Assembly (NCBI RefSeq): GCF_002245895.1
Contig: NZ_NPJZ01000001.1
Location: 744,001 to 808,000, forward strand
DNA length: 64,000 nt
Source of the DNA: Rhodococcus sp. OK302
GTDB taxonomy: Bacteria > Actinomycetota > Actinomycetes > Mycobacteriales > Mycobacteriaceae
Direction of reading: 5' to 3'
The notes under the pieces are model-generated. The model was not told the origin of the DNA. It saw only the letters and a list, made by a program, of their open reading frames with translations, and ran no database searches. The position numbers and the translations under genes were made by a program. Position 1 is the first letter of the stretch, and every line of letters starts with the position of its first letter. Below are positions 1 through 64,000 of the stretch, piece after piece.

Positions 1-114
1 CCCACCGATCTGGTCGGCAGCCTCGAGCACCTGCACGTCGACGCCACTACGTGCAAGGTGTACCGCGGCAGCGAGCCCGTTGGGCCCGCTGCCGACAACT
101 ACGGCTTTGGTCAC
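1..114 (-). CDS. FAD-dependent oxidoreductase, N-terminal part only
   Basis: The reverse strand opens with a GTG start and reads a dinucleotide-binding fold, [19 protein letters not shown], followed by a second-strand acidic residue in [10 protein letters not shown]. This is the beginning of an NAD(P)/FAD-dependent oxidoreductase of the phytoene-desaturase-like type. The rest lies outside the window, so substrate and length cannot be judged. The GTG start overlaps the TGA stop of the DUF3556 gene by four bases (GTGA), which implies translational coupling and a shared transcript with the membrane protein and probably the acyl-CoA ligase upstream. Confidence 0.75.
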
Positions 115-1955
115 TGATTCACCTCTCGGTTGTTGCCTTCCTTGGTGCGCATCTTCGGCTCGGTGACAACGTTCGGATCCGTCACCGCCCGGTCAGCGCG
201 TACGTCCAGTGTCCACTGAACATCGAACGGAATGGGCCCATTCGGCAACCAAGGCTGCTCGGCAACTGCGTCGGCGACCTTGAACGTGCCTCGTTCGATG
301 ACACCGAGGGCCGCGTCGATCACCTTGTACTCCTGTGTTGCCTTGTGAATGGGCTGCGATTCGATCCAGGTCACCAGGAACTCTCCGGGTGCGAAGTTGC
401 AACGACGCTGGATCGCGGCAATCAGTTTCTCGTCGTGCAGGTGGCCGTCACCGAAGTTGAAAGCGACGATGGAGTTGCAACTGAATTCGGCCTCACGCAG
501 GGAGTACGTATTGATGTCCTCACCGAGGTGCCGGATCATCAGGGAGAACAGCGCACGTCCCTGACTGTGCATCGAGCGCCAACCCAGCAGTTGGTGCAGC
601 ACGACGTCCGAGACGTCCTCGGGGTACATGGTCATCAACTGCTTGCGTGTGTCCTGCGACGGCCGCTTGATGTTCTCGTCGATCTTGGCTTCAGCACCCG
701 GAGCAAAGGCCCACGTCGCCGATGCCCAGTTGCCCGCATACTGGCGCATGGACGGAAGGAACGACACCAAATCGGGTCGCAGATTGCCCAGGATCGGGAA
801 AAATGCCAGTGCTGCAACAATTCCCGCAGTGATCCACGGCGAGGACATTGCGCCGATTCCGTACCCGTCCCACGCCGGGAAACCGAGGAAGAGGAATACC
901 GCGGCGTACGCGAACAACAGATTCCATTCCAGTGGCACTGCCAACGGGAAGGTCGACGCGATAAAGAGGTGGAATCCGACCATGAGGAGAACGGCAAGGA
1001 TTGTGAGCGTTTTGTTGGTTGAGAACAGCAAAATCAACGGAGTGACGATCTCGACCATCGTTCCGGCCACGTGCGCGACGCCGCCGCCCAGGCGAGACGG
1101 ACGCAAATCCTCGGGGAAATTACGGTAATGCGCACGCTTGATCTTCTTCGATGGAATCCACGGCGTATTGCTGATCATCGGCGGTACCACCAGCGAGAAG
1201 TGGCGACCGAACTTCGAGATACCGGCACCGATCCACACCATGACGATCAGCAATTTGAGTGCCAGGATCATGTCCACGAACGGAAGGAACGTGAAGAAGA
1301 TAATTGCGGGGAGGTACTGCTCGCTACGAGCGGCAATGAACGGAACCTTGTCGCGCAGACCGAGAATCAGCATCAGCGCCAGGAACGAGTACAGCACGGC
1401 AGGACGTACCAGTCCGGCGTTATCCGCAATGGCGGCGTCGACGCCGGTTGTGTGAACACCCGGAAGTACCGCCGCAACAAGAAGATTGATAACAGCAGCG
1501 ACGTAGATGACCACATCGAAGACCGTGCGGGTATCGCCGGACGTGAGCGGGACTTTACCCGGCCACGGTGGCAAGCGAATTGTTCCGGGACGAATCCAGT
1601 AGAGAACACCACCCGTCATCGGCTTGAAGTGGCCGGCCAGCGGACCCCATGAGCCTGCCAGACCGAGCATTTCGAGCATCATCGTCCACAGAATGAGCTT
1701 CTGGTAAACGATGGGCTGGTTCCACCATGACGCCGGATCTACCCAAGAGAGGCCCGAAGTCAGTGTTGCAATTGCGGTTCCGGCGATGAGATAGAGGAAT
1801 AGCAGCTTCATGATATAGACGGTATGAACCATCTTCGGCGTGCCGAACCCGTGATCCACCCAGTGCGTGGACATGTCACGCAATCGCTCGAGGAAGGGCT
1901 TGTCCATGAATGTGGCGGGGTCGACGGGAGGGAAGTTTCCTTCTTTGAATCCCAT
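111..1955 (-). CDS. DUF3556 family transmembrane protein
   Basis: This 614-residue protein resembles the actinobacterial DUF3556 membrane proteins, whose biochemical role is not established. The N-terminus ([16 protein letters not shown], then a [10 protein letters not shown] segment) is typical of the family. Several hydrophobic segments lie between about residues 45 and 400, and the last 200 residues look soluble. It lies 86 bases downstream of an acyl-CoA ligase and overlaps the next gene by four bases, so the three probably form one operon concerned with lipid or fatty-acid modification; that role is inferred from context only. Family assignment is from recall of the N-terminal pattern. 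Confidence 0.7.
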
Positions 1956-1994
1956 GATGTGCTCCTGAAATACGAGAAGTAGGCATGACGGATC

Positions 1995-2017
1995 AACTCG
2001 ACGTATGCAATCGAGTT
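1995..2017. promoter_or_regulatory. Inverted repeat between acyl-CoA ligase and DUF3556 gene
   Basis: Seven-base perfect arms AACTCGA (1995-2001) and TCGAGTT (2011-2017) flank a nine-base spacer. The dyad falls in the 86-base gap in front of the DUF3556 gene. It could bind a regulator of a secondary promoter or form a weak intercistronic hairpin; nothing distinguishes the two. Confidence 0.3.
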
Positions 2018-2041
2018 ATTGCGCTGACACGGAAAAGACTG

Positions 2042-3526
2042 CTAGCGAGCGGAAGTGGCGCTCAAGGCTCGTCTCATTCCAGGTTTGTCGATCTTTCCCA
2101 CCGGGTTTCGGGGTAGCGCGTCGACAACATAAATCGCCACTGGCACCTTCACTCGGGTGAGCAAGGCCGTGACATGGTCGAGCAATTCGCCTTCGGTGAC
2201 GGGGGCATCTGGATAGGCAACGACATAGGCGACAGGAACCTCTCCGTAGACATCGTGGGGGGCGCCGATGACGGCAGCTTCCAGCACGGAAGGATGTGTG
2301 GCGAGCGAGTTTTCGATCTCCTTGGGGTAGATGTTCTCTCCCCCGCGGATAATCATGTCCTTGATGCGGTCGACCAACGTCAGATAGCCGTCCTTGTCCA
2401 GCACTCCGACGTCGCCCGTGTGCAGCCAACCGTCCACAACAGTTTTGGCAGTTTCCTCAGGCCTGTTCAGGTAGCCGTACATGACGTTTCCGCCCTTGAT
2501 AACTACTTCACCGCGGATGCCGATCGGCGCGAAAGTCCCATCCTCAGCAAGGATCTCGATCTGCTGCCCGGGCAGAGCCGGGCCGACGGTTCCGAGTTTC
2601 CGTATTCCGCCGACCGGATTACACGCCGACGCACATGTTCCCTCGGTCAGCCCGTACCCCTCGACGATCTCGAAGCCGAATCGCTCCTCGGCTCGTTCGA
2701 GAAGTTCCTTGCTGATCGGGGCAGCGCCGCACACGGCGAACCTCAGAGAGGACGTATCGATCGACGCGTCCTCGGACTGCGACGTCAGCATGGCATAGAT
2801 CGCCGGGACAGCGGAGAAGTACGTCGGACGCAATCGCGCAACGTCGTCGAAGAACCTTGATACCGAGAACTTCCCGGTGATACTTACCTGCCCACCGACG
2901 ATCAATGGCGTCAGGACACTCACACAAATTGCATTGACGTGGAAGAGAGGGAGGATCAAGAGGCAGTGATCTGCACCGGTGATGCCGATGCTCTGCCCCA
3001 TCGACGACGCCATGAACTGAAGGTTGGCGTGCGTGAGCATGACGCCCTTGGGCCTGCCAGTGGATCCGCTGGTGTAGATCAGGAGCGCGAGATCATCGGC
3101 AGCCAGTTCGATACCGGGCAGGGCCAGATCGGGTGGGCTCTCTGCGAGGTCGTCGACACAGAGCGCCGGCCGACCACCGCTGGGCGCATCCAACCCACCC
3201 GTAATCACCAGTCGAGCACCGGAATCCGAGATCTGGTAGTCCGCCTCGTTGGCCGTGAACATCGGATTGATGGGTGTTGCGGCGGCACCCAGGCGCCAGG
3301 CAGCCATGATCGCAATCAGCAATTCAACCCGATTGGGAAGCATGATCGCGACAACGTCACCCGCACCGATACCCTCGCTTGCCAGTTGCGCTGCAACGGC
3401 TTCCGTACGTTCTGCAAACTCGGTGTACGTGAGTTCAACCTGGTCGTCGCGGAGGCACGGCACATCGCCATGCTCTTTCGCCAGATCCCAAGCCAGATAT
3501 CCGATGTCCGTCACGAGAGTCAGCAC
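2042..3526 (-). CDS. Acyl-CoA synthetase (class I adenylate-forming)
   Basis: A 494-residue ATP/AMP-dependent acyl-CoA ligase that would activate a carboxylic acid to its CoA thioester through an acyl-adenylate. The P-loop-like A3 motif YTSGSTGRPKG starts near residue 151, the A5 motif appears as GYGLTEG, the A8 hinge as VDRIKDMIIRGGENIYP, and the C-terminal catalytic lysine motif as NPVGKIDK. The length is short but complete for a fatty-acid or aromatic-acid CoA ligase, and no membrane segments are seen. It is the first gene of a minus-strand group with the DUF3556 protein and an FAD oxidoreductase. Substrate cannot be read from the sequence. Confidence 0.88.
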   Translation of the reverse strand: MLTLVTDIGYLAWDLAKEHGDVPCLRDDQVELTYTEFAERTEAVAAQLASEGIGAGDVVAIMLPNRVELLIAIMAAWRLGAAATPINPMFTANEADYQISDSGARLVITGGLDAPSGGRPALCVDDLAESPPDLALPGIELAADDLALLIYTSGSTGRPKGVMLTHANLQFMASSMGQSIGITGADHCLLILPLFHVNAICVSVLTPLIVGGQVSITGKFSVSRFFDDVARLRPTYFSAVPAIYAMLTSQSEDASIDTSSLRFAVCGAAPISKELLERAEERFGFEIVEGYGLTEGTCASACNPVGGIRKLGTVGPALPGQQIEILAEDGTFAPIGIRGEVVIKGGNVMYGYLNRPEETAKTVVDGWLHTGDVGVLDKDGYLTLVDRIKDMIIRGGENIYPKEIENSLATHPSVLEAAVIGAPHDVYGEVPVAYVVAYPDAPVTEGELLDHVTALLTRVKVPVAIYVVDALPRNPVGKIDKPGMRRALSATSAR

Positions 3527-3676
3527 CTTTCCTTTTCCTGTGACTCAGAACACTATCGGCGCTACGGGACCAAAGAAACGGTCCACGGGGCTCAACTTGC
3601 CCGATTTCTTTGTGCTCCGAGCACAAACTCAGGGGGAGCACCTGATGAAGTAGCTCGTTCGCGCGAGCAGCAACAG

Positions 3677-3892
3677 CCCCTGATGGGTTCAATTGCCAAC
3701 GGCCGCGGCGAGATCGGACGTTGTCGGTTTGCTACCGGGGCAATCACCGCGAGCGTCGTATGGTTCAGCGGCCTCGGGTACGGAGCGCGCCTGTTGACTC
3801 CACTCTTTGCCAAACCCAATGCCTGGCGAATCCTGGACGCGCTTATTGCCGTGATGATGACAGTTCTGGGATTGACTTCCTCTCGGCCGTGA
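3677..3892 (+). pseudogene. C-terminal remnant of a LysE/ArgO-type amino-acid exporter
   Basis: The plus strand reads LMGSIANGRGE, then a short stretch, then TASVVWFSGLGYGARLL and PNAWRILDALIAVMMTVLGL. This matches the last third of LysE/ArgO exporters (family length about 200 residues). No start codon or N-terminal two-thirds is present: the similarity begins abruptly after the usual central loop and the sequence upstream is non-coding. The last codons run into the end hairpin of the neighbouring TnpB element (3883-3901), so the natural C-terminus may also be altered. Judged a decayed fragment, not a functional gene. Confidence 0.7.
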
Positions 3893-3987
3893 ACCGACCG
3901 AGATTCCCTACAGGACTCACACCCCGCAGTTGCCCCTGAAACTCGCGTCCCAGGGTTCCTGTTTCACAGACAGTTGCCTCTACACGC
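3883..3987 (-). ncRNA. Candidate omega (reRNA) guide-scaffold RNA downstream of tnpB
   Basis: In known TnpB systems the guide RNA derives from the 3' end of tnpB and the non-coding tail up to the right end of the element. The 105 bases after the tnpB stop are non-coding, have short complementary segments and end in the right-end hairpin, which fits that arrangement. The guide would then be the DNA just past the right end. The assignment rests on position and folding potential only. Confidence 0.35.
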
Positions 3988-5130
3988 TTACGCGAGCAGA
4001 GGACTCACACCATCTCCACAGGCTGAAACCGCCAGTCCGACGGCCAAAATGTTGATCGCAGCATTGCTATCCCGATCGTGATGCGCTCCGCACCGGCACG
4101 TCCACACCCGAACGTCCAACGGCAACGACTCCACCACAACCCCACACACCGAGCAGGTCTTCGACGACGGATAAAACCTGTCGATCGCCACCACCCGCCG
4201 CCCGTACCAACCCGCTTTGTACTCGAGCATCGACCGGAACTCCGACCACGCCGCATCCGAAATCGCCCGAGACAAACTACGGTTCTTCAGCATGTTCTGC
4301 ACAGCCAACGTCTCGACGGCGATCACTTGGTTTTCGCGCACCAGCCGAGTGGAGAGTGTGTGCAGATGATCGCGTCGCCGATCAGCAACGCGCCCATAGA
4401 TTTTCGCGACCTTCAACCGGGCCTTCGCCCGGTTCGCGGAACCTTTCTCCTTCTTCGCCAGCGCCCGCTGCGCTCTCGCCAACCGGACACGATCCTTCGC
4501 CGCATGACGCGGGTTGTCGATCTTCTCCCCCGACGACAGCGTGAACAGGCTCGTGATCCCCGCATCGACGCCCACCGTCTGTTCCGTCGACGGCAGTGCG
4601 GCGATCTCGGTCTCGACCAGAATCGAAATATGGTACTGACCACGAGAATTACGGGACACCGTCACCTGAGAAGGCACCACGCCGTCCGGCAACGGACGCG
4701 ACCACCGGATGTCCAACGGCTCCGCCTGTTTCGCCAACCGAATGACACCGCACCGGTAGGTGAAGCAGTTCGAAAAATACGTCGCCGAATCCTTCGAAAC
4801 ACCCTTCTTCTTAAACTTCGGATACCGGGTCTGCTTACGCCAGAACTTGTCGAACGCGCCCTGCAACTGTCGCAAGGCTTCCTGCAGTGGGCCTTTCGAC
4901 GGTTCCGCCAACCACGTCGTGTCCGGCTCACGTTTCCAGCCGGTCAGCATCTTCGAGGTGTCACCGTAGCTGACGCGGCGTTTCTCCTGCTGCCACGCCT
5001 GCGATCGCTCCGCGAGCGCCCGGTTGTAGACGTAACGGGTGCACCCGAACGTGCGGGCAAGCTGCTCAGCCTGTTCGTCGCTCGGATAGAAGCGGTACTT
5101 GTATGCCCGCTTCACCACCCCCGTAGCCAT
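3988..5130 (-). CDS. tnpB: RNA-guided endonuclease TnpB family protein
   Basis: A complete 380-residue TnpB. The N-terminal OrfB helix-turn-helix region begins KRAYKYRFYPS. The split RuvC-like nuclease is intact: GVDAG supplies the first aspartate (about residue 195), IAVETLAVQNM the glutamate (about residue 279), and HDRDSNAAINI the last aspartate. A four-Cys zinc ribbon CSVCG/CRCG lies between the last two. The ATG at 5130 is preferred over one eight codons upstream because family members start just before the KRAYKYR block. No tnpA accompanies it. The intact catalytic set suggests it may still be an active nuclease. Confidence 0.88.
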   Translation of the reverse strand: MATGVVKRAYKYRFYPSDEQAEQLARTFGCTRYVYNRALAERSQAWQQEKRRVSYGDTSKMLTGWKREPDTTWLAEPSKGPLQEALRQLQGAFDKFWRKQTRYPKFKKKGVSKDSATYFSNCFTYRCGVIRLAKQAEPLDIRWSRPLPDGVVPSQVTVSRNSRGQYHISILVETEIAALPSTEQTVGVDAGITSLFTLSSGEKIDNPRHAAKDRVRLARAQRALAKKEKGSANRAKARLKVAKIYGRVADRRRDHLHTLSTRLVRENQVIAVETLAVQNMLKNRSLSRAISDAAWSEFRSMLEYKAGWYGRRVVAIDRFYPSSKTCSVCGVVVESLPLDVRVWTCRCGAHHDRDSNAAINILAVGLAVSACGDGVSPLLA

Positions 5131-5291
5131 AACCGAGAGACTAGCGGCGGCCACCGACAGGTTCGGCTATCCCGGCCCTGAAGGACCAGGTTTGCACCGA
5201 AGGATCATTGATCAGTTTGCTCACCGAATTGTGAGTGCGATGCGTAACGTAGGCCCGAGGCAGTTGTGACCATCGGGCAGGACTGATAGCG

Positions 5292-6593
5292 ATGACCGAG
5301 AACAAAGTCGAGGACGAGCCGAACCGCGGATTGCTGTTACTTTGTCTGCTCGCAGTCGTTGCGGGTGTCTTCGTCGGATTTATCGGTGGAGCATTTCGGT
5401 GGTGTTTGCGCAGAGCCGACGACCTTCGCCAGACGATCCTGGACTGGTCGCATCAGATTCCGTACGTCGGGTGGCTGGTCCCCGTCGCGTTGGTGGCGTT
5501 GTGCACAGTGCTTGCCATCCTGATAGTGCGTCGGGTGCCACTCGCAGCGGGAAGCGGCATTCAGCATGTCGAGGCTGTTGCGCGAGGTGAAGCGAAACCA
5601 CCGGGACTGATTCTGGTCCCGGCCAGATTCGTCGGCGGGCTGTTGGCAATCGGTTCAGGATTGGTACTCGGCCGTGAGGGCCCTACCGTGCACATGGGTG
5701 CGGCAATCGGAGCCGAGACCGGTCGACGGTCCCGTCTCCCCGAAGCCGATGTGCGCCTGTTGCAGACGTCGATGTCCGGGGCCGGACTCGCCGTTGCCTT
5801 CAACGCCCCGATCGGCGGTGCCCTGTTCGTGTGCGAGGAAGTGACACACTCCTTCAAACTCCGCACAGTCCTCCCCACCATGTTCGGAGTAGCGGTGGCA
5901 GTGGGATGTTCACGGCTTGTCATCGGTGATCGGCCTGATTTTGCCGTCAACGCCGTCCCAACTCCCCAGCTCGCACTCTTGCCACTGTTCGTCGTCTTCG
6001 GACTCCTCACCGGCCTGCTCGGGATTGCTTACAATCGCATGATCCTGGGAATGCTCAATGCCGTTGCACGCCTGCGACGTATCCCCCCGACCGTTGTCGG
6101 AGCTGCAATCGGTGCCGTCATCGGTATCACACTCTTCATCGACCCGCTGGCCGGTGGAGGTGGCGACCCACTTTCGCAGTTGATTGTCGGAGGACGCACA
6201 TTTGTGCTGCCGATCCTGCTGCTGTACTTGGTTGTTCGGTTTTTCACCGGCCCGTTGTCCTACGCCGCCGGAACTCCCGGTGGCCTGTTTGCTCCTCTGC
6301 TCGCCGTCGGAGCTCTGTGGGGATCACTCTTCGCCGGGCTGTCGAGCTTCATTCCCGGAGTAGGTGGCGGACTCGCCATTGCACTGCCACTCGTCGGCAT
6401 GGCCGCATTCTTCGGCGCTGTGGTGCGAGCACCATTCACGGGCATCGTGATCGTGATGGAGATGACGACAGTAACGTCGGCGCTTGTGCCGATGCTCGCG
6501 GCAACTGCTGCTGCAGTCCTCGTCGCGACGTTGACAGGTTCAGCCCCGATCTACGACAGCTTGCGAGAACGGATGCTGGCCACACAAAAGTGA
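5292..6593 (+). CDS. ClC family chloride/proton antiporter or channel
   Basis: A 433-residue membrane protein with the ClC signatures in order: AGSGIQHVE (the GSGIP site, Pro replaced by Gln), GREGPTVHMGA with the gating glutamate, ALFVCEEVTHSF with the internal proton-pathway glutamate, and GGLFAPLLAVG. Both glutamates being present favours a H+/Cl- exchanger over a passive channel. About ten hydrophobic helices are evident and there is no C-terminal CBS domain, as in bacterial ClcA. It stands alone between the TnpB element and a bidirectional terminator. Confidence 0.88.
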   Translation: MTENKVEDEPNRGLLLLCLLAVVAGVFVGFIGGAFRWCLRRADDLRQTILDWSHQIPYVGWLVPVALVALCTVLAILIVRRVPLAAGSGIQHVEAVARGEAKPPGLILVPARFVGGLLAIGSGLVLGREGPTVHMGAAIGAETGRRSRLPEADVRLLQTSMSGAGLAVAFNAPIGGALFVCEEVTHSFKLRTVLPTMFGVAVAVGCSRLVIGDRPDFAVNAVPTPQLALLPLFVVFGLLTGLLGIAYNRMILGMLNAVARLRRIPPTVVGAAIGAVIGITLFIDPLAGGGGDPLSQLIVGGRTFVLPILLLYLVVRFFTGPLSYAAGTPGGLFAPLLAVGALWGSLFAGLSSFIPGVGGGLAIALPLVGMAAFFGAVVRAPFTGIVIVMEMTTVTSALVPMLAATAAAVLVATLTGSAPIYDSLRERMLATQK

Positions 6594-6627
6594 CCGCCCC
6601 CGGAGAATGTCGGGGGCGGTCACTTTT
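6586..6627. terminator. Bidirectional intrinsic terminator
   Basis: A 17-base-pair perfect stem (6586-6602 with 6611-6627) around an eight-base loop, GC-rich in its core and flanked by A and T runs on either side. It separates the convergent ClC gene and ndh and can serve both strands. Confidence 0.9.
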
Positions 6628-6637
6628 GTCTCGATCT

Positions 6638-8005
6638 TTATGCGGAGCGGGCCAATTCAGGTTCGCGTTCGACCACTGGTTGCACGGCCGCGATCTTCAT
6701 CGGCTCCTGTGTGTAATGGAAGTGCGGGCGCCGGTGTCCGAGGAAGGATCCGAACCATGACATGACTGCCACGTACCGGTTGCGGAAGCCCACCAGGTAC
6801 ATCACGTGCACTGCCAACCACATGAACCAGGCGATGGTGCCCTTGAGTTCGATCTTGCCGACACGAACAACAGCGCTGAAGCGGCTGATGATCGACATGC
6901 TGCCCTTGTCGCGGTACTTGAAAGGCGTTCCGGCCTTCCGCTTTCCGTTGACGATCTTGGCTGCGTGACGGCCACCCTGCATCGCGACGGGCGACTGCCC
7001 CGGAAGGCCGTTGAGCGAGGTCATGTCGCCGATGGCGTAGACGTTGGCGAAACCGCCGACCGTGAGGTCAGGGTTGATGAGGAGTCGACCGGCGCGGTCG
7101 GACTCGCAACCGGTTGCCTCGCCGAGTACTGCGGCAAAATCGTTGGCCCGAACGCCGGCGGACCAGATGACGGTCTCGGCGTCGATGCGCTTCTCTTCCT
7201 TGGTCTTTGCCGAGGAGACGGTGACACCGTGCTCGTCGATGGCGGTGACCATTGTGTTGAGAACTACCTCGACACCCGACTTCTCGAGCGAGTTCTGGGT
7301 GTACTCACTGAGCTTGCCTCCGAAGGCCGGCAACGCGACGCCGGCGCCTTCGACCATGGTGACGGTGACTTCGTCGGCACTGATGTTGTTGATGGCCTTC
7401 GCGAAGTAGCGTCGCGCCAGTTCCTTGATCTGTCCGGCGAGTTCGACACCAGTGGCACCGGCACCCACGACGACGAAGCTGAGCAGGTTCTTGCGCATCA
7501 GAGCGTCGTTGGTGGTGTGAGCTTCTTCGAAGCAACGCAGGATCTGCTTGCGCAGGATCTCGGCATCTTCGACGGTCTTGAGCTTGTATGTGACCTTCTC
7601 GAACTCGTCACGGCCGAAGTACGCCTGCGTGGCGCCGGTGGCTGCGATGAGTGAGCGGTATCCGAGCGTATGCCGCGTTCCCGAAGCCTCGTAGACGATG
7701 GTGTTGTCTTCGGCATTGACCTCGACGACGCGGCCGAGGCGAACGTCGGCGTTGGGGCACTTCTGCAGGATCGTGCGGATGGGAGGAGCGACCTCGCCGG
7801 CCGACAGAACGCCAGTCGCCACCTGGTAGAGCAGCGGCTGGAACAGGTGCTCGGTGGTCGCGGAGATGAGGACGAACGGCGTCTTGGACTTCGCGAGCGT
7901 CTTCGCGGCAGCAAGGGCTCCGAATCCCGAGCCCACGATCACGACCTGAGTCTTCTCGTGTCCAGCCGCATCGATATCGGCGCGGCCCGCAGCAGTTCTA
8001 TCCAC
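6638..8005 (-). CDS. ndh: Type II NADH dehydrogenase (NDH-2)
   Basis: A 455-residue single-subunit flavoprotein that passes electrons from NADH to quinone at the inner face of the membrane without pumping protons. The FAD site is VVIVGSGFGALAAAKTLAK near the N-terminus, the NADH site is VVVGAGATGVELAGQI, and the second FAD contact is YAIGDMTSLNGLPGQSP. Near residue 390 the segment AWFMWLAVHVMYLVGF is hydrophobic and fits C-terminal membrane association. The GTG start at 8005 is chosen because GAGGAG lies six bases upstream; a longer reading frame begins at 8059 but lacks such a site. It diverges from a LysR regulator. Confidence 0.93.
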   Translation of the reverse strand: MDRTAAGRADIDAAGHEKTQVVIVGSGFGALAAAKTLAKSKTPFVLISATTEHLFQPLLYQVATGVLSAGEVAPPIRTILQKCPNADVRLGRVVEVNAEDNTIVYEASGTRHTLGYRSLIAATGATQAYFGRDEFEKVTYKLKTVEDAEILRKQILRCFEEAHTTNDALMRKNLLSFVVVGAGATGVELAGQIKELARRYFAKAINNISADEVTVTMVEGAGVALPAFGGKLSEYTQNSLEKSGVEVVLNTMVTAIDEHGVTVSSAKTKEEKRIDAETVIWSAGVRANDFAAVLGEATGCESDRAGRLLINPDLTVGGFANVYAIGDMTSLNGLPGQSPVAMQGGRHAAKIVNGKRKAGTPFKYRDKGSMSIISRFSAVVRVGKIELKGTIAWFMWLAVHVMYLVGFRNRYVAVMSWFGSFLGHRRPHFHYTQEPMKIAAVQPVVEREPELARSA

Positions 8006-8128
8006 AACAAACTCCTCAAGCAAATTGAAAGTATGACTATTACCGTATGGAACGGTCATGGGTCAGGTCCAGCTAGCTGCGGTATTCGCAAGACTGTTAT
8101 CTCGATTGCTCATAAGTAAGCTATCGCT

Positions 8129-9007
8129 ATGGACTTTCGCCAACTCAAGTACTTTCTCGTCGTGAGCGAGGAACTCAGCTTCAGCCGGGCTGCCGAGCGC
8201 TGCTTCATCTCGCAGTCTGCGATCAGCCATCAGGTGGCACGGCTGGAAAAGGAGCTCGGCGCGACGCTCTTCGAACGGTCCACCCGCTCCGTGCGACTGG
8301 CCCCGGCCGGGTCGCGTCTGGTGCCCATCGCGCAGCAAGTCCTCAGCCTGGAGACCATGGCGTACTCCGTGGCTCGCGACCCGAGCGCGCGTATCCGGAT
8401 CACCGGAAACATGAGTTTTGCGGGTCAGACCTTGGACGCCATCGCCCACGTTCGCGAGCGCCATCCGGACTTGGACGTGGAATTCGTGATCAAGAGTTTT
8501 GCGCACCGGATGGACGCGGTTGCGTCGGGCGACGCGGACATCGCGCTCATTCGCGGCAGTGTTGATCGCCCAGGTCTGGAACCCATCGACCTCGGCGTCG
8601 AGGATCTACTGATCGTCATGTCGAGCCGTCACCCGCTGGCCGGTCAGCAGAGCGTCGATCTCAACGATCTGGCCGCATATCCCCTGCTCCTGCCGCCGCG
8701 CCAAAGCCAGGTGTTGATTCACCAGGTTGTGGAGGACGCATTCCGGGAGATCGACCGCCGGGTGCAGTTGGGTCCGGCAATTCCGAGTGATCACACCGCC
8801 ACCCTGGACGTGATCACCAACCCGAACGCGTGGACGTTGCTGTATTCCATCACGGCCGGCGAATCCCCTCGGGCGGGCATCATTTTCATGCGAGAGTCTC
8901 ACGGACGCTTACGAATCCCCGTATCGGGTGTGACACGCAGCGGTACCGCACATCCGCCGGAGTTCAATGATCTGATTGACGCACTAAAAGACGCGATCCG
9001 GCCCTGA
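8129..9007 (+). CDS. LysR family transcriptional regulator
   Basis: 292 residues. The N-terminal winged helix-turn-helix is typical: RQLKYFLVVSEELSFSRAAE, then SQSAISHQVARLEKELG and LFERSTRSVRLAPAG. An effector-binding periplasmic-protein-like domain follows. It is divergently arranged from ndh, and the 123-base gap holds a small dyad ACCGT-5-ACGGT (8042-8056), so control of ndh or of itself is plausible. Its effector is unknown. Confidence 0.9.
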   Translation: MDFRQLKYFLVVSEELSFSRAAERCFISQSAISHQVARLEKELGATLFERSTRSVRLAPAGSRLVPIAQQVLSLETMAYSVARDPSARIRITGNMSFAGQTLDAIAHVRERHPDLDVEFVIKSFAHRMDAVASGDADIALIRGSVDRPGLEPIDLGVEDLLIVMSSRHPLAGQQSVDLNDLAAYPLLLPPRQSQVLIHQVVEDAFREIDRRVQLGPAIPSDHTATLDVITNPNAWTLLYSITAGESPRAGIIFMRESHGRLRIPVSGVTRSGTAHPPEFNDLIDALKDAIRP

Positions 9008-9063
9008 TCCTGAAGGATTTCACTCGCTCAGCGAACAAAATCCTTCACAATCACAGGGCCGGA
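8998..9063. terminator. Two-part hairpin terminator between lysR and terC
   Basis: An outer stem CCGGCCCTG/CAGGGCCGG (8998-9006 with the 3' end near 9062) encloses an inner perfect stem TGAAGGATTT/AAATCCTTCA. It lies between convergent genes and starts within the last codons of the LysR gene. There is no long U run, so termination strength is uncertain. Confidence 0.65.
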
Positions 9064-9077
9064 CCGCGCGTTCGGGG

Positions 9078-10130
9078 CTAGGTCTTGCTGTTTACATCCA
9101 CCTTGCTGTCCTCAGCGAGCCCGATCTCGGAATCGGTGCCTGACTTCTCGAGGTCGATCGGCACATCACCGGTTTCGACTACTTCCGCATCAGGATCTGC
9201 CGGCAGCGGCTTCTTGAGGCTCAGGATGATCGAGCCTGCCAACACCACGATGATTACGGCAAGGCTGACCAGCGACGGAATCTCGGGGATGGACGTGCTG
9301 ATCACCTTGTGGCTGGCCTGCAGGATCAGCTTGACGCCGATGAAGGCGAGGATGATCGAGAGACCCTTCGAGAGGTAGTGGAACTTCTCGAGCAGCCCGG
9401 AGAGCAGGAAGTACAGCGCACGCAGACCCAGGATCGCAAATGCGTTGCTGGAGTACACGATGAACGGATCATCACTCACTGCCAGAACGGCGGGAACGCT
9501 GTCGACTGCGAATACGAGGTCGGCAGCTTCGATAGCGACGACAACCGCGAACAACGGTGTGGCGACTCGCTTTCCGGCTTCCTTCACGAAGAACTTGGTG
9601 CCGGCGTACTCGTCACGAACCGGCATGATCTTGCGCAGCAAGCGAACTGCCACGGATGTGCCGGGATCGAAGCTCTCGTCATCGTCCTTGAGCAGCTTGT
9701 ATGCGCTGTAGAGCAGGATCGCGGCAAACACGAAGAGAACGGCGGTGAACTTGCTGACGATCGCAACGCCGGCGGCGAGGAAGATGCCGCGGAAGATCAG
9801 GGCACCGATGACACCGAAGAACAAGACCCGGTGCTGGTACTCACGCGGCACCTTGAAGTAACCGAAGATCAGGGCGAACACGAAGAGGTTGTCAACGGAG
9901 AGGCTCTTCTCCAGTAGCCAGGCCGTGGTGAAGTCGACGCCCGAGTCCACCCCCAAGGTCAGGGTGACTACCACCGCAAAGATCAGCGACAGGCTGACCC
10001 AGAGCGCGCTCCACCAGGCCGCTTCCTTGAACCCGATGACGTTCGCGCCGCGGTGAGCAAGCAGGTCGATGAGCAGCATGACGACGATGACTGCGGCAAA
10101 CGCAGCCCACGCCCAGATGGGAACGGTCAC
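9078..10130 (-). CDS. TerC/Alx family integral membrane protein
   Basis: 350 residues with about nine membrane helices. It has the TerC core with paired acidic motifs in membrane segments (SLSVDNLFVFALIFGYF and AIEAADLVFAVDSVPAVLAV). TerC/Alx proteins are linked to metal homeostasis (manganese export, tellurite resistance), so manganese efflux is possible but unproven here. The C-terminal 45 residues are acidic and hydrophilic. The GTG start at 10130 is chosen because AAGGAGA sits five bases upstream. The usual yybP-ykoY manganese riboswitch was looked for upstream and not recognised; instead a perfect palindrome lies in the divergent gap. Confidence 0.88.
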   Translation of the reverse strand: MTVPIWAWAAFAAVIVVMLLIDLLAHRGANVIGFKEAAWWSALWVSLSLIFAVVVTLTLGVDSGVDFTTAWLLEKSLSVDNLFVFALIFGYFKVPREYQHRVLFFGVIGALIFRGIFLAAGVAIVSKFTAVLFVFAAILLYSAYKLLKDDDESFDPGTSVAVRLLRKIMPVRDEYAGTKFFVKEAGKRVATPLFAVVVAIEAADLVFAVDSVPAVLAVSDDPFIVYSSNAFAILGLRALYFLLSGLLEKFHYLSKGLSIILAFIGVKLILQASHKVISTSIPEIPSLVSLAVIIVVLAGSIILSLKKPLPADPDAEVVETGDVPIDLEKSGTDSEIGLAEDSKVDVNSKT

Positions 10131-10233
10131 GGGTTCTCCTTCGCTGATTCTGAACGGCCGTTTTGCCGTCTTCACCAGTGTTCCTTGCCGACTTCAATCC
10201 ATCACGGTCCAAATAGCGATGACTTTTCACGTA

Positions 10234-10258
10234 AAACTTGCCGGATTCCGGCAAGTTT
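10234..10258. promoter_or_regulatory. Perfect 11-bp inverted repeat between divergent genes
   Basis: AAACTTGCCGG (10234-10244) and CCGGCAAGTTT (10248-10258) flank a three-base centre. It lies in the 169-base gap between terC (start 10130) and the plus-strand gene starting at 10300, 42 bases from the latter. The symmetry and position suggest an operator shared by both genes, or a tight hairpin in the transcript. Confidence 0.5.
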
Positions 10259-10299
10259 GAACAATTTTTGAGAATTTGCGCGCGTTCTACCCTGGAGTT

Positions 10300-10647
10300 A
10301 TGAGCACTTCGCTGTACTACTCAGCCGTTCGCCCGCAGCCGTTGTCCGCTGACGAGAGGACCGAAATCGACCGCCTGATCGCAGTACACAACGACGAGTT
10401 CCCCTTCGATGCCGAAGTCCTGGACCTGTACTCCTCGGACATCCCGAACACAGTGGTGAACGGATCCACCAAGATCTCGAACGACCCGACCGAGATCGTC
10501 CCTTCACTCGTCTACTGGTTCAATGCCCTGACCGAGCTGCGACGAGCACTGCCCGACGCAACCTGGGACGTCTCCCTCGACGACACGCCTGTCGACTGGG
10601 ATGACGAATCGGGCTACTCACTTCCGGGACTGCCGGACATCAGCTGA
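10300..10647 (+). CDS. Conserved hypothetical protein, 115 residues
   Basis: A small soluble acidic protein (STSLYYSAVRPQPLSADE at its N-terminus; many Asp and Glu; C-terminal DDESGYSLPGLP). No catalytic or metal motif stands out and I do not recognise the family. The ATG at 10300 is preferred over an upstream start because GGAG precedes it by four bases. The stop overlaps the convergent PucR gene by eight bases. Confidence 0.7.
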   Translation: MSTSLYYSAVRPQPLSADERTEIDRLIAVHNDEFPFDAEVLDLYSSDIPNTVVNGSTKISNDPTEIVPSLVYWFNALTELRRALPDATWDVSLDDTPVDWDDESGYSLPGLPDIS

Positions 10648-11851
10648 GCGGCGTAGCGGGCCAATCGAGCAGCTTTGCCCCGAGCACTGCTGCGTGCAGC
10701 GCAAAACTGTCGTTGGGGTCGTTAACGTTCTGACCGGTGAGCTCGCGGATGCGGTCCAGCCGATACGTCACCGCGCGCACCGATAGATGCAGATCACGGG
10801 CAGTCTTCGCGGTGTTTCTTCCGGCCGCGAAGTAGGCGAGCAAGGTATCCACCATCGGCGCTGCCCCTCCCCGCGCTTCGAGCAGCGGAGTGAGGAGTGT
10901 CGAGATCAGATCGGTGACTGCCGGTCGGTCATTGACCAGAACGCGGTAGACCAGAAGATCGCGGGCGTCGATCACCGGGGAATTCAAGGACAGCCGCTGA
11001 GCCAGGTCATGGGCGTCAAGCGCTTCGCGGTACGACGCCACCACCCCGGCCGCTGTGGTGCGCGGCCGTCCGACGGCTATCTGCCAAGCTCCGTCCATCG
11101 TTCGTCGTTGCAACTGCACTCGTCCGTCGTCACTGGTTCTGGGACCGAGAGCCGACCGAATGCCGTGCAGCACATGGTCCATAGCGTCCCGATCGGGAGC
11201 GGCGAAGACCACCACGAGATTGCCACTCTTACTGGCGACCAGAGCATCCGAGTCACCCTTGCTGCCGAGGACTGCGCGCTCGACGGCCTTGACCAAGGAA
11301 CTGTCGTCGGTGAAATCACGGTCGGCCGTTACTACAGCCACAGCGTGGGGTCCGGTGAGGTGGAGACCGAATCCTGAAGCGCGACCAAGCAATCCGACAA
11401 CATCCGCGCCACCGGTCAATAAGTCGTCCACGAATTCGCGTCGAGCAGACACCTGCGAACGCACGAGTGTGCGTCGGGCGAGCTGGTATCCCTCTGCCAG
11501 TTCGGCCACCGCGTCGTCCACGGCGCGCAACATCACCTCACCGGCAGCAACTACTGCATTCGGATCCGATTGTGCGGCAATAACAGCGGGCAACTCACGC
11601 CACAGACGCCACGCCGAGGACAGGTACAGATCAAGCAGGGCCCGGAGTGCGACGCCCTGGCCCGCGGCTTCTTCCCCCCGCGCGCGGAAACGATGGAGAG
11701 CCCGACGCTGTAGCGGCTTACCCTCACAGACCGCGACACTGAGCACTTCGAGGAAGTCGCCCAGCAGCTCGACGGGCAGGCCACCGGCGTCGTCTGCCCC
11801 TGCGACGGCTACCCGCCGAAGTACATCTGTGGGCACACCGGTTCCGTTCAC
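10640..11851 (-). CDS. PucR/CdaR family helix-turn-helix regulator
   Basis: 403 residues. The C-terminal PucR-type helix-turn-helix is clear: LLAYFAAGRNTAKTARDLHL, then SVRAVTYRLDRIRELTG. The central region is the CdaR GGDEF-like domain and the N-terminus is helical. Members of this family typically activate purine, sugar-acid or amino-acid catabolic genes in response to a metabolite. It lies 25 bases downstream of the acetyl-CoA hydrolase/transferase on the same strand, so the two are probably cotranscribed and that gene is the likeliest target. Confidence 0.88.
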   Translation of the reverse strand: MNGTGVPTDVLRRVAVAGADDAGGLPVELLGDFLEVLSVAVCEGKPLQRRALHRFRARGEEAAGQGVALRALLDLYLSSAWRLWRELPAVIAAQSDPNAVVAAGEVMLRAVDDAVAELAEGYQLARRTLVRSQVSARREFVDDLLTGGADVVGLLGRASGFGLHLTGPHAVAVVTADRDFTDDSSLVKAVERAVLGSKGDSDALVASKSGNLVVVFAAPDRDAMDHVLHGIRSALGPRTSDDGRVQLQRRTMDGAWQIAVGRPRTTAAGVVASYREALDAHDLAQRLSLNSPVIDARDLLVYRVLVNDRPAVTDLISTLLTPLLEARGGAAPMVDTLLAYFAAGRNTAKTARDLHLSVRAVTYRLDRIRELTGQNVNDPNDSFALHAAVLGAKLLDWPATPLS

Positions 11852-11876
11852 CCCCGCATTCTCTCACTGCGGAGCG

Positions 11877-13421
11877 TCAGGACAGACGCATCGAGCCAGT
11901 ATCGAGGTAGCGCTGATGGAACGAGAAAGCCTCGCCCAAAATGTGCGGAGTCTGCCCCGCGCCGGGCTGTGCGTCGGCGCGAGCGACGTAATCGCTGAGT
12001 ATCGGCCGGAACTCGGGGTGCGCACACTTGTCGATGATCAATCGGGCTCGTCGACGCGGTGAGAGCCCGCGCAGATCGGCCAATCCCTGTTCGGTGACGA
12101 TCACCTGGGTGTCGTGCTCGGTGTGGTCGACGTGCGGAACCATCGGGACTATCGCCGAGATCGCGCCACCGCGGGCCGTCGACGGACTCAGGAACATGGA
12201 TACGTAACCGTTGCGAGCGAAGTCGCCCGAGCCGCCGATACCATTCATGATCTGCGTGCCCATGACGTGTGTCGAGTTCACGTTTCCGTAAATATCGGCT
12301 TCGAGCATGCCGTTCATCGCGATGATGCCGAGCCGACGGACCACCTCGGGGTGGTTGCTGATTTCCTGCGGACGCAGCGTGATGTGGTTGCGGTAGAAAT
12401 CGACATTCGCGGTCAGTTCCTCGATGCCCGCTTCGGTGAGCGCCAAGGCCGTCGACGACGCATGGGCGACGGTTCCGTCCTTGATCAGCTTCAGCATGCC
12501 ATCCTGAATGACCTCGGAGTAGCAGGTCAGGCCTTTGTACGATCCACGGTCGAGGCCACCGAGCACCGCGTTGGCGACGTTGCCGATCCCAGCTTGCAAG
12601 GGCAGGAGCGTGTCGGCCGGCATCCGGCCCGCGCGAACCTCATGGCCGAAGAAGTCCAGAACGTGATCGGCGATAGCCTCACTGACCGCGTCGGGCGCGG
12701 TCAACGGACTCGCACTGTCTCGGCAGTTGGTTTCGACGACTGCGACAACCTTGGCCGGGTCGACGCGGAACGTGGTCTGCCCGATCCGGTCCTCGACGCG
12801 GACGATGTCGAGCGGCTTGCGGTTCGGCGGCAGCGCGGTGCCGTAGTAGACGTCGTGGATGCCCTCCATCGCCTCGGGCACCCACGAGTTGACCTCGAGA
12901 ATGACCTTGTCGGCGACGTCGAGCCACGTCTTGTTGTTGCCGATCGACGCGGACGGGATCAACTCACCTGATTCGGTGATACCGGCTACCTCGACCACGG
13001 CAACGTCGACATTGCCGTAGTACCCCTCCCATACTTGCTGGGCCACGTGGGAGAGATGTATGTCGACGTAGTCCATCCGGCCGTCGTTGATGCGCTTTCG
13101 GGCCGTTGCCTCCGACTGATACGGCATCCGGAGGGCGATGCCGTCTACCTCTGCGAGCAGACGTTCCGTCTCGGTGGACACGGATGCGCCGGTCAGGAGG
13201 TTGATCGTGAAGTTCGCCCCCTCACCGCGGGTGTGATGGATGCGTTCCGCCAAGGCGGGAATGATGACTTTGGGGGTGCCGGCGCTGGCAAAACCGCTGA
13301 TCGCGACCGTATCGCCGGGGTGAATGAACTTCACTGCCTCGGCAGCGGACGTTACTTTCGAAGCAAATGCAGAGCTGCGAATACGGCCGGAGACGGTGGG
13401 CTCACCCAATGAGAAAGTCAC
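11877..13421 (-). CDS. Acetyl-CoA hydrolase/CoA-transferase family protein
   Basis: 514 residues, matching the acetyl-CoA hydrolase/succinyl-CoA:acetate CoA-transferase family (Cat1/AarC/Ach1). The N-terminal domain has GDTVAISGFASAGTPKVI. The C-terminal domain has the glutamate expected to form the glutamyl-CoA thioester in YSEVIQDG, the glycine loop GIGGSGDFARNGY, and VIVTEQGLADLRGL. It would move CoA between acetate and another carboxylate such as succinate. GTG start. It shares a transcript with the PucR regulator downstream and diverges from a small kinase gene. Confidence 0.88.
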   Translation of the reverse strand: MTFSLGEPTVSGRIRSSAFASKVTSAAEAVKFIHPGDTVAISGFASAGTPKVIIPALAERIHHTRGEGANFTINLLTGASVSTETERLLAEVDGIALRMPYQSEATARKRINDGRMDYVDIHLSHVAQQVWEGYYGNVDVAVVEVAGITESGELIPSASIGNNKTWLDVADKVILEVNSWVPEAMEGIHDVYYGTALPPNRKPLDIVRVEDRIGQTTFRVDPAKVVAVVETNCRDSASPLTAPDAVSEAIADHVLDFFGHEVRAGRMPADTLLPLQAGIGNVANAVLGGLDRGSYKGLTCYSEVIQDGMLKLIKDGTVAHASSTALALTEAGIEELTANVDFYRNHITLRPQEISNHPEVVRRLGIIAMNGMLEADIYGNVNSTHVMGTQIMNGIGGSGDFARNGYVSMFLSPSTARGGAISAIVPMVPHVDHTEHDTQVIVTEQGLADLRGLSPRRRARLIIDKCAHPEFRPILSDYVARADAQPGAGQTPHILGEAFSFHQRYLDTGSMRLS

Positions 13422-13453
13422 GCCAACAGGATAAACAGGGCCCGCCCAGACAA

Positions 13454-13482
13454 ATTATCGGGATTATCAAGACAGAATTATC
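13454..13482. repeat. Three direct ATTATC repeats in a divergent promoter gap
   Basis: ATTATC occurs at 13454-13459, 13463-13468 and 13477-13482, in the 100-base gap between the CoA-transferase and the kinase gene. The spacing (9 and 14 bases) could suit a regulator binding same-orientation half-sites, such as the neighbouring PucR protein, but this is speculative; a promoter -10 coincidence is also possible. Confidence 0.3.
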
Positions 13483-13521
13483 GAGACATGGTATGCACAT
13501 CCCGACTCGAACGGAGCGCCT

Positions 13522-14166
13522 GTGAATCCCGGACCACCCACCGTCACACTGCCGCTCGACGCACTTGTCTTACGCGCGGCGGCGCTGATGAACACCGATC
13601 GTCGCTACATCCTCGGAATCACCGGTCCGCCCGGTTCCGGGAAGTCCACAGTGGCGAGCACCTTGACCCGAATGCTCGGCCCTCGCTCCGCACTTGTCGA
13701 GATGGACGGATTCCATCTCGCCAATCGCGAACTGGAAAGACTGGGCCTCCGCCACCGCAAGGGCGCTCCGGACACCTTCGACGCCGATGGATATGCAGCA
13801 CTCCTTCATCGACTGAGAACGCCGGATAACGCGATCTACGCTCCCACCTTCGACCGCACTCTCGACGAGTCGATCGGCAGTGCGGTCCCGATCGGGCCGG
13901 AAACCACGCTGATCGTCACCGAAGGCAACTACCTCCTGCTCACCGAAGGACAGTGGCCGGTAGCGAGAAAGGCCGTCGACGAGGTGTGGTACCTCGACGT
14001 CCCCGCGGGGACGCGGACAGACCGTCTCGTGCGTCGACATTGTGGGTTCGGAAGCAGTCCCGATGTAGCCGAGCGATGGGTGCGCGATGTGGACCAACCG
14101 AACGCCAACGCGATCGAAGCAGTTCGCTCTCGCGCAGATCTGATCGTGCGACTGACCACCCAGTAA
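13522..14166 (+). CDS. Nucleoside/nucleotide kinase family P-loop protein
   Basis: 214 residues with a Walker A motif GITGPPGSGKSTVA near residue 33 and the phosphoribulokinase/uridine-kinase-like MDGFHLANRELERLGL segment. FDADGYAALLHRLR follows, then TLIVTEGNYLL. This pattern belongs to the bacterial YggC/FrcK-type kinases related to uridine and pantothenate kinases; the substrate (sugar, nucleoside or pantothenate-like) is not readable. The start is GTG. It is divergent from the CoA-transferase gene and appears to be monocistronic. Confidence 0.83.
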   Translation: MNPGPPTVTLPLDALVLRAAALMNTDRRYILGITGPPGSGKSTVASTLTRMLGPRSALVEMDGFHLANRELERLGLRHRKGAPDTFDADGYAALLHRLRTPDNAIYAPTFDRTLDESIGSAVPIGPETTLIVTEGNYLLLTEGQWPVARKAVDEVWYLDVPAGTRTDRLVRRHCGFGSSPDVAERWVRDVDQPNANAIEAVRSRADLIVRLTTQ

Positions 14167-14281
14167 AACGTCGCCCCCTAAAATTCATTAGGCGCTATTA
14201 GACTCCGAATCGACCAAAAAGCCCCTGCGTGACGAGAGGATTCCGGCCATCGCGCACCGCTCGATTCGGTACATCGCAGTC

Positions 14282-15127
14282 TTGGTTGTCTGCATGTTCA
14301 CCCTCGTCATTTCCGTCTCCAGCGCAGCGGGTACCGACGCAACGGTCAGCCCCGTTCGTATTTCCTACGCAGCCGACGCCGATACATTCGGCGATCTGTA
14401 TCTTCCCCCCGGCGACGGCGGTTCACTGCCCGTCGTAATCCTGGTTCACGGCGGCGGTTGGGCACAGAAAAGCAACCTCGAATACGCGGGCGCATGGGCT
14501 CGAACGTTGACGCCGTACGGAATTGCAGTGTGGAACATCGAGTATCGACGCGTCGGCGGGCACGGAGGTTGGCCCACCACATTGTCCGACACGGTCTCGG
14601 CCACCAACGCCTTGGCTACCGTCGTACAGGAAAGGTCCGGGGGCCGACTGGATTTGAATCGTGTTCATATCGCCGGCTACTCGGCGGGCGGGCAGCTGGC
14701 AGCTTGGGCAGCGTCGAGGTCAAGCCAGGGGGCCGACACTCCCGAACCGAAACTAGAGGTGCCGATCCGCTCGGCAACCGTCATGGCCGGGGTGTTCGAC
14801 ATGGAACTCGCGGCCACAGTCGGCAAGGACAGATTTGTTCGAAATCTATTGGGCGGCATGCCAACTGAATTTCCTGATCGATACCGCATTGCCTCACCGA
14901 TCGAGCATCTTCCGACCGGAATCCCCATCACAGCACTACATGGAAGCAACGACCGAGTTGTCTCCATCGAGCAGAGTCGGCGATACTTCGATGCCGCCCG
15001 CGCAGCGGGCGACAATGTCGACCTGATCGAGCTTCCGAACGTCGGGCACGGCGAATTCGGCAACGCCGAATCTCCCGCCTGGGCTATTTCCAAGCAAGCA
15101 ATTCTCGAGCACGTCGCGAGCAAGTGA
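14282..15127 (+). CDS. Secreted alpha/beta hydrolase (esterase/lipase-like)
   Basis: 281 residues from the TTG at 14282. A hydrophobic N-terminus (VVCMFTLVISVSSAAG) looks like the core of a signal peptide. The oxyanion motif HGGGW, the nucleophile motif HIAGYSAGGQ and the late GHGEFG histidine give a complete Ser-Asp-His set of the hormone-sensitive-lipase/BD-FAE type. The start is uncertain: in-frame upstream codons encode a basic HRSIRYIAV stretch that would improve the signal peptide, but no ATG or GTG precedes it in this frame. It probably hydrolyses an ester outside the membrane. Confidence 0.8.
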   Translation: MVVCMFTLVISVSSAAGTDATVSPVRISYAADADTFGDLYLPPGDGGSLPVVILVHGGGWAQKSNLEYAGAWARTLTPYGIAVWNIEYRRVGGHGGWPTTLSDTVSATNALATVVQERSGGRLDLNRVHIAGYSAGGQLAAWAASRSSQGADTPEPKLEVPIRSATVMAGVFDMELAATVGKDRFVRNLLGGMPTEFPDRYRIASPIEHLPTGIPITALHGSNDRVVSIEQSRRYFDAARAAGDNVDLIELPNVGHGEFGNAESPAWAISKQAILEHVASK

Positions 15128-15417
15128 GCAGGTAAAAGCGCTCGATTTCAAACACGCCGATCGCAAAGAATTAGCTGAAATCGCAGCGATGACGTATGGT
15201 GGGATTATCAGAGGGTCGCCGTCAGTCTGGCAGCCGGTCGCTCGCCCAGGTTAAAACCACCAAGGGCAAGCATCCAGTTCGGTAAATCCGCACCTCTGAT
15301 CACTACGCATTTTCATCAGTCCCGCAGATTGTTGACCAGGCCGAAGACCCCGCTGAGATCCATCGGGTCCGCCGCCAATCGCGTACCGACTGCACCAGTA
15401 TCAACTAGCGCTACCTA
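15128..15417. other. 290-base gene-free leader region before the ANTAR gene
   Basis: No convincing reading frame is present on either strand. The segment lies between the esterase stop and a hairpin directly before the ANTAR mini-protein gene, and could be a long 5' leader. Short complementary GC tracts are present, but no known riboswitch or small RNA was recognised. Confidence 0.4.
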
Positions 15418-15442
15418 CCGCGTGAGCTCTCAGCTCGCGCGG
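15418..15442 (+). promoter_or_regulatory. Hairpin immediately upstream of ANTAR gene ribosome site
   Basis: Ten pairs (one G-U) with a five-base loop: CCGCGTGAGC pairs with GCTCGCGCGG. It ends a few bases before the AAGAGGAA ribosome-binding segment of the gene at 15459. ANTAR proteins act on nascent RNA hairpins, so this is a candidate site of auto-control or a translation-modulating structure. Confidence 0.5.
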
Positions 15443-15458
15443 TTCAAGAGGAATATCC

Positions 15459-15779
15459 ATGCACAACACCATGATTCATACCGACCAACACAAGACCACG
15501 GATCAAACCCGTGTGCGCGCACTCGAAATCGTCTGCACGCTGTACCGATGCACCACCGACGAAGCCGCTGCGCTGCTGGTCGAGCATTCACAAACCAACC
15601 ACATCAAGGTCTCCAACCTGGCCAAGGCCCTGGTTGCACTCATCGACGATTCGTCGTCGAACTCGATGTCCGAAAGCGCGTCTACTCTGGCTGCACATTT
15701 CTGGCTTCGCGAGATCCGGAACCTGAGCCAGACCCAGCGTCGCAGCGATCACTTTCATCGCCACCTCGTCAGCGCCTGA
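15459..15779 (+). CDS. Small ANTAR-domain protein
   Basis: 106 residues. Residues about 18-65 read RVRALEIVCTLYRCTTDEAA, then LLVEHSQTNHIKVSNLAKAL, which fits the three-helix ANTAR fold (ALxxLmxxxxcsxxeAxxLLxxxSqxxxxklxxvA) that binds RNA and antiterminates transcription. There is no GAF, PAS or receiver domain, so any sensing must come from a partner or be absent. It has a good ribosome site and is followed by a strong terminator, so it is monocistronic. The leader hairpin just before it suggests self-regulation. Assignment is by pattern match to the ANTAR consensus. Confidence 0.72.
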   Translation: MHNTMIHTDQHKTTDQTRVRALEIVCTLYRCTTDEAAALLVEHSQTNHIKVSNLAKALVALIDDSSSNSMSESASTLAAHFWLREIRNLSQTQRRSDHFHRHLVSA

Positions 15780-15791
15780 TCCTTCCGAAAA

Positions 15792-15839
15792 ACAAAAGCT
15801 GGGGCCGTCCACGATTTCCGTGTACGGCCCCAGCTTTGT
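15792..15839 (+). terminator. Intrinsic terminator after ANTAR gene
   Basis: Arms ACAAAAGCTGGGGCCGT and ACGGCCCCAGCTTTGT form a stem of about 16 pairs around a 15-base loop, with A-rich and T-rich flanks. It closes the ANTAR transcription unit. Confidence 0.85.
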
Positions 15840-15956
15840 CTTGCCGTAGATCAAACAGACTCAGGCACATGAGCCTCGACGTCAGGGCCTGAATCGGGTT
15901 TTCTCTTCGTACGGAAGGGGCACCCCAGAGTGGGCACCTGACCGGAGGACCGAATC

Positions 15957-16280
15957 ATGACCGCTCACATCGCGTTACCCAGTGCGTCGACGTGCCAACG
16001 TTATGTCGTCGCAGTCGCCGCCTCGGTATTTGCCGAATCCGTTGTCTGGTGCGATTGTCCGGCGTTCGATGCAGTGCTCGTATTACCGGGCGAGCTTCCG
16101 CCTCACAGTGGCCACCGAGCGGTCTTGGCGTGGAATCACTATTTCGGTTGGGCTCTCGGCGTCGAAGACACCCCGAACTCGTCGTTCTCGGTCATCGAAT
16201 GCCTCGGGCTCGGCCGCATGCCCGATCCCTTTGTGTGCGCCGACCGGGCAGTCGAGTTGATAGCGCGGGCCACAGACTGA
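15957..16280 (+). CDS. Small conserved protein, DUF6292-like
   Basis: 107 residues with a good GGAGG ribosome site. The pattern RYVVAVAASVF, then a Trp-Cys segment, LVLPGELPP and AWNHYFGWALGVED recalls the DUF6292 family of small actinobacterial proteins, whose function is unknown. It has three cysteines but no clear metal-binding spacing. Family placement is tentative. Confidence 0.6.
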   Translation: MTAHIALPSASTCQRYVVAVAASVFAESVVWCDCPAFDAVLVLPGELPPHSGHRAVLAWNHYFGWALGVEDTPNSSFSVIECLGLGRMPDPFVCADRAVELIARATD

Positions 16281-16354
16281 CTCTCCTCATCGGCGCCTGA
16301 CCGCGCGGGCATACTATCGAGCGCGAGTTCGCACGCCCGACGAAGGAGACCGAC

Positions 16355-17779
16355 ATGGACCCGTCCCCCAGGCCTGTCGGCCAGATCGCCGACATCGAGG
16401 TCGAACCGGACGGCAAAGCGACGCTGCGCGCTCGGCAGACTCCTCGAAGTGAGCGCCGCGCGATCGGCAAGAACCTCCGCAAGCAGGTGCCGCGGTCCGC
16501 GCTCGGAGATTGGTCTCCCCCGATCACTCGTCGCGATCCGGTCGATCAGGTAAATACCGCCCACGAGGGTCGACTCGACTGGCTGGTTCCCATCCGGGTC
16601 GGACGGATGGTTGCGTCGCCGTACGGATTCCTTCGCGGCACAGCGGGTTTGATGGCCGAGGACCTTTCGACATTGCCGTCTACCGGCATCAATCCCGTCA
16701 TCTGCGGCGACGCGCATGTCGGTAATTTCGGTTTCTACGGCTCCCCCGAACGTGAACTGGTCATCGACCTCAACGATTTCGACGAAGCTCATCCCGGCCC
16801 CTGGGAATGGGATCTACGACGGCTGGTCGCGAGCATCTGGGTGGCCGGCCGCCAGAACGGCTTCACTGAAAGCCAGTGCGAGAGTGCAACAGTCTCGTGC
16901 ACCTCGGCATATCGCAACCACCTGGCCACACTTGCAGAACGCCCACTCTTCGGCCGATCGTTCGACCGCGTCAATCTCGACGGCCTCACCGCCCACATCA
17001 CCGATCCCGGACTGCAGGCCGAGATCGCGCGTGCGGCCGATCGCGCCCGCAAACGCACCAGCGATCACGCGCTTTCCCGCTTCACCGTCCAAGAAGGCGG
17101 ACAGCGAAAACTGCTCGAAAACCCGCCGCTGACTACTCATCTCACCGACCAGGACGCCGACTTTTTACTACAAGGACTGGACGAGTACCTCGAAACCCTT
17201 GCGCCACACTGGCGTCGAGTGGTTTCGGGCTACAACGTCGTTGACGTCGCACACCGCGTCGTGGGCGTCGGTAGTGTGGCACTCCGCGCCTATGTTGCAC
17301 TCTGCGAGGGCAGCATCCCGGACGACGTCCTATTCCTGCAACTCAAGCAGGCTCGCCGATCCGTCGTCGCTCCGTTCGTTCACGGCAAGTCCGCGTGGCA
17401 CGATCACCAGGGCCGACGCGTCGCCGAGTATCAGCAAGCACTTCAAACCGTCAGCGATCCCCTGCTCGGCTGGTGCACGGTCGACGATCGCCAGTATTAC
17501 GTCCGCCAGTTCCGCAACATGAAGGGTTCGGTGGATCTCAACACCATCGACGCGTCGGCGCTCACCGATTATGTTGCAATCTGCGGTCGACTGTTGGCCA
17601 AAGGCCATGCCCGGACCAGTGGTGCGTCATTGATCTCGGGATACCTGGGCTCCTCCGACGTGGTCGACACCGCCCTCGCCCGCTTCGCACGGCTGTACGC
17701 CGACCAGACGGAACGCGATCACGAAGAGCTACGCAAAGCTGTAACCAGTGGCAGAATCGCTGCCGAAACCGGTATCTGA
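16355..17779 (+). CDS. DUF2252 domain-containing protein
   Basis: 474 residues across the whole DUF2252 family. Diagnostic segments are MVASPYGFLRGTAGLMAEDL, then CGDAHVGNFGFYGSPE and VIDLNDFDEAHPGPWEWDL, and YVRQFRNMKGSVDL near the C-terminus. GDAHVGNFG and DLNDFDE resemble the catalytic and metal-binding loops of aminoglycoside-phosphotransferase-like kinases, so a kinase-type activity is inferred; the substrate is unknown. The AAGGAG site fixes the start. It precedes the sulfur operon but is separated from it by an operator, so is probably not cotranscribed. Confidence 0.85.
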   Translation: MDPSPRPVGQIADIEVEPDGKATLRARQTPRSERRAIGKNLRKQVPRSALGDWSPPITRRDPVDQVNTAHEGRLDWLVPIRVGRMVASPYGFLRGTAGLMAEDLSTLPSTGINPVICGDAHVGNFGFYGSPERELVIDLNDFDEAHPGPWEWDLRRLVASIWVAGRQNGFTESQCESATVSCTSAYRNHLATLAERPLFGRSFDRVNLDGLTAHITDPGLQAEIARAADRARKRTSDHALSRFTVQEGGQRKLLENPPLTTHLTDQDADFLLQGLDEYLETLAPHWRRVVSGYNVVDVAHRVVGVGSVALRAYVALCEGSIPDDVLFLQLKQARRSVVAPFVHGKSAWHDHQGRRVAEYQQALQTVSDPLLGWCTVDDRQYYVRQFRNMKGSVDLNTIDASALTDYVAICGRLLAKGHARTSGASLISGYLGSSDVVDTALARFARLYADQTERDHEELRKAVTSGRIAAETGI

Positions 17780-17818
17780 CATTTCTGCACTTCGGTGGTG
17801 TTCGTCACGGATCAATGC

Positions 17819-17834
17819 ATACCCCTGGGGGTAT
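17819..17834. promoter_or_regulatory. CsoR/CstR-type operator
   Basis: ATACCCCTGGGGGTAT has perfect seven-base arms ATACCCC/GGGGTAT and a two-base centre, matching the G/C-tract palindromes bound by CsoR-family repressors (copper CsoR, persulfide CstR). It lies 44 bases before the metallo-beta-lactamase/rhodanese start, where such a repressor would block transcription until persulfide or copper appears. No CsoR-family gene lies nearby, so the regulator must be encoded elsewhere. Confidence 0.72.
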
Positions 17835-17877
17835 CTGGCATCCTGGAGTTCGAACCCAGCAGACCAGGAGCGCACAG

Positions 17878-19239
17878 ATGATTCTCGAGCAGTACTACAT
17901 CGAATGCCTCTCGCACGCCTCATACCTGATCGGCGACGAGAGCAGCGGAACGGCCATCGTCGTGGACCCTCGCCGCGACGTCGACGGATACCTCGAGGAC
18001 GCGCAGCGCTACGGCCTGAAGATCGTGGGCGTCGTCAACACTCACTTCCATGCCGACTTCGTCTCCGGCCATCTCGAACTGCGCGATGCCACCGATGCCT
18101 GGATCGCATTCGGCGAGTCCGCTGAAACCGAGTACCCCATCAAACGACTCACTCACGGCGAGCGCATCTCACTCGGCGACGTCGATATCGAAGTACTCTC
18201 GACGCCGGGTCACACCTGGGAATCGATCAGTCTGTTGATCCGCGAATACGCCGACGCCGTACCGACAGCAGTACTGACAGGCGATTCACTGTTCATCGGC
18301 GACGTCGGACGCCCAGATCTGGCCAATCTCGGAGATGGAACCAATACCGATCTGGCACAAGCGATGTACCGGACCATCCACAATGTCCTTCTCGCACTGC
18401 CGGATTCCGTGACCGTCATGCCCGCCCACGGCGCCGGTTCTTCCTGTGGCAAGAACATGTCGGACCAGCTGACCTCTACCATCGGCGAGCAACGACGCAC
18501 CAATCCGTCCGTCGCTCCGATGAGCGAAGGCAGCTTTGTCGACATGATCACCGCCGGACAGCCTTCCGTGCCGTCGTACTTCGCTACCGACGTGGCGCTG
18601 AACAAAAGTGCCCGCACGCTACTCGATCCCGCGCGGGTTGTTCCGCAGTTGAGTTTCGCGGATCTTCGTGCGGAAATGTCTTCAGGCACAGCAATCCTCG
18701 ACGCTCGTAGTGTCGAGGACTTCGCGGCCGGCCACCTTGCCGGAACTGTCAACGTCGGCTTCGACGGCCGCTTCGCAGAGACCGGCGGAATGGTGGCCGA
18801 GATCGGCGATCGGATCGTCCTTATCACCTACCCCGGCGAACAGCAGGAAGCCGCTAAACGCTTGGCACGCATCGGATCCGACAACGTTATCGGCTTCGTC
18901 AACTCCGGCGGCACCTTTCCGGCGGAGTTGATCGACCTCGTGCGGACTGCGCCACGCACCACCGTGTCGGAGTTGGCACAATTACTCGCCGATGACGCCG
19001 TCACCCTCGTCGACATTCGCAACCCTGGCGAGCGAGAGTTCGGCACGATTGCCGGTGCTGTGTCCATACCCCTCGCGCAGTTGCGTTCTCGGATAGACGA
19101 ATTGCCGAAGGATCGTCCCGTGATCGTCCACTGCGCCGGCGGGTGGCGATCCAGCGTCGCCGCTTCATTGCTGCGTGCACAGGGCCTCGAACATGTCACT
19201 GACCTGGCCGGCGGTTACAACGCCTGGCTCGCTGCATAA
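17878..19239 (+). CDS. Metallo-beta-lactamase/rhodanese fusion (persulfide dioxygenase-sulfurtransferase, CstB-like)
   Basis: 453 residues. The N-terminal metallo-beta-lactamase domain has THFHADFVSGHLEL, STPGHTWESI, LTGDSLFIGDVGRPDL and MPAHGAGSSCG, the non-haem iron ligands of persulfide dioxygenases. Two rhodanese domains follow: the first (about 260-350) lacks the catalytic Cys (LITYPGEQ at the loop) and is degenerate, while the second has the active loop HCAGGWRSS. Expected role: oxidise persulfides to sulfite and thiosulfate, detoxifying sulfide. It leads an operon with a Cys-rich mini-protein and a sulfite-type exporter behind a CsoR/CstR-like operator. CAGGAG precedes the ATG. Confidence 0.9.
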   Translation: MILEQYYIECLSHASYLIGDESSGTAIVVDPRRDVDGYLEDAQRYGLKIVGVVNTHFHADFVSGHLELRDATDAWIAFGESAETEYPIKRLTHGERISLGDVDIEVLSTPGHTWESISLLIREYADAVPTAVLTGDSLFIGDVGRPDLANLGDGTNTDLAQAMYRTIHNVLLALPDSVTVMPAHGAGSSCGKNMSDQLTSTIGEQRRTNPSVAPMSEGSFVDMITAGQPSVPSYFATDVALNKSARTLLDPARVVPQLSFADLRAEMSSGTAILDARSVEDFAAGHLAGTVNVGFDGRFAETGGMVAEIGDRIVLITYPGEQQEAAKRLARIGSDNVIGFVNSGGTFPAELIDLVRTAPRTTVSELAQLLADDAVTLVDIRNPGEREFGTIAGAVSIPLAQLRSRIDELPKDRPVIVHCAGGWRSSVAASLLRAQGLEHVTDLAGGYNAWLAA

Positions 19240-19265
19240 CCGTCCACCATTTCAAGGAGAAAATT

Positions 19266-19418
19266 ATGTGTTCCCCCGTCACCTGCTCGACCTGCTCGAA
19301 AACCACCTGGAGCGGTTGCGGCCAGCATGTCGACGACGTCATGAGGTCGGTTCCCACCGCCCAGCGTTGTACGTGCGAGCGCCCGAGTGGCTTCTTCAAA
19401 AACTTGTTCCGGCGGTAG
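19266..19418 (+). CDS. 50-residue cysteine-rich mini-protein of the sulfur operon
   Basis: Too short for most gene callers but well supported: AAGGAG lies just upstream of the ATG, and it sits 26 bases after the rhodanese gene and four bases before the TauE gene. It has six cysteines (positions 2, 7, 10, 18, 35, 37) arranged as CxxC, then SGCGQHV, then a C-terminal CTC pair, ending in a basic FFKNLFRR tail. Similar short proteins with a TCxxC...W.GCG.H...RCTC pattern recur in actinobacteria without known function. Metal binding or persulfide/sulfur carriage is inferred from the cysteines and the operon. Confidence 0.8.
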   Translation: MCSPVTCSTCSKTTWSGCGQHVDDVMRSVPTAQRCTCERPSGFFKNLFRR

Positions 19419-19422
19419 GTAA

Positions 19423-20196
19423 ATGACGCTCGCCCTGACCCTGGCACTGGGTTCCGTCATCGGGATCCTGCTGGGGCTACTCGGCGGCGGCGGATCAATA
19501 CTCGCGGTTCCGGTCCTGGTCTACGCCTTGGGCATTCCGCTCGAGCAGGCAGTGCCGATGTCATTGTTGGTTGTCGGCATCGCGTCACTGTTCGGCGCCA
19601 TCCCCAAAGTTGCCGCGAGACAAGTTCAATGGCGTCTGGCGGCAGTCTTTGCCGCCACCGGACTTCTCGCGGCATTCGCGGGCAGTGCCGTTAACCGGAT
19701 CCTTCCTCCCGCGGTCACGATGACAGGCTTTGCCGTAGTCATGGTTGTCGCGGGGATCCGGATGCTGTCGGAGACATCCAACGTCGGGACCGCGTGCCGC
19801 ATCGAGGGGGCGGGCATCAACTGGCGTCGGTGCACCTCACGCGCCATCCCCGCCGGCCTGGGCGTCGGCTTCCTGACGGGACTCTTCGGCGTTGGCGGCG
19901 GCTTTCTCATCGTTCCGGCCCTGGTACTGCTGCTGGGTGTCGAGATGTCCGTCGCGGTTGGTACCTCACTGGTGATCGTGACCGCCAACTCCGGTTCGGG
20001 TTTGATCGCTTACCTCGGGGATCTCACGCTCGATTGGGGATTGGTCGCGGCGTTCACCGTCACCGCAATCGCCGGGTCAGTGGTAGCCGGCCGGTTCGGT
20101 CAACACATCGACAAGGCTCGTTTGCAAAAGTGGTTTGCGTACTTGATCTTTGCGGTCGCAGCGTTTGTGGTGCTTCAGGTGATTGTGGGTACCTGA
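19423..20196 (+). CDS. TauE/SafE (TSUP) family sulfite exporter-like protein
   Basis: 257 residues with about eight membrane helices and the two repeated TauE/SafE glycine motifs: GLLGGGGSILAVPVLVY near the N-terminus and GLFGVGGGFLIVPALVLL in the second half. Members export sulfite, sulfoacetate or similar anions. Its position directly downstream of the persulfide-oxidising enzyme suggests it removes the sulfite or thiosulfate produced. It starts four bases after the mini-protein stop, so is surely cotranscribed. Confidence 0.9.
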   Translation: MTLALTLALGSVIGILLGLLGGGGSILAVPVLVYALGIPLEQAVPMSLLVVGIASLFGAIPKVAARQVQWRLAAVFAATGLLAAFAGSAVNRILPPAVTMTGFAVVMVVAGIRMLSETSNVGTACRIEGAGINWRRCTSRAIPAGLGVGFLTGLFGVGGGFLIVPALVLLLGVEMSVAVGTSLVIVTANSGSGLIAYLGDLTLDWGLVAAFTVTAIAGSVVAGRFGQHIDKARLQKWFAYLIFAVAAFVVLQVIVGT

Positions 20197-20241
20197 TCGC
20201 GTTCAGTTGACCGTTAAGCAGCGAACTTGATCGAATGAGTC

Positions 20242-21261
20242 ATGACGTCGACCTATATCGATCTACGCTCGGACACCGTCACCACCCCTGACTCGGAGAT
20301 GCGCAAGGCCATGGCCGACGCAGAAGTCGGTGACGACGTCCTCGATCACGATCCGACGATGGCCGCACTCGAGGAACAAGTGGCGGATCTACTCGGGTTT
20401 CCTGCTGCCCTGTGGGTGCCCAGTGGTTCGATGGGCAATCTCATCGCGTTGATGATGCATCTGCGTCGCGGCGACCAGTTTCTGGCACCCGAGCACTCAC
20501 ACGTACTCGGTTCGGAGTTGGGAACCGCGGCATGGCTGGCTCAGGGCATGCCGATGGCCTTGCCCCACGACGGTGGACCCGGGCAGCCCACTCCCGATAC
20601 GGTTCGCCGAGCAGTCGGGCCCGGCGGTCCGTACTACACGCTGAATACCACGTTGCTGTGCCTGGAGAACTCGCACAACTTCGCGGGCGGAGCAGTCATG
20701 ACGACTGTTCAATGGACGGCACTGGTCGAGGCCGCACGATCAACCAATCTGCTCATCCACCTCGACGGCGCCCGGTTGTGGAATGCCGCAGCAGCGCTGC
20801 ATGTTTCGCTCGACGAGTTGACTCTGGGAGCCGATACAGTTCAGGTGTGCCTGAGCAAGGGGTTGGGCGCGCCGGTGGGATCGGTGTTGGCTGCGTCCAC
20901 CGAGCGAATCGCTGAAGCGCGGCGCATCCGAAAGATGCTCGGTGGAGGGATCCGTCAAGGCGGAGTGCTGGCCGCGGCCGGCATCGTTGCGTTGGCCTCG
21001 CGTCACCGACTGGTCGACGACCACGCCAATGCACAACTACTCGCACGCGGACTGCGTGAACGTGGATGGAACACAACAGAACCCGAAACAAATATCGTTC
21101 TCGCCGACGTCACCGACCCGAGCGCCGTTGTTTCACGCCTCGCCACTGTGGGTGTCGGCGCAGTGACTGTGGCCGGCAAGGTGCGGTTTGTGACTCACCG
21201 GGATGTGAGCACCGACGATATCGAGTCCGTACTGGATCGAGTGAGTGCAATCAGTACCTGA
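20242..21261 (+). CDS. Threonine aldolase family PLP lyase
   Basis: 339 residues of the beta-eliminating lyase fold. LRSDTVTTP opens the protein as in low-specificity threonine aldolases. GDDVLDHDPT, LENSHNFAGG and HLDGARLWNAA (PLP-binding aspartate) follow, and the PLP lysine is in CLSKGLGAPVGS. It would cleave threonine or allo-threonine to glycine and acetaldehyde. It follows the TauE gene by 45 bases and precedes dihydroxyacetone kinase by 27; links to either are not obvious. Confidence 0.92.
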   Translation: MTSTYIDLRSDTVTTPDSEMRKAMADAEVGDDVLDHDPTMAALEEQVADLLGFPAALWVPSGSMGNLIALMMHLRRGDQFLAPEHSHVLGSELGTAAWLAQGMPMALPHDGGPGQPTPDTVRRAVGPGGPYYTLNTTLLCLENSHNFAGGAVMTTVQWTALVEAARSTNLLIHLDGARLWNAAAALHVSLDELTLGADTVQVCLSKGLGAPVGSVLAASTERIAEARRIRKMLGGGIRQGGVLAAAGIVALASRHRLVDDHANAQLLARGLRERGWNTTEPETNIVLADVTDPSAVVSRLATVGVGAVTVAGKVRFVTHRDVSTDDIESVLDRVSAIST

Positions 21262-21288
21262 ACGCGGCGATAGACCTACGCTGGAACC

Positions 21289-22956
21289 ATGTTCATGCGC
21301 AGCGCAAAGACATTTGTCCCCGATGCACTTCGTGGACTGATCGCGTCCACCGATGATATTTCCTGGAATCCCGACCCCGGATACCTCACGCGGGCGCACC
21401 CTCTTCCGCGCGGGCAAGTCGCCATCGTGTCCGGCGGCGGATCAGGACATGAACCTCTGCATGCCGGATTTATCGGCGCGGGCATGCTGACTGCCGTCTG
21501 CCCCGGTCTGATCTTCACCTCACCCAACGCGCTCCAGATTCACGAGGCATCCAAAACCATCGACGTCGGCGGCGGTGTCCTCCATATTGTAAAGAACTAC
21601 ACCGGCGATGTCATGAATTTCGGTATCGCACGAGAGTTACTGCGTGAGGACGTGATTGACGCCGATATTGTCCTGGTCGACGACGATGTGGCCTCGGAAC
21701 GAGCTGACGGCAGCGGCCCCGGGCGTCGAGGCACTGCAGCCACCGTCGTAGTCGAAAAGGTATGCGGTGCAGCGGCCGAGCGCGGTGACAGTTTGGCGGA
21801 GGTGGTCAGCATCGGCCGACAAGTAGCGGAATCCGCACGCAGCATGGCCGTCGCGCTGGCACCGTGCACGCTCCCGGGCGCAACGGAGCCGTCGTTCGAC
21901 CTGCCGGCGGGCCAGATGGAACTGGGGATCGGAATCCACGGCGAGCGCGGAACCGAACGCGTCGACGCTCTGCCTGCACCTGAATTGGTACGACGACTGA
22001 CTGATCCGATCGTCGACTCACTCCAACTTGTCAGCGGCGATCGTGTCATCGCAGTAGTCAACGGCTTGGGCGCCACCCATCCGTTGGAATTGCAGTTGTT
22101 GTTCGCGGAACTCGGAGAATATCTGGACCAGAAGGGAATTCGCATCGAGCGCCCACTGGTCGGAACTTTTGTCACGGCACTGACCATGGCGGGAGCTTCC
22201 ATCACGCTGGTGCGGGTCGACGACCAAGTCCTCGAATTATGGGACGCTCCGTGCAGTGCTCCGGCATGGCCCAATTCGCCGGCAAGAACGTACTCGGCAG
22301 TGGGCCCGAGCGAATCCTTCGGCCCTACGTACACCCTTCCCACGACCCAAGCCGACGACGGAACAGCGTGGGTAGCCGATTGGGCTCAGAAGGTACTCGA
22401 TCAGGAACCAGCGCTCACCGACTTGGACCGCCGAGCCGGCGACGGCGACTTCGGAACCAACATGGTGGCGGCCCTCGAACAGTTGGACCTCACGGCAATG
22501 AGGGATTCCTATTCCACATCAACCGCATTCGATGCACTTTCGCAGGCATACCTCGGGCACGCCGGCGGGACGTCCGGCGCATTGTTCGGCATCTGGTTCC
22601 GGCACTTCTACCGCGCAGCGGGCAACGGGAGGTTCGATCTCGCGGCCGTCACTACCGCTGCGCGAGCCGGCCTCGACAACATCACCACGCTCGGCGGCGC
22701 ACGCCCCGGCGACAAGACGATGGTCGATGCGATAGTCCCCGCCGTCGAGGCGCTCGAGGAGGCAGTTCGGTCCGGCACCACGTACGACACCGCTCTGCGT
22801 CAGGCTGCAAATGCCGCTCACGCCGGCGCCGAATCAACTGAAGCGATGGTCGCCAATCGAGGCCGCGCAAGTTACGTGGGCGAGGCTGCGCGCGGGGTGA
22901 TCGATCCGGGCGCGCTGGTAATTGCCTGGTTCTTCGAGTGTGGGGCGGGTCACTAA
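21289..22956 (+). CDS. ATP-dependent dihydroxyacetone kinase (DhaK-DhaL fusion)
   Basis: 555 residues. The N-terminal DhaK domain (about 1-325) has SGGGSGHEPLHAGFIG, KNYTGDVMNFG and the substrate-linking histidine in GIGIHGERG. The C-terminal DhaL domain (about 350-555) has the nucleotide/Mg motif DRRAGDGDFGTNM, GGTSGALFG and ARPGDKTMVDA. The fusion is the single-chain ATP-dependent form, not the phosphotransferase-dependent one. It phosphorylates dihydroxyacetone to DHAP in glycerol catabolism. The DhaK part lacks nothing obvious. Confidence 0.93.
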   Translation: MFMRSAKTFVPDALRGLIASTDDISWNPDPGYLTRAHPLPRGQVAIVSGGGSGHEPLHAGFIGAGMLTAVCPGLIFTSPNALQIHEASKTIDVGGGVLHIVKNYTGDVMNFGIARELLREDVIDADIVLVDDDVASERADGSGPGRRGTAATVVVEKVCGAAAERGDSLAEVVSIGRQVAESARSMAVALAPCTLPGATEPSFDLPAGQMELGIGIHGERGTERVDALPAPELVRRLTDPIVDSLQLVSGDRVIAVVNGLGATHPLELQLLFAELGEYLDQKGIRIERPLVGTFVTALTMAGASITLVRVDDQVLELWDAPCSAPAWPNSPARTYSAVGPSESFGPTYTLPTTQADDGTAWVADWAQKVLDQEPALTDLDRRAGDGDFGTNMVAALEQLDLTAMRDSYSTSTAFDALSQAYLGHAGGTSGALFGIWFRHFYRAAGNGRFDLAAVTTAARAGLDNITTLGGARPGDKTMVDAIVPAVEALEEAVRSGTTYDTALRQAANAAHAGAESTEAMVANRGRASYVGEAARGVIDPGALVIAWFFECGAGH

Positions 22957-23053
22957 ACATCAGTTAAAGAAGTGTGGTTAATCTGGCATCACACGCACGT
23001 CGTTTGCGACCTGTCTGGAAAGCACAGGATCGCATGACAACCAGGAGCAGCCC

Positions 23054-24676
23054 ATGCTGAGCACGATGCAAGACGCCCCACTCTCCATTGCTCAAATTCT
23101 GCGCCACGGCGCCACGGTGCACAGCGATGCCGAGGTTGTGACCTGGACTGAAGCCGGCCCTCGCCGATTGACCTATGCCGAGGTCGGGAAGCGCTGCGCT
23201 CAGCTCGCTCACGCTCTGCGCGGATTGGGCGTCGACGGAGACCAGCGCGTTGCCACGTTCATGTGGAACAACTCTGAGCACCTCGAGGCATACCTGACTA
23301 TCCCTTCGATGGGCGCCGTGCTCCACACGCTCAACATCCGATTGTTCCCGGAGCAGCTGATCCACGTTGCCAATCACGCCGAAGATCATGTGATCATCGT
23401 CGATCCGTCCATCATCCCGTTGCTCGCCCCGCAGTTGCCGTCGCTCACGACGGTCAAGCACATCATCGTGACAGGCTCCTCCACAGCGGGCCTCGAGGCT
23501 CCCGCGGGCGTCGAGGTTCACACGTACGAGGGCTTGATCGCCGAGCAGCCGACGGAGTTTGCGTGGCCCGAGGTTGACGAGCGCAGCGCCGCTGCGATGT
23601 GTTACACCTCCGGCACCACCGGAGACCCCAAAGGTGTTGTGTACTCACATCGTTCGATCTACTTGCATTCCATGCAGGTCTGCATGAGCGATGGCCCCAA
23701 CCTCCGACAGGGCGACCGCGCGCTGGCAGTTGTTCCGCAGTTCCATGCAATGTCGTGGGGACTTCCCTACGCCGCCTTCATGATCGGCGCGTCACTGATC
23801 ATGCCCGACCGCTTCCTGCAGCCCGCTCCGATGGCTGCGATCATCGCCAGCGAGAAGCCGACGTTCGCGGCCGCAGTGCCCACCATCTGGCAAGGACTGC
23901 ACCTCTACCTCGAGCAGAACCCGCAGGACATCTCGTTCATCCGTGAGGTTCTGATCGGCGGCTCCGCCGTTCCTCCCTCACTGATGCATGCTTTCGAAGA
24001 GCAGCACAACGTCAGCGTCCTGCATGCGTGGGGCATGACGGAAACCTCCCCGCTGGGATCGGTTGCCCGTCCCCCGGTCGGCGTCACCGGTGATGCAATG
24101 TGGAAGTACCGGTACTCACAGGGTCGTTTCCCCGCTTCCGTCGAAGCGCGCCTGATCGACGACGACGGCAAAACTGTTGCACACGATGGTGTTTCCGTCG
24201 GCGAGCTTGAAGTTCGCGGACCGTGGATCACCGGCGCTTACTACGGCGTCGACGCAGCCGACAAGTTCAATGAGGGCTGGCTCAAGACCGGCGACGTCGG
24301 ATCTATCACCGCCGACGGCTTCCTCAGCCTCTCGGACCGCTCCAAGGACATCATCAAATCGGGTGGCGAATGGATTTCCTCCGTCGACCTCGAGAATGCT
24401 GTGATGGGGCACCCGGATGTCACCGAAGCCGCCGTTATCGGTGTCCCGGACGAGAAGTGGGACGAGCGCCCGTTGGTTGCTGTCGTCTTGCGAGCAGGCT
24501 CGACAGCGACGATGTCCGAACTGCAGGAATACCTTTCAGGCAAGGTCGCGAAGTGGCAGCTCCCCGAGAACTGGGCTGTGGTGCAGGAAGTTCCGAAGAC
24601 CAGCGTCGGCAAGTTCGACAAGAAGCGCCTGCGGTCCGATTACCACGATGGCGGACTGACGGTCACGCGTCTCTGA
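23054..24676 (+). CDS. Long-chain fatty-acid-CoA ligase (FadD type)
   Basis: 540-residue adenylate-forming ligase. Motifs in order: MCYTSGTTGDPKGVVYSH, AWGMTETSPLGS, LKTGDVGSI, SDRSKDIIKSGGEWISSVDL and the catalytic lysine in PKTSVGKFDKK. The FadD-type SGGEWISS and TSGTTGDPKG variants indicate fatty acyl activation. It stands alone on the plus strand, facing the TetR-SDR-thiolase operon across a perfect terminator; all belong plausibly to fatty-acid degradation. Confidence 0.9.
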   Translation: MLSTMQDAPLSIAQILRHGATVHSDAEVVTWTEAGPRRLTYAEVGKRCAQLAHALRGLGVDGDQRVATFMWNNSEHLEAYLTIPSMGAVLHTLNIRLFPEQLIHVANHAEDHVIIVDPSIIPLLAPQLPSLTTVKHIIVTGSSTAGLEAPAGVEVHTYEGLIAEQPTEFAWPEVDERSAAAMCYTSGTTGDPKGVVYSHRSIYLHSMQVCMSDGPNLRQGDRALAVVPQFHAMSWGLPYAAFMIGASLIMPDRFLQPAPMAAIIASEKPTFAAAVPTIWQGLHLYLEQNPQDISFIREVLIGGSAVPPSLMHAFEEQHNVSVLHAWGMTETSPLGSVARPPVGVTGDAMWKYRYSQGRFPASVEARLIDDDGKTVAHDGVSVGELEVRGPWITGAYYGVDAADKFNEGWLKTGDVGSITADGFLSLSDRSKDIIKSGGEWISSVDLENAVMGHPDVTEAAVIGVPDEKWDERPLVAVVLRAGSTATMSELQEYLSGKVAKWQLPENWAVVQEVPKTSVGKFDKKRLRSDYHDGGLTVTRL

Positions 24677-24688
24677 CATCCACTAGGC

Positions 24689-24731
24689 ATTGAAGGCGGG
24701 CAACAGGTTAAACCTGTTGCCCGCCTTCAAT
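24689..24731. terminator. Perfect 21-bp bidirectional terminator hairpin
   Basis: ATTGAAGGCGGGCAACAGGTT is matched exactly by its complement around a single central base; the practical loop is a few bases. It separates the convergent FadD and TetR genes, and its last base is the first base of the TetR stop codon. Confidence 0.9.
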
Positions 24732-25357
24732 TACGAGCGATGCCCGACAGTATGCAGCGCGATATCGACGTACTTCTCCGCCAATTGCGACGGCGTCATC
24801 GGTCCACCAGTTTGGAACCACCGCGGCAGTGACTGGCACATTCCGAGGATGGCCCGGACAGTCTCGTCGGTGTCGGTGACCGAGAAACTTCCTGACGCCA
24901 CACCGTCATTGACGATCTTGCGCATCAGGAGCTCGAGCCGCTTCCGACTGGCTGCATAGCGACTTCGACTTTCCGGGGAGACATGGCGAATCTCCGTGTC
25001 GAGTGCTGCGTGATGGGATCGATGTGTCATGTACAGAACTATGGCTTCAACCAGTAGCGAGAATCGCGTCACGGGATCTTCGCCCGCTTCTTCCACTGCC
25101 GCTTCGGTTCTGGTGTTCAGCTCGTCCATCGACACTTCGAACAACGCGACCAGGACGGCTTCTTTGCTCGCATGGTGGTAGTAGAGCGCGGGAACGGTTA
25201 CCCCGACACGGTTGGCGATCTGCCGCACCGTTGTGCCGTGGTAACCGTTCTCGTCGAACAACTCCAGCGAATTACGTAGGATGTCGCTCATCGGCAGCGG
25301 CGGGAAGGATCGCCACCCCACCGCTACCAAATTCGCATTTTCCACTTCGCTAGTCAT
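24731..25357 (-). CDS. TetR family transcriptional regulator
   Basis: 208 residues from the ATG at 25357. The N-terminal helix-turn-helix reads LFDENGYHGTTVRQIANRVG, then VTVPALYYHHASKEAVLVAL; the remainder is a ligand-binding helical domain. It is the last gene of a minus-strand operon (thiolase, SDR, this gene; 13-base gap), so it probably represses its own operon through the symmetric site at 27458-27471. An acyl-CoA is the likely effector by analogy with FadR-like TetR proteins. A later start, MSDILRN, is possible. Confidence 0.88.
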   Translation of the reverse strand: MTSEVENANLVAVGWRSFPPLPMSDILRNSLELFDENGYHGTTVRQIANRVGVTVPALYYHHASKEAVLVALFEVSMDELNTRTEAAVEEAGEDPVTRFSLLVEAIVLYMTHRSHHAALDTEIRHVSPESRSRYAASRKRLELLMRKIVNDGVASGSFSVTDTDETVRAILGMCQSLPRWFQTGGPMTPSQLAEKYVDIALHTVGHRS

Positions 25358-25370
25358 GTTTTGGTCGAAA

Positions 25371-26132
25371 TTAGCGCGGTGCCATACGGATTGCACCGTC
25401 GAGACGGATGGTCTCACCGTTGAGCATGGGGTTGGAGACGATATGCGCAGCCAAAGCTCCGTACTCGCTGGGATCACCCAAACGGGAGGGGTGCGGAACC
25501 TGCTGGCCGAGCGACGCCTGAGCTGCTTCCGGCAAGCTTCCGAGCAGCGGGGTCTTGAACAGGCCCGGAGCGATGGTGTTGACGCGGATGAGCAGCGACG
25601 CCAGATCGCGGGCGATGGGCAGGGTCATGCCGACAACGCCACCCTTCGATGCGGAGTAGGCAGCCTGACCGATCTGACCGTCGTACGCAGCAACCGAGGC
25701 AGTGTTGATGATGACGCCGCGCTCACCGTCGATGGGCTCGGTCGTCGAAATACGCTCCGCAGCAAGGCGAAGCACGTTGAACGTGCCGATCAGGTTGACA
25801 TCGATGATCTTCTTGAACGCGTCGAGCGGGAAGGCACCCTTCTTGCTGACGGTCTTGATGGCATTGCCGATTCCGGCGCAGTTGACTGCAACGCGGATGG
25901 GCCCGAGGGTCTCGGCCAGGTCGAGTGCGGCCGTGACGGCAGCCTCGTCGGTGACGTCGGCAGCGGCGAAGCGGACGCGGTCGCCGAGCTCCTTGGCAAT
26001 GACCTCACCATTGGACGAAGGCAGGTCGATGATGACGACGCTAGCCCCGTCTGCGAGAAGGGCTTTGACGGTTGCCAGGCCGAGGCCGGAGGCTCCACCG
26101 GTGACGACGGCGACGCTGTCGTTGACGATCAT
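25371..26132 (-). CDS. SDR 3-hydroxyacyl-CoA dehydrogenase (HSD17B10-like)
   Basis: 253 residues. The cofactor motif [16 protein letters not shown] is at the N-terminus, an acidic residue at the end of the second strand (VVIIDLPSS) favours NAD, NCAGIG is the structural motif, and the active site has INTASVAA and YSASKGG. The C-terminus [14 protein letters not shown] with [11 protein letters not shown] is typical of short-chain 3-hydroxyacyl-CoA dehydrogenases. With the thiolase 30 bases upstream it would carry out the last two steps of a beta-oxidation round. Confidence 0.88.
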
Positions 26133-26162
26133 GTGTATTCCTTTCGAGAACGGTGAGAGATT

Positions 26163-27356
26163 TTAGATACGTTCGATAATCGTGGCGTTTGCCATGCCTG
26201 CACCCTCGCACATGGTCTGCAAGCCGTAGCGTCCACCGGTGGCTTCGAGGTGGTTGACCATTGTGGCGAGCAATCGGGTGCCCGAGGATCCGAGTGCGTG
26301 GCCGAGCGAGATGGCGCCGCCCCACGGGTTGAGCTTCGCCGGGTCGGCCCCGAACTCGTGCGCCCAGGCCAGCGGGACGGGAGCGAATGCTTCGTTGACC
26401 TCGTAGGTGTCCATGTCGTCGATGCTCAGGCCGGCGCGAGCCAATACCTTGTGCGTCGCGGGGATGGGTGCGGTGAGCATGAGCAACGGGTCGTCGCCGA
26501 CGACTGAGAAGGAATGGAAGCGGGCACGGGGCGTCAGGCCCAGCTTCGACGCCATCTCTTCGCTCATGATCAGAGCGGCCGACGCACCGTCGGTGAGGGG
26601 CGAGGAGTTACCGGGGGTGATAGCCCATTGTGCCTGCGGGAAACGTTCCGCGTACTTCTCGGAGTAGAACGACGGCTTCAACCCGGCCAGGCCTTCGGCG
26701 GTGGTCGATGCGCGCACGGTCTCGTCGACGGTATGCGAAACAGTCTCTCCGGCGGCGTTGGTCACCGAGATGGGAATGATCTCCTTGTCGAACAGCCCGG
26801 CCGCTGCCGCTGCGGCGGCGCGCTGGTGAGACTGTGCGGCAAATGCGTCGAGCGCTTCGCGGTCGAGCTTCCACTTGGAGGTGATCAGTTCTGCGGAGAT
26901 ACCCTGGTTGATCAGGCCTTCGGGGTAGCGAGCGGCGATGCCGGGGCCGGAAGGGTCCTTGCCCACCGACGTGAAGCCCATGGGGACACGGCTCATGGAT
27001 TCGACACCAGCGGCGATGACGATGTCATAGGCGCCGGCGATGATGCCCTGGGCTGCGAAGTGCGCTGCCTGCTGGCTTGATCCGCACTGGCGGTCGATGG
27101 TGGTGGCCGGTACCGAATCGGGGAAGCCTGCGGAGAGGACGGCACTGCGAGTGATGTTGAGTGCCTGCTCGCCGGCCTGGCCGACGCAACCACCGATGAC
27201 GTCGTCCACCAGGGCGGGATCGAGGCCGTTGCGCTCGACGATGGACCGCAGGACGTGCGCCATCAGTTCCACGGGGTGGGTTCCGGACAGCGCCCCACCG
27301 GGCTTGCCCTTGCCGGATGCAATCCGGACTACATCGACGATTACTGCCTTGGTCAT
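26163..27356 (-). CDS. Acetyl-CoA C-acyltransferase (thiolase II family)
   Basis: 397 residues, a full-length thiolase. The nucleophilic cysteine is in TIDRQCGSSQQAAHFA, the second-site motif is NEAFAPVPLAW, the histidine is in GGAISLGHALGSSGTR, and the C-terminal cysteine is in MCEGAGMANATIIER. It cleaves 3-ketoacyl-CoA to acetyl-CoA and a shortened acyl-CoA. The ATG at 27356 follows a GAAGGGAA site; the longer frame from 27449 has no family-like N-terminus. It is the first gene of the thiolase-SDR-TetR operon. Confidence 0.92.
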   Translation of the reverse strand: MTKAVIVDVVRIASGKGKPGGALSGTHPVELMAHVLRSIVERNGLDPALVDDVIGGCVGQAGEQALNITRSAVLSAGFPDSVPATTIDRQCGSSQQAAHFAAQGIIAGAYDIVIAAGVESMSRVPMGFTSVGKDPSGPGIAARYPEGLINQGISAELITSKWKLDREALDAFAAQSHQRAAAAAAAGLFDKEIIPISVTNAAGETVSHTVDETVRASTTAEGLAGLKPSFYSEKYAERFPQAQWAITPGNSSPLTDGASAALIMSEEMASKLGLTPRARFHSFSVVGDDPLLMLTAPIPATHKVLARAGLSIDDMDTYEVNEAFAPVPLAWAHEFGADPAKLNPWGGAISLGHALGSSGTRLLATMVNHLEATGGRYGLQTMCEGAGMANATIIERI

Positions 27357-27457
27357 CTGCGTTCCCTTCGAGGACGTGCACGTGAGACAGTCCGGCACCC
27401 GAGATGCCTGCATCAGGCACCGGACCGTGATCGTGAACGCGAAGCCCAATCACTGAC

Positions 27458-27471
27458 TTAGCGCTCGTTAA
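27458..27471. promoter_or_regulatory. Candidate TetR operator TTAnCGnnCGnTAA
   Basis: TTAGCGCTCGTTAA is symmetric at 10 of 14 positions (TTA-n-CG-nn-CG-n-TAA) and lies about 100 bases before the thiolase start, upstream of the operon that ends in its own TetR gene. This is the form expected of FadR-like TetR sites in actinobacteria. Confidence 0.5.
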
Positions 27472-27605
27472 ATAGCTACCATGCCGGCGGCGCCGGAGTC
27501 AATGCCGATCGCCTCCGCACGTGCCCGACGCCTGAAGCGCGCCGCAACACAGTGGCATTCTCAAATCCGGCACCTTCCCAGGAAAATCTGCAGACGGATT
27601 ACTAC

Positions 27606-27705
27606 TACTAAAGTATTAATATTGAGAATTATTTACGAAAATACCCAGTACTAAAGTCGCAATAGAAGGCCCACGGAGGAGAATTACTAGTACTTTAGTA
27701 TTAAT
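27606..27705. repeat. Three AGTACT(A/T)(A/T)AGT-type elements
   Basis: Copies are TACTAAAGTATTAAT (27606-27620), AGTACTAAAGT (27647-27657) and AGTACTTTAGTATTAAT (27689-27705). The first and third share AGTATTAAT as a direct repeat; the third core is symmetric. About 41 bases separate successive copies (start to start), close to four helical turns. They may be binding sites of one regulator. Confidence 0.4.
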
Positions 27706-27809
27706 TCAGCGCGTCGCACTTGGGCCAGAAGTTCCACCTCAATCCCCTCACTGCGCTAACCGAATATTCACTGATCCTCAATTTAGATTGGCGTTTTCAT
27801 CCCCAAAAA

Positions 27810-27823
27810 TGAGACGTGTTCTA
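27810..27823. promoter_or_regulatory. Near-KstR box upstream of cholesterol oxidase
   Basis: TGAGACGTGTTCTA fits the KstR consensus TnnAACnnGTTnnA with a single mismatch (G for A in the first half-site). It lies about 190 bases before the cholesterol oxidase start. KstR is the TetR-type repressor of upper cholesterol catabolism in mycobacteria and rhodococci. Confidence 0.35.
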
Positions 27824-28013
27824 TATTTGACCGCATGATGCACCCCCACTCTAAGCAAGCCTTCAAACATGCTGGTGGACGCACGTTTTCAACGCTCGAA
27901 CAGTAAACCTCTACCTGACACCCTTCGTGGTCGAGGAATCACAGCGATCGGCACAACCGTAGCCACGGTAAATCTGTACCCAGAGTTTCCGACCCTGATG
28001 GAGTAGCCCCACC

Positions 28014-29789
28014 ATGACAGCCCACAACGAAACAACCCGACTGACCCGCCGCGGATTCATCGCCGCAGCCGCCGGAGCCAGCGCAGTCGCCGCCACCACC
28101 CTCACCGGCACCTGGACCCCCGCCTACGCCATCCCCGCCGGAAGCAGCAGCCTCGGATCCGCCGGCCCCGTCCCCACCCTCCCCACACCCCCCGCATTCC
28201 CCGAAGGCATCGCCCTCTACCAACAGGCCTACCAAAACTGGTCCAAAGAAATCATGCTCGACACCATCTGGACCTGCGCCCCCAAAACCCCCGAAGACGC
28301 AGTCCGATTGGCTAACTGGGGCCACGCCAACGGCTACACCATCCGCCCCCGCGGAGCCATGCACGGCTGGACCCCCCTGACCATCGTCAACGGCGCCCCC
28401 CGCGACAAAGTCATTTTGGCTGACACCATGGTGCATTTGAACTGGGTCAACGTCGACGCCGGCGGACCCGTCCCCACCGTCACCGCCGGACCCGGCGCCA
28501 CCCTCGACGCCATCACCACCGCGTTGCAGGCTCAAGGCCTCGGCTTCGCGAACCTCCCCGCCCCGGGCGTGCTCTCCATCGCCGGCTGCCTCGCCGTCGA
28601 CGCCCACGGCGCAGCCCTGCCCGCCGAAGGCGAAGCCCACGTCCCCGGACAAACCTTCGGTTCCCTCTCCAACCTCGTCACCTCCCTGACTGCAGTGGTC
28701 TGGAACGGCACCGAATACGCATTGAAGACCTACGACCGCGCCGACACCGCGATCCGCCCGCTGCTGACCAACCTCGGCCGCACCTTCATCACCGCCGTCA
28801 CATTGCAGGCCTCCCCGAACTACCGCCAACGCTGCGTCAGCTACACCGACATCGGCTGGCAGGAACTCTTCGCCGCCAAGGGCACCCCCGGACGCACCTT
28901 CGAAAACTTCGTCCGCGAGAACGGCCGCGCCGAAGCCATCTGGTACCCCTTCACCGAGAAGCCGTGGATGAAGGTGTGGTCCCTCGAACCCACCAAACCC
29001 GCCACCTCCCGTGAAGTCACCGGCCCCTACAACTACGTCTTCTCCGACAACCTCCCCGAACCGCTGACGGACATGATCGCCGCGATCAACGCCGGAAACC
29101 CCGGTATTGCACCCGCATTCGGGCAGATGATGTACACCACCACCGTCGCCGGCCTCGCCGTCACCAACGCCAGCGACATCTGGGGCTGGTCCAAAGACGT
29201 TCAGTTCTACATCAAAGCCACCACCCTCCGGTTGACCGAAGGCGGCGGCGCCGTCATCACCTCCCGCGCCAACATCGGCCAGGTCATCCACGACTTCACC
29301 CAGTGGTACAACGGCCGCATCGAGCACTACCGCTCCCTCGGCCAGTTCCCCCTCAACGGCCCCGTCGAAATCCGCTGCTGCGGCCTCGACCAAGACGCCG
29401 ACGTCCAGGTCCCCTCCGCCGGCGCCCCCACCATCTCCGCGATGCGCCCCCGCCCCGACCACCCGGAATGGGACACCGCGATCTGGCTCAACGTCCTCGG
29501 CGTTCCCGGCACGCCCGGCATGTTCGCGTTCTACCGCGAAATGGAACAGTGGATGCGCAGCCACTTCAACGACGAGAACGCGACCTTCCGCCCCGAATGG
29601 TCCAAGGGCTGGGCGTTCAGCAGCGAACTACCGTACAAGGACGCCCAGATCATCGAACACGACCTGCCGCAGACCTACCGTGACGGTGTCCCCGTCAACA
29701 ACAACTGGGACACCGCCAACGCGGCGTTCAACCAGCTCGATCCGCACAAGGTATTCAGCAACACCTTCCTGAACCAGCTTCTCCCCTGA
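28014..29789 (+). CDS. Class II (VAO-type) cholesterol oxidase, Tat-exported
   Basis: 591 residues. A twin-arginine signal (LTRRGFIAAAAGASAVAATT, ending near AYA) directs folded export. The mature protein matches Brevibacterium sterolicum class II cholesterol oxidase: IRPRGAMHGWTPL carries the histidine that binds FAD covalently, LPAPGVLSIAGCLAVDAHGA is the FAD fold, and IRCCGLDQDADV, VLGVPGTPGMF and FRPEWSKGWAF are family blocks. It oxidises cholesterol to cholest-4-en-3-one, making H2O2. Codon use is extreme (long runs of CCC and GCC), unlike the AT-rich neighbours. Monocistronic, with a strong hairpin behind. Confidence 0.93.
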   Translation: MTAHNETTRLTRRGFIAAAAGASAVAATTLTGTWTPAYAIPAGSSSLGSAGPVPTLPTPPAFPEGIALYQQAYQNWSKEIMLDTIWTCAPKTPEDAVRLANWGHANGYTIRPRGAMHGWTPLTIVNGAPRDKVILADTMVHLNWVNVDAGGPVPTVTAGPGATLDAITTALQAQGLGFANLPAPGVLSIAGCLAVDAHGAALPAEGEAHVPGQTFGSLSNLVTSLTAVVWNGTEYALKTYDRADTAIRPLLTNLGRTFITAVTLQASPNYRQRCVSYTDIGWQELFAAKGTPGRTFENFVRENGRAEAIWYPFTEKPWMKVWSLEPTKPATSREVTGPYNYVFSDNLPEPLTDMIAAINAGNPGIAPAFGQMMYTTTVAGLAVTNASDIWGWSKDVQFYIKATTLRLTEGGGAVITSRANIGQVIHDFTQWYNGRIEHYRSLGQFPLNGPVEIRCCGLDQDADVQVPSAGAPTISAMRPRPDHPEWDTAIWLNVLGVPGTPGMFAFYREMEQWMRSHFNDENATFRPEWSKGWAFSSELPYKDAQIIEHDLPQTYRDGVPVNNNWDTANAAFNQLDPHKVFSNTFLNQLLP

Positions 29790-29840
29790 TCAGTCGAGTA
29801 GAAATGCTGGGCTGAAACAGATTTCAGACGAACAACCGAC

Positions 29841-29884
29841 AACCGAATGCCCTGATGAGGTGCCATCCACCAGGGCATTCGGTT
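29841..29884 (+). terminator. Hairpin terminator after cholesterol oxidase
   Basis: AACCGAATGCCCTG (29841-29854) pairs perfectly with CAGGGCATTCGGTT (29871-29884) around a 16-base loop. No U run follows, so it may terminate or stabilise the transcript end. Confidence 0.65.
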
Positions 29885-30194
29885 CGGCGCGTCAAGAAGA
29901 AGCAACCTATCTGCTCGCAGGTGAATGTCCTTGATTCAACACACTGCAGTGTCCAAAAGAATTGCTTCGAAATTTCGTTGACAAATTTTCCCAAATCGAC
30001 CACTGCACAATGGATTTGCCCTATCCTGATCCACATGAGCCGATAAAGACCGGCGCATGATCCACAAGTCCGTTTCCCACCTCACGAGGTATCTCACGGC
30101 GTGAGTTCAAAATCTGGGAACCTCTGGCTCCTAGTTAACAAACCACACAGAGGCTGGGACGCATTCCGGTCGCCGATCAGGGGAGGTGAAGTCA
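29885..30194. other. Promoter region of the lanthipeptide locus
   Basis: 310 bases without a gene, between the cholesterol oxidase terminator and lanKC, with AT-rich tracts. A TTGACA hexamer occurs at 29978-29983, but no well-spaced -10 element was found, so the promoter is not placed. A small CTCAC-GGC-GTGAG hairpin lies near 30090-30105. Confidence 0.4.
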
Positions 30195-32867
30195 ATGGAT
30201 ACGAAGTATCTCGAATACGCCCTGGCTGACAGGCGATTCTACGATCGACCCCACCAAGATCAGACGCAGCGTCTCAGTGCCAACGTCCGACGATACGAAC
30301 TGACTGACCTCGAATCGGATGTCGAGTGGAAATCCGTGGAATCCCATGGATGGCAACATCATCAGCCGTCGTTGTCAGTGAAACTTCCGGATCAAGGGTG
30401 GAAGATCCACTGTTCGGCAACTTTGCAGAATGCCCAGGCAATCTTGGACATAACATCCAAGTACTGCATCGAACGGCACTACTCGTTCAAATTCCTGCCC
30501 AACTCTGCAGCGATGCTCCGTTCCAATATGAAGTACGCACACCGTGGAGGCAGCGGAAAATTCATCACCATCTACCCTCCCGATACAGAGACGTGCGAGA
30601 GCCTCCTCAATGAACTGAACGAGCTCCTTCAAGGATTCGACGGACCATACATCCTCTCCGACCTCCGATGGCAGGATGGTCCCCTCTACGTCAGGTACGG
30701 GGGATTCGCGCTCAAATACGTTCGTGACCAGTACGACGAACTCGTGCCTGCGATCACCGATCCCGACGGCCGTCTCGTCCCTGACCTCCGCCAGCCCGCA
30801 TTCCGGCCGCCCACTTGGGTAGAAGTTCCGGACTTCATCGCGAAACAAAAGGAACTTCTCCACGCGGACGGCGACCACCAGACGTTCCCGTACAAAATGA
30901 TCGACGCTCTCCATTTCTCCAACGGCGGCGGCGTGTACAAAGCCCTCAACGGCAATGGTGCCGAGATCGTCGTCAAGGAGGCACGGCCGTTCGCCGGAAT
31001 CACACCGGATGGCCGCGACGCAGTTTCGCGCCTCCAGCGTGAACGAGATATTTTGCAGATGCTGAACGAATCACCGTATTTTGCAGGCATACTCGACTAT
31101 TTCGAGCATTCGAGCCACCACTTCTTGGTGCAGGAATACGTTCACGGCACGACTCTCAATAAAGAACTGGTCGAACGTAATCCGCTGGTGCGCGCCAACG
31201 AAACACAGCTGGACCGAGCGACATACCGCGATTGGGCTCTTGGCATCGTCAACGAGGTTCAATCTGCCATCGAGCACCTGCACAGTCAGCGGATCGTGTT
31301 CGGTGACCTCCACCCCAACAATATCCTGGTCCTGCCGGACAACTCGATCAAGATCATCGATTTCGAGATGTCCTACGTCGAAGGGCAAGACGAGATAGTG
31401 CAGCCGATGGGCGCTCCTGGTTTCACACCTGTGGACGGACGAACCGGGTTGTCGGCAGATCTGTACTCTCTTGCCTGCCTGAAAATTTCGATATTCTTGC
31501 CACTCACCGTGTTGCTCGATCTCAGCGCCGAAAAAATTGAGCAACTGGTCGCGGAAGCACACGAACTTTTCGAACTCCCCGATAGCTACTGCCAGAGCAT
31601 TCTCGAGGTACTTCGTCCGCGACTAAACGCGAATAACGCTGGCATCCATACCCTCCGAGCTATGGAGTCTATCCAGCAATGGAGTGTCCACGACGCGGAC
31701 GGCGCTGAAAAGATCCAGTCACTGATCGACCTTGGCATCCGTGAGTCGCGGCAACTCTCGCGCTCAGATCGCCTTTACCCCGGGGACATCGCACAGTTCT
31801 CGGGAGATTCCTTGAGCATCGCTCACGGACCGTGCGGAAATCTCCTGACTACCGCCATGAGCGAGGAAGATAAGCGCCTCGCGACGGAATGGGTTGACCA
31901 CACGATTCAGCGCACCCCGAACGTCAGCGTGGGTTTGTACGACGGATTAGCCGGTGCTGCAAGCACCTTCGAACGCCTCGGGCTGCACAGCACCGCCGAT
32001 ATGTGGGCCGAGAGAATCTATCGAGCTCCGTTCGAACTGCTCCCGTCCGAGCTCTTCAGTGGACTCGCCGGCATCGGGCTCTACCTTCTAGAACGGCACC
32101 ACCGGAATGGTGACCCTGCCTCACTCGACGCGGCCAATCGCATCCGACAGGTCATGCACGACCGTCTACAAGTCCCCAACAGTTCCATTCAATCCGAAAA
32201 TGGGCAATTGCACGTCGCCACCGGAAAGGGTGGCCTCATGCATGGAGCGAGCGGACAGTCACTCTTCTGGATACGCGCGTACGAAGTCCTCGGGCACAAA
32301 CAAGATCTTGACGACGCCAAAGAAGCACTCGAACAAGATATTTCGCTGCTCATCGACTGTCCCGACGGATCACTCCAGCTGAACGAAGGATGGCGACGAC
32401 TGCCATATATCGCCAGTGGGTCTACCGGAGTCGGGCTAGCGATCATGCGCGTAGCGTCACACAGCCCGGAGCCTCGGTACGAGGACTTGCTCGTGAAGAT
32501 CAGCAATGCCGCGACCGCAGAATTCTGCATCCAGTCCAATCTGTTCAACGGGCGCGCTGGATTCATCTACTACCTACTCAAACTCCTCGAAAGTGGTCGG
32601 GACTACGGCCAGACGCGCGAGCACCTCGACGCTCAGGTCAGACGCTTGCAACTGCACGCGATTCCACACGGGGCTGGAATCCACTTTCCTGGCGAACAGT
32701 TACTCCGACTGTCCACGGACTGGGCAACCGGTTCGGCCGGCGTTTCCAACATGCTTGGCCTCTACGCCGACAGCCTCCGAGGAACACATGAAGCTACTGC
32801 CCCGTTCCTCGGAATGGAGATTCCATTGCACCCCCCGAAACTGAACGCCGAGCGTTCAGTCGCCTAG
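30195..32867 (+). CDS. lanKC: Class III lanthionine synthetase LanKC
   Basis: 890 residues in three domains. The phospho-Ser/Thr lyase (about 1-215) has GWKIHCSAT, FKFLPNSAAMLRSNMKYA and RGGSGKFITIYPP. The protein kinase (about 230-470) has the lysine in VVKEARPF, the catalytic loop VFGDLHPNNILV and the metal aspartate in IIDFEMSYV. The LanC-like cyclase (about 545-890) keeps GLAGAAS and LMHGASGQS, but the Cys and Cys-His zinc ligands are replaced (YIASGSTGVG near 737, NLFNGRAGF near 782). Lack of zinc ligands defines class III (labyrinthopeptin/SapB type), not class IV. The ATG at 30195 has GGGGAGG upstream. The precursor gene follows. Confidence 0.93.
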   Translation: MDTKYLEYALADRRFYDRPHQDQTQRLSANVRRYELTDLESDVEWKSVESHGWQHHQPSLSVKLPDQGWKIHCSATLQNAQAILDITSKYCIERHYSFKFLPNSAAMLRSNMKYAHRGGSGKFITIYPPDTETCESLLNELNELLQGFDGPYILSDLRWQDGPLYVRYGGFALKYVRDQYDELVPAITDPDGRLVPDLRQPAFRPPTWVEVPDFIAKQKELLHADGDHQTFPYKMIDALHFSNGGGVYKALNGNGAEIVVKEARPFAGITPDGRDAVSRLQRERDILQMLNESPYFAGILDYFEHSSHHFLVQEYVHGTTLNKELVERNPLVRANETQLDRATYRDWALGIVNEVQSAIEHLHSQRIVFGDLHPNNILVLPDNSIKIIDFEMSYVEGQDEIVQPMGAPGFTPVDGRTGLSADLYSLACLKISIFLPLTVLLDLSAEKIEQLVAEAHELFELPDSYCQSILEVLRPRLNANNAGIHTLRAMESIQQWSVHDADGAEKIQSLIDLGIRESRQLSRSDRLYPGDIAQFSGDSLSIAHGPCGNLLTTAMSEEDKRLATEWVDHTIQRTPNVSVGLYDGLAGAASTFERLGLHSTADMWAERIYRAPFELLPSELFSGLAGIGLYLLERHHRNGDPASLDAANRIRQVMHDRLQVPNSSIQSENGQLHVATGKGGLMHGASGQSLFWIRAYEVLGHKQDLDDAKEALEQDISLLIDCPDGSLQLNEGWRRLPYIASGSTGVGLAIMRVASHSPEPRYEDLLVKISNAATAEFCIQSNLFNGRAGFIYYLLKLLESGRDYGQTREHLDAQVRRLQLHAIPHGAGIHFPGEQLLRLSTDWATGSAGVSNMLGLYADSLRGTHEATAPFLGMEIPLHPPKLNAERSVA

Positions 32868-32884
32868 ACAACCCGTCGAGGGTT
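32841..32884 (+). promoter_or_regulatory. Two consecutive hairpins between lanKC and the precursor gene
   Basis: CTGAACGC-CGA-GCGTTCAG (32841-32859, eight perfect pairs) lies in the last lanKC codons. AACCC-GTCGA-GGGTT (32870-32884) lies just after its stop. Together they could slow or trim the transcript between enzyme and precursor, allowing more precursor than enzyme to be made. Confidence 0.4.
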
Positions 32885-33014
32885 AACGGAGAGGAGTCCA
32901 ACAGAGAAAGGATGAAGCAAGAAGGACACTTCCCCAGCGAAGTACTGCATCACCGACCTTGTCCGACATGGATGAGGATCGATCCCAAGTTAGTGATATG
33001 AAAGGATATTCAGA

Positions 33015-33122
33015 ATGAAGTCTGTACTCCAATTTCAGGAGATCGCTGAATCAGGAAACCAGAAGCACCAAATCGACGACGGACCTTATTCCTGGAGCGG
33101 CTTAAGCACGATATTCTGCTAA
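33015..33122 (+). CDS. lanA: Class III lanthipeptide precursor peptide (LanA)
   Basis: A 35-codon gene 147 bases after lanKC, with AAAGGA eight bases before the ATG. The leader begins MKSVLQFQEIAESG, with the hydrophobic L-x-F-Q element where class III leaders have LxLQ (LabA, RamS), the lyase/kinase recognition helix. The C-terminal core ends GPYSWSGLSTIFC. S28-x2-S31-x3-C35 is exactly the labionin-forming Ser-x2-Ser-xn-Cys motif and has the same spacing as the second ring of SapB (SSLSITTC). Only one ring is predicted. The leader/core boundary is probably near residues 20-24. No second precursor was found. Confidence 0.9.
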   Translation: MKSVLQFQEIAESGNQKHQIDDGPYSWSGLSTIFC

Positions 33123-33330
33123 CTCTTTATTTGAAGGATTCACAGTTCACTTTCGGCTGGATTTGATCAACGTCTTTCGCCACAGAGAATGGTCACACCC
33201 GAGGGGTCCAGTAATTAATAAACCCCGATCTCACAGCGATTGCACGGATGCGACCGAAGCTTCCGAGGTGAATCGCTTGGCGCACAGCGTTACCGAATCA
33301 CACTTCGATAAAGGTTCATCCATGAGACCG

Positions 33331-33380
33331 ACCCGCGAGCAGTTGATCGCCGATCGACGACCAACTGCTCGCGGGTTTTC
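33331..33380 (+). terminator. Intrinsic terminator of the lanthipeptide unit
   Basis: ACCCGCGAGCAGTTG (33331-33345) pairs perfectly with CAACTGCTCGCGGGT (33362-33376) and is followed by TTTT. It lies about 210 bases after the precursor stop; nothing coding was found in between. Confidence 0.88.
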
Positions 33381-33398
33381 AACCTGCCGGTTTCGCAC

Positions 33399-33406
33399 AG
33401 TTTTCC
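33399..33406. repeat. Left 8-bp target-site duplication (AGTTTTCC)
   Basis: AGTTTTCC directly abuts the left inverted repeat of the ISL3 element and is repeated exactly at 34865-34872. Eight-base duplications are characteristic of ISL3-family insertion. Confidence 0.9.
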
Positions 33407-33430
33407 GGCTCTTCCGTTTCTAGAGTGCAT
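33407..33430. repeat. ISL3 element left inverted repeat
   Basis: Starts GGCTCTTCCG and ends GAGTGCAT; the transposase stop codon is within it at 33420-33422. Confidence 0.88.
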
Positions 33431-34730
33431 TGATTGATTCCCGGAGCTGACCCGAGTGAATCAGTGACCGCAAGATGTAGTGATCGAGATTGCGGAAACC
33501 CAGCGCGATACCTCGTAGATACTCGAGCCGGCCGTTGATCGCCTCGACAGGACCATTCGATGCACCGGTATCGAAGTAGGCCAGGATCTCCTTCCGCCGT
33601 TTCCAGAGACTGCGACCGAGCTGAGCCAACTCCGCAAGTTCCTTCGGGACACCGGATTTGATGCGATTGAGGACCTTGTACATCGCCAACTTCCCCGCCC
33701 GCTTGTCCGAATCATCGTACGCGGCAACAAGTTCCTGGTAGACGCGTTCGGTGACCTCGACATCGATGTGTTCCTCGTCCGCGAACACCGCCTCAAGTCG
33801 CGCATTCTGTTTGTCGGTACGCAACGTCTCTCGGGTCAGCAGCACCCGTTTGATGCCGTACAACGGGTCACCGGACCGGCCGCGGTGACCGAGCGTGACC
33901 TGCTGGACCCGCTGCCGACACACGGTCAACTTCTCCGCAGCCAAGTGCACTACGTGGAAGGGATCCATCACCGTCCTGGCCTGCGACAATACGTCTTTGG
34001 CGGCCGAGTGGTAGCCGGCGAACCCATCCATCGACACGATCTTCACCCGGTCCCGAAACACCTGATCACGCTCACGCAGCCAGTCCTTGAGCGCCGCAGC
34101 GGAACGGCCGGGAACCATGTCGAGCAACCGGGCCGGGCCGGTACCGTCGATGACCGGAGTCAGGTCCACGATCACCGTCACAAAGCTCGGATCACCTTGC
34201 CCGCGTACATGTTTCCACTTGTGTTCGTCCACACCCAGGACCCGAACTCTGTCGAGGTGGCCGGGCTGGTCGTAGACCAGGTGCCGGACCGTGGACAGGG
34301 CGAGGGAGTTCACCACGTCCCAACTCAACCCCAACGCCGTGGCCACCGCCGAAACCGGCATCTTGTCGCAGGCGAGGCGTCCGAGGATCCAGCCGGCGGT
34401 CCGGCGGGTGGTGCAGGCTTTCGAGGCGGCCACCGTGTCGATGCGTTGACGGAACACCGCCACCTCGCAGGCATCGTTGCCGCAGGTGAATCGGGGTAGC
34501 CGGATGTGAAGGCGGGTGGGATGACCGACGACGGGGAGGTCGGCGAGGGTGCGGGTGACGTGGTCGCGGAGTCGGCCAGGTTTGCCGCAGGACGGGCACG
34601 TCGGGTCGTGTTCGACGGGTCTGCATTCGATGTGGGTGAAGCGTTCGGCGATGGCGGCGCCGGTGATGGTGACGCCGAGTTCGACGGTTCGGCAGATGGT
34701 GTCGGCGACGAGGTTAGTAGTCTGGTTCAT
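33420..34730 (-). CDS. ISL3 family transposase
   Basis: 436 residues. The N-terminal zinc-finger-like CPSCGKPGRLRDH is followed by the helix-turn-helix region, then the DDE catalytic domain: GVDEHKWKHVRG (first Asp), IVSMDGFAGYHSAA (second Asp), and the C-terminal SNGPVEAINGRLEYLRGIA (Glu). Insertion of a helical segment before the Glu is normal for ISL3. The ATG at 34730 gives the family N-terminus; an upstream extension to 34826 would start inside the element's flank and is unlikely. Intact, so probably active. Confidence 0.93.
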   Translation of the reverse strand: MNQTTNLVADTICRTVELGVTITGAAIAERFTHIECRPVEHDPTCPSCGKPGRLRDHVTRTLADLPVVGHPTRLHIRLPRFTCGNDACEVAVFRQRIDTVAASKACTTRRTAGWILGRLACDKMPVSAVATALGLSWDVVNSLALSTVRHLVYDQPGHLDRVRVLGVDEHKWKHVRGQGDPSFVTVIVDLTPVIDGTGPARLLDMVPGRSAAALKDWLRERDQVFRDRVKIVSMDGFAGYHSAAKDVLSQARTVMDPFHVVHLAAEKLTVCRQRVQQVTLGHRGRSGDPLYGIKRVLLTRETLRTDKQNARLEAVFADEEHIDVEVTERVYQELVAAYDDSDKRAGKLAMYKVLNRIKSGVPKELAELAQLGRSLWKRRKEILAYFDTGASNGPVEAINGRLEYLRGIALGFRNLDHYILRSLIHSGQLRESINAL

Positions 34731-34840
34731 GGGTCCTGTGGTGTGTTCGGATTCGGTGTAGGAACCTTCATCCTCACATCCCAGGACCCTCTGTATGCCT
34801 CTACATCTTGTGTCTGCTCGGATCACCGGAAATCGAGTTC

Positions 34841-34864
34841 ATGCACTCCGGATCCGGAACAGCC
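34841..34864. repeat. ISL3 element right inverted repeat
   Basis: On the minus strand it starts GGCTGTTCCG and ends GAGTGCAT, matching the left repeat at 19 of 24 positions. Confidence 0.88.
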
Positions 34865-34872
34865 AGTTTTCC
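34865..34872. repeat. Right 8-bp target-site duplication (AGTTTTCC)
   Basis: Exact copy of 33399-33406, directly outside the right inverted repeat. Confidence 0.9.
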
Positions 34873-34945
34873 GCAACGCCAATTGCACAGCATCCTCGAC
34901 GGAACTCCGAAAGAATTCTTAGCTGCAGAACACTGGCCATCTCCG

Positions 34946-35620
34946 TCACTCCTGAGATCGAGCATCAACCAGACCTGACCTGTAGGCCCAGATCGCGGTT
35001 TGAAGTCGACTCTTCGTTCCCACCTTGTTCGATATGCGCCCAAGGTGAGACTTAATGGTACTAACCTCGATGCTTAGTTCTACTGAGATCTCGTCGTTGC
35101 TCAGACCCCGGGCAAGACAGTGAACAATCTCTGCTTCCCGAGCGGTCAATAGGATCGAATCACTTTCAACTGGTTGCACATCCTTCACCTGCACCACTGA
35201 TCGGCGCCCGAATTCGCGCGTCAAACTACCAAGCAACGTAGGACTGATAGTAGTACCACCTTTGTGCGCATTGTAGATAGCCTGCGCCAACTCACTTGGA
35301 CCGGCATCTTTCAGGATGAATCCCGAAACACCCAGATCGATCGCCGAATACAAATAGTCATCGTGCCCGAATGTGGTGATGATTATTATCTTTTGCATTG
35401 AATGATTCGAGAGAATAATCTTCGCTGCAGCCAGTCCATCACCGTCCGGCATTCGAATATCCATGAGAATGACATCCGGGTTGAGCTGACCGGACTGATA
35501 TACAGCATCCGGTCCGGAGTTCGCCTCTCCAACTACAACTATATCTTCATAGTTTGTCAAAAACAGCCTTAATCCGCGCCGAACTATAGGCTGATCGTCG
35601 ACTATAAGGACCGTGATCAT
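34946..35620 (-). CDS. NarL/LuxR-family response regulator
   Basis: 224 residues. The receiver domain has LIVDDQPIVRRG (acidic pair), the phosphorylated aspartate in DVILMDIRMPDGDG, the switch threonine in IIITTFG and the lysine in GFILKDAG. A LuxR-type helix-turn-helix (LTAREAEIVHCLARGLSNDE, then STIKSHLGRI) closes the protein. Its ATG overlaps the stop of the histidine kinase upstream by four bases (ATGA), so the pair is coupled. It lies next to the lanthipeptide locus across the IS element, making that locus a plausible target. Confidence 0.92.
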   Translation of the reverse strand: MITVLIVDDQPIVRRGLRLFLTNYEDIVVVGEANSGPDAVYQSGQLNPDVILMDIRMPDGDGLAAAKIILSNHSMQKIIIITTFGHDDYLYSAIDLGVSGFILKDAGPSELAQAIYNAHKGGTTISPTLLGSLTREFGRRSVVQVKDVQPVESDSILLTAREAEIVHCLARGLSNDEISVELSIEVSTIKSHLGRISNKVGTKSRLQTAIWAYRSGLVDARSQE

Positions 35621-36924
35621 TGGTAGATAAACCCTTCGAGTGGGATTTTTGCTTGCACTTTCCAACGACCCTCTTCCGAAGGTCCGGCATGGAAGACACC
35701 GCCCAGATACTCGGTGCGTTCCCTGAGTCCGACCAGTCCGAGCCCCTGCCCATGCATGTCGCGGTCAAGCGACACTCCCACATCGTTTTCGACCATTATT
35801 TTCAGACTTCCCGAATCTCGTCTTATCGCCACAGCAACGCGGCTTCCATACGCGTGCCGAAGGACATTCGACAGGCTTTCTTGCACTATTCGATAGCAAG
35901 ATACCTGTATAGCACTATCAATATCCGACAGGTCACTACCAATATCGACCGTGATTGTAAGGCCCGATCTTTGACATCCATCAACCAGACTCATAACCGA
36001 TTGAATGTTCGGCTGGGGGCTTTGCGATTCGGTAGGTCCAATCCGCAGGACCTCAACAAGTTGACGAAGGCTCCGAAGAGCACGTTCACCCTGATCAACA
36101 ACCCCGAAGAGTAAATCCTTCACCTCTCCTGGCGCAGTCTCAAAGATCTCGGCTGCCGCTTTGCCTTGTATTATTACAGCCGTCAGATGGTGCGCTGAGA
36201 CATCATGAAGCTCACGAGCCATACGCGCTCTCTCATCAGCCAAAGCATTCTGAACATCCACATCTCGCTCCTGCTTCAACTGCCGAATCTGCACCTCATC
36301 GACCAACTTGTGACGCCGCTGATTCCGCACAACCTTCCCCAGTGCAATAAAAATTCCATAGCTCATCAGAACATTCATTACTGGTGAGAACAACAAATCT
36401 CCGAATGCGCCGGATGAGAGTGGCAAATTTAGATCATTGATTCGAAGATTGACGCTGACGAGAATGTCAGCACTGAGTCCGGCCAGGACTGCCAGATAGA
36501 ATGTGCGCCCTTCTGTTCTAATTGAAAGCATCAGAATCGAAACCCAATATAAAGGAGTCACTGCCGGACCACGATTGCCAAGAACCAGTGCCAGCACAAC
36601 CATCGCAAAAACACTTACAGCAAAAAGCGCGACTGGGTGCCATCTCGCCCTCACCAGTGCAACCGTATTGATTGCAATAACCAGTATCGGACCGAGAAGT
36701 TGCCCATAATCGAGTTGAGAATCGGAATCTTTCGGAAAAGTATCTCCGATCAACGTCGCGACAACCATAAACACAACACTCAGTACGCCGACAAATAGAA
36801 CACCTACGCGACCCGTTTTCGAGAGTTGTGAGCCTTGACTGCTCCCCCACCAACCCCACTCAGCTTTCGGCTCTGCCTCATCGTTCTCTGGTTCGTCGAT
36901 TGCGGTGGAGTAGGTCACCGTCAC
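35617..36924 (-). CDS. Sensor histidine kinase (HisKA_3, NarX/DesK type)
   Basis: 435 residues. An N-terminal cytosolic tail is followed by about five or six membrane helices (about 35-200), then the dimerisation/phosphoacceptor helix RMARELHDVSAHHLTAVIIQ (His near 240) and an HATPase domain ending GLGLVGLRERTEYLGGVF. With no large extracellular loop, it probably senses something in or at the membrane. The start is GTG; a second GTG two codons later has better spacing to GGAGGGA. It is coupled to the response regulator and is a paralogue of the next kinase. Confidence 0.9.
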   Translation of the reverse strand: MTVTYSTAIDEPENDEAEPKAEWGWWGSSQGSQLSKTGRVGVLFVGVLSVVFMVVATLIGDTFPKDSDSQLDYGQLLGPILVIAINTVALVRARWHPVALFAVSVFAMVVLALVLGNRGPAVTPLYWVSILMLSIRTEGRTFYLAVLAGLSADILVSVNLRINDLNLPLSSGAFGDLLFSPVMNVLMSYGIFIALGKVVRNQRRHKLVDEVQIRQLKQERDVDVQNALADERARMARELHDVSAHHLTAVIIQGKAAAEIFETAPGEVKDLLFGVVDQGERALRSLRQLVEVLRIGPTESQSPQPNIQSVMSLVDGCQRSGLTITVDIGSDLSDIDSAIQVSCYRIVQESLSNVLRHAYGSRVAVAIRRDSGSLKIMVENDVGVSLDRDMHGQGLGLVGLRERTEYLGGVFHAGPSEEGRWKVQAKIPLEGFIYQ

Positions 36925-37067
36925 GTCCCTCCGCGAATTGTTGATCCCGGTAGCGGACTCAAGCTATCAAATCGGACAGACACCCAAGATGAATTCGCCT
37001 GATTCAGTCACAACAGATCTCAAACATCCCGAGGCACGGCTCGACTGCGCCGACAACGCGGGAGGGA

Positions 37068-38348
37068 TCATCCAACAATTCGGCCGGCCGTAGGGATGAC
37101 TGCTTTTACTGTCCAGCCGTTGCCGAGGGGTCCGGCGAGGAGTGTGCCGCCCAACAGCGTTACTCGTTCCCGCATTCCTGAAATCCCCAAGCTCTGACCG
37201 TCGGTAGCAGCAGCACCCATACCCGCACTATTGGTGATGTCGAGGCGGATTGAGTCACTCTCGCATCGCACACTCACCTTCGCGGAACTCTGCGGCGCAT
37301 GGCGGAGAACATTCGACAATGCTTCCTGCACAACACGATAGGAAGACAGTTGGACTGCGCTATCGATTTCCTCGAAAGCATCCTCCAGATCGAGTTCCAA
37401 CAGCGGAATAGACGCCCGACAGCCCTCGACCAGTTGCGGAATATCGGCGATCATCGGCTGTGGATACCTGGGATCCGTCCCACCGATACGCAGAATCCCC
37501 ACAGTCTGGCGCAAACTGTTCAACGCGCGGTCGCCATGGTCGATCACGCCCCCGAGCAATGCCTTCGCCTGATCCGGATTGGACAACAACAACTTGTCTG
37601 CCGACTTCGCTTGGATGAGCATTCCGGTGAGGTGATGTGCGGCAACATCGTGCAGTTCACGCGCCATGTTCTGGCGCTCCTCTGCGATTGCGTCACTCAG
37701 TCGCGCTTCGTGATTCAACTGCATTTGCTCCATAGCCATGGAACTCGCGGAAGTTTGAGATCGGTGTCTCGAGACAACCATCCCGATCGTGATCATGACT
37801 GCGTAGCTACTCGCGATGTTCACAACCGGCGCGAACAGCAGAATCGGCAAATCCCCGATCGGAACCTGAGAGAGCGTCATACCCTCGCCGACCAACTTGA
37901 GTTTGGTTGTCAGCAATAGATCCGCTGTCATCCCGAGCATCACCAGCAACGCCAAGCGACTTCCGCTGGCCTTCCCAGCCAAGTAAACAATCGCACACCA
38001 ATACAGCGGAGTAGCAGCCACTCCGCGGTCCTCCAGTAGGAGTCCGAGCGCCACCGTTCCGGCGAGCGTCAACAAATACATCCACACTGGGTACCTACGA
38101 CGGAAGCATGCAACGACTGTCAATGCCACCAGGATTGTCGCTGTCCCTGCGAGAACCCCCGGGTTGGCAAGACTCTGGCCTCCTGAGTACCCCTTGCCGC
38201 CGAATAGACTACATGTTGCACCGAAAACCCAGACCGCGCTAAGGATTCCGGCAATAGTCGCCAACACAGCCGGATTCCGCGATAGAAGCTCTCGAGCTTC
38301 CAGCGAAATCTTCGCGAGCAACGAAGGTTGCTGACGAATGGTCACCAC
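37068..38348 (-). CDS. Second sensor histidine kinase, paralogue without adjacent regulator
   Basis: 426 residues with the same layout as the neighbouring kinase: about six membrane helices, the phosphoacceptor helix MARELHDVAAHHLTGMLIQ (His near 229) and an HATPase domain ending LGISGMRERVTLLGG. A GTG at 38348 is chosen because GGAGA lies six bases upstream; a second GTG follows at once, and the open frame extends to 38429 without such a site. No response regulator accompanies it, so it may signal to the regulator at 34946 together with the first kinase. A 143-base gap separates the two kinase genes. Confidence 0.88.
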   Translation of the reverse strand: MVTIRQQPSLLAKISLEARELLSRNPAVLATIAGILSAVWVFGATCSLFGGKGYSGGQSLANPGVLAGTATILVALTVVACFRRRYPVWMYLLTLAGTVALGLLLEDRGVAATPLYWCAIVYLAGKASGSRLALLVMLGMTADLLLTTKLKLVGEGMTLSQVPIGDLPILLFAPVVNIASSYAVMITIGMVVSRHRSQTSASSMAMEQMQLNHEARLSDAIAEERQNMARELHDVAAHHLTGMLIQAKSADKLLLSNPDQAKALLGGVIDHGDRALNSLRQTVGILRIGGTDPRYPQPMIADIPQLVEGCRASIPLLELDLEDAFEEIDSAVQLSSYRVVQEALSNVLRHAPQSSAKVSVRCESDSIRLDITNSAGMGAAATDGQSLGISGMRERVTLLGGTLLAGPLGNGWTVKAVIPTAGRIVG

Positions 38349-38684
38349 TTGCCATCTCCCCCTTGTGTGACGGACGGTCGAAATTTTCGCATCCACACTC
38401 CCGCGAATTAAGCTCATATTCGCATGCAAACAACAAATCTATGGGCATTACCAGAATACATGCGAATGCACTAGTACTTTTGGAGGATAATTATCGAATC
38501 TCAACCGAACTAATAATTCTGGTCAATCCTATTCAATGCCGACACCCCGAATTTCTCGCACACGAACGGTAGCGTCCTGACCATGAAGACTGCCTTTCTC
38601 TCGGTTGTTCGGGCCGTCCCATGATCTTGGTGACCTGGCGACAATGCCGCACTCACATCATGTGGGCGCAACACAGTCTGCGCA
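38349..38684. other. 336-base intergenic region
   Basis: No supportable gene; AT-rich on the kinase side. It contains ACTAGTACTTT (38470-38480), an 11-mer also found upstream of the cholesterol oxidase at 27686-27696. Promoters for the divergent kinase and membrane-protein genes must lie here but were not resolved. Confidence 0.45.
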
Positions 38685-39230
38685 ATGGTCGCCACACTCG
38701 TCATGTTCCTGATCGCACCCGTGGTGTTGACAGCACTGCTCCGGCCTCACTACGCAGAACCGGACACGAAGGTGCAGTCCATTAGCGGCTACGCCCGAGC
38801 GTCCGAGTACGCGCCGTCCCCCTATTACACCGTCGACGCGAGTTGGGTTGTCGGAGCTGGATTCACCGATCGCGACGGCAACATGATCACGGCGGACAAT
38901 TCACTCTGCGAGAGCACGGATTACGCCAATGTCCGAGCTGGCGGAACTACCCACAAGGACCGTGCCCGCGCGCAGATCGAGTATGCGGAACGGATCTTGG
39001 AATTCGACTACTGCCTCAGGCAGCAAGGCATCGACCACTACGAAATCCTCTCCCATCCGCAGAGTCGGTACTGGCAGTTCCAAGCCATCGAAACTGCACT
39101 GATGCTGCTGTGCGCTGGATTGACGTCTCTGCTCGCGAATACTCGAAGACCTCAGATTCCCGCTCTACGCACCAAAGCATCTGTCGCAGAAGGAGATACC
39201 GCACCAAGCATCCGCAACAGCCCGGCATAA
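38685..39230 (+). CDS. Hypothetical membrane-anchored protein
   Basis: 181 residues. The N-terminus (MVATLVMFLIAPVVLTALLR) is a signal anchor and a second hydrophobic segment lies near residues 135-155 (ETALMLLCAGLTSLLA), leaving a polar extracytoplasmic domain of about 110 residues with two cysteines. I do not recognise a family. In-frame stops just upstream rule out a longer N-terminus, and no strong ribosome site precedes the ATG. The last 79 bases overlap the convergent SDR gene, which is unusual; the C-terminal tail may not be conserved. Confidence 0.55.
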   Translation: MVATLVMFLIAPVVLTALLRPHYAEPDTKVQSISGYARASEYAPSPYYTVDASWVVGAGFTDRDGNMITADNSLCESTDYANVRAGGTTHKDRARAQIEYAERILEFDYCLRQQGIDHYEILSHPQSRYWQFQAIETALMLLCAGLTSLLANTRRPQIPALRTKASVAEGDTAPSIRNSPA

Positions 39231-39994
39231 CGCGGATACAACTCGATCGGCCGAGTCTCGATAGCCCTCACTATCCACGACGCCGCTTGATCCGCCGTCA
39301 AAGCCGGCTGACTCACGTAGTCGGAGGTAGGCGCAATCATCGGCGTACGGATAAGCGGAAACTGCACCGTACTGACGTCGACACCCGTGCCATGACATTC
39401 AGCTCCAAGGCTGCGGCCGAAAGCACTGAGCGCCGATTTCGACGCGTGATAGGCGCTGAACCTGGGCATCACACCGGCGCTCACACCCCACGTCCCCACA
39501 TTGACGATGTGCCCGGAATGAGCTTCGAGCATCGAGGGCAACAGCCGCAACGTCAACCGCGCCGGCCCAAAGTAGTTGAGCGCCATCGTGCGCTCATAAT
39601 CATGGAACCGCTCCACTGAGTCGGCAGCAGTCCGGCGGATCGAGCGGCCCGCGTTGTTGATCAAAACATCGACGGCCCCGAATTGATCGGCAATGGCGTC
39701 GGCAAGTTCGTCGACGCTCTCGCCTTTCGAGAGATCCGCCGGCAAGACGTGCGCCAATCCACCCTCCCGTTGGATGCCGCGCTGCACTCGCTCGAGTTCT
39801 TCGACGCCGCGGGCGATCAGAATCAACTCGGCACCCCGGGCGGCCAACGTGCGCGCGGTTGCCTCACCGATTCCGGACGACGCCCCGGTCAGCACGATGG
39901 TCTTGTCCGAGAAGCCAACAGGAGGCGCCGGAAGTAGCGAACGGAGTCGCGTCGGCGGACTCAACACAAAATTGCTGAAAAGACTTCTGATCAC
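39152..39994 (-). CDS. SDR family NAD(P)-dependent oxidoreductase
   Basis: 280 residues. A 28-residue basic/hydrophobic N-terminal extension precedes the cofactor motif VLTGASSGIGEATARTLA. NNAG is present, and the active site is NVGTWGV (Ser replaced by Thr/Trp context) and YHASKSAL. The reductase likely acts on a lipid or steroid-like hydroxyl or ketone, but the substrate is unknown. The canonical serine ahead of the YxxxK seems altered (VGTWG), so activity may need checking. It diverges from the diiron oxygenase gene. Confidence 0.82.
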   Translation of the reverse strand: MIRSLFSNFVLSPPTRLRSLLPAPPVGFSDKTIVLTGASSGIGEATARTLAARGAELILIARGVEELERVQRGIQREGGLAHVLPADLSKGESVDELADAIADQFGAVDVLINNAGRSIRRTAADSVERFHDYERTMALNYFGPARLTLRLLPSMLEAHSGHIVNVGTWGVSAGVMPRFSAYHASKSALSAFGRSLGAECHGTGVDVSTVQFPLIRTPMIAPTSDYVSQPALTADQAASWIVRAIETRPIELYPRYAGLLRMLGAVSPSATDALVRRAGI

Positions 39995-40171
39995 GTCAGT
40001 ACCGGTCCTGTCTGCGGGTTCATGAAGCTACTCAACAGTAAGTTATGCGGCCCAGCCCCACCAGGCCGAAGAGGGCTAGCTTTTCCTGATACCTGCGGTT
40101 ACATTAAACGCAGACCGAGTGCCTGCGATCACACGAACCGGCCCTCGATACCACCGAAGAGGGAGACGAAT

Positions 40172-41179
40172 ATGACGCTCACGACGGCGTTCGACAAGAA
40201 CGCGGAAGCCTCCGACGACTCGTACAACGAGACACTCCGCCTCCTGTCCGAGGGATCGGTACACAAGCGCTTCGACCCCTACCTCGATATTGACTGGGAC
40301 TCCCCCGAACTCGCGGTTACCCCCAACGACCCCCGCTGGATCCTCCCGGCCGAGACAGACCCGCTGGGCGCCCACCCCTGGTACCAGGCGCAGAGCGAGG
40401 CCAGGCAGATCGAGATCGGGATGTGGCGGCAGGCCAACGTCGCGAAGGTCGGCCTCCAATTCGAGAACATCCTGATCCGCGGCATGATGCAGTACGTCTT
40501 CTCGCTGCCCAATCAGTCGGCCGAGGCCCGCTACTGCACCCACGAATCCGTCGAAGAGTGCAACCACACCATGATGTTCCAGGAAATGGTGAACCGCATC
40601 GGCGTCGACGCTCCCGGCATGAGCCGCCCGATGCGCATGCTGGCACCGTTCATCCCCCTCGCTGCCGGACCACTTCCCGAAATCTTCTTCGTAGGCGTCT
40701 TGGCCGGCGAGGAACCGATCGATCACATTCAGAAGAGCATCCTGCGCGCCGGCGGTGATATTCACCCGATCATGGCGTCCGTCATGGCAATTCACGTTGC
40801 CGAGGAAGCACGTCATATCTCGTTTGCGCACAAGCTCCTGAGCCGACGCATCCCACTGATGTCCCGCCCCAGCCGCTTTGTGCTGTCACTTCTCTTCCCC
40901 TTGGTCATGCGAATCCTGTGCGACGCCATCGTGATTCCGCCGAAGACCTTCTGGAAGCAGTTCGACATCCCGGCATCCGTGAAGAAGGACCTGTTCTGGG
41001 AACTCCCCGAATCGCGTCAGACTCTGCGCAACTACTTCGGTGACGTTCGCATGCTCGCCACAGAAACCGGCCTGATGAATCGCGCGTCGCGCCTGGTGTG
41101 GAAGGCCTGCAAGATGGATGGCCGCGCATCACGTTTCCGCAGCGAGCCCCATCGCAGCACACACAACGCCGCAGCCTAG
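40172..41179 (+). CDS. AurF-like diiron oxygenase
   Basis: 335 residues from the ATG at 40172, with GAGGGAGA upstream. A ferritin-like diiron set is visible: FENILIRG (about 96), ESVEECNHTMMF (about 125, ExxxxxH), AGEEPIDHIQ (about 178) and HVAEEARHISFAH (about 207, HxxEExxH). This is the pattern of the AurF N-oxygenase/diiron oxygenase family, which use O2 to oxidise amines or hydroxylate substrates. It is followed 17 bases later by an FprB-type ferredoxin reductase, a natural electron donor, so the two probably form a working oxygenase system. Substrate unknown. Confidence 0.87.
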   Translation: MTLTTAFDKNAEASDDSYNETLRLLSEGSVHKRFDPYLDIDWDSPELAVTPNDPRWILPAETDPLGAHPWYQAQSEARQIEIGMWRQANVAKVGLQFENILIRGMMQYVFSLPNQSAEARYCTHESVEECNHTMMFQEMVNRIGVDAPGMSRPMRMLAPFIPLAAGPLPEIFFVGVLAGEEPIDHIQKSILRAGGDIHPIMASVMAIHVAEEARHISFAHKLLSRRIPLMSRPSRFVLSLLFPLVMRILCDAIVIPPKTFWKQFDIPASVKKDLFWELPESRQTLRNYFGDVRMLATETGLMNRASRLVWKACKMDGRASRFRSEPHRSTHNAAA

Positions 41180-41196
41180 ATCGGAACTTTGCCGCC

Positions 41197-42894
41197 ATGT
41201 CACACGTAGTCACACAGTCCTGCTGCAGCGACGCCTCCTGCGTCTACGCCTGCCCGGTCAACTGCATCCATCCGACGCCGGACGAGCCGGATTTCCTCAC
41301 CGCCGAGATGCTGCACATCGACCCGCAGGCCTGCGTCGACTGCGGGGCGTGCGTATCGGCCTGCCCGGTCGATGCGATTGTGCCTGAGTCGAAACTGACT
41401 GACCCGCAACGTGTTTTCTTGCAGATTAATGCGGATTTCTACAAAGAGGAGCGGCCGCGGCCACTGCTCGCCAAGGTGATTCCGGCCACCACCGTCGATC
41501 AGGGGCGTCCACCGCTGCGTGTTGCGATCGTCGGTTCCGGTCCGTCGGCGATGTATGCGGCCGACGAGTTGCTGACTCAGCCCGATGTGCAGGTCAACGT
41601 CTTCGATCGACTTCCCGTGCCCTACGGCCTGGTTCGCGCCGGCGTAGCTCCCGATCATCAGAAGACCAAGCAGGTCACCCGCCTGTTCGACAAGATCGCC
41701 GCACAAAAGGGTTTCGAGTTCTACCTGAACGTGGAGATCGGTAATCACCTCTCCCACAACGAACTTCTTGAAAACCATCACGCTGTCCTCTACGCGGTAG
41801 GCGCTTCGTCCGATCGCGGCCTGGACATCCCGGGTGCCGATCTGCCCGGAACAGCTTCGGCCACAGACTTTGTGGCGTGGTACAACGGCCACCCCGATCA
41901 TGCCGACGACGTCTTCGACCTCTCGCATCAACGCGCCGTCATCATCGGAAACGGCAACGTCGCACTCGACGTCGCTCGCATCTTGACGGCAGACCCGGAG
42001 AAGCTCGCAGCCACCGACATCTCCGCCCACGCGCTCGCAGCGCTGCGGAAGAGCCTCGTCGAAGAGGTAGTCATCGTCGGCCGACGCGGAATCGCGCAGT
42101 CCGCCTTCACCGTTCCCGAGTTCACGGGCCTGATGGCCCTGCCGGACATCGAACTGTCCGTCGGCCCCGACGACATGATTCTCGATCCGGCCACCGAACA
42201 CGCAGACGCACTGCCGCATGCCGTCGAGCAGAAACTCAAACTCCTCGAGGCGTTGAAGAACCGCGATCACGTCGATGTCGGTAGCAAACGAATCACCTTG
42301 CGCTACCTGCTCACACCGACTGCCATCACCGGCGAGGACCACGTCACCGGCGTCGAGTTCGACCGCAACACACTCGTCGACGGCGACGGCGCCGCCGGTA
42401 TCGAACCCACCGGCGACACCGAAACCATCGACACCGGCTTGGTACTCACGTCCATCGGCTATCGCGGCGTCCCCCTCACCGGTGTCCCGTTCGACGAGCG
42501 GGCCTCGGTGATTCCCAACGACGGAGGCCGTGTCCTCGAAGCGCCCGGTGTCTACGCAACGGGCTGGATCAAGCGTGGCCCCAGCGGCTTCATCGGCACC
42601 AACAAATCCTGCGCCCAGGAAACCGTCGGCAAGCTCGTGGACGACTTCAACAACGGCAACCTGACCAGCCCCTCGGCCGACGCAACCGCCCTGGATCGAT
42701 TGGTCCGGTCACGGCAATCAGCCGTCGTCGATCGCGCCGGTTGGCACGCCATCGACAAAGCAGAACGTGAACGCGGGGCCGCCCACGGACGGATTCGCGA
42801 GAAGATCCTCGATCAGGCTGAGGCGTTATCGATCATCAACGCCGCAGCTCAGGCAAAATCAGCGCGTCGCAGGCTCTGGAAGGCGTCCCACTGA
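41197..42894 (+). CDS. fprB: Ferredoxin/ferredoxin-NADP reductase fusion (FprB-like)
   Basis: 565 residues. An N-terminal 7Fe/8Fe ferredoxin has SCCSDASCVYACPVNCIHP and CVDCGACVSACPVDAI. The adrenodoxin-reductase-like part has VAIVGSGPSAMYAADELL for FAD (about 108), YGLVRAGVAPDHQKTK, VIIGNGNVALDVARIL for NADP, and GWIKRGPSGFIGTNK near the end. It closely follows the plan of Mycobacterium tuberculosis FprB. It would move electrons from NADPH through its own clusters, most likely to the diiron oxygenase encoded immediately upstream. Confidence 0.93.
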   Translation: MSHVVTQSCCSDASCVYACPVNCIHPTPDEPDFLTAEMLHIDPQACVDCGACVSACPVDAIVPESKLTDPQRVFLQINADFYKEERPRPLLAKVIPATTVDQGRPPLRVAIVGSGPSAMYAADELLTQPDVQVNVFDRLPVPYGLVRAGVAPDHQKTKQVTRLFDKIAAQKGFEFYLNVEIGNHLSHNELLENHHAVLYAVGASSDRGLDIPGADLPGTASATDFVAWYNGHPDHADDVFDLSHQRAVIIGNGNVALDVARILTADPEKLAATDISAHALAALRKSLVEEVVIVGRRGIAQSAFTVPEFTGLMALPDIELSVGPDDMILDPATEHADALPHAVEQKLKLLEALKNRDHVDVGSKRITLRYLLTPTAITGEDHVTGVEFDRNTLVDGDGAAGIEPTGDTETIDTGLVLTSIGYRGVPLTGVPFDERASVIPNDGGRVLEAPGVYATGWIKRGPSGFIGTNKSCAQETVGKLVDDFNNGNLTSPSADATALDRLVRSRQSAVVDRAGWHAIDKAERERGAAHGRIREKILDQAEALSIINAAAQAKSARRRLWKASH

Positions 42895-42935
42895 CCGAAA
42901 AATTCGACCCATCTGCGCTGCATATCGTGTAATAC

Positions 42936-42949
42936 TGCAACTTGTTTCA
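42936..42949. promoter_or_regulatory. KstR-type operator
   Basis: TGCAACTTGTTTCA matches the KstR consensus TnnAACnnGTTnnA at every fixed position and lies within a wider dyad (TACTG...CAGTA, 42933-42952). It is 58 bases before the DUF35 gene start, a normal repressor position. This would place the DUF35/thiolase pair in the cholesterol regulon. Confidence 0.65.
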
Positions 42950-43007
42950 GTAAGCGGCTACAGCGGCCTCGATCTCCGGATCAGGTACGCCCACAGATGA
43001 GGTATGC

Positions 43008-43460
43008 ATGAGCGAGACTGCAACGCCGGCAGTTGAGGGCTGGTTCACGACCGGCGCTGAACCGGCTCTGATCGGCACCAAGTGCCAATCCTGCGGCACC
43101 ATTTCCTTCCCCCGCGAGACCACGTTCTGCAAGAACCCGAGCTGCTCAGGTGAAGAATTCGCCGACACCGAGCTCTCGCGTCGCGGCACGGTCTGGTCGT
43201 ACACCGACGCGCAGTACCAGCCGCCACCGCCGTACATCCCCAGCTCCGACCCGTACGTGCCGTTCGCCCTCGCAGCCGTCGAGCTGCCCGAAGGCCTCGT
43301 CATCCTCGGCCAGGTGGCCGACGGTTACGGCGTCGACGATCTCAAGGTCGGCAACACCGTCGAACTGGTTGTCGAGCCGCTGTACACCGACGAAACCGGA
43401 GTCCGCACGACGTGGCGCTGGAAGCCCGTCGCAGCAGCAGTACAGGAGTCGCAGTCATGA
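43008..43460 (+). CDS. DUF35 Zn-ribbon/OB-fold acyl-CoA-binding partner protein
   Basis: 150 residues. A rubredoxin-like zinc ribbon uses C26, C29, C41 and C46; the C-terminal half is an OB fold (LPEGLVILGQVADGYGVDDL). Such proteins pair with thiolase-like lipid-transfer proteins or MaoC hydratases; in steroid side-chain breakdown the DUF35 partner is required by the Ltp2-type aldolase. Its stop overlaps the start of the thiolase-like gene (ATGA), which fits a stoichiometric complex. A KstR-type box precedes it. Confidence 0.88.
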   Translation: MSETATPAVEGWFTTGAEPALIGTKCQSCGTISFPRETTFCKNPSCSGEEFADTELSRRGTVWSYTDAQYQPPPPYIPSSDPYVPFALAAVELPEGLVILGQVADGYGVDDLKVGNTVELVVEPLYTDETGVRTTWRWKPVAAAVQESQS

Positions 43461-44647
43461 GCAAAGACGTCGCAGTACTCGGTGTAGGTATGCACCCGTG
43501 GGGCAAGTGGGGCCAGTCGTTCGTGAAGTACGGCGTCGCCGCCGCTCGCGCCGCACTCGCTGATTCCGGTGTCGACTGGAAAGACGTCGACTTCATCGTC
43601 GGCGGCGAGACCGTCCGCAACGGATACGGCGGATACGTCGCCGGAGCCACCTTCGCTCAGGCCCTCGGCTGGAACGGCGCTCGCGTCGCCACGTCGTACG
43701 CCGCGTGCGCAACGGGCGCCCAGGCACTCGATACGGCTCGCGCCCGCATCCTCGCCGGCCTCAGTGAGGTCGCGTTGGTCGTCGGTGCCGACACCACCCC
43801 CAAGGGTTTCCTCGCTCCCGTCGCCGGTGAGCGTTGGGACGATCCGGACTGGCTGCGTTTCCGCCTCATGGGCATGACGAACCCGGCGTACTTCGCGCTC
43901 AATGCGCGTCGACGCATCGATCTCTACGGCGCAACGTCCGAGGACTTCGCCAACGTGAAGGTCAAGAATGCCAAGCACGGTCTGAACAACCCGAATGCGC
44001 GATACCGCAAGGAGGTCACCGTCGAAAACGTGTTGGCTTCCCCCGTGGTCTCCAACCCGCTGCACCTCCTCGACATCTGCGCTACCTCCGACGGCGGAGC
44101 AGCCATCCTGCTGACGTCGATGGAATACGCCCGCAAGATGGGTATCGCGGAACCTGTTCGCATCAAGGCGATTTCGACGGTCACGCCGACGTTCCCGCAG
44201 ACGATCATGGACATGCCGAACTTCTCCACCGATTCCAGCTCCGCCGTGCCTGCACCGGAGCGCACGTTCAAGGAATCCATCGGCTACGCCGCTTACGAAG
44301 AAGCCGGCATCTCGCCTGAGGACGTCGACGTGGCCGAGGTCTACGACCTCGCTACGTCCGTCGAGCTCGACTGGATCGAAGACCTCGCACTTTGCAAGCG
44401 CGGCGAGGCCGAACACCTCCTGCGCGCCGGCGACACCACCATCGGTGGCCGCATCCCGGTCAACCCGTCCGGTGGCCTCGCCTGCTTCGGCGAAGCTGTT
44501 CCCGCACAGGCACTTGCGCAGGTCTGCGAGCTCACCTGGCAGCTGCGAGGGCAAGCTGAAGGCCGTCAGGTCGAAGGCGCTCGCATCGGCATCACCGCAA
44601 ACCAGGGCCTCTTCGGCCACGGCTCATCGGTGATCGTTTCCGCCTGA
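43457..44647 (+). CDS. Thiolase-fold lipid-transfer protein (Ltp/SCP-x type aldolase)
   Basis: 396 residues. Thiolase fold with SYAACATGAQALDTAR around the usual nucleophile position, LLDICATSDGGAAILL, DVAEVYDLATSVELDW and NPSGGLACFGEAVPAQAL. It departs from true thiolases in the C-terminal active-site blocks, as do Ltp-type proteins that catalyse retro-aldol cleavage of steroid side-chain CoA esters together with a DUF35 partner. The DUF35 gene is directly upstream with a four-base overlap. Retro-aldolase function is inferred from the pairing and the operator; a thiolase role is the alternative. Confidence 0.87.
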   Translation: MSKDVAVLGVGMHPWGKWGQSFVKYGVAAARAALADSGVDWKDVDFIVGGETVRNGYGGYVAGATFAQALGWNGARVATSYAACATGAQALDTARARILAGLSEVALVVGADTTPKGFLAPVAGERWDDPDWLRFRLMGMTNPAYFALNARRRIDLYGATSEDFANVKVKNAKHGLNNPNARYRKEVTVENVLASPVVSNPLHLLDICATSDGGAAILLTSMEYARKMGIAEPVRIKAISTVTPTFPQTIMDMPNFSTDSSSAVPAPERTFKESIGYAAYEEAGISPEDVDVAEVYDLATSVELDWIEDLALCKRGEAEHLLRAGDTTIGGRIPVNPSGGLACFGEAVPAQALAQVCELTWQLRGQAEGRQVEGARIGITANQGLFGHGSSVIVSA

Positions 44648-44660
44648 GTCCGATTATTCG

Positions 44661-44700
44661 AAACCGCGCGGGGTGTGACACACACCCCGCGCGGTTTTGT
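44661..44700 (+). terminator. Intrinsic terminator after DUF35-Ltp operon
   Basis: A perfect 17-base-pair stem (44661-44677 with 44681-44697; AAACCGCGCGGGGTGTG) with an ACA loop, followed by a T-rich tail. It also faces the convergent TetR gene. Confidence 0.92.
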
Positions 44701-44716
44701 TTTGGAAAGACCAGGC

Positions 44717-45337
44717 CTACCGGGCTCGCATCGCGTCGAGTGTCTCGTACAGATACATCCGGAACACCGCCGCCATGTCCACCGCCTCGGCATCCACCAG
44801 CCACTGCTGCTGGAGTCCGTCCATCATGGCAACCAGCCGGAACGCGTGGGCCTCGGGATCGATATCGGCCCGGAACTCTCCGGACGCGATCCCGGCGCGG
44901 ATACCGTCCGCGATGAACGCTCGAATACGCCGATAGCGGTTGTGGGCCCAGGTGTGGGCCGGATGATCGACGGTGACGGACTCGGCGCTCAGGACGGTGA
45001 AAAGCTGGACGAGGCCGGGGATGCGCTGGTTGCGCTCGACGAGGTCTGCGAGGGCCTCCATCGCAGGGATCCCGGTGAGCCGCGCGCCGTCCGCGTCGGT
45101 GAAGCGCTCTACGTCCATGTCGTCACGCATGTCCAGCGTGGCCGCCAGCAACTCTTCTTTGGTGCGGAAGTGGTGCAGCAGGCCAGGCTGGGAGAGTTCC
45201 GCACGCTCGGCTATCCGGGCGAGCGAGGCACCGCGGTAGCCGTTCTCGGCGAACTCCTCCATTGCGACGTGCAGGATCCGGGTTCGTCGGGCCCGACCGA
45301 CGGCGTAACTGCCGCCCTTCCGGGGTCGGACGGTCAT
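44717..45337 (-). CDS. TetR/AcrR family transcriptional regulator
   Basis: 206 residues from the ATG at 45337, which has GAGAAGG eight bases upstream (a GTG at 45364 is an alternative). The DNA-binding part reads MEEFAENGYRGASLARIAER, then AELSQPGLLHHFRTKEELLA, followed by a helical ligand domain. It is divergent from the PAP2/hydrolase pair, 154 bases away, and is the probable local regulator of that pair. Ligand unknown. Confidence 0.88.
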   Translation of the reverse strand: MTVRPRKGGSYAVGRARRTRILHVAMEEFAENGYRGASLARIAERAELSQPGLLHHFRTKEELLAATLDMRDDMDVERFTDADGARLTGIPAMEALADLVERNQRIPGLVQLFTVLSAESVTVDHPAHTWAHNRYRRIRAFIADGIRAGIASGEFRADIDPEAHAFRLVAMMDGLQQQWLVDAEAVDMAAVFRMYLYETLDAMRAR

Positions 45338-45490
45338 ATTTCGGCCCTTCTCTCCGGTGTCCACGGTCTCACCTTAAGAGGTCGGGGATAACATCGCGAT
45401 AACAAACCTAGTAGGCACTCGGTATTGGGGACTAGCCTCGACCCGGTGGCCGAAAGACCCAGTCACGCGACGGCACGAAGGAGTCTTTTT

Positions 45491-46192
45491 GTGAACAGCC
45501 CGCCGGAGACCGCTCGGAACACTTCCGGGCCGGTCCCCGCCACACGGCCGCCGGGGCTGCTGATCTCGGGCGTCGTCCTGCTGATTCTCGGCATCGTCGA
45601 GGCCGCGATCATCATGTCGAACGTGATCACACCGCCATGGAAGAGCTTGGACGACTCCTGGCGACGGACCATGGAGAGCAGTCGCGAAGGCGCGCTCACC
45701 GGCTTCGCCAAGGTCGTCGACTTCCTGGGCGGGCCGATCGGCAGCATCGTGATCCTCCTGCTGCTGATCGGTGCATTCCTGTATCGCAAGCGGCCGCGCG
45801 CGGCAGTCTTCATTGCCGTCGGAACTGTGGCAACCAGCGTCGTCGCCCAGGTCGTGAAGAAAGTCGTCGACCGACCTCGACCACTCGAGCCACTAGTGAG
45901 GGTCGACCACGGGTCCTTTCCCTCCGGACACACCGTGTTCGTCGTCAGTACCGCCATCATGCTGATCGCACTGCTGAGCGTCCCGGGCCGGCGGCAGCTC
46001 GGTGTCATTCTCGCGGTACTAGCCACCGCGGTAATGATCTGGGACCGTACATATCTCGGCGCCCACTGGTTCTCGGACACAATCGGCGGCCTGTTTCTCG
46101 GAGGCGGCACTACCCTCGTGCTGTGGTGGCTGATGACGCCCTACCTATCGACCGAAAAGCTTGTGAACACCAACAAGGAGAACGCGACATGA
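45491..46192 (+). CDS. PAP2 family membrane phosphatase
   Basis: 233 residues from a GTG with AAGGAG seven bases upstream. About five or six membrane helices carry the three phosphatase motifs: KKVVDRPRP (KxxxxxxRP type), FPSGHT and DRTYLGAHWFSDTIGG (the SRxxxxxHxxxD motif with Asp for Ser). Such enzymes dephosphorylate lipid phosphates such as phosphatidic acid or undecaprenyl pyrophosphate on the outer face. Its stop overlaps the hydrolase start by four bases. Confidence 0.9.
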   Translation: MNSPPETARNTSGPVPATRPPGLLISGVVLLILGIVEAAIIMSNVITPPWKSLDDSWRRTMESSREGALTGFAKVVDFLGGPIGSIVILLLLIGAFLYRKRPRAAVFIAVGTVATSVVAQVVKKVVDRPRPLEPLVRVDHGSFPSGHTVFVVSTAIMLIALLSVPGRRQLGVILAVLATAVMIWDRTYLGAHWFSDTIGGLFLGGGTTLVLWWLMTPYLSTEKLVNTNKENAT

Positions 46193-47019
46193 CCGTGAAT
46201 TTGTCCCGCATCAAGATCTCGCGCGGCGAGCTGTCCTACTTCGAGGCGACACCCGACGCCGGCACCGACGTCAAGGGCACCGTCGTCATGGTCCCCGGCT
46301 TCACCGGCTCCCGGGAGGATTTCCTCCCGATGGCACCGTTCGTCACCGCCGCCGGCTACCGCCTGATCTCGTACTCGCAGCTCGGACAATACGATTCGGA
46401 TGGCCCGGACGGACGGGATGCGGTCGGCGAGTACACGATCGCCAAGTTCGCCCTGGACCTCGCCGAGGTGCTCGACGCACTTGCGCCCGGCGAGAAGGTC
46501 CACCTCCTCGGCCACAGCTTCGGCGGGCTCGTCACCCGCGCGGCCGTGCTGAACGACCCGGCGCGATTCCTGGACTACGTAATCCTCGACTCGCCGCCGA
46601 ACGGTCAGGATCTGGGCGGAGCGGTCGACATGGGCCAGATCCCGGAACTGCTGTGGGCGGGCGGCAACGAGGCGTTGTGGCAGGCCATGTTCGGCGCCTT
46701 CGAGGACATCTTCCCGGCACCGGTCAAGGAGTTCCTGCGAGGCCGGATCATGGCGACCAAGACCGCGAACATCGCCGGGATCGCCCTCACCATGAGCGCC
46801 GAGCCGGATCGCGTCGAGGAGTTGGGCGCGACCGGCGTGCCGATCCTCGTCGCCGCCGGCGAGAACGACGTCATTCCGCTGGACGCCCAGGCTGACGCCG
46901 CGGCGCGTCTCGGCGTGAAGTTCGAGATTATTGCCGGGGCCTCCCACACCCCCAACGAGGAGAAGCCCGAGGAGCTGACGAAGGTACTAGTCGACTTCTG
47001 GGCGGGCCACACTGCCTGA
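46189..47019 (+). CDS. Alpha/beta hydrolase
   Basis: 276 residues of classic alpha/beta hydrolase fold: VVMVPGFTGSREDF (oxyanion), LLGHSFGGLVTRAA (nucleophile Ser), VAAGENDVIPLDA (Asp region) and GASHTPNEEKP (His). No signal peptide. It is translationally coupled to the PAP2 gene (ATGA), so it may act on the product of lipid-phosphate turnover; that is inference. Confidence 0.88.
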   Translation: MTVNLSRIKISRGELSYFEATPDAGTDVKGTVVMVPGFTGSREDFLPMAPFVTAAGYRLISYSQLGQYDSDGPDGRDAVGEYTIAKFALDLAEVLDALAPGEKVHLLGHSFGGLVTRAAVLNDPARFLDYVILDSPPNGQDLGGAVDMGQIPELLWAGGNEALWQAMFGAFEDIFPAPVKEFLRGRIMATKTANIAGIALTMSAEPDRVEELGATGVPILVAAGENDVIPLDAQADAAARLGVKFEIIAGASHTPNEEKPEELTKVLVDFWAGHTA

Positions 47020-47033
47020 CACTGGTTTACGTC

Positions 47034-47074
47034 ATGACGGCTCCGGCGGTGCACGTCACCGCCGGAGCTGTCAT
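47034..47074. terminator. Hairpin terminator after hydrolase
   Basis: ATGACGGCTCCGGCGGTG (47034-47051) pairs with CACCGCCGGAGCTGTCAT (47057-47074) with one G-U pair and a five-base loop. It also reaches the end of the remnant on the opposite strand. Confidence 0.8.
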
Positions 47075-47193
47075 TTCCGGATGAAATCGAGAAGGTCCGC
47101 GCTCAAGGCCTCTTCGTACTCACCCACAAGTCCGTGCGACCCACCCGGGTACACCTTGAGCTTCGCACCCGAAACCAGTTCGGCAACGTCGAA
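47071..47193 (-). pseudogene. C-terminal fragment of an alpha/beta hydrolase (haloperoxidase type)
   Basis: The minus strand ends with AELVSGAKLKVYPGGSHGL and YEEALSADLLDFIRK, the C-terminal 40 residues of non-haem chloroperoxidase/esterase-type hydrolases, including the catalytic histidine (SHGL). The rest of the roughly 275-residue protein is missing: upstream in-frame sequence to 47295 shows no similarity. A deletion remnant; not functional. Confidence 0.75.
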
Positions 47194-47346
47194 CCTTTGG
47201 CATTTCAACTCCTCTTCAAGCACAGAATTCCCTGGCACGAATACCCGATACCTACAGGGGGAAACGGCTGATCCGACGAAACGCTGATTAAGCAATGCCC
47301 GAATTGGGTAATTTCATAGTGCCACTCCCCAGACGCCAGGAGTCCG

Positions 47347-49977
47347 ATGAAAAGCTCGGTTCGTGTATCGGCAGTGCCAGCGCCCGAACCAGGTGGAATG
47401 GCGGCCGAGGGTGAACATCAGAGCAGGTTCCGGCCACCGTCAGCTATTGCACATGCAATACCGAGGCCACGCCTGCATCGGCAACTCTCCGCGTCCACGC
47501 ACTCAAACACAGTGAGCCTGCTGTGCGCACCGGCCGGCGCAGGCAAAACGCTCCTACTGGCCGACTGGGCCCGCGAGCAATCCCATTCAGCGATTTGCTG
47601 GCTGACTCTGGCTGAGCGCGACAACAATGCCCGCGTCCTGTGCACCTCGCTGAGTGAGGCCCTGTCCCAGCATGTCGAACCCAACGCGCGCGGTGCGCCC
47701 CCGCAGTTCTGGCTCTCCGGCTTCATGGACGCAATCGCAGCCAGTGAACGCCCGATCACGCTGATTCTCGACGACGTTCATGCACTGCACGATCCCATCT
47801 CGATTTCGACGCTCGATCACGTTCTCTCGAATGCCCCGCCAAACCTGTCGATTGTTCTCGCGGCCCGGTACGAACCCCCTTTAACCTGGCATCGGCTAGC
47901 ACTCGAGGGTCGGCTGAGTCGATTCGAAACGAGCAATCTCGCCTTCAACAGCACCGAAATCACGACGCTGTTGGCCGAATACGGCATCAGCCTGACCGCG
48001 GACCAGCTGGCGATCATCGAATCATTCACCAAGGGCTGGGGCGCGGTAGTCCGATTGGCGGGCGCCTACCTGTGCGGACGCGGCGACAAGGCTCATGCCG
48101 TCGAGGAATTCACGCACACCCCACGACCTGTCGCCGATTTCCTTGTCGACGAGGTGTTGGCCACACTCCCCCCGCGTCTCACGACGTTCATGCTTCGCAC
48201 TTCGGTTGTCGACGCGTTCTCCATCGATCTGGCCGAAGCCCTCACCGACAACGATGCCGGAACCGAAATCGACTCGCTGATCCAGTTCAATCTGCCGCTC
48301 ACACGCACCGATTCGGCCGATCACACAACCTGGCTGCGCTACCACCCGCTATTGCGTGAACATCTCCGGGCTGAGTTCCGGCGCGTCGATCCCGGCGGAC
48401 GACTCCTGGCCAACCAACAGGCGGCCGGCTGGCTCGAGACTCATCAGTACGAAGTGGAAGCGCTCGAGCTCGAGGTCGGGATCGGTGACACAGCAAGGAT
48501 TCTCGCATTTCTCGACCGTTGCGGACTAGGAATCGTACTGGACGGATACGGCAGCGATCTGGTTCGAATACTCGAGTCAGCGCCGATTCCGGTTGCCGAG
48601 TCACCTTGTACGCGAATGCTTCTTGCAGCTTCGGCACTGCATTGCGGAGACGCGACAACCGCCCGCACGTATCTGAACTTTCTGGGCGACGCATCCCTTC
48701 TGAACGAAGATGCACTGTACTGCGCACTGACCCTCGAATCTCTCTATGTAACTGCCGATTCTCGACACGACGCCACACTCTGCTCGCTCGCAGAACGACA
48801 GCACAGCACAAATTCCGATGTCGAAGCCTACGCACACCTTCAACTCGCGACCGGATACTTCCTGGACTGCGATTTCGACAGAGCAACAAACGAATACACC
48901 CAGGCAGCTGCGCTGGGAATGCTCCGGGGACGCACCCGCCTGGTCTTGAAATCCTTGACCGGTCTCGGGTTTGCCGCCGCCATGGACGGCAATGCTCTGG
49001 CAATGACCGCGCATTCGACGTACGCCCTCGACTACGCACTCAAACATCACCTCGTGGGGACCGCAGAATACGAGCTGTCGACCTCCGTCGCCGCTCTGGC
49101 TGCATATCTCTGCAACACAACGGATCTCCCCTACACGATCCCGACTGCCCAGAACTGTCGCCAAGCAGATGTTCTCGGCGTCAGCATCCCCGCGTTCGGA
49201 TGGCATACCGTCATCACCTTCGGATTACAGCGACTCGACACTGCCGATGATCGCCGGTCTACAGTTGCAGAGATTCGCGACGCGATGCTCAATGCCGTTG
49301 AATCGGGCACCTTTTCGATAGCAAGTTCGGCTCTCCTCCCCGCAGTGGTCAACGCTTGCCTCTCCGTGGGCGAACTGGACTGGGCAAGCCGACTGATCCA
49401 TGACGCATCCCGCCAACTCGGAGAGATCCCCGAAGTGCATCTGGCCCGTGCATCACTACGGCTTGCGGGCAACAGAAACACCGAGGCACAGATCGAACTG
49501 GAAGCCGTCACGCACGAACCTCACCGGCCACTACTCGGCCACCACATTTACACATCAGTCGTACAATCCTGCATTCACTCTGCAAACCGGCAACCCCGCA
49601 AGGCTTTTCAATCACTGCACAACGCCTTACGCATTGCCGAACACGAAAATTTGTTACGCCCTTTCCTCGACTACGGCCATTCGTTGCGGCGAATTCTCGA
49701 CGATTTCAGTGGCCACTTCGGAGATCAGGAACCATTTGCCGAACGCGTACGATCGCAACTGCACCCGCAGGAACTGGTCAGCGCGCCCATTCTGACGCCG
49801 GGTGAATACACCGTCCTACGTGAACTCGCCACGGGCGATACGACGGAATCAATTGCCGAAACTTTGTTCCTGTCCGTCAACACCATCAAGACGCACCTTC
49901 GCGGGATCTACCGGAAACTCGACGTCAGCAATCGCCGTGACGCCCTCAAAGCCGCGCGGCGCGGCGGGCTCATCTGA
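47347..49977 (+). CDS. Large LuxR-family (LAL/MalT-like) ATP-binding regulator
   Basis: 876 residues. An N-terminal STAND-type ATPase has Walker A LLCAPAGAGKTLLLADWA (near 60) and Walker B ITLILDDVHALHD. A long tetratricopeptide-like helical region follows, and the C-terminal LuxR helix-turn-helix is LTPGEYTVLRELATGDTTES, then NTIKTHLRGIYRKLDVSNR. Such proteins are ATP- and ligand-activated switches for catabolic or secondary-metabolism genes. AGGAG precedes the ATG. Its target is not evident; the next plus-strand gene is broken. Confidence 0.92.
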   Translation: MKSSVRVSAVPAPEPGGMAAEGEHQSRFRPPSAIAHAIPRPRLHRQLSASTHSNTVSLLCAPAGAGKTLLLADWAREQSHSAICWLTLAERDNNARVLCTSLSEALSQHVEPNARGAPPQFWLSGFMDAIAASERPITLILDDVHALHDPISISTLDHVLSNAPPNLSIVLAARYEPPLTWHRLALEGRLSRFETSNLAFNSTEITTLLAEYGISLTADQLAIIESFTKGWGAVVRLAGAYLCGRGDKAHAVEEFTHTPRPVADFLVDEVLATLPPRLTTFMLRTSVVDAFSIDLAEALTDNDAGTEIDSLIQFNLPLTRTDSADHTTWLRYHPLLREHLRAEFRRVDPGGRLLANQQAAGWLETHQYEVEALELEVGIGDTARILAFLDRCGLGIVLDGYGSDLVRILESAPIPVAESPCTRMLLAASALHCGDATTARTYLNFLGDASLLNEDALYCALTLESLYVTADSRHDATLCSLAERQHSTNSDVEAYAHLQLATGYFLDCDFDRATNEYTQAAALGMLRGRTRLVLKSLTGLGFAAAMDGNALAMTAHSTYALDYALKHHLVGTAEYELSTSVAALAAYLCNTTDLPYTIPTAQNCRQADVLGVSIPAFGWHTVITFGLQRLDTADDRRSTVAEIRDAMLNAVESGTFSIASSALLPAVVNACLSVGELDWASRLIHDASRQLGEIPEVHLARASLRLAGNRNTEAQIELEAVTHEPHRPLLGHHIYTSVVQSCIHSANRQPRKAFQSLHNALRIAEHENLLRPFLDYGHSLRRILDDFSGHFGDQEPFAERVRSQLHPQELVSAPILTPGEYTVLRELATGDTTESIAETLFLSVNTIKTHLRGIYRKLDVSNRRDALKAARRGGLI

Positions 49978-50038
49978 GCCGACGTACCTGATGCGCCCAC
50001 AGTTGCCGCCGCGGATTTACAGCGATACAAGGGACCGC

Positions 50039-50817
50039 ATGAAGGTGTGGGTGACCATCACTCCGCGGCGACGCCTGGCATCTCGAATCTCGTTGGATAT
50101 CCTCGAAGTCGGGTTGGTAGACAGCGCAATGACTCTCGCGGCCCAGGCTTTCACTTCGCTACTACCGGTCATGATTGCGGCATCGACGTTCCAACGATTG
50201 CAACCGCTCGCAGCGACTGCCCGAGACGATCTGGGTATAGACCTGCCGCCGACCGATTCCGCGAGTGTCGGCACCACAGCAGCTTTCGGAGTTCTCGGGC
50301 TACTGATGTTGCTGGTGAGTTCCACGTCCTACGCCCGAGCACTAGGACGAATGTACGGACGAATCTGGCATGTACCAATTGCTACACTTCGACAGGCCTG
50401 GCGCTGGCTGGCGGTGGTCCTCGTGATTGCCACTTCGGTTGCCGCAGCGGTGATCTGCCATCAGTTGAAAACGCTTCCCGCGGCGGGTCGCCTTCTCGAG
50501 TTCGCGTCCACCTACGTTGTGTGGGGGCTGGCCTGGACTGCGGTACCCATGCTACTGACCGCAAACCGGATGACCACCCGAATGTGTATCGGCTCCGGAC
50601 TTTTGACGGCCACAGGCCTCAGTGCCTTACATGTCGCCAGCACCCTCTTCCTCCCCGAATCACCCATACTTCTCAGGACCAATTCGGCCTTCTCGGTGTG
50701 ATGTTCACACTCATCAGTTGGCTGTTCATTTTCTCCGGCATCATCGTGGTGGCGAGCGTGATCGTGAGCTCCGTCGCCAAAGACGATGGACCGTTGGGAA
50801 TCTGGCTACGCGGGTGA
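50039..50817 (+). pseudogene. YihY/BrkB-family membrane protein interrupted by a frameshift
   Basis: The first frame (50039 to a stop at 50699-50701) encodes DSAMTLAAQAFTSLLPVMIA and further helices of the YihY/virulence-factor BrkB family. After STLFLP the family sequence continues in another frame as RITHTSQDQFGLLGVMFTLI, then WLFIFSGIIVVASVIVSSVA, to the stop at 50817. The switch is at the CCCC run 50653-50656: one extra C would restore a single frame of about 260 codons. It is either a real -1 mutation, phase-variable, or an assembly error. AAGGGA precedes the ATG at 50039. Confidence 0.8.
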
Positions 50818-52497
50818 CGGATCTGCCATAGCTTCTGCGACGCTCGGGTACACGTCAACTTTCACGCCGCCGGCAGCTCCCGCGAGAACATCCCGAAACT
50901 GTCCCACATCACGGGCCACGCGGAACGTGATGTTCTTGCGCTCCAACGAATCGCGCAGCTGCGCCAACATCTGAGCCCCGCTCACATCGATGAACGGTGA
51001 TGTCTCGGCGTCGAGGATGATCATGCTCGTATCCTCGGTCACGAGGGCGTCGATCTGATCCCGAACATGGTCTGCGTTGGCAAAGAACAAGCCCGCTTCC
51101 ACCCGCACCACGATCACGCCGTCGGCAGGTTTCAACTCGGGATGACTGCTGATATCCACCCAACGTGTGCCCTCCTTCGCCAGTGCTGCCACGTGGGGTT
51201 TGGACACACGGTAGAGAAGCAACAACATCGATACCGCGATACCGATGATCAACCCGGGCAACGTATCGAAGAGCAGTACGCCGAACATCGCCGCAATGGC
51301 AGCGGCAAAATCTGCGCGAGCCGCCAACCCGTAGATGCTGCCCAATCGCCGCGTCCAGACCCGGTACAGCGCTGCGAGAGAAGAAAAATCGACAAGTTCT
51401 ATCACTGCGGCGATCACCACAGCTGAGAGCGTCGCTTCCGGAAGTTTTTCGAATAGACCAGTGAGAAACAGCAGTGTCACCACCGTCAGTACCGCAACCA
51501 CCAAGCCGCTGACCTGAGTCTTTGCGCCCGCACCGCCGTTGACCGCTGTCTTGGAAAGGCTTCCGTTGACAACCATGCCTGAACAGAGGCCCGCCCCCAG
51601 ATTCGCAGCACCCAACCCAGTCAACTCCCGGTTGGCGTCCACCGTGTATCCGGCTTTTGCTGCGTAAGTCTTTGCTGCACCCAGGCCTTCGGCAAAGCCG
51701 ATGAGCAACACACCGACCGCGGGCCCGATCAAATCCAGATAGTCCTCGGCGCGCACCCCCGACGGAAGCCCGACGCTCGGCAGACCGGCATCGATGTGTC
51801 CGACGATGTCGATTCCCCGATCGTCGAGGCCGAACAATGCAACAGCAGCGATGCCCAACAAGACAACGAGCAATGAGCCAGGTACCAGCGGAAGCCAGCG
51901 CTTGACCGCCAAAACAGCTGCCAAGCTGAGCAATCCGACGAATACCGTGAGACCGTCAGCGTTCCCCAACTCGCGCAGCACCGACCAGGCCTGAACGAAG
52001 AAGTTCCCTTCCCCCTTCTCCACTCCGAGCAACTTGGGTACCTGCCCGATGATGATGGTCAGGGCCAAGCCGACAATGAATCCTTTGAGCACCGGCTCGG
52101 AGATGAACGACGCAATGAACCCCATCCGAATAAATCCGGCGAACAGCCCCACTAGTCCGGTGACGATCGCCAGCGCCACGGACAGTGAGAGGAATCGTGA
52201 ATCATCGCCTCCAGCAAGGGGAGCGATCATCGCAGCGGACAATGCCGCTGTGGCGGACATCGGACCGACGATCAGATGGCGCGAACTACCCGCAGCGGCA
52301 TACAGGATGAGCGCCGGCACAGCTGCATACAGTCCGATAACAGGAGGAACTCCCGCGATGGTGGCGTAGGCCAATGCCTCCGGGACCAGGACGGCCCACA
52401 CCGTGAGACCAGCAATGATGTCCGGCCGAAGCCACGATCGTTGATATCCGGCCAACGAGCCGAACACCAACGGACTGCGGGCATGTTGCGGGCTCAT
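50806..52497 (-). CDS. SulP family inorganic anion transporter with STAS domain
   Basis: 563 residues. About ten to twelve membrane helices include the SulP signature region AVLVPEALAYATIAGVPPVI and GLYAAVPALILYAAAGSSRH. A C-terminal STAS domain (about 430-555) has SMIILDAETSPFIDVSGAQM. Family members carry sulfate, bicarbonate or other anions, mostly by proton or sodium coupling; the anion is not determined. Its ATG overlaps the stop of the GAP-family gene upstream (ATGA), placing it last in a three-gene membrane operon. It overlaps the end of the broken YihY gene by 12 bases. Confidence 0.92.
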   Translation of the reverse strand: MSPQHARSPLVFGSLAGYQRSWLRPDIIAGLTVWAVLVPEALAYATIAGVPPVIGLYAAVPALILYAAAGSSRHLIVGPMSATAALSAAMIAPLAGGDDSRFLSLSVALAIVTGLVGLFAGFIRMGFIASFISEPVLKGFIVGLALTIIIGQVPKLLGVEKGEGNFFVQAWSVLRELGNADGLTVFVGLLSLAAVLAVKRWLPLVPGSLLVVLLGIAAVALFGLDDRGIDIVGHIDAGLPSVGLPSGVRAEDYLDLIGPAVGVLLIGFAEGLGAAKTYAAKAGYTVDANRELTGLGAANLGAGLCSGMVVNGSLSKTAVNGGAGAKTQVSGLVVAVLTVVTLLFLTGLFEKLPEATLSAVVIAAVIELVDFSSLAALYRVWTRRLGSIYGLAARADFAAAIAAMFGVLLFDTLPGLIIGIAVSMLLLLYRVSKPHVAALAKEGTRWVDISSHPELKPADGVIVVRVEAGLFFANADHVRDQIDALVTEDTSMIILDAETSPFIDVSGAQMLAQLRDSLERKNITFRVARDVGQFRDVLAGAAGGVKVDVYPSVAEAMADPSPA

Positions 52498-53207
52498 AGC
52501 CCCTGGATTCCTTTACTGATCTGCATCGCCGCAATCAGGACGAGGAGTCCGACGTTCAGCAAGTGAGTGTTGGTTGCTATCCAGGTGCGAATCTTTTGGA
52601 GCGGCTCCGCTGCCTTCTCTTTCTTGATCAGGAGCAGTGCCACCGGAATCGCTACCGAGCTGGCCGATACCAGCGCGAACACAGCAGCGGCGGACCACTC
52701 CGCGGACGGGGACGCACTACTCAACCGAAAGTTCATTGCCGCCGCAATGGCACAGGACATGTCGATGGGATTGAGAACGAAAAGACCGAAGCCCAGAACA
52801 CCGGACCGCGCCGGCGTGAAATGTTCCACCGACTCCAAAATCTTGGGTAATTGCGGTGCTGCCGCTGCTACATCACCGGGACCGGACGCAGCTGCCATCG
52901 CCAGCACTCTCTTACGACTGCGGGTGTACACGAACCAGGCTCCGGTAAGGAGAACCGCACCGAGTATCAAGTGCAGTATGGGCACCCACAGTGGCGGTTC
53001 ATTGCGTTGACGAACTTGCAACGCCGTCAACACTGCAAATGAAACCGCCAGCGACACAATGATCCCGAGAAACCAGCCGAGAAGATACGCAATGCTGTTG
53101 ATCCGAGCGCGATCCGAAAACAGCACGGCAACAACGGCAACAACGGCCAAAGGGCTCATGATAATTCCGAGCGCTAGCGGAATCTGTTGCAATAAAAGCG
53201 ATCCCAT
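52494..53207 (-). CDS. GAP family membrane protein (Sap-like)
   Basis: 237 residues, six membrane helices split into two halves around a cytoplasmic loop. IPLALGIIMSPLAVVAVVAV at the N-terminus and GFGLFVLNPIDMSCAIAAAM in the second half are the repeated LysE-like motifs of the GAP (peptidoglycolipid-addressing, Sap) family of mycolate-containing actinobacteria, linked to export of cell-envelope lipids. It is the middle gene of the operon and a paralogue of the gene upstream. Confidence 0.85.
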   Translation of the reverse strand: MGSLLLQQIPLALGIIMSPLAVVAVVAVLFSDRARINSIAYLLGWFLGIIVSLAVSFAVLTALQVRQRNEPPLWVPILHLILGAVLLTGAWFVYTRSRKRVLAMAAASGPGDVAAAAPQLPKILESVEHFTPARSGVLGFGLFVLNPIDMSCAIAAAMNFRLSSASPSAEWSAAAVFALVSASSVAIPVALLLIKKEKAAEPLQKIRTWIATNTHLLNVGLLVLIAAMQISKGIQGL

Positions 53208-53222
53208 TCCTACCTCCTCCGG

Positions 53223-53882
53223 TCAGAGACCGCCGATTCCTTTGCCGATCAGCACAACTCCGATAACCAAGATCAGTACGCTCATCACCGTCGTGTTGTT
53301 GCTCTGAAGCCAAACCTTCAACTGGGCCAACGGAGTACGCAGACGATCTGCAGCAACCAGATATCCGATCACGGGCACACACACCGTCGATGCCGCAATG
53401 ACGGCAAAGATTGCGATGGCAACGACTACCTGCCCCGTCGGCAGTGTCGCTGAACCGATTGAAATGCCGGCAGCGATACACATCATCAGGTTCTTCGGAT
53501 TGATCGCAGCCAAGGCAAACCCGAGGCCGAATCCCTTGGCCGCCGTCATATCGTCGATGGCCTGCATCCACTTCGGAGTTGCGTGTTCACCACCGCGGCC
53601 GCGCCATTGGATGGCGCCGAACACCAGGAGCAAGACGCCCAACGCGAGTTTGATCCATGAAACGACCACAGATGGCTCGTCGTCGGATTTTTGCAAACTA
53701 CTGGACAGCAATACGAATATCACTGTTGCGACAACAATTCCGAGCACCCATCCCAATGCGAAACCAATGCTGGTACTGCCAGCTCGCTTCGACAAGAGCA
53801 TCAAAATGGCTGCGATAATCGGTATGGGTGAAACTGCAACACCCACAGCAAGTGGCAGTAGATCGCCGATGACAGAACCCAT
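53223..53882 (-). CDS. GAP family membrane protein, second paralogue
   Basis: 219 residues with the same plan: LLPLAVGVAVSPIPIIAAIL at the N-terminus, then GFALAAINPKNLMMCIAAG in the second half. It starts the minus-strand operon, 15 bases before its paralogue. Tandem GAP proteins may form a hetero-oligomer; pairing with a SulP transporter is uncommon in my experience. Divergent from the DUF1254 gene. Confidence 0.85.
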   Translation of the reverse strand: MGSVIGDLLPLAVGVAVSPIPIIAAILMLLSKRAGSTSIGFALGWVLGIVVATVIFVLLSSSLQKSDDEPSVVVSWIKLALGVLLLVFGAIQWRGRGGEHATPKWMQAIDDMTAAKGFGLGFALAAINPKNLMMCIAAGISIGSATLPTGQVVVAIAIFAVIAASTVCVPVIGYLVAADRLRTPLAQLKVWLQSNNTTVMSVLILVIGVVLIGKGIGGL

Positions 53883-54046
53883 GCGTGCCTCTTTCTCTCC
53901 CGCTAGACAATAGGGAGAGGTGTCCGATCAGGCCTCACACGAAAGGGATGAAAGTCGTGAGCGCAACAGATTCATCCCTGACAGGTGAAGCGTCTGCGAT
54001 GCGCACGAGTGATGCTGGAACTCACCATCGGAATAGGAGTGCCAGC

Positions 54047-55450
54047 ATGAGCGACAGCCCAGCGGGAATCGGAATCCCCGATCAGATTACAACGCCTCTC
54101 GGAACATTCGATTTCTTCGACGGTGTACCTCTACCCGAGACCACACGCAAGCTGTACGACGGTCTGGACTTCATACGCGGCGTCGACGTGTTTCTCAATG
54201 CCGTTCCGGGAGCATCCCTGGTCGCGATGCGACGCGGATTCCGCAGTGTCGGGGTAGACGGGCTCAATGTTCTCGGCCTCACCGATCCACGCGCGAACTC
54301 GAACAGCTACTTCCTGACGCCGAATACCGAAACTGCCTACGGGACAATGTTCATCGATCTCCACGACGGCCCAGTGGTCATCGAGCCGCCGACGAACTCA
54401 CTGTGCGTCGTCGACGATTTCTGGTTCCGCTATGTCGCGGATATGGGGATCGCCGGGCCGGACAAGGGAGAGGGCGGAAAGTACCTGTTCCTGCCACCCG
54501 GCTACGACGGAGTCGAGCCTGACGGCTACTACGTCTACCGGACCGCGACCTACACCAACTGGGTTGTGTTCCGCGCACTCGCAGGCATCGACGCCATCAA
54601 GCAGACTCGCGTCTATCGTTTGGCCGATGCGGAAAATCCGCCGGCGATGACATTCGTCAATCTTGCCGAACAAGTACTGAATACGGTGCACTCGAACGAC
54701 TTCTCCTTCTTCGAAGAGGTTGATGAACTGGTTCAGGAAGAACCTGCCGGTACCCTCGACCCCGAGCGCGCCGGGCAACTCGCCGGGATCGGCATCGAAC
54801 ACGGGCGCACCTTTGCACCGGACACACGACTGAAAAACATCCTCGATACGGCGGCGACAACTGCGGCGGGAATCAGCCGTGCACTGGCCTTCTTCCCGCG
54901 AAGCCCGGAAAATTTTGTGTTCGAGGGTGCATCGTGGAAAGAAGCATTTGTCGGTGGCAGTTACGAATTTCTCGGCAACCACGCACGATTACTGGACGCA
55001 CGCACTCAATTCCACTACTTAGCCACCGTCATCACGCCGGCGATGGCCCACGCACAGGTCGGGGCGGGGTCCGCTTACACATATACCGCTCAAGACTCGA
55101 ATGGTCGTCTACTCGACGGCGGCAAGGCCTATCGGTTGGTACTCCCCCCGAATCCGCCGGCCAAAAACTTCTGGTCAGTCGACATCTACGACACTCAAAC
55201 CCGGTCGCTTCTGCAAACCGACAACCCTTACCCGAGCCTCATGAGCTTGAGCGGGACTGTCGCCGAAGAACAGGATGGTTCACTTGTTCTCTGGTTCGGT
55301 CCGAGTGCGCCGGAAGGCAAGGAAGCGAACTGGATTCAGACCGTCCCCGACAAGAGTTGGTTTCCGATAATCCGTCTCTACGGTCCACTTCAACCATGGT
55401 TCGACAAGGCCTGGCAGCCCGGTGAGATCGAAGAAACTTCACAGGACTGA
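54047..55450 (+). CDS. DUF1254/DUF1214 domain protein
   Basis: 467 residues from the ATG at 54047 with AGGAG seven bases upstream. The N-terminal half is DUF1254 (NSNSYFLTPNTETAYGTMF, and VVDDFWFRYVADMGIAGPDK), the C-terminal half DUF1214 (YRLVLPPNPPAKNFWSVDIY, and NPYPSLMS). These two-domain proteins are widespread, soluble and of unknown biochemical function. Cytosolic here, since no signal is seen. A weak ribosome site and frame upstream to 53885 exist but are not family-like. Confidence 0.88.
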   Translation: MSDSPAGIGIPDQITTPLGTFDFFDGVPLPETTRKLYDGLDFIRGVDVFLNAVPGASLVAMRRGFRSVGVDGLNVLGLTDPRANSNSYFLTPNTETAYGTMFIDLHDGPVVIEPPTNSLCVVDDFWFRYVADMGIAGPDKGEGGKYLFLPPGYDGVEPDGYYVYRTATYTNWVVFRALAGIDAIKQTRVYRLADAENPPAMTFVNLAEQVLNTVHSNDFSFFEEVDELVQEEPAGTLDPERAGQLAGIGIEHGRTFAPDTRLKNILDTAATTAAGISRALAFFPRSPENFVFEGASWKEAFVGGSYEFLGNHARLLDARTQFHYLATVITPAMAHAQVGAGSAYTYTAQDSNGRLLDGGKAYRLVLPPNPPAKNFWSVDIYDTQTRSLLQTDNPYPSLMSLSGTVAEEQDGSLVLWFGPSAPEGKEANWIQTVPDKSWFPIIRLYGPLQPWFDKAWQPGEIEETSQD

Positions 55451-55549
55451 CAGCCCAGCCATTCACCCGAATTGGATGACGCATTGCCTGGCAGAGCGCG
55501 CCAAACTTGATGGGATACAACGTACGTCGGAGAGGCAGGAGTGCAAGGA

Positions 55550-55762
55550 ATGAATGCTCCCACTCGCTACCAGTTCCTCATCGACGGCGAAGTATCCGAC
55601 CGAGTGAAAGCCGCGTTCCCCGAGTTGGCCGTAGCGCCCGCTGCCGGCGGTTTCACCAGCCTCTACGGGCCCGTCGCCAATCACACTGCTATGCGGAGCA
55701 TTATGGCCCGACTCGACTCGTTGGGCCTGACGGTAGCCGAATTACGCAGGCTGCCAGACTGA
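55550..55762 (+). CDS. Small conserved hypothetical protein
   Basis: 70 residues (NAPTRYQFLIDGEVSDRVKA, then AAFPELAVAPAAGGFTSLYG). AGGAG lies eight bases before the ATG at 55550; an upstream GTG at 55541 is poorly spaced. No known motif; the pattern of a short beta-rich start followed by a helical end (MRSIMARLDSLGLTVAELRR) resembles small ACT-like or regulatory proteins, but this is not firm. Followed by a hairpin terminator. Confidence 0.7.
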   Translation: MNAPTRYQFLIDGEVSDRVKAAFPELAVAPAAGGFTSLYGPVANHTAMRSIMARLDSLGLTVAELRRLPD

Positions 55763-55775
55763 TCGACGTCAAGCG

Positions 55776-55809
55776 TCTGGCCCCGACCGTCGTAACGGTC
55801 GGGGCCAGA
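55776..55809. terminator. Hairpin between convergent genes
   Basis: TCTGGCCCCGACCGT pairs perfectly with ACGGTCGGGGCCAGA around CGTA. Fifteen GC-rich pairs but no U tract; serves the small gene and the DUF7144 gene. Confidence 0.75.
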
Positions 55810-55828
55810 GGCCTACACGCGTGACGAT

Positions 55829-56239
55829 CTACGCGGTATCCCACGTTGCAACAGCCCAGATGACCACAACGTCAAGAGCAATCACCAGGATCGACCACAT
55901 CGGATAGTAGGGCAGCCACAGGAAATTCGCGATGATCGAGATTGACGCAATCACGATTGCCGCAGCTCGAGCCCACACTGCACCGGTGAAGAGTCCCAGC
56001 GCCACCAGAATTCCAATGATGCCCAGGACGATATGGATCCAACCCCACGTCGAAATATCGAACTTGTAGGTGTAGTTGATTCCGACGACAAACAGATTGT
56101 TGTCGGCAACTGCCGCGATGCCCTGAAGCAAAGCAACAATGCCGGCGGTCAACAGCAGAATTGCCGCTGCGAACGTCGTACCAACCGCGAAGCCCTGTTT
56201 GACAGGGTGCTCCGCGGGTTCTCGCGGTGGAGCAGTCAT
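55829..56239 (-). CDS. DUF7144-like small membrane protein
   Basis: 136 residues with four membrane helices: FAAAILLLTAGIVALLQGIA, then STWGWIHIVLGIIGILVALG, then ARAAAIVIASISIIANFLWL and a last segment. The TWGWIHIVLG and FLWLPYYP features are typical of the actinobacterial DUF7144 family (unknown function). Monocistronic. Confidence 0.8.
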   Translation of the reverse strand: MTAPPREPAEHPVKQGFAVGTTFAAAILLLTAGIVALLQGIAAVADNNLFVVGINYTYKFDISTWGWIHIVLGIIGILVALGLFTGAVWARAAAIVIASISIIANFLWLPYYPMWSILVIALDVVVIWAVATWDTA

Positions 56240-56367
56240 GAGCGTTCCTTTCGACGAGGATGCACTTCCATCTCAGTCTCGAGTGCTGGCTCGGTGAAGG
56301 CATCACCCGTCGAGGATGAACCGCACACGCCGGGGTTCAGCGAAATCTGACCGGGTATGGCAATCGT

Positions 56368-57129
56368 GTGAATAGCCCCCGAGAGGACCACGCTCCATTA
56401 GCGCCGCTACCTCATGCCGGACACATCTTCGAAGCCTCCTGGCCTGTCCGCACCGGCGATATCCACAGCGATCGACGCCTCCGCCTCGATGCGATAGCCC
56501 GCTACCTTCAGGATGTGGGTTTCGACAATCTCATAGCGTCCGACGCGCTGGATATACATCCGACGTGGGTTGTCCGCCGCACAGTGATCGATGTAGTCAG
56601 GCCGATCAGGTGGCCTGATCGGGTGCATCTGCGACGCTGGTGTACCGGGATATCCCGCAAATGGTGCTCCATGCGGGTACGTATCGACTCCGACGACGGA
56701 GGCCTGGTGGAAACTGAAGGCTTCTGGATCAACGTCGACCCGAAAACCGGGATGCCCGCGCGGATAAGCGAACGGTTCACTCGAGAACTCGACTCCACTG
56801 TCGTTGACCAGCACCTGCACTGGCATCGCTGGATTACCCCGGAGGCGAGTGACGCGCCGGAACGATCTTTCCCATTGCGCGCCAGCGATTTCGATCCGTT
56901 CGACCATGTGAATAACGCGGTCTACTGGCAGCCGGCCGAAGAAGCAATGGGAGAAGATCTGCGAGAGAAGCCATTTCGATCGATCATCGAATATTCACAG
57001 CCCATTACTCGAGGTGAGCAGGTAACCGTATGCGAGCGTGCGGACGGCAGAACCCTCGACATCGACGTGGATGGGGAAACTCGTGCATCTGCGCGCTGGT
57101 TTCCACTCGCGCAGGTCTTTCAGGGCTGA
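56368..57129 (+). CDS. Acyl-ACP thioesterase family protein
   Basis: 253 residues with two hot-dog domains. The first has LRLDAIARYLQDVGFDNL, then WVVRRTVIDVVRPIRWPD; the second has ASDFDPFDHVNNAVYWQPAE, the Asn-His containing active-site stretch of FatA/FatB-like thioesterases. It would release fatty acids from acyl-ACP or hydrolyse acyl-CoA. Start is GTG with only a weak ribosome site. It ends overlapping the convergent CHAP gene by ten bases. Confidence 0.87.
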   Translation: MNSPREDHAPLAPLPHAGHIFEASWPVRTGDIHSDRRLRLDAIARYLQDVGFDNLIASDALDIHPTWVVRRTVIDVVRPIRWPDRVHLRRWCTGISRKWCSMRVRIDSDDGGLVETEGFWINVDPKTGMPARISERFTRELDSTVVDQHLHWHRWITPEASDAPERSFPLRASDFDPFDHVNNAVYWQPAEEAMGEDLREKPFRSIIEYSQPITRGEQVTVCERADGRTLDIDVDGETRASARWFPLAQVFQG

Positions 57130-57755
57130 AGCTTTCCGAACCCGACGACTGCGGAATCCGACGCCCAATCCAGGTCGTGAACCCGCACCTTGCCGAACTC
57201 GTTGCCGCCGACAGTAGTCGCGTTGTCACCATCAACCGCTACAACGATATTGGTGTGCTGCCCAGCCCATCGTGAACTGTCGTAGATCACGACGTCACCC
57301 ACCTCGGGCGTGTAGCCGCTACCGTTTTCGACGTAGGCACCGATACCTTGGTAGTACTCCTGGAGCGTATAGACGCCGGGGATACGCCAACTCCCCGAAT
57401 TGGGGTTGGACAGTGGGCGGCCCGCTTCACGCATGATCCAGCTGACAAAGTCTGCACACCATTCTTCGTCGATACCGTCTGAGTAGTAGGTACCCGGACG
57501 GTCCTGCCCTTGCTCCGCGTCCAGAAGTTGCAGCACCGCCGTTTGATCGGCCGATAATGCACTGGTGTCGATGGCCGGGAAATCTGCGGTATCCCAGGGC
57601 AAATAGCGAGACGGCGCGATCCACACCACAACGATCCCTACGGCGACGACAGCAAGCGCCAGAGCAGTAGCAATCCACAACACCACTCTGCTGCGGCTGC
57701 GGGCTTGTTGGCTCAGTGGTTCGCTCACCCCAACGAGTGTGCCAGCTCGGGCCAT
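57120..57755 (-). CDS. Membrane-anchored CHAP-domain protein
   Basis: 211 residues. One N-terminal membrane helix (VVLWIATALALAVVAVGIVV) leaves the remainder outside. The CHAP amidase/peptidase domain has the cysteine in EEWCADFVSWIMREAG and the histidine in RWAGQHTNIVVAVDGDN. It probably cuts peptidoglycan stem or cross-link peptides. The true start may be a GTG at 57728, since no ribosome site fits the ATG at 57755. Confidence 0.83.
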   Translation of the reverse strand: MARAGTLVGVSEPLSQQARSRSRVVLWIATALALAVVAVGIVVVWIAPSRYLPWDTADFPAIDTSALSADQTAVLQLLDAEQGQDRPGTYYSDGIDEEWCADFVSWIMREAGRPLSNPNSGSWRIPGVYTLQEYYQGIGAYVENGSGYTPEVGDVVIYDSSRWAGQHTNIVVAVDGDNATTVGGNEFGKVRVHDLDWASDSAVVGFGKLQP

Positions 57756-57862
57756 GTCAGAACGGCGGTTGATCTGCCGGCGATGACGGAGCCTCGAACT
57801 GCGGTATGTCGGAACCGTGGCCTACCGTGAGCAGAACACCTCCGGAGACAGGAGAACACCCG

Positions 57863-58321
57863 ATGCGTGATGGATTTCGCTTACCGGGCTACGGCGGCGC
57901 CGCCGTCTTCCTGCGCAGCCATGCTGTCCCAGCACGAATGCTCGAGACCGATGCTCCGAGCCTCGTATTCGACGTGGGTTTACTGAGTCCCGACGAGTAC
58001 AACCAGTATCTGGGGCGACCCGTCAGTGAGGGATTTGTCGAGCGCCTCGCAACGTTCTTCTTCCATGCAGCCGCCGACTTCCATCCCGAGCAGTCACTGC
58101 CGGTATTCACCGATGAAACCCTCGGACTCGCAATCTCCGCCCGTTCCAGCACTGACCTCCGGGTGGAACTTGAATTCTCACTCTCCGAGGATGCTGATTC
58201 CGATGACTCGGCACGAGACGAATTGAACTTCGAGACAAGCAGAGTCGTCCTTGCAGCGTCAGCTCAATCGGTCTGCCAACTCAGCGGCCGGGCAAGCACC
58301 CACTTCGACGGCGAGGTATGA
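57863..58321 (+). CDS. Hypothetical protein, first gene of a coupled pair
   Basis: 152 residues from the ATG at 57863 with GGAGA nearby upstream. Soluble, acidic, beginning MRDGFRLPGYGGAAVFLRSH. I see no catalytic motif and do not recognise a family. The stop overlaps the start of the next gene by four bases (ATGA), so the two are translated together and the products probably interact. Confidence 0.72.
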   Translation: MRDGFRLPGYGGAAVFLRSHAVPARMLETDAPSLVFDVGLLSPDEYNQYLGRPVSEGFVERLATFFFHAAADFHPEQSLPVFTDETLGLAISARSSTDLRVELEFSLSEDADSDDSARDELNFETSRVVLAASAQSVCQLSGRASTHFDGEV

Positions 58322-58920
58322 CCGTGGGATTTCTCTTCGAACTCCTCGACCTCCCCGAAGGTAGCCGGATGACGGACCTGTGGAACAACAGTTGGACCGA
58401 CGAAGCCGTGGGAGAGGAAATTGCGACGGGCCACTTCATTCACCTCGGCGACGATCAACATGTTGACGTCGAGACGGACTTTCTGAGCAGCCATCTACCG
58501 TTTCATGTCGCAGGATTCGGCGGTGTCTTTCCCGACGGCAAGCCATGGATGTTTATCATGCAAAAGGCGCCGGCAGATATCGCGATTCTCCTTCGCGGTC
58601 AAGATGATCCGCATGCGATGCTGCGTGAGGCCCTCGATCGGGCGATGGAATTCAACCCGGCGGCGATCGTCGCGGAAGAGTTGTCGTGGCACCAGTCGGA
58701 CCTCGTGAGCGTCTACGAGGACGAAGGCCTGCCGGGGTCCCTTGTCCAAGAATGGTCCATAGCCGATCTACTTCGTGGACTTCTGGCGCAATGCTGTGGT
58801 GCCGACTTGGCCGATGTTGTCGCGGGTTTCCCGGACTGCGCGTTTCCGCACACCGCACATCGCTGCGAGGATGACGTCTTCAGCGACATCTTTGCGCAGT
58901 GGGTGGCCGGCCTGCAGTGA
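58318..58920 (+). CDS. Hypothetical protein, second gene of the coupled pair
   Basis: 200 residues, soluble and strongly acidic, rich in Trp, His and Asp (ATGHFIHLGDDQHVDVETDF, and CEDDVFSDIFAQWVAG at the end). No recognisable domain. It is coupled to the preceding gene and convergent with the M23 lipoprotein gene 15 bases away. Confidence 0.72.
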   Translation: MTVGFLFELLDLPEGSRMTDLWNNSWTDEAVGEEIATGHFIHLGDDQHVDVETDFLSSHLPFHVAGFGGVFPDGKPWMFIMQKAPADIAILLRGQDDPHAMLREALDRAMEFNPAAIVAEELSWHQSDLVSVYEDEGLPGSLVQEWSIADLLRGLLAQCCGADLADVVAGFPDCAFPHTAHRCEDDVFSDIFAQWVAGLQ

Positions 58921-58934
58921 GCGAGACACTCAGC

Positions 58935-60242
58935 CTAAGGGAAATTGACAATCGCCAGGTTGAGCGGCATTTCATTGGTCCGCGACTCCGGCTTCGGCAA
59001 CTTGCCCTGAAGGAACGTCCCACTCAGGTAGTCGTCTGCATCCGCGATCTGCTGCGGCGCAACCTGCCCGTCGTAACCAAAGCTCTCGAGTTCGTACGGC
59101 AGCGAATCCGCCTCGAGCAGGCTCGGTCCGTTCATCAGCTGAAAATGCAGATGTGAAGCATTGGCGTTGCCGGTGTTTCCGAGCCTTCCGAGCACCTGAC
59201 CTTCGGTCACCTTGTCACCGGGTTTGACCTTGACCGACCCGGAGATCATGTGGGCGTACATTGCGTACACGCCGTCACCCAGATCGAGCACAACGTGATT
59301 CCCGTCGACATTCTCGACAGTCAATTTCGCTGCCAATGCCGGGTTACTGGCGGGCAGGACGCCCGGAGCATTCGCCTCCATACCGTCGAGGATCGAGACC
59401 ACCGTGGCGTCCGCAACGGCAAGAATATCGGTCCCGTAGTCGACGTAGCTCTCATTGTCGGTCTTGTCACCGGCATAGAACTCGCCCTGGTCATTGGTGC
59501 GCTTCCAGTCGATCGCGAAGCGCTGACTGTTGTTCAGTTTGCCGTTGACCGACATCACCGAACTGCGATGCGGGAAACCTGGTTCGCAGCAACCGTTGAG
59601 CGCAATCCAGTTGTCACCACGCACCGGTGGCGAAATGACCGGCACGGTCTGCGTGGAGAAAGCGACCGGCATTGCCAGATAGTCGATGGGCCCGGGCGCA
59701 CCGAATGCCGGTGAGGCAGCACCGGTTCCGTAGAGATGGTGCAATACAGCCTTTGGCGCCTGGTCGAGCGAGTCCAGCGTGAAGTCGATGAACAGGACAC
59801 GACTCTCCTGCGGCGGGATCGCAGCGCTGTCGACGTAGCCCGCGGGCAGGTCGCGCAGTCGATTGCAGTTGCCGAAGACGCACGTCGGATCTACCAGTGC
59901 CGAACCGGAGAAACTGGCAATGATTTTTGTCGGATCAGTTCCGTCGACTACATCGATCTTGTCCAGGCTCGCCGGCACCTTGGTGGCGTTGGTGAGTTGC
60001 AGATCGTAGGCAACGTGATACTTGCCGTCGGTTCCCCGGAACGGCAGCGGCGAATTCCCGATCGCGTTGAGGGTGAGCGCGGTAAACGCATCCGGAACGC
60101 TCACGCCGACAACGGAACCGGCCGGTGGCGACGCGGTTGTGTTTGTCGAATCAGTGCCGGAGTCCGACGAACATCCGGCCGCAGCAAGGGCGACCGTGGC
60201 TATCAGCGAGACGAAAAGGATGGGCACGCGGCGTATGAGCAC
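58935..60242 (-). CDS. M23-family lipoprotein metallopeptidase homologue
   Basis: 435 residues from a GTG with GGAGAT upstream. A lipoprotein signal ends in the lipobox LAAAGC. An N-terminal domain of about 200 residues is followed by an M23/LytM domain: RFAIDWKR (first-ligand site, where HxxxD is usual but His is absent), YAHM and ASHLHFQLMNG. Because the first histidine appears to be replaced, the protein may be a non-catalytic LytM factor instead of an active endopeptidase. Surface-anchored; likely cell-wall role. Confidence 0.85.
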   Translation of the reverse strand: MLIRRVPILFVSLIATVALAAAGCSSDSGTDSTNTTASPPAGSVVGVSVPDAFTALTLNAIGNSPLPFRGTDGKYHVAYDLQLTNATKVPASLDKIDVVDGTDPTKIIASFSGSALVDPTCVFGNCNRLRDLPAGYVDSAAIPPQESRVLFIDFTLDSLDQAPKAVLHHLYGTGAASPAFGAPGPIDYLAMPVAFSTQTVPVISPPVRGDNWIALNGCCEPGFPHRSSVMSVNGKLNNSQRFAIDWKRTNDQGEFYAGDKTDNESYVDYGTDILAVADATVVSILDGMEANAPGVLPASNPALAAKLTVENVDGNHVVLDLGDGVYAMYAHMISGSVKVKPGDKVTEGQVLGRLGNTGNANASHLHFQLMNGPSLLEADSLPYELESFGYDGQVAPQQIADADDYLSGTFLQGKLPKPESRTNEMPLNLAIVNFP

Positions 60243-60334
60243 GGCGGATCTCCGTTTCTTCGGTTCGCAAGAACCTACCAGGCCATAGCCGACTATTCGG
60301 ACTCATTCCACTCCGGAGCGGTAGACTTGCGGCC

Positions 60335-60898
60335 ATGCTGATCTACTCGATGAGCGTCTCCGTGGACGGCTTCATCACCGACCGCTCAGGCTCGTTCGGG
60401 TGGGGAGGCCCCAACGAGGAACAGTTTCGGTTCCACATCTCTCAGGTACGCGAACTCGGCAGCTATCTGTGCGGCCGCAGACTTTACGAGACCATGCTGC
60501 CATGGGAGACCGACCCGTCGATGCGCGACACCGAGCCGGGAGCCGCATTCGCCGACATCTGGTGCGCTCTCCCGAAGGTCGTCTTCAGCCGCACACTCGA
60601 CAGCGTTCAGGGCAATGCCCGGCTCGCTGAGGCATCGGTAGCCGACGAGGTCGCTGCCGCGCTCGATGCGACCGACAAAGACATCTCGATCGGCGGCGCC
60701 GGCCTCGCTGCAGAAGCGATCGAACTCGGCCTCGTCGACGAGCTACGCATGTTCCGTTATCCGATCATCCTCGGCGGCGGCACGCCCTTCCTGCCGCCCG
60801 TCACCGAAGACATACAGCTGAACCTCATCGAGACCAGGACGTTCGGCTCGCGCGTGATCTTCGAGCACTACAGACGCACTGAACGGCCACGTGCGTAG
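60335..60898 (+). CDS. RibD C-terminal/dihydrofolate-reductase-fold protein
   Basis: 187 residues. MSVSVDGFITDRSG and FGWGGP at the start, LCGRRLYETM, VVFSRTL and the late GGGTPFLPP block are the RibD-C/YyaP-type reductase pattern. It would use NADPH on an unknown substrate; it is too short and divergent to call dihydrofolate reductase. Monocistronic, divergent from the M23 gene. Confidence 0.88.
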   Translation: MLIYSMSVSVDGFITDRSGSFGWGGPNEEQFRFHISQVRELGSYLCGRRLYETMLPWETDPSMRDTEPGAAFADIWCALPKVVFSRTLDSVQGNARLAEASVADEVAAALDATDKDISIGGAGLAAEAIELGLVDELRMFRYPIILGGGTPFLPPVTEDIQLNLIETRTFGSRVIFEHYRRTERPRA

Positions 60899-60908
60899 AT
60901 CTCTTGAC

Positions 60909-61559
60909 CTACAAGCTCTTTGGTGATTCCGGATCGGCTGGCGACAACGCCGGGAACCAGATATCCGTCAACACCCGGGCTGCTTGAGCGCGGGTCACGT
61001 CGATGGTTCCCTGCACCGCCCAGCGGGTGAAGAATCGTTCGAGCTGAGTGACAAGTAATTCGACCCGCAACCGCGCCTCGTCCTGCTCATCTGCCGGCCA
61101 ACGCGACAAATACTTCGGCATCGCATCGGGCAACCCACTGATCCCGTCTCGGGCAGTGATCCGGAACTCGGGCTCGAGCGCGACTGCCTCGTCCCAGGCG
61201 GGTAGCAGGCGCTTGTTTTCGTCGAACCAGTCGAAAGACTGCTCGAGCCAAAGAGTGAATTCTGCGCGCGAACCCGAGTCCAGCACCTCGTCGAGATCCA
61301 TGTAGGACGCAAATGCACTGGTGGCCATTCCGGCCGCGCCGATCGTCTTCAGCATTTCGACCCGACTGGGGAAATGCACGTAAAACGTGGCCCGGCTGCA
61401 TCCCACTACGGAGGCGATGTCATCGACCGTCACCGCTGCGTACCCACGCTCTTCGAACAAGGTTCGTGCCGCGTCCACGAGCTTGGCCCGTGTCGCGCGT
61501 TTCTGCTCGTCGCGCAGCGTTCCACGCTTGCCTTTCGAGCCCTCAGTTGCCGTACTCAC
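60909..61559 (-). CDS. TetR family regulator divergent from monooxygenase
   Basis: 216 residues from the GTG at 61559, with AAAGG eight bases upstream. DNA-binding part: ARTLFEERGYAAVTVDDIAS, then VVGCSRATFYVHFPSR. It is divergent from the flavin monooxygenase-esterase operon, and an inverted repeat lies between them at 61634-61656, so it is the likely repressor of that operon. An extended frame to 61595 exists but is less likely. Confidence 0.88.
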   Translation of the reverse strand: MSTATEGSKGKRGTLRDEQKRATRAKLVDAARTLFEERGYAAVTVDDIASVVGCSRATFYVHFPSRVEMLKTIGAAGMATSAFASYMDLDEVLDSGSRAEFTLWLEQSFDWFDENKRLLPAWDEAVALEPEFRITARDGISGLPDAMPKYLSRWPADEQDEARLRVELLVTQLERFFTRWAVQGTIDVTRAQAARVLTDIWFPALSPADPESPKSL

Positions 61560-61633
61560 AATGTCTACCTTTGTTGAATTCCGCCGGAGTGGCAAATCGC
61601 CGACTCGATGTCATCGACCAACATAGCGTCACT

Positions 61634-61656
61634 CATTGACACGGCGTCAGTCAATG
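61634..61656. promoter_or_regulatory. Inverted repeat operator candidate CATTGAC-n9-GTCAATG
   Basis: Perfect seven-base arms separated by nine bases, in the 141-base gap between the TetR gene and the monooxygenase. The size fits a TetR-family operator controlling both directions. Confidence 0.55.
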
Positions 61657-61700
61657 GTGCACTATGACTCAAGTCACTTTTCGGGCGAATCTTCGATTGC

Positions 61701-63119
61701 ATGTCCGGAACAGAACAGAAAGCGATGGCCATGAGCCCCACGAACTTGCCCCGCGTCTGCATCATCGGCGCAGGCCCTTCCGGAATCACCGCAGCCAAGC
61801 GGATGAAGGAATACGGAATACCCTTCGACTGCTACGAGGCATCCGACGAGATCGGCGGAAACTGGTACTACAAGAATCCCAACGGAATGTCCGCGTGCTA
61901 CCAGAGCCTGCACATCGACACCTCCAAGTGGCGGCTGGCATTCGAGGACTTCCCGGTTTCCGCAGAACTACCGGACTTTCCGCACCACTCCGAACTTTTC
62001 CAGTACTTCAAGGACTACGTCGAGCATTTCGACTTGCGTAAGTCGATCATTTTCAACACCAGCGTAGTTTCAGCGGAACGTAATTCTGACGGTCTGTGGA
62101 CTATCACCCGCTCCGACGGTGAAGTCCGCACGTACGACGTACTACTGGTCTGCAACGGGCACCACTGGGATCCCAACATCCCTGACTACCCGGGCGAGTT
62201 CGACGGCGTCCTTATGCACAGCCACTCCTACAATGACCCCTTCGATCCGATCGACATGCGCGGCAAGAAGGTCGTCGTAGTCGGAATGGGCAACTCCGGC
62301 TTGGACATTGCTTCCGAACTGGGACAGCGATACCTCGCTGAAAAGCTGACGGTCTCAGCCCGCCGCGGTGTGTGGGTGCTGCCGAAGTACCTGAACGGCG
62401 TGCCCGGCGACAAATTGATCACCCCGCCCTGGATGCCCCGCAGTCTGCGCCTCTTCCTGAGCCGTCGATTCCTGGGCAAAAACCTCGGAACGATGGAAGG
62501 CTACGGCCTTCCGAAGCCCGACCACCGTCCGTTCGAAGCCCACCCCTCGGCCAGCGGCGAGTTCCTGGGACGCGCCGGATCAGGCGACATCTCCTTCAAG
62601 CCGGCGATCACCAAGCTCGAAGGCAAGCAGGTTCGTTTCGCGGACGGTACCGCCGAGGATGTCGACGTCATCGTCTGCGCAACCGGATACAACATCACCT
62701 TCCCCTTCTTCAATGACCCGAAGTTGGTGCCGAACAAGGACAACCAACTCCCCCTCTTCAAGCGCATGATGAAGCCCGGGATCGACAACCTCTTCTACCT
62801 GGGTCTGGCACAACCGATGCCGACTCTCGTCAACTTTGCCGAGCAGCAGAGCAAGCTCGTCGCGGCGTACCTCACCGGCCGATACCAGTTGCCGTCACCC
62901 ACCGAGATGCAGGACATCACCAAGGCCGACGAGGCGTACTTCCTCGCCCCCTATTACAAGTCTGCCCGCCACACCATTCAGGTCGAGTTCGATCCCTACG
63001 TCCGCGACATGAACAAGGAAATCACCAAGGGCGCCAAGCGCGCTGAGGCCTCGGGCAACAAGCTGCCCATCGCAGCCCGCGCCGCAGCACACGAACTCGA
63101 GAAGGCGGATCGCGCATGA
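61701..63119 (+). CDS. Flavin-containing / Baeyer-Villiger-type monooxygenase
   Basis: 472 residues. FAD motif CIIGAGPSGITAAKRM at the N-terminus, NADP motif VVVVGMGNSGLDIASEL in the centre, and between them the fingerprint FDGVLMHSHSYND (FxGxxxHxxxY, the group-B FMO form; Baeyer-Villiger enzymes usually end in W). It would insert oxygen into a ketone or oxidise a soft nucleophile. It overlaps the esterase gene by four bases. Later start codons (61725, 61731) are possible; none has a strong ribosome site. Confidence 0.9.
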   Translation: MSGTEQKAMAMSPTNLPRVCIIGAGPSGITAAKRMKEYGIPFDCYEASDEIGGNWYYKNPNGMSACYQSLHIDTSKWRLAFEDFPVSAELPDFPHHSELFQYFKDYVEHFDLRKSIIFNTSVVSAERNSDGLWTITRSDGEVRTYDVLLVCNGHHWDPNIPDYPGEFDGVLMHSHSYNDPFDPIDMRGKKVVVVGMGNSGLDIASELGQRYLAEKLTVSARRGVWVLPKYLNGVPGDKLITPPWMPRSLRLFLSRRFLGKNLGTMEGYGLPKPDHRPFEAHPSASGEFLGRAGSGDISFKPAITKLEGKQVRFADGTAEDVDVIVCATGYNITFPFFNDPKLVPNKDNQLPLFKRMMKPGIDNLFYLGLAQPMPTLVNFAEQQSKLVAAYLTGRYQLPSPTEMQDITKADEAYFLAPYYKSARHTIQVEFDPYVRDMNKEITKGAKRAEASGNKLPIAARAAAHELEKADRA

Positions 63120-64000
63120 GCCTGGTGAACGGTCACTGCGACAACGAGTTCGAAGCTGTCTACAACGCTTTCGAGGCTCAACTGGCATCCGGCGAGGAGC
63201 TGGGCGGATCCATCTGCATCACCGTCGACGGTAAGCCTGTCGTCGATATCTGGGGCGGCTATGCCGACGAATCACGGACCACCCCGTGGGGCCCCGACAC
63301 CATTGTCAACACCTTCTCCATCACCAAGACAATGGCAGCACTCTCCGCGTTGCTCCTCGTCGAGCGTGGCCAACTGGACGTCTACCAGAAGGTGGCTCAC
63401 TACTGGCCCGAATTTGCGGCAAACGGTAAGGCGGACATCGAGGTTCGACACCTGCTCTCTCACACCTCCGGAGTCTCCGGCTGGGAACGTCCGATCGAAC
63501 TGGAGGACCTCTACGATCTCGAGGCTTCCAGCGCGCGACTCGCAACGCAGGCCCCCTGGTGGCCACCGGGAACGGCGTCGGGCTATCACGCCATCAACTA
63601 CGGCCACCTGATCAGTGAAGTGATCCGCCGGATCGATGGACGCACCCTCGGCAGGTTCTTCGCGGAAGAACTCGCCGGACCGTTGGGCGCGGATTACCAG
63701 ATCGGTACATCCGCAAAGGATTTCGGCCGGATTGCCACGCTGGTTCCGCCGCCCGAGCTCGAATTCGATCTGTCCACACTCGATCAGGACAGCATCTTCA
63801 TCAAGACCCTGACCTGCCCCCTGCTCGACTACCCCAAGGTCAATACCGCGCCGTGGCGTGAAGCTGAAATCGGTGGAGCCAACGGTCACGGAAACGCGCG
63901 CTCCATCGCCCGAATCCAGTCACTGATCTCCAACGGCGGCGAAATCGACGGCAAGAAGTTGCTCTCCCAGAGCACCATCGACCTGATTTTCGAGATTCAG
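63116..64000 (+). CDS. Beta-lactamase-fold serine hydrolase/esterase, 3' end missing
   Basis: At least 295 residues; the gene runs off the window. The class C-like fold has the serine-lysine pair in NTFSITKTMAALSALLL, VRHLLSHTSGVSG, and the tyrosine region in ASGYHAINYGHLI. EstB-type esterases of this kind hydrolyse short-chain or lactone esters. Its ATG overlaps the monooxygenase stop (ATGA), so the two act together: ketone oxidation followed by ester cleavage is the natural reading. Confidence 0.85.
   Translation, partial: MSLVNGHCDNEFEAVYNAFEAQLASGEELGGSICITVDGKPVVDIWGGYADESRTTPWGPDTIVNTFSITKTMAALSALLLVERGQLDVYQKVAHYWPEFAANGKADIEVRHLLSHTSGVSGWERPIELEDLYDLEASSARLATQAPWWPPGTASGYHAINYGHLISEVIRRIDGRTLGRFFAEELAGPLGADYQIGTSAKDFGRIATLVPPPELEFDLSTLDQDSIFIKTLTCPLLDYPKVNTAPWREAEIGGANGHGNARSIARIQSLISNGGEIDGKKLLSQSTIDLIFEIQ

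Follow-up and report, generated by a model that had tools for sequence, protein, structure and literature searches.

Does the short open reading frame that follows a lanthipeptide synthetase gene (lanKC) in Rhodococcus sp. OK302 encode a real precursor peptide and, if so, what is to be made of the finding that this frame (lanA) and the neighbouring genes for a response regulator (RR) and a histidine kinase (HK1) differ far more from those of Rhodococcus sp. ARC_M6 than lanKC does? Class III lanthipeptides are common in actinobacteria, and as a precursor lanA is a new member of an already known type. The unusual part of the locus is the divergent lanA-RR-HK1 segment; without a meaning there, lanA is just another class III precursor. 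We examined the locus within a window of 64,000 nucleotides (the whole stretch of DNA that was analysed), and the features referred to below are collected in Table 1.

Table 1. Positions of the features of the lanKC-lanA locus and its right-hand neighbours, numbered within the window.
Feature	Position	Strand	Remarks
Near-perfect palindrome TCTCACGGCGTGAGT, possible regulator (RR) site	30092..30106	.	5' of lanKC; weak statistically
lanKC, class III lanthionine synthetase (lyase-kinase-cyclase), 893 aa	30186..32867	+	NCBIfam, Pfam and structure matches
Ribosome-binding-like GAAAGGA	33000..33006	+	8 nt 5' of lanA start codon
lanA, 35-residue class III lanthipeptide precursor	33015..33122	+	
Ring motif Ser28-x2-Ser31-x3-Cys35 (lanthionine or labionin)	33096..33119	+	invariant in four homologues
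Terminator-like hairpin and T run, between convergent lanA and RR	33331..33376	.	two 23-nt arms, 91% complementary
ISL3-family insertion element, between lanA and RR	33407..34864	-	transposase 33420-34826
RR, NarL-type response regulator with LuxR-type DNA-binding domain	34946..35665	-	PF00072, PF00196
HK1, multi-span HisKA_3 histidine kinase, candidate receptor	35617..36924	-	PF07730, PF02518
HK2, second HisKA_3 histidine kinase	37068..38429	-	Pfam domains
Membrane-protein gene remnant, internal deletion; candidate exporter part	38621..39230	+	

The frame put forward in the preliminary description proved to be real, and the ribosome-binding-like sequence 5' of it is present as described. The 35-codon translation (MKSVLQFQEIAESGNQKHQIDDGPYSWSGLSTIFC) ends in WSGLSTIFC, and the start codon lies 147 nt past the lanKC stop. 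Homologous precursors beside lanKC were looked for in related strains and three were found (ARC_M6, KBS0724 and genome G003), all three with GAAAGG or AGAAGG 5' of the gene. Alignment of the four homologues gave 15 invariant positions, including L5, F7, Q8, Y25, W27, S28, S31 and C35; of the four hydroxyl residues that the core places close to the ring (Ser26, Ser28, Ser31 and Thr32), only Ser28 and Ser31 are invariant. A profile built from the four lanA sequences placed the family in 4/28 genomes of the genus (E 6e-24 to 2e-22), each time beside lanKC; these matches include the four source sequences, and so give location and not independent proof. The next matches within the 28 genomes were at E 0.2 or worse.

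A pattern combining the leader with [ST]x2[ST]x(2-5)C was fitted by lanA alone among the 803 window ORFs of 25-80 aa, and by 0/4193 ORFs of that size in the parts of 63 lanKC loci that lie clear of the synthetase gene (606,864 bases in all); directly 3' of lanKC it was matched in 55 of the 63 (drawn from the 80 loci fetched, the 17 shorter ones being excluded). Together with the profile search of the genus, these counts rule out that lanA is a chance ORF. A pattern search of the 80 lanKC loci (the best 80 of more than 594 in a scan of genome contigs) gave a lanA-like ORF near lanKC in 75, mostly within a few hundred bases 3', some of them possibly spurious; ARC_M6 (L028) was among the five misses because the pattern misses its F-Q leader. 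The arrangement of lanKC followed by lanA is the normal class III layout. In Cellulomonas telluris (L030, after 8634) the pattern search returned three lanA-like ORFs 3' of lanKC. The lanA product scored below the NCBIfam cut-off for class III precursors (NF038154; 12.7 bits vs 22), as did those of ARC_M6 (15.2) and KBS0724 (14.0), and the G003 peptide gave no match; against the SapB/AmfS model (NF033212) lanA had no match and KBS0724 lanA scored 13.2 vs a cut-off of 25. lanA is easily missed, yet it is a real gene, and we are close to certain that it encodes a class III lanthipeptide precursor. No peptide identical to its product was met in the genomes searched here.

The class III assignment of LanKC was confirmed at the level of sequence. 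LanKC scored 880.8 bits against NF038151 (cut-off 575) and fell below the cut-off of the class IV model (384.2 bits vs 650); its Pfam domains are RamC_N, Pkinase and LANC_like, and its best sequence matches among solved structures were the LanKC entries 8sap, 8sao and 8sam. The kinase catalytic residues K264, D374, N379 and D392 are invariant across the 22 listed homologues that were picked by hand for alignment. The cyclase segments that align with 8sap (PYIASGS and NLFNGRAG, with positions matched by eye) contain no Cys or His, so that the domain is predicted to be without zinc ligands, as in class III; the residues of ThurKC that stand in for such ligands have been described (PMC10604976). 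A LanKC search of plasmids returned 34 records, all of <60% identity. An order-wide search of 397 genomes found LanKC in 56 at E 1e-150, and those besides that of the window are only 36-42% identical, so that no further close relatives were available for the divergence test given below.

The palindrome TCTCACGGCGTGAGT upstream of lanKC has a single exact match in the window and, with up to 3 mismatches, 11 matches vs 9.5 expected; it is retained in ARC_M6, has one change in G003 and is not clearly present in KBS0724. No upstream box shared by lanKC and HK2 was seen by eye in the alignments. A conserved regulator box is not claimed, because the palindrome is statistically weak and there is no such shared box. 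Rfam gave 0 matches over 29780-39300, and a consensus promoter/terminator scan over 29780-33460 (terminator loop limit 8) found 0; the hairpin between lanA and RR was missed by that scan.

A lanthionine plus a dehydroalanine has the same mass as a labionin, and water-loss counts are therefore undecisive for labionin. The preliminary description had read the core as a labionin motif. A class III precursor with a single ring motif, paired with its own lanKC, is supported, and the fit to Ser-x2-Ser-x3-Cys is exact (Ser28, Ser31 and Cys35); labionin as stated is not supported, since class III peptides with Sx2Sx3C carry lanthionine in some cases and labionin in other cases (Walker et al., PMC7268733). 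We reject labionin as a settled outcome because the motif is ambiguous, and regard it as a possible form of the lanA product. The spacing had also been likened to that of the second SapB ring, as a pointer to a morphogen- or labyrinthopeptin-like product; SapB and AmfS contain two lanthionines each (PMC13380574), and a SapB-like ring is therefore no argument for labionin, and an activity of either sort is no more than a candidate property of the peptide. The leader element L-x-F-Q, which had been called typical of the class, is present in lanA; it is not the usual form, and we call it a variant because the usual class III element is L-x-L-Q (PMC7268733).

The locus resembles those of SapB and AmfS in having LanKC and then LanA on the same strand, a short leader with an LxLQ-like element, and the Sx2Sx3C motif. 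It differs in that SapB has two ring motifs whereas lanA has one, in the F that replaces L in the leader element, in that lanA lies below the NCBIfam cut-offs for SapB/AmfS and for class III precursors, and in the linkage of RR, HK1 and HK2. With labyrinthopeptin it shares the Ser-x2-Ser-x3-Cys motif and manufacture by a LanKC (PMC13380574); unlike labyrinthopeptin, lanA has a single motif and a single Cys, and labionin is only a candidate.

LanKC was present at E 1e-80 or better in 9/28 genomes of the genus. The cluster occupies one chromosomal slot in eight of these nine, with a thiolase gene on one side and SDR and AurF-like genes on the other (in ARC_M6 the left side is visible only as far as a cholesterol-oxidase gene, where the contig ends). 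The ninth genome, G003, has an intact lanKC-lanA-HK2 set without HK1 and RR on contig C36 (L022), which also carries IS110- and DDE-type transposase genes; at its slot (contig C91, L121) a deletion scar links lanKC, near codon 102, with the 3' portion of the gene for the membrane protein. Genome G007 (L168) gave no LanKC at E 1e-80 and has HK2 in the slot without RR or HK1, possibly as a remnant of cluster loss. Five other genomes have a LanKC that is 41-42% identical, and their slot contains neither RR nor a kinase gene; lanA ends SSLSFFC or SSLSFFCL in four of them, and in the fifth, G014, it is frameshifted before the ring motif (L026, ~11418-11530). These clusters, which we label R. erythropolis-like from named LanKC matches of ~42% identity, share with the window the flanking thiolase and SDR genes and the order LanKC then LanA; they differ in the low LanKC identity, in the core end SSLSFFC (Sx2Sx2C), and in having no RR, HK1 or HK2 in the slot. 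In genome G043 the SDR gene beside the slot (L122, 13803-14641) matches in two frames, and is broken or misassembled.

Scars and losses in relatives (the G003 slot, G007 and the frameshifted G014 lanA) raise the question whether the cluster is decaying in the window strain also, its peptide being no longer made or exported. The sole membrane-protein gene linked to the cluster in the window is internally deleted; ARC_M6 and G017 have it whole (369 and 361 aa respectively), G009 has fragments of it, and KBS0724 gave no hit. The protein had no family match at curated cut-offs, and an AlphaFold model of the ARC_M6 protein (mean pLDDT 50) was not used. The ISL3 element, which has no counterpart in ARC_M6, adjoins lanA; its 24-nt ends are inverted and 79% complementary, and an overlapping 10-nt direct repeat is found at both. 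Decay is nevertheless highly improbable: lanKC is whole with a pN/pS of 0.22, lanA retains its conserved residues, and KBS0724 is without the membrane-protein gene yet has lanKC, lanA, RR, HK1 and HK2. The element also lies beyond the hairpin 3' of lanA, and on that ground IS damage to lanA is rejected. The folding z-score of the hairpin is -6.7 in the window and -7.4 for its ARC_M6 counterpart, which has different stem bases.

Divergence of the locus from ARC_M6 is uneven. LanKC is 95% identical (0.947) in the two strains, and lanA differs at 40/105 bases with its synonymous sites saturated; the most differences found in any 105-nt stretch were 12 in lanKC and 20 in ~5 kb of the right flank. 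Followed in 150-nt steps, identity was 91-99% over 29506-32955 and 73-77% (aligned bases) from 32955 to the IS, a sharp break close upstream of lanA. The pS values were 0.114 for lanKC, 1.03 for lanA, 0.416 for RR, 0.458 for HK1 and 0.189 for HK2. Over 25 genes, from 30 kb to the window end, the median pS was 0.19, and RR and HK1 were the top two, followed by a value of 0.398; in this set, pairs with <100 aligned codons were dropped (lanA is too short), the frame of lowest pN/pS was retained where frames overlapped, and one frame included (63272-63889) has pN above pS and may be non-coding. Three genes at 57120-58920 also have a raised pS of 0.28-0.40. The divergence of RR and HK1 is thus raised but not isolated, and that of lanA is far outside; in this one strain pair the peptide and kinase genes (lanA, RR and HK1) have diverged beyond the genomic background.

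The pN/pS values vs ARC_M6 are ordinary throughout (lanA 0.22, RR 0.23, HK1 0.25, lanKC 0.22): the proteins are under normal constraint, and the excess affects amino-acid and synonymous positions equally. Diversifying selection on lanA or HK1 is therefore not supported, and the segment looks like one that was exchanged, or an old one long kept, rather than the site of accelerated protein change. Values of 0.22-0.25 also favour an alternative that we take to be about as likely as the signalling reading developed below, with a chance somewhat short of even: the product of lanA is a class III lanthipeptide of an ordinary sort, be it surface-active, morphogen-like or antimicrobial; the two-component system regulates the cluster in answer to a cue other than the peptide; and lanA-RR-HK1 came in by recombination from a more distant lineage, without any bearing on signalling. 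The abrupt identity break before lanA speaks for such a replacement, and the excess lanA divergence is centred on the window strain. lanA pS was 1.03 for window-ARC_M6, 0.95 for window-G003, 0.47 for ARC_M6-G003 and 0.55-0.70 for pairs with KBS0724, and the corresponding lanKC values were 0.11, 0.23, 0.22 and 0.59 (the last residue of G003 lanA was trimmed for the comparison). In pairs with KBS0724 lanA pS thus matches that of lanKC, and the large excess is in pairs with the window strain, so that a single replacement on the branch leading to this strain could account for most of the excess. In the ARC_M6-G003 pair lanA pS is raised about twofold over lanKC, on few sites; the synonymous contrast of leader and core in that pair (~13 and 8 sites) was not relied on. 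That lanA occurs without HK1 and RR in G003, and HK2 without lanKC in G007, is likewise consistent with recombination and no signalling, as is the fact that the relatives SapB and AmfS are morphogens (PMC13380574). Two observations fit it less well: lanA pS (1.03) is above that of the co-replaced RR (0.42) and HK1 (0.46), which argues for more than one event or for an older lanA, and HK1 is confined to genomes with this lanA (3/28).

lanA would also look replaced if ancestral tandem copies had been lost differentially, the window strain and ARC_M6 retaining different paralogues. Several class III clusters do have two or three tandem lanA-like ORFs (the Cellulomonas locus L030 is an example); however, the profile search found no second lanA copy in any of the four lanA genomes, and differential loss leaves unexplained both the raised divergence of RR and HK1 and the diverged intergenic DNA around lanA. 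We consider this explanation improbable.

RR, HK1 and HK2 are convergent to lanA, on the opposite strand. HK1 has five hydrophobic stretches at 36-196. At an identity of at least 64% it was found in 3/28 genomes of the genus, all of them with a lanA of the same family; it is present in three of the four genomes with this lanA and absent, together with RR, from the C36 copy of G003. The HK1 sensors (residues 40-205) of nine alleles were 0.45-0.68 identical in 35/36 pairs and 0.80 in one (KBS0724/c2659); the nine were drawn from eleven HK1-like rows, with contig 615672 and P. equi (38-41% identical) excluded. For window-ARC_M6 the sensor is 0.68 identical, the kinase half 0.88 and LanKC 0.947; for window-c50628 the sensor is 0.64 and LanKC 0.686; and for window-SRB_17 the kinase is 0.86 and the sensor 0.56. 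The identity of the HK2 sensor to that of the window drops with species distance (ARC_M6 0.87, G003 0.76, KBS0724 0.65), and for KBS0724 the sensor value compares with 0.82 for the kinase half. Since in HK2, too, the sensor has changed faster than the kinase half, the contrast in HK1 (0.68 and 0.88) is of no special kind; its size between two sister strains is what sets HK1 apart. An unlinked paralogous kinase compared with ARC_M6 gave a pS of 0.076 and a sensor 0.95-0.97 identical.

Strong homologues of HK1 and RR that adjoin lanKC were found in ARC_M6, Actinobaculum sp. oral taxon 183, Cellulomonas telluris and two Microbacteriaceae; in Actinobaculum, Cellulomonas and the two Microbacteriaceae the kinase and regulator genes are directly 5' of lanKC. 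Among the 80 LanKC loci, HK1-like matches occurred in 10 and RR-like matches in 36, many of the latter several kilobases off. The lanKC-linked kinases do not form one clade in a tree, in which branches are long. LanKC matches and HK1-like matches came from contigs of equal length (62956, 50628, 6690896 and 615672), which suggests, short of proof, that the two are linked in further strains. In Actinobaculum (L029, 1670-3763) a prolyl oligopeptidase gene (PF00326, PF02897) adjoins RR-HK-lanKC, and its product is a candidate leader protease.

The reading that we prefer, tentatively and by analogy, is that the lanthipeptide is most likely sensed by HK1, and that lanA-RR-HK1 are kept or exchanged as matched allele sets. 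LanKC would bind the LanA leader, dehydrate Ser28 and Ser31 and close the ring with Cys35 (a chemistry taken from the family). Leader removal and export would depend on a protease and an exporter encoded elsewhere; class III clusters are described as usually without a protease (PMC7268733, PMC8960859). The membrane domain of HK1 would then sense the peptide and signal to RR, which would control lanKC-lanA and perhaps other genes, and the alleles of lanA, RR and HK1 would move or persist as matched sets, in the manner of ComX/ComP pherotypes. Sensing by HK1, target genes, export, cleavage and functional exchange are all steps that we infer. In favour of this reading stand the excess divergence of lanA, RR and HK1, the HK1 sensor identity of 0.68 to ARC_M6 beside a LanKC identity of 0.947, the low divergence of the unlinked kinase, the restriction of HK1 to genomes with this lanA, the Com-like domain types, and the kinase and regulator genes next to lanKC in other genera. 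Against it stand the ordinary pN/pS values, the faster sensor of HK2, the agreement of lanA and lanKC pS in pairs with KBS0724, the C36 copy of G003 without HK1 and RR, the similar sensors of the KBS0724/c2659 pair, and the lack of a single clade of lanKC-linked kinases. If HK1 does sense the peptide, this would be the reason why the two travel together; joint divergence of peptide, RR and HK1 beside a near-constant synthetase would be the expected trace of the exchange of a self-recognition set.

In the ComX/ComP/ComA system both signal and sensor are variable, and the domain types of HK1 and RR are those of ComP and ComA (PMC4008528 for the Com side). The ComQXPA locus of Bacillus likewise joins a modifying enzyme, a short variable peptide, a multi-span PF07730/PF02518 kinase and a GerE-type regulator (PMC4008528). 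The differences are that the modifying enzyme there is the isoprenyl transferase ComQ whereas here it is LanKC; that the genes there are co-directional whereas kinase and regulator here are convergent; and that here the modifying enzyme is nearly constant and sensing is only proposed. The lanA locus may be said to work like ComX/ComP by analogy only; it is unrelated to it and is no ComQXPA member. The allele comparisons hint at a strain-specific peptide signal. A bolder form of the proposal, which we think rather unlikely, is that the lanthipeptide is a polymorphic pheromone, its core being exchanged and diversifying jointly with the HK1 sensor from one sister Rhodococcus to another; the synthetase would stay near constant because LanKC reads conserved leader and ring residues. 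Among the titles and abstract openings listed by a literature search that omits most subscription journals, none described a class III lanthipeptide of Rhodococcus together with its cognate kinase, or covariation of lanA and HK.

One account still treats the perception machinery for morphogenetic class III lanthipeptides as unknown (PMC13380574). With a peptide and an adjacent kinase that have both diverged well beyond their genomic background, the cluster offers a concrete candidate receptor, together with natural allele pairs. If the pheromone reading is true, the locus would be a lanthipeptide counterpart, in actinobacteria, of the ComX or agr pherotypes. Should the signalling idea fail, the locus would remain a clear example of precursor replacement next to a synthetase that has hardly changed, and as such it informs on the extent of change in the core that a single LanKC may accept.
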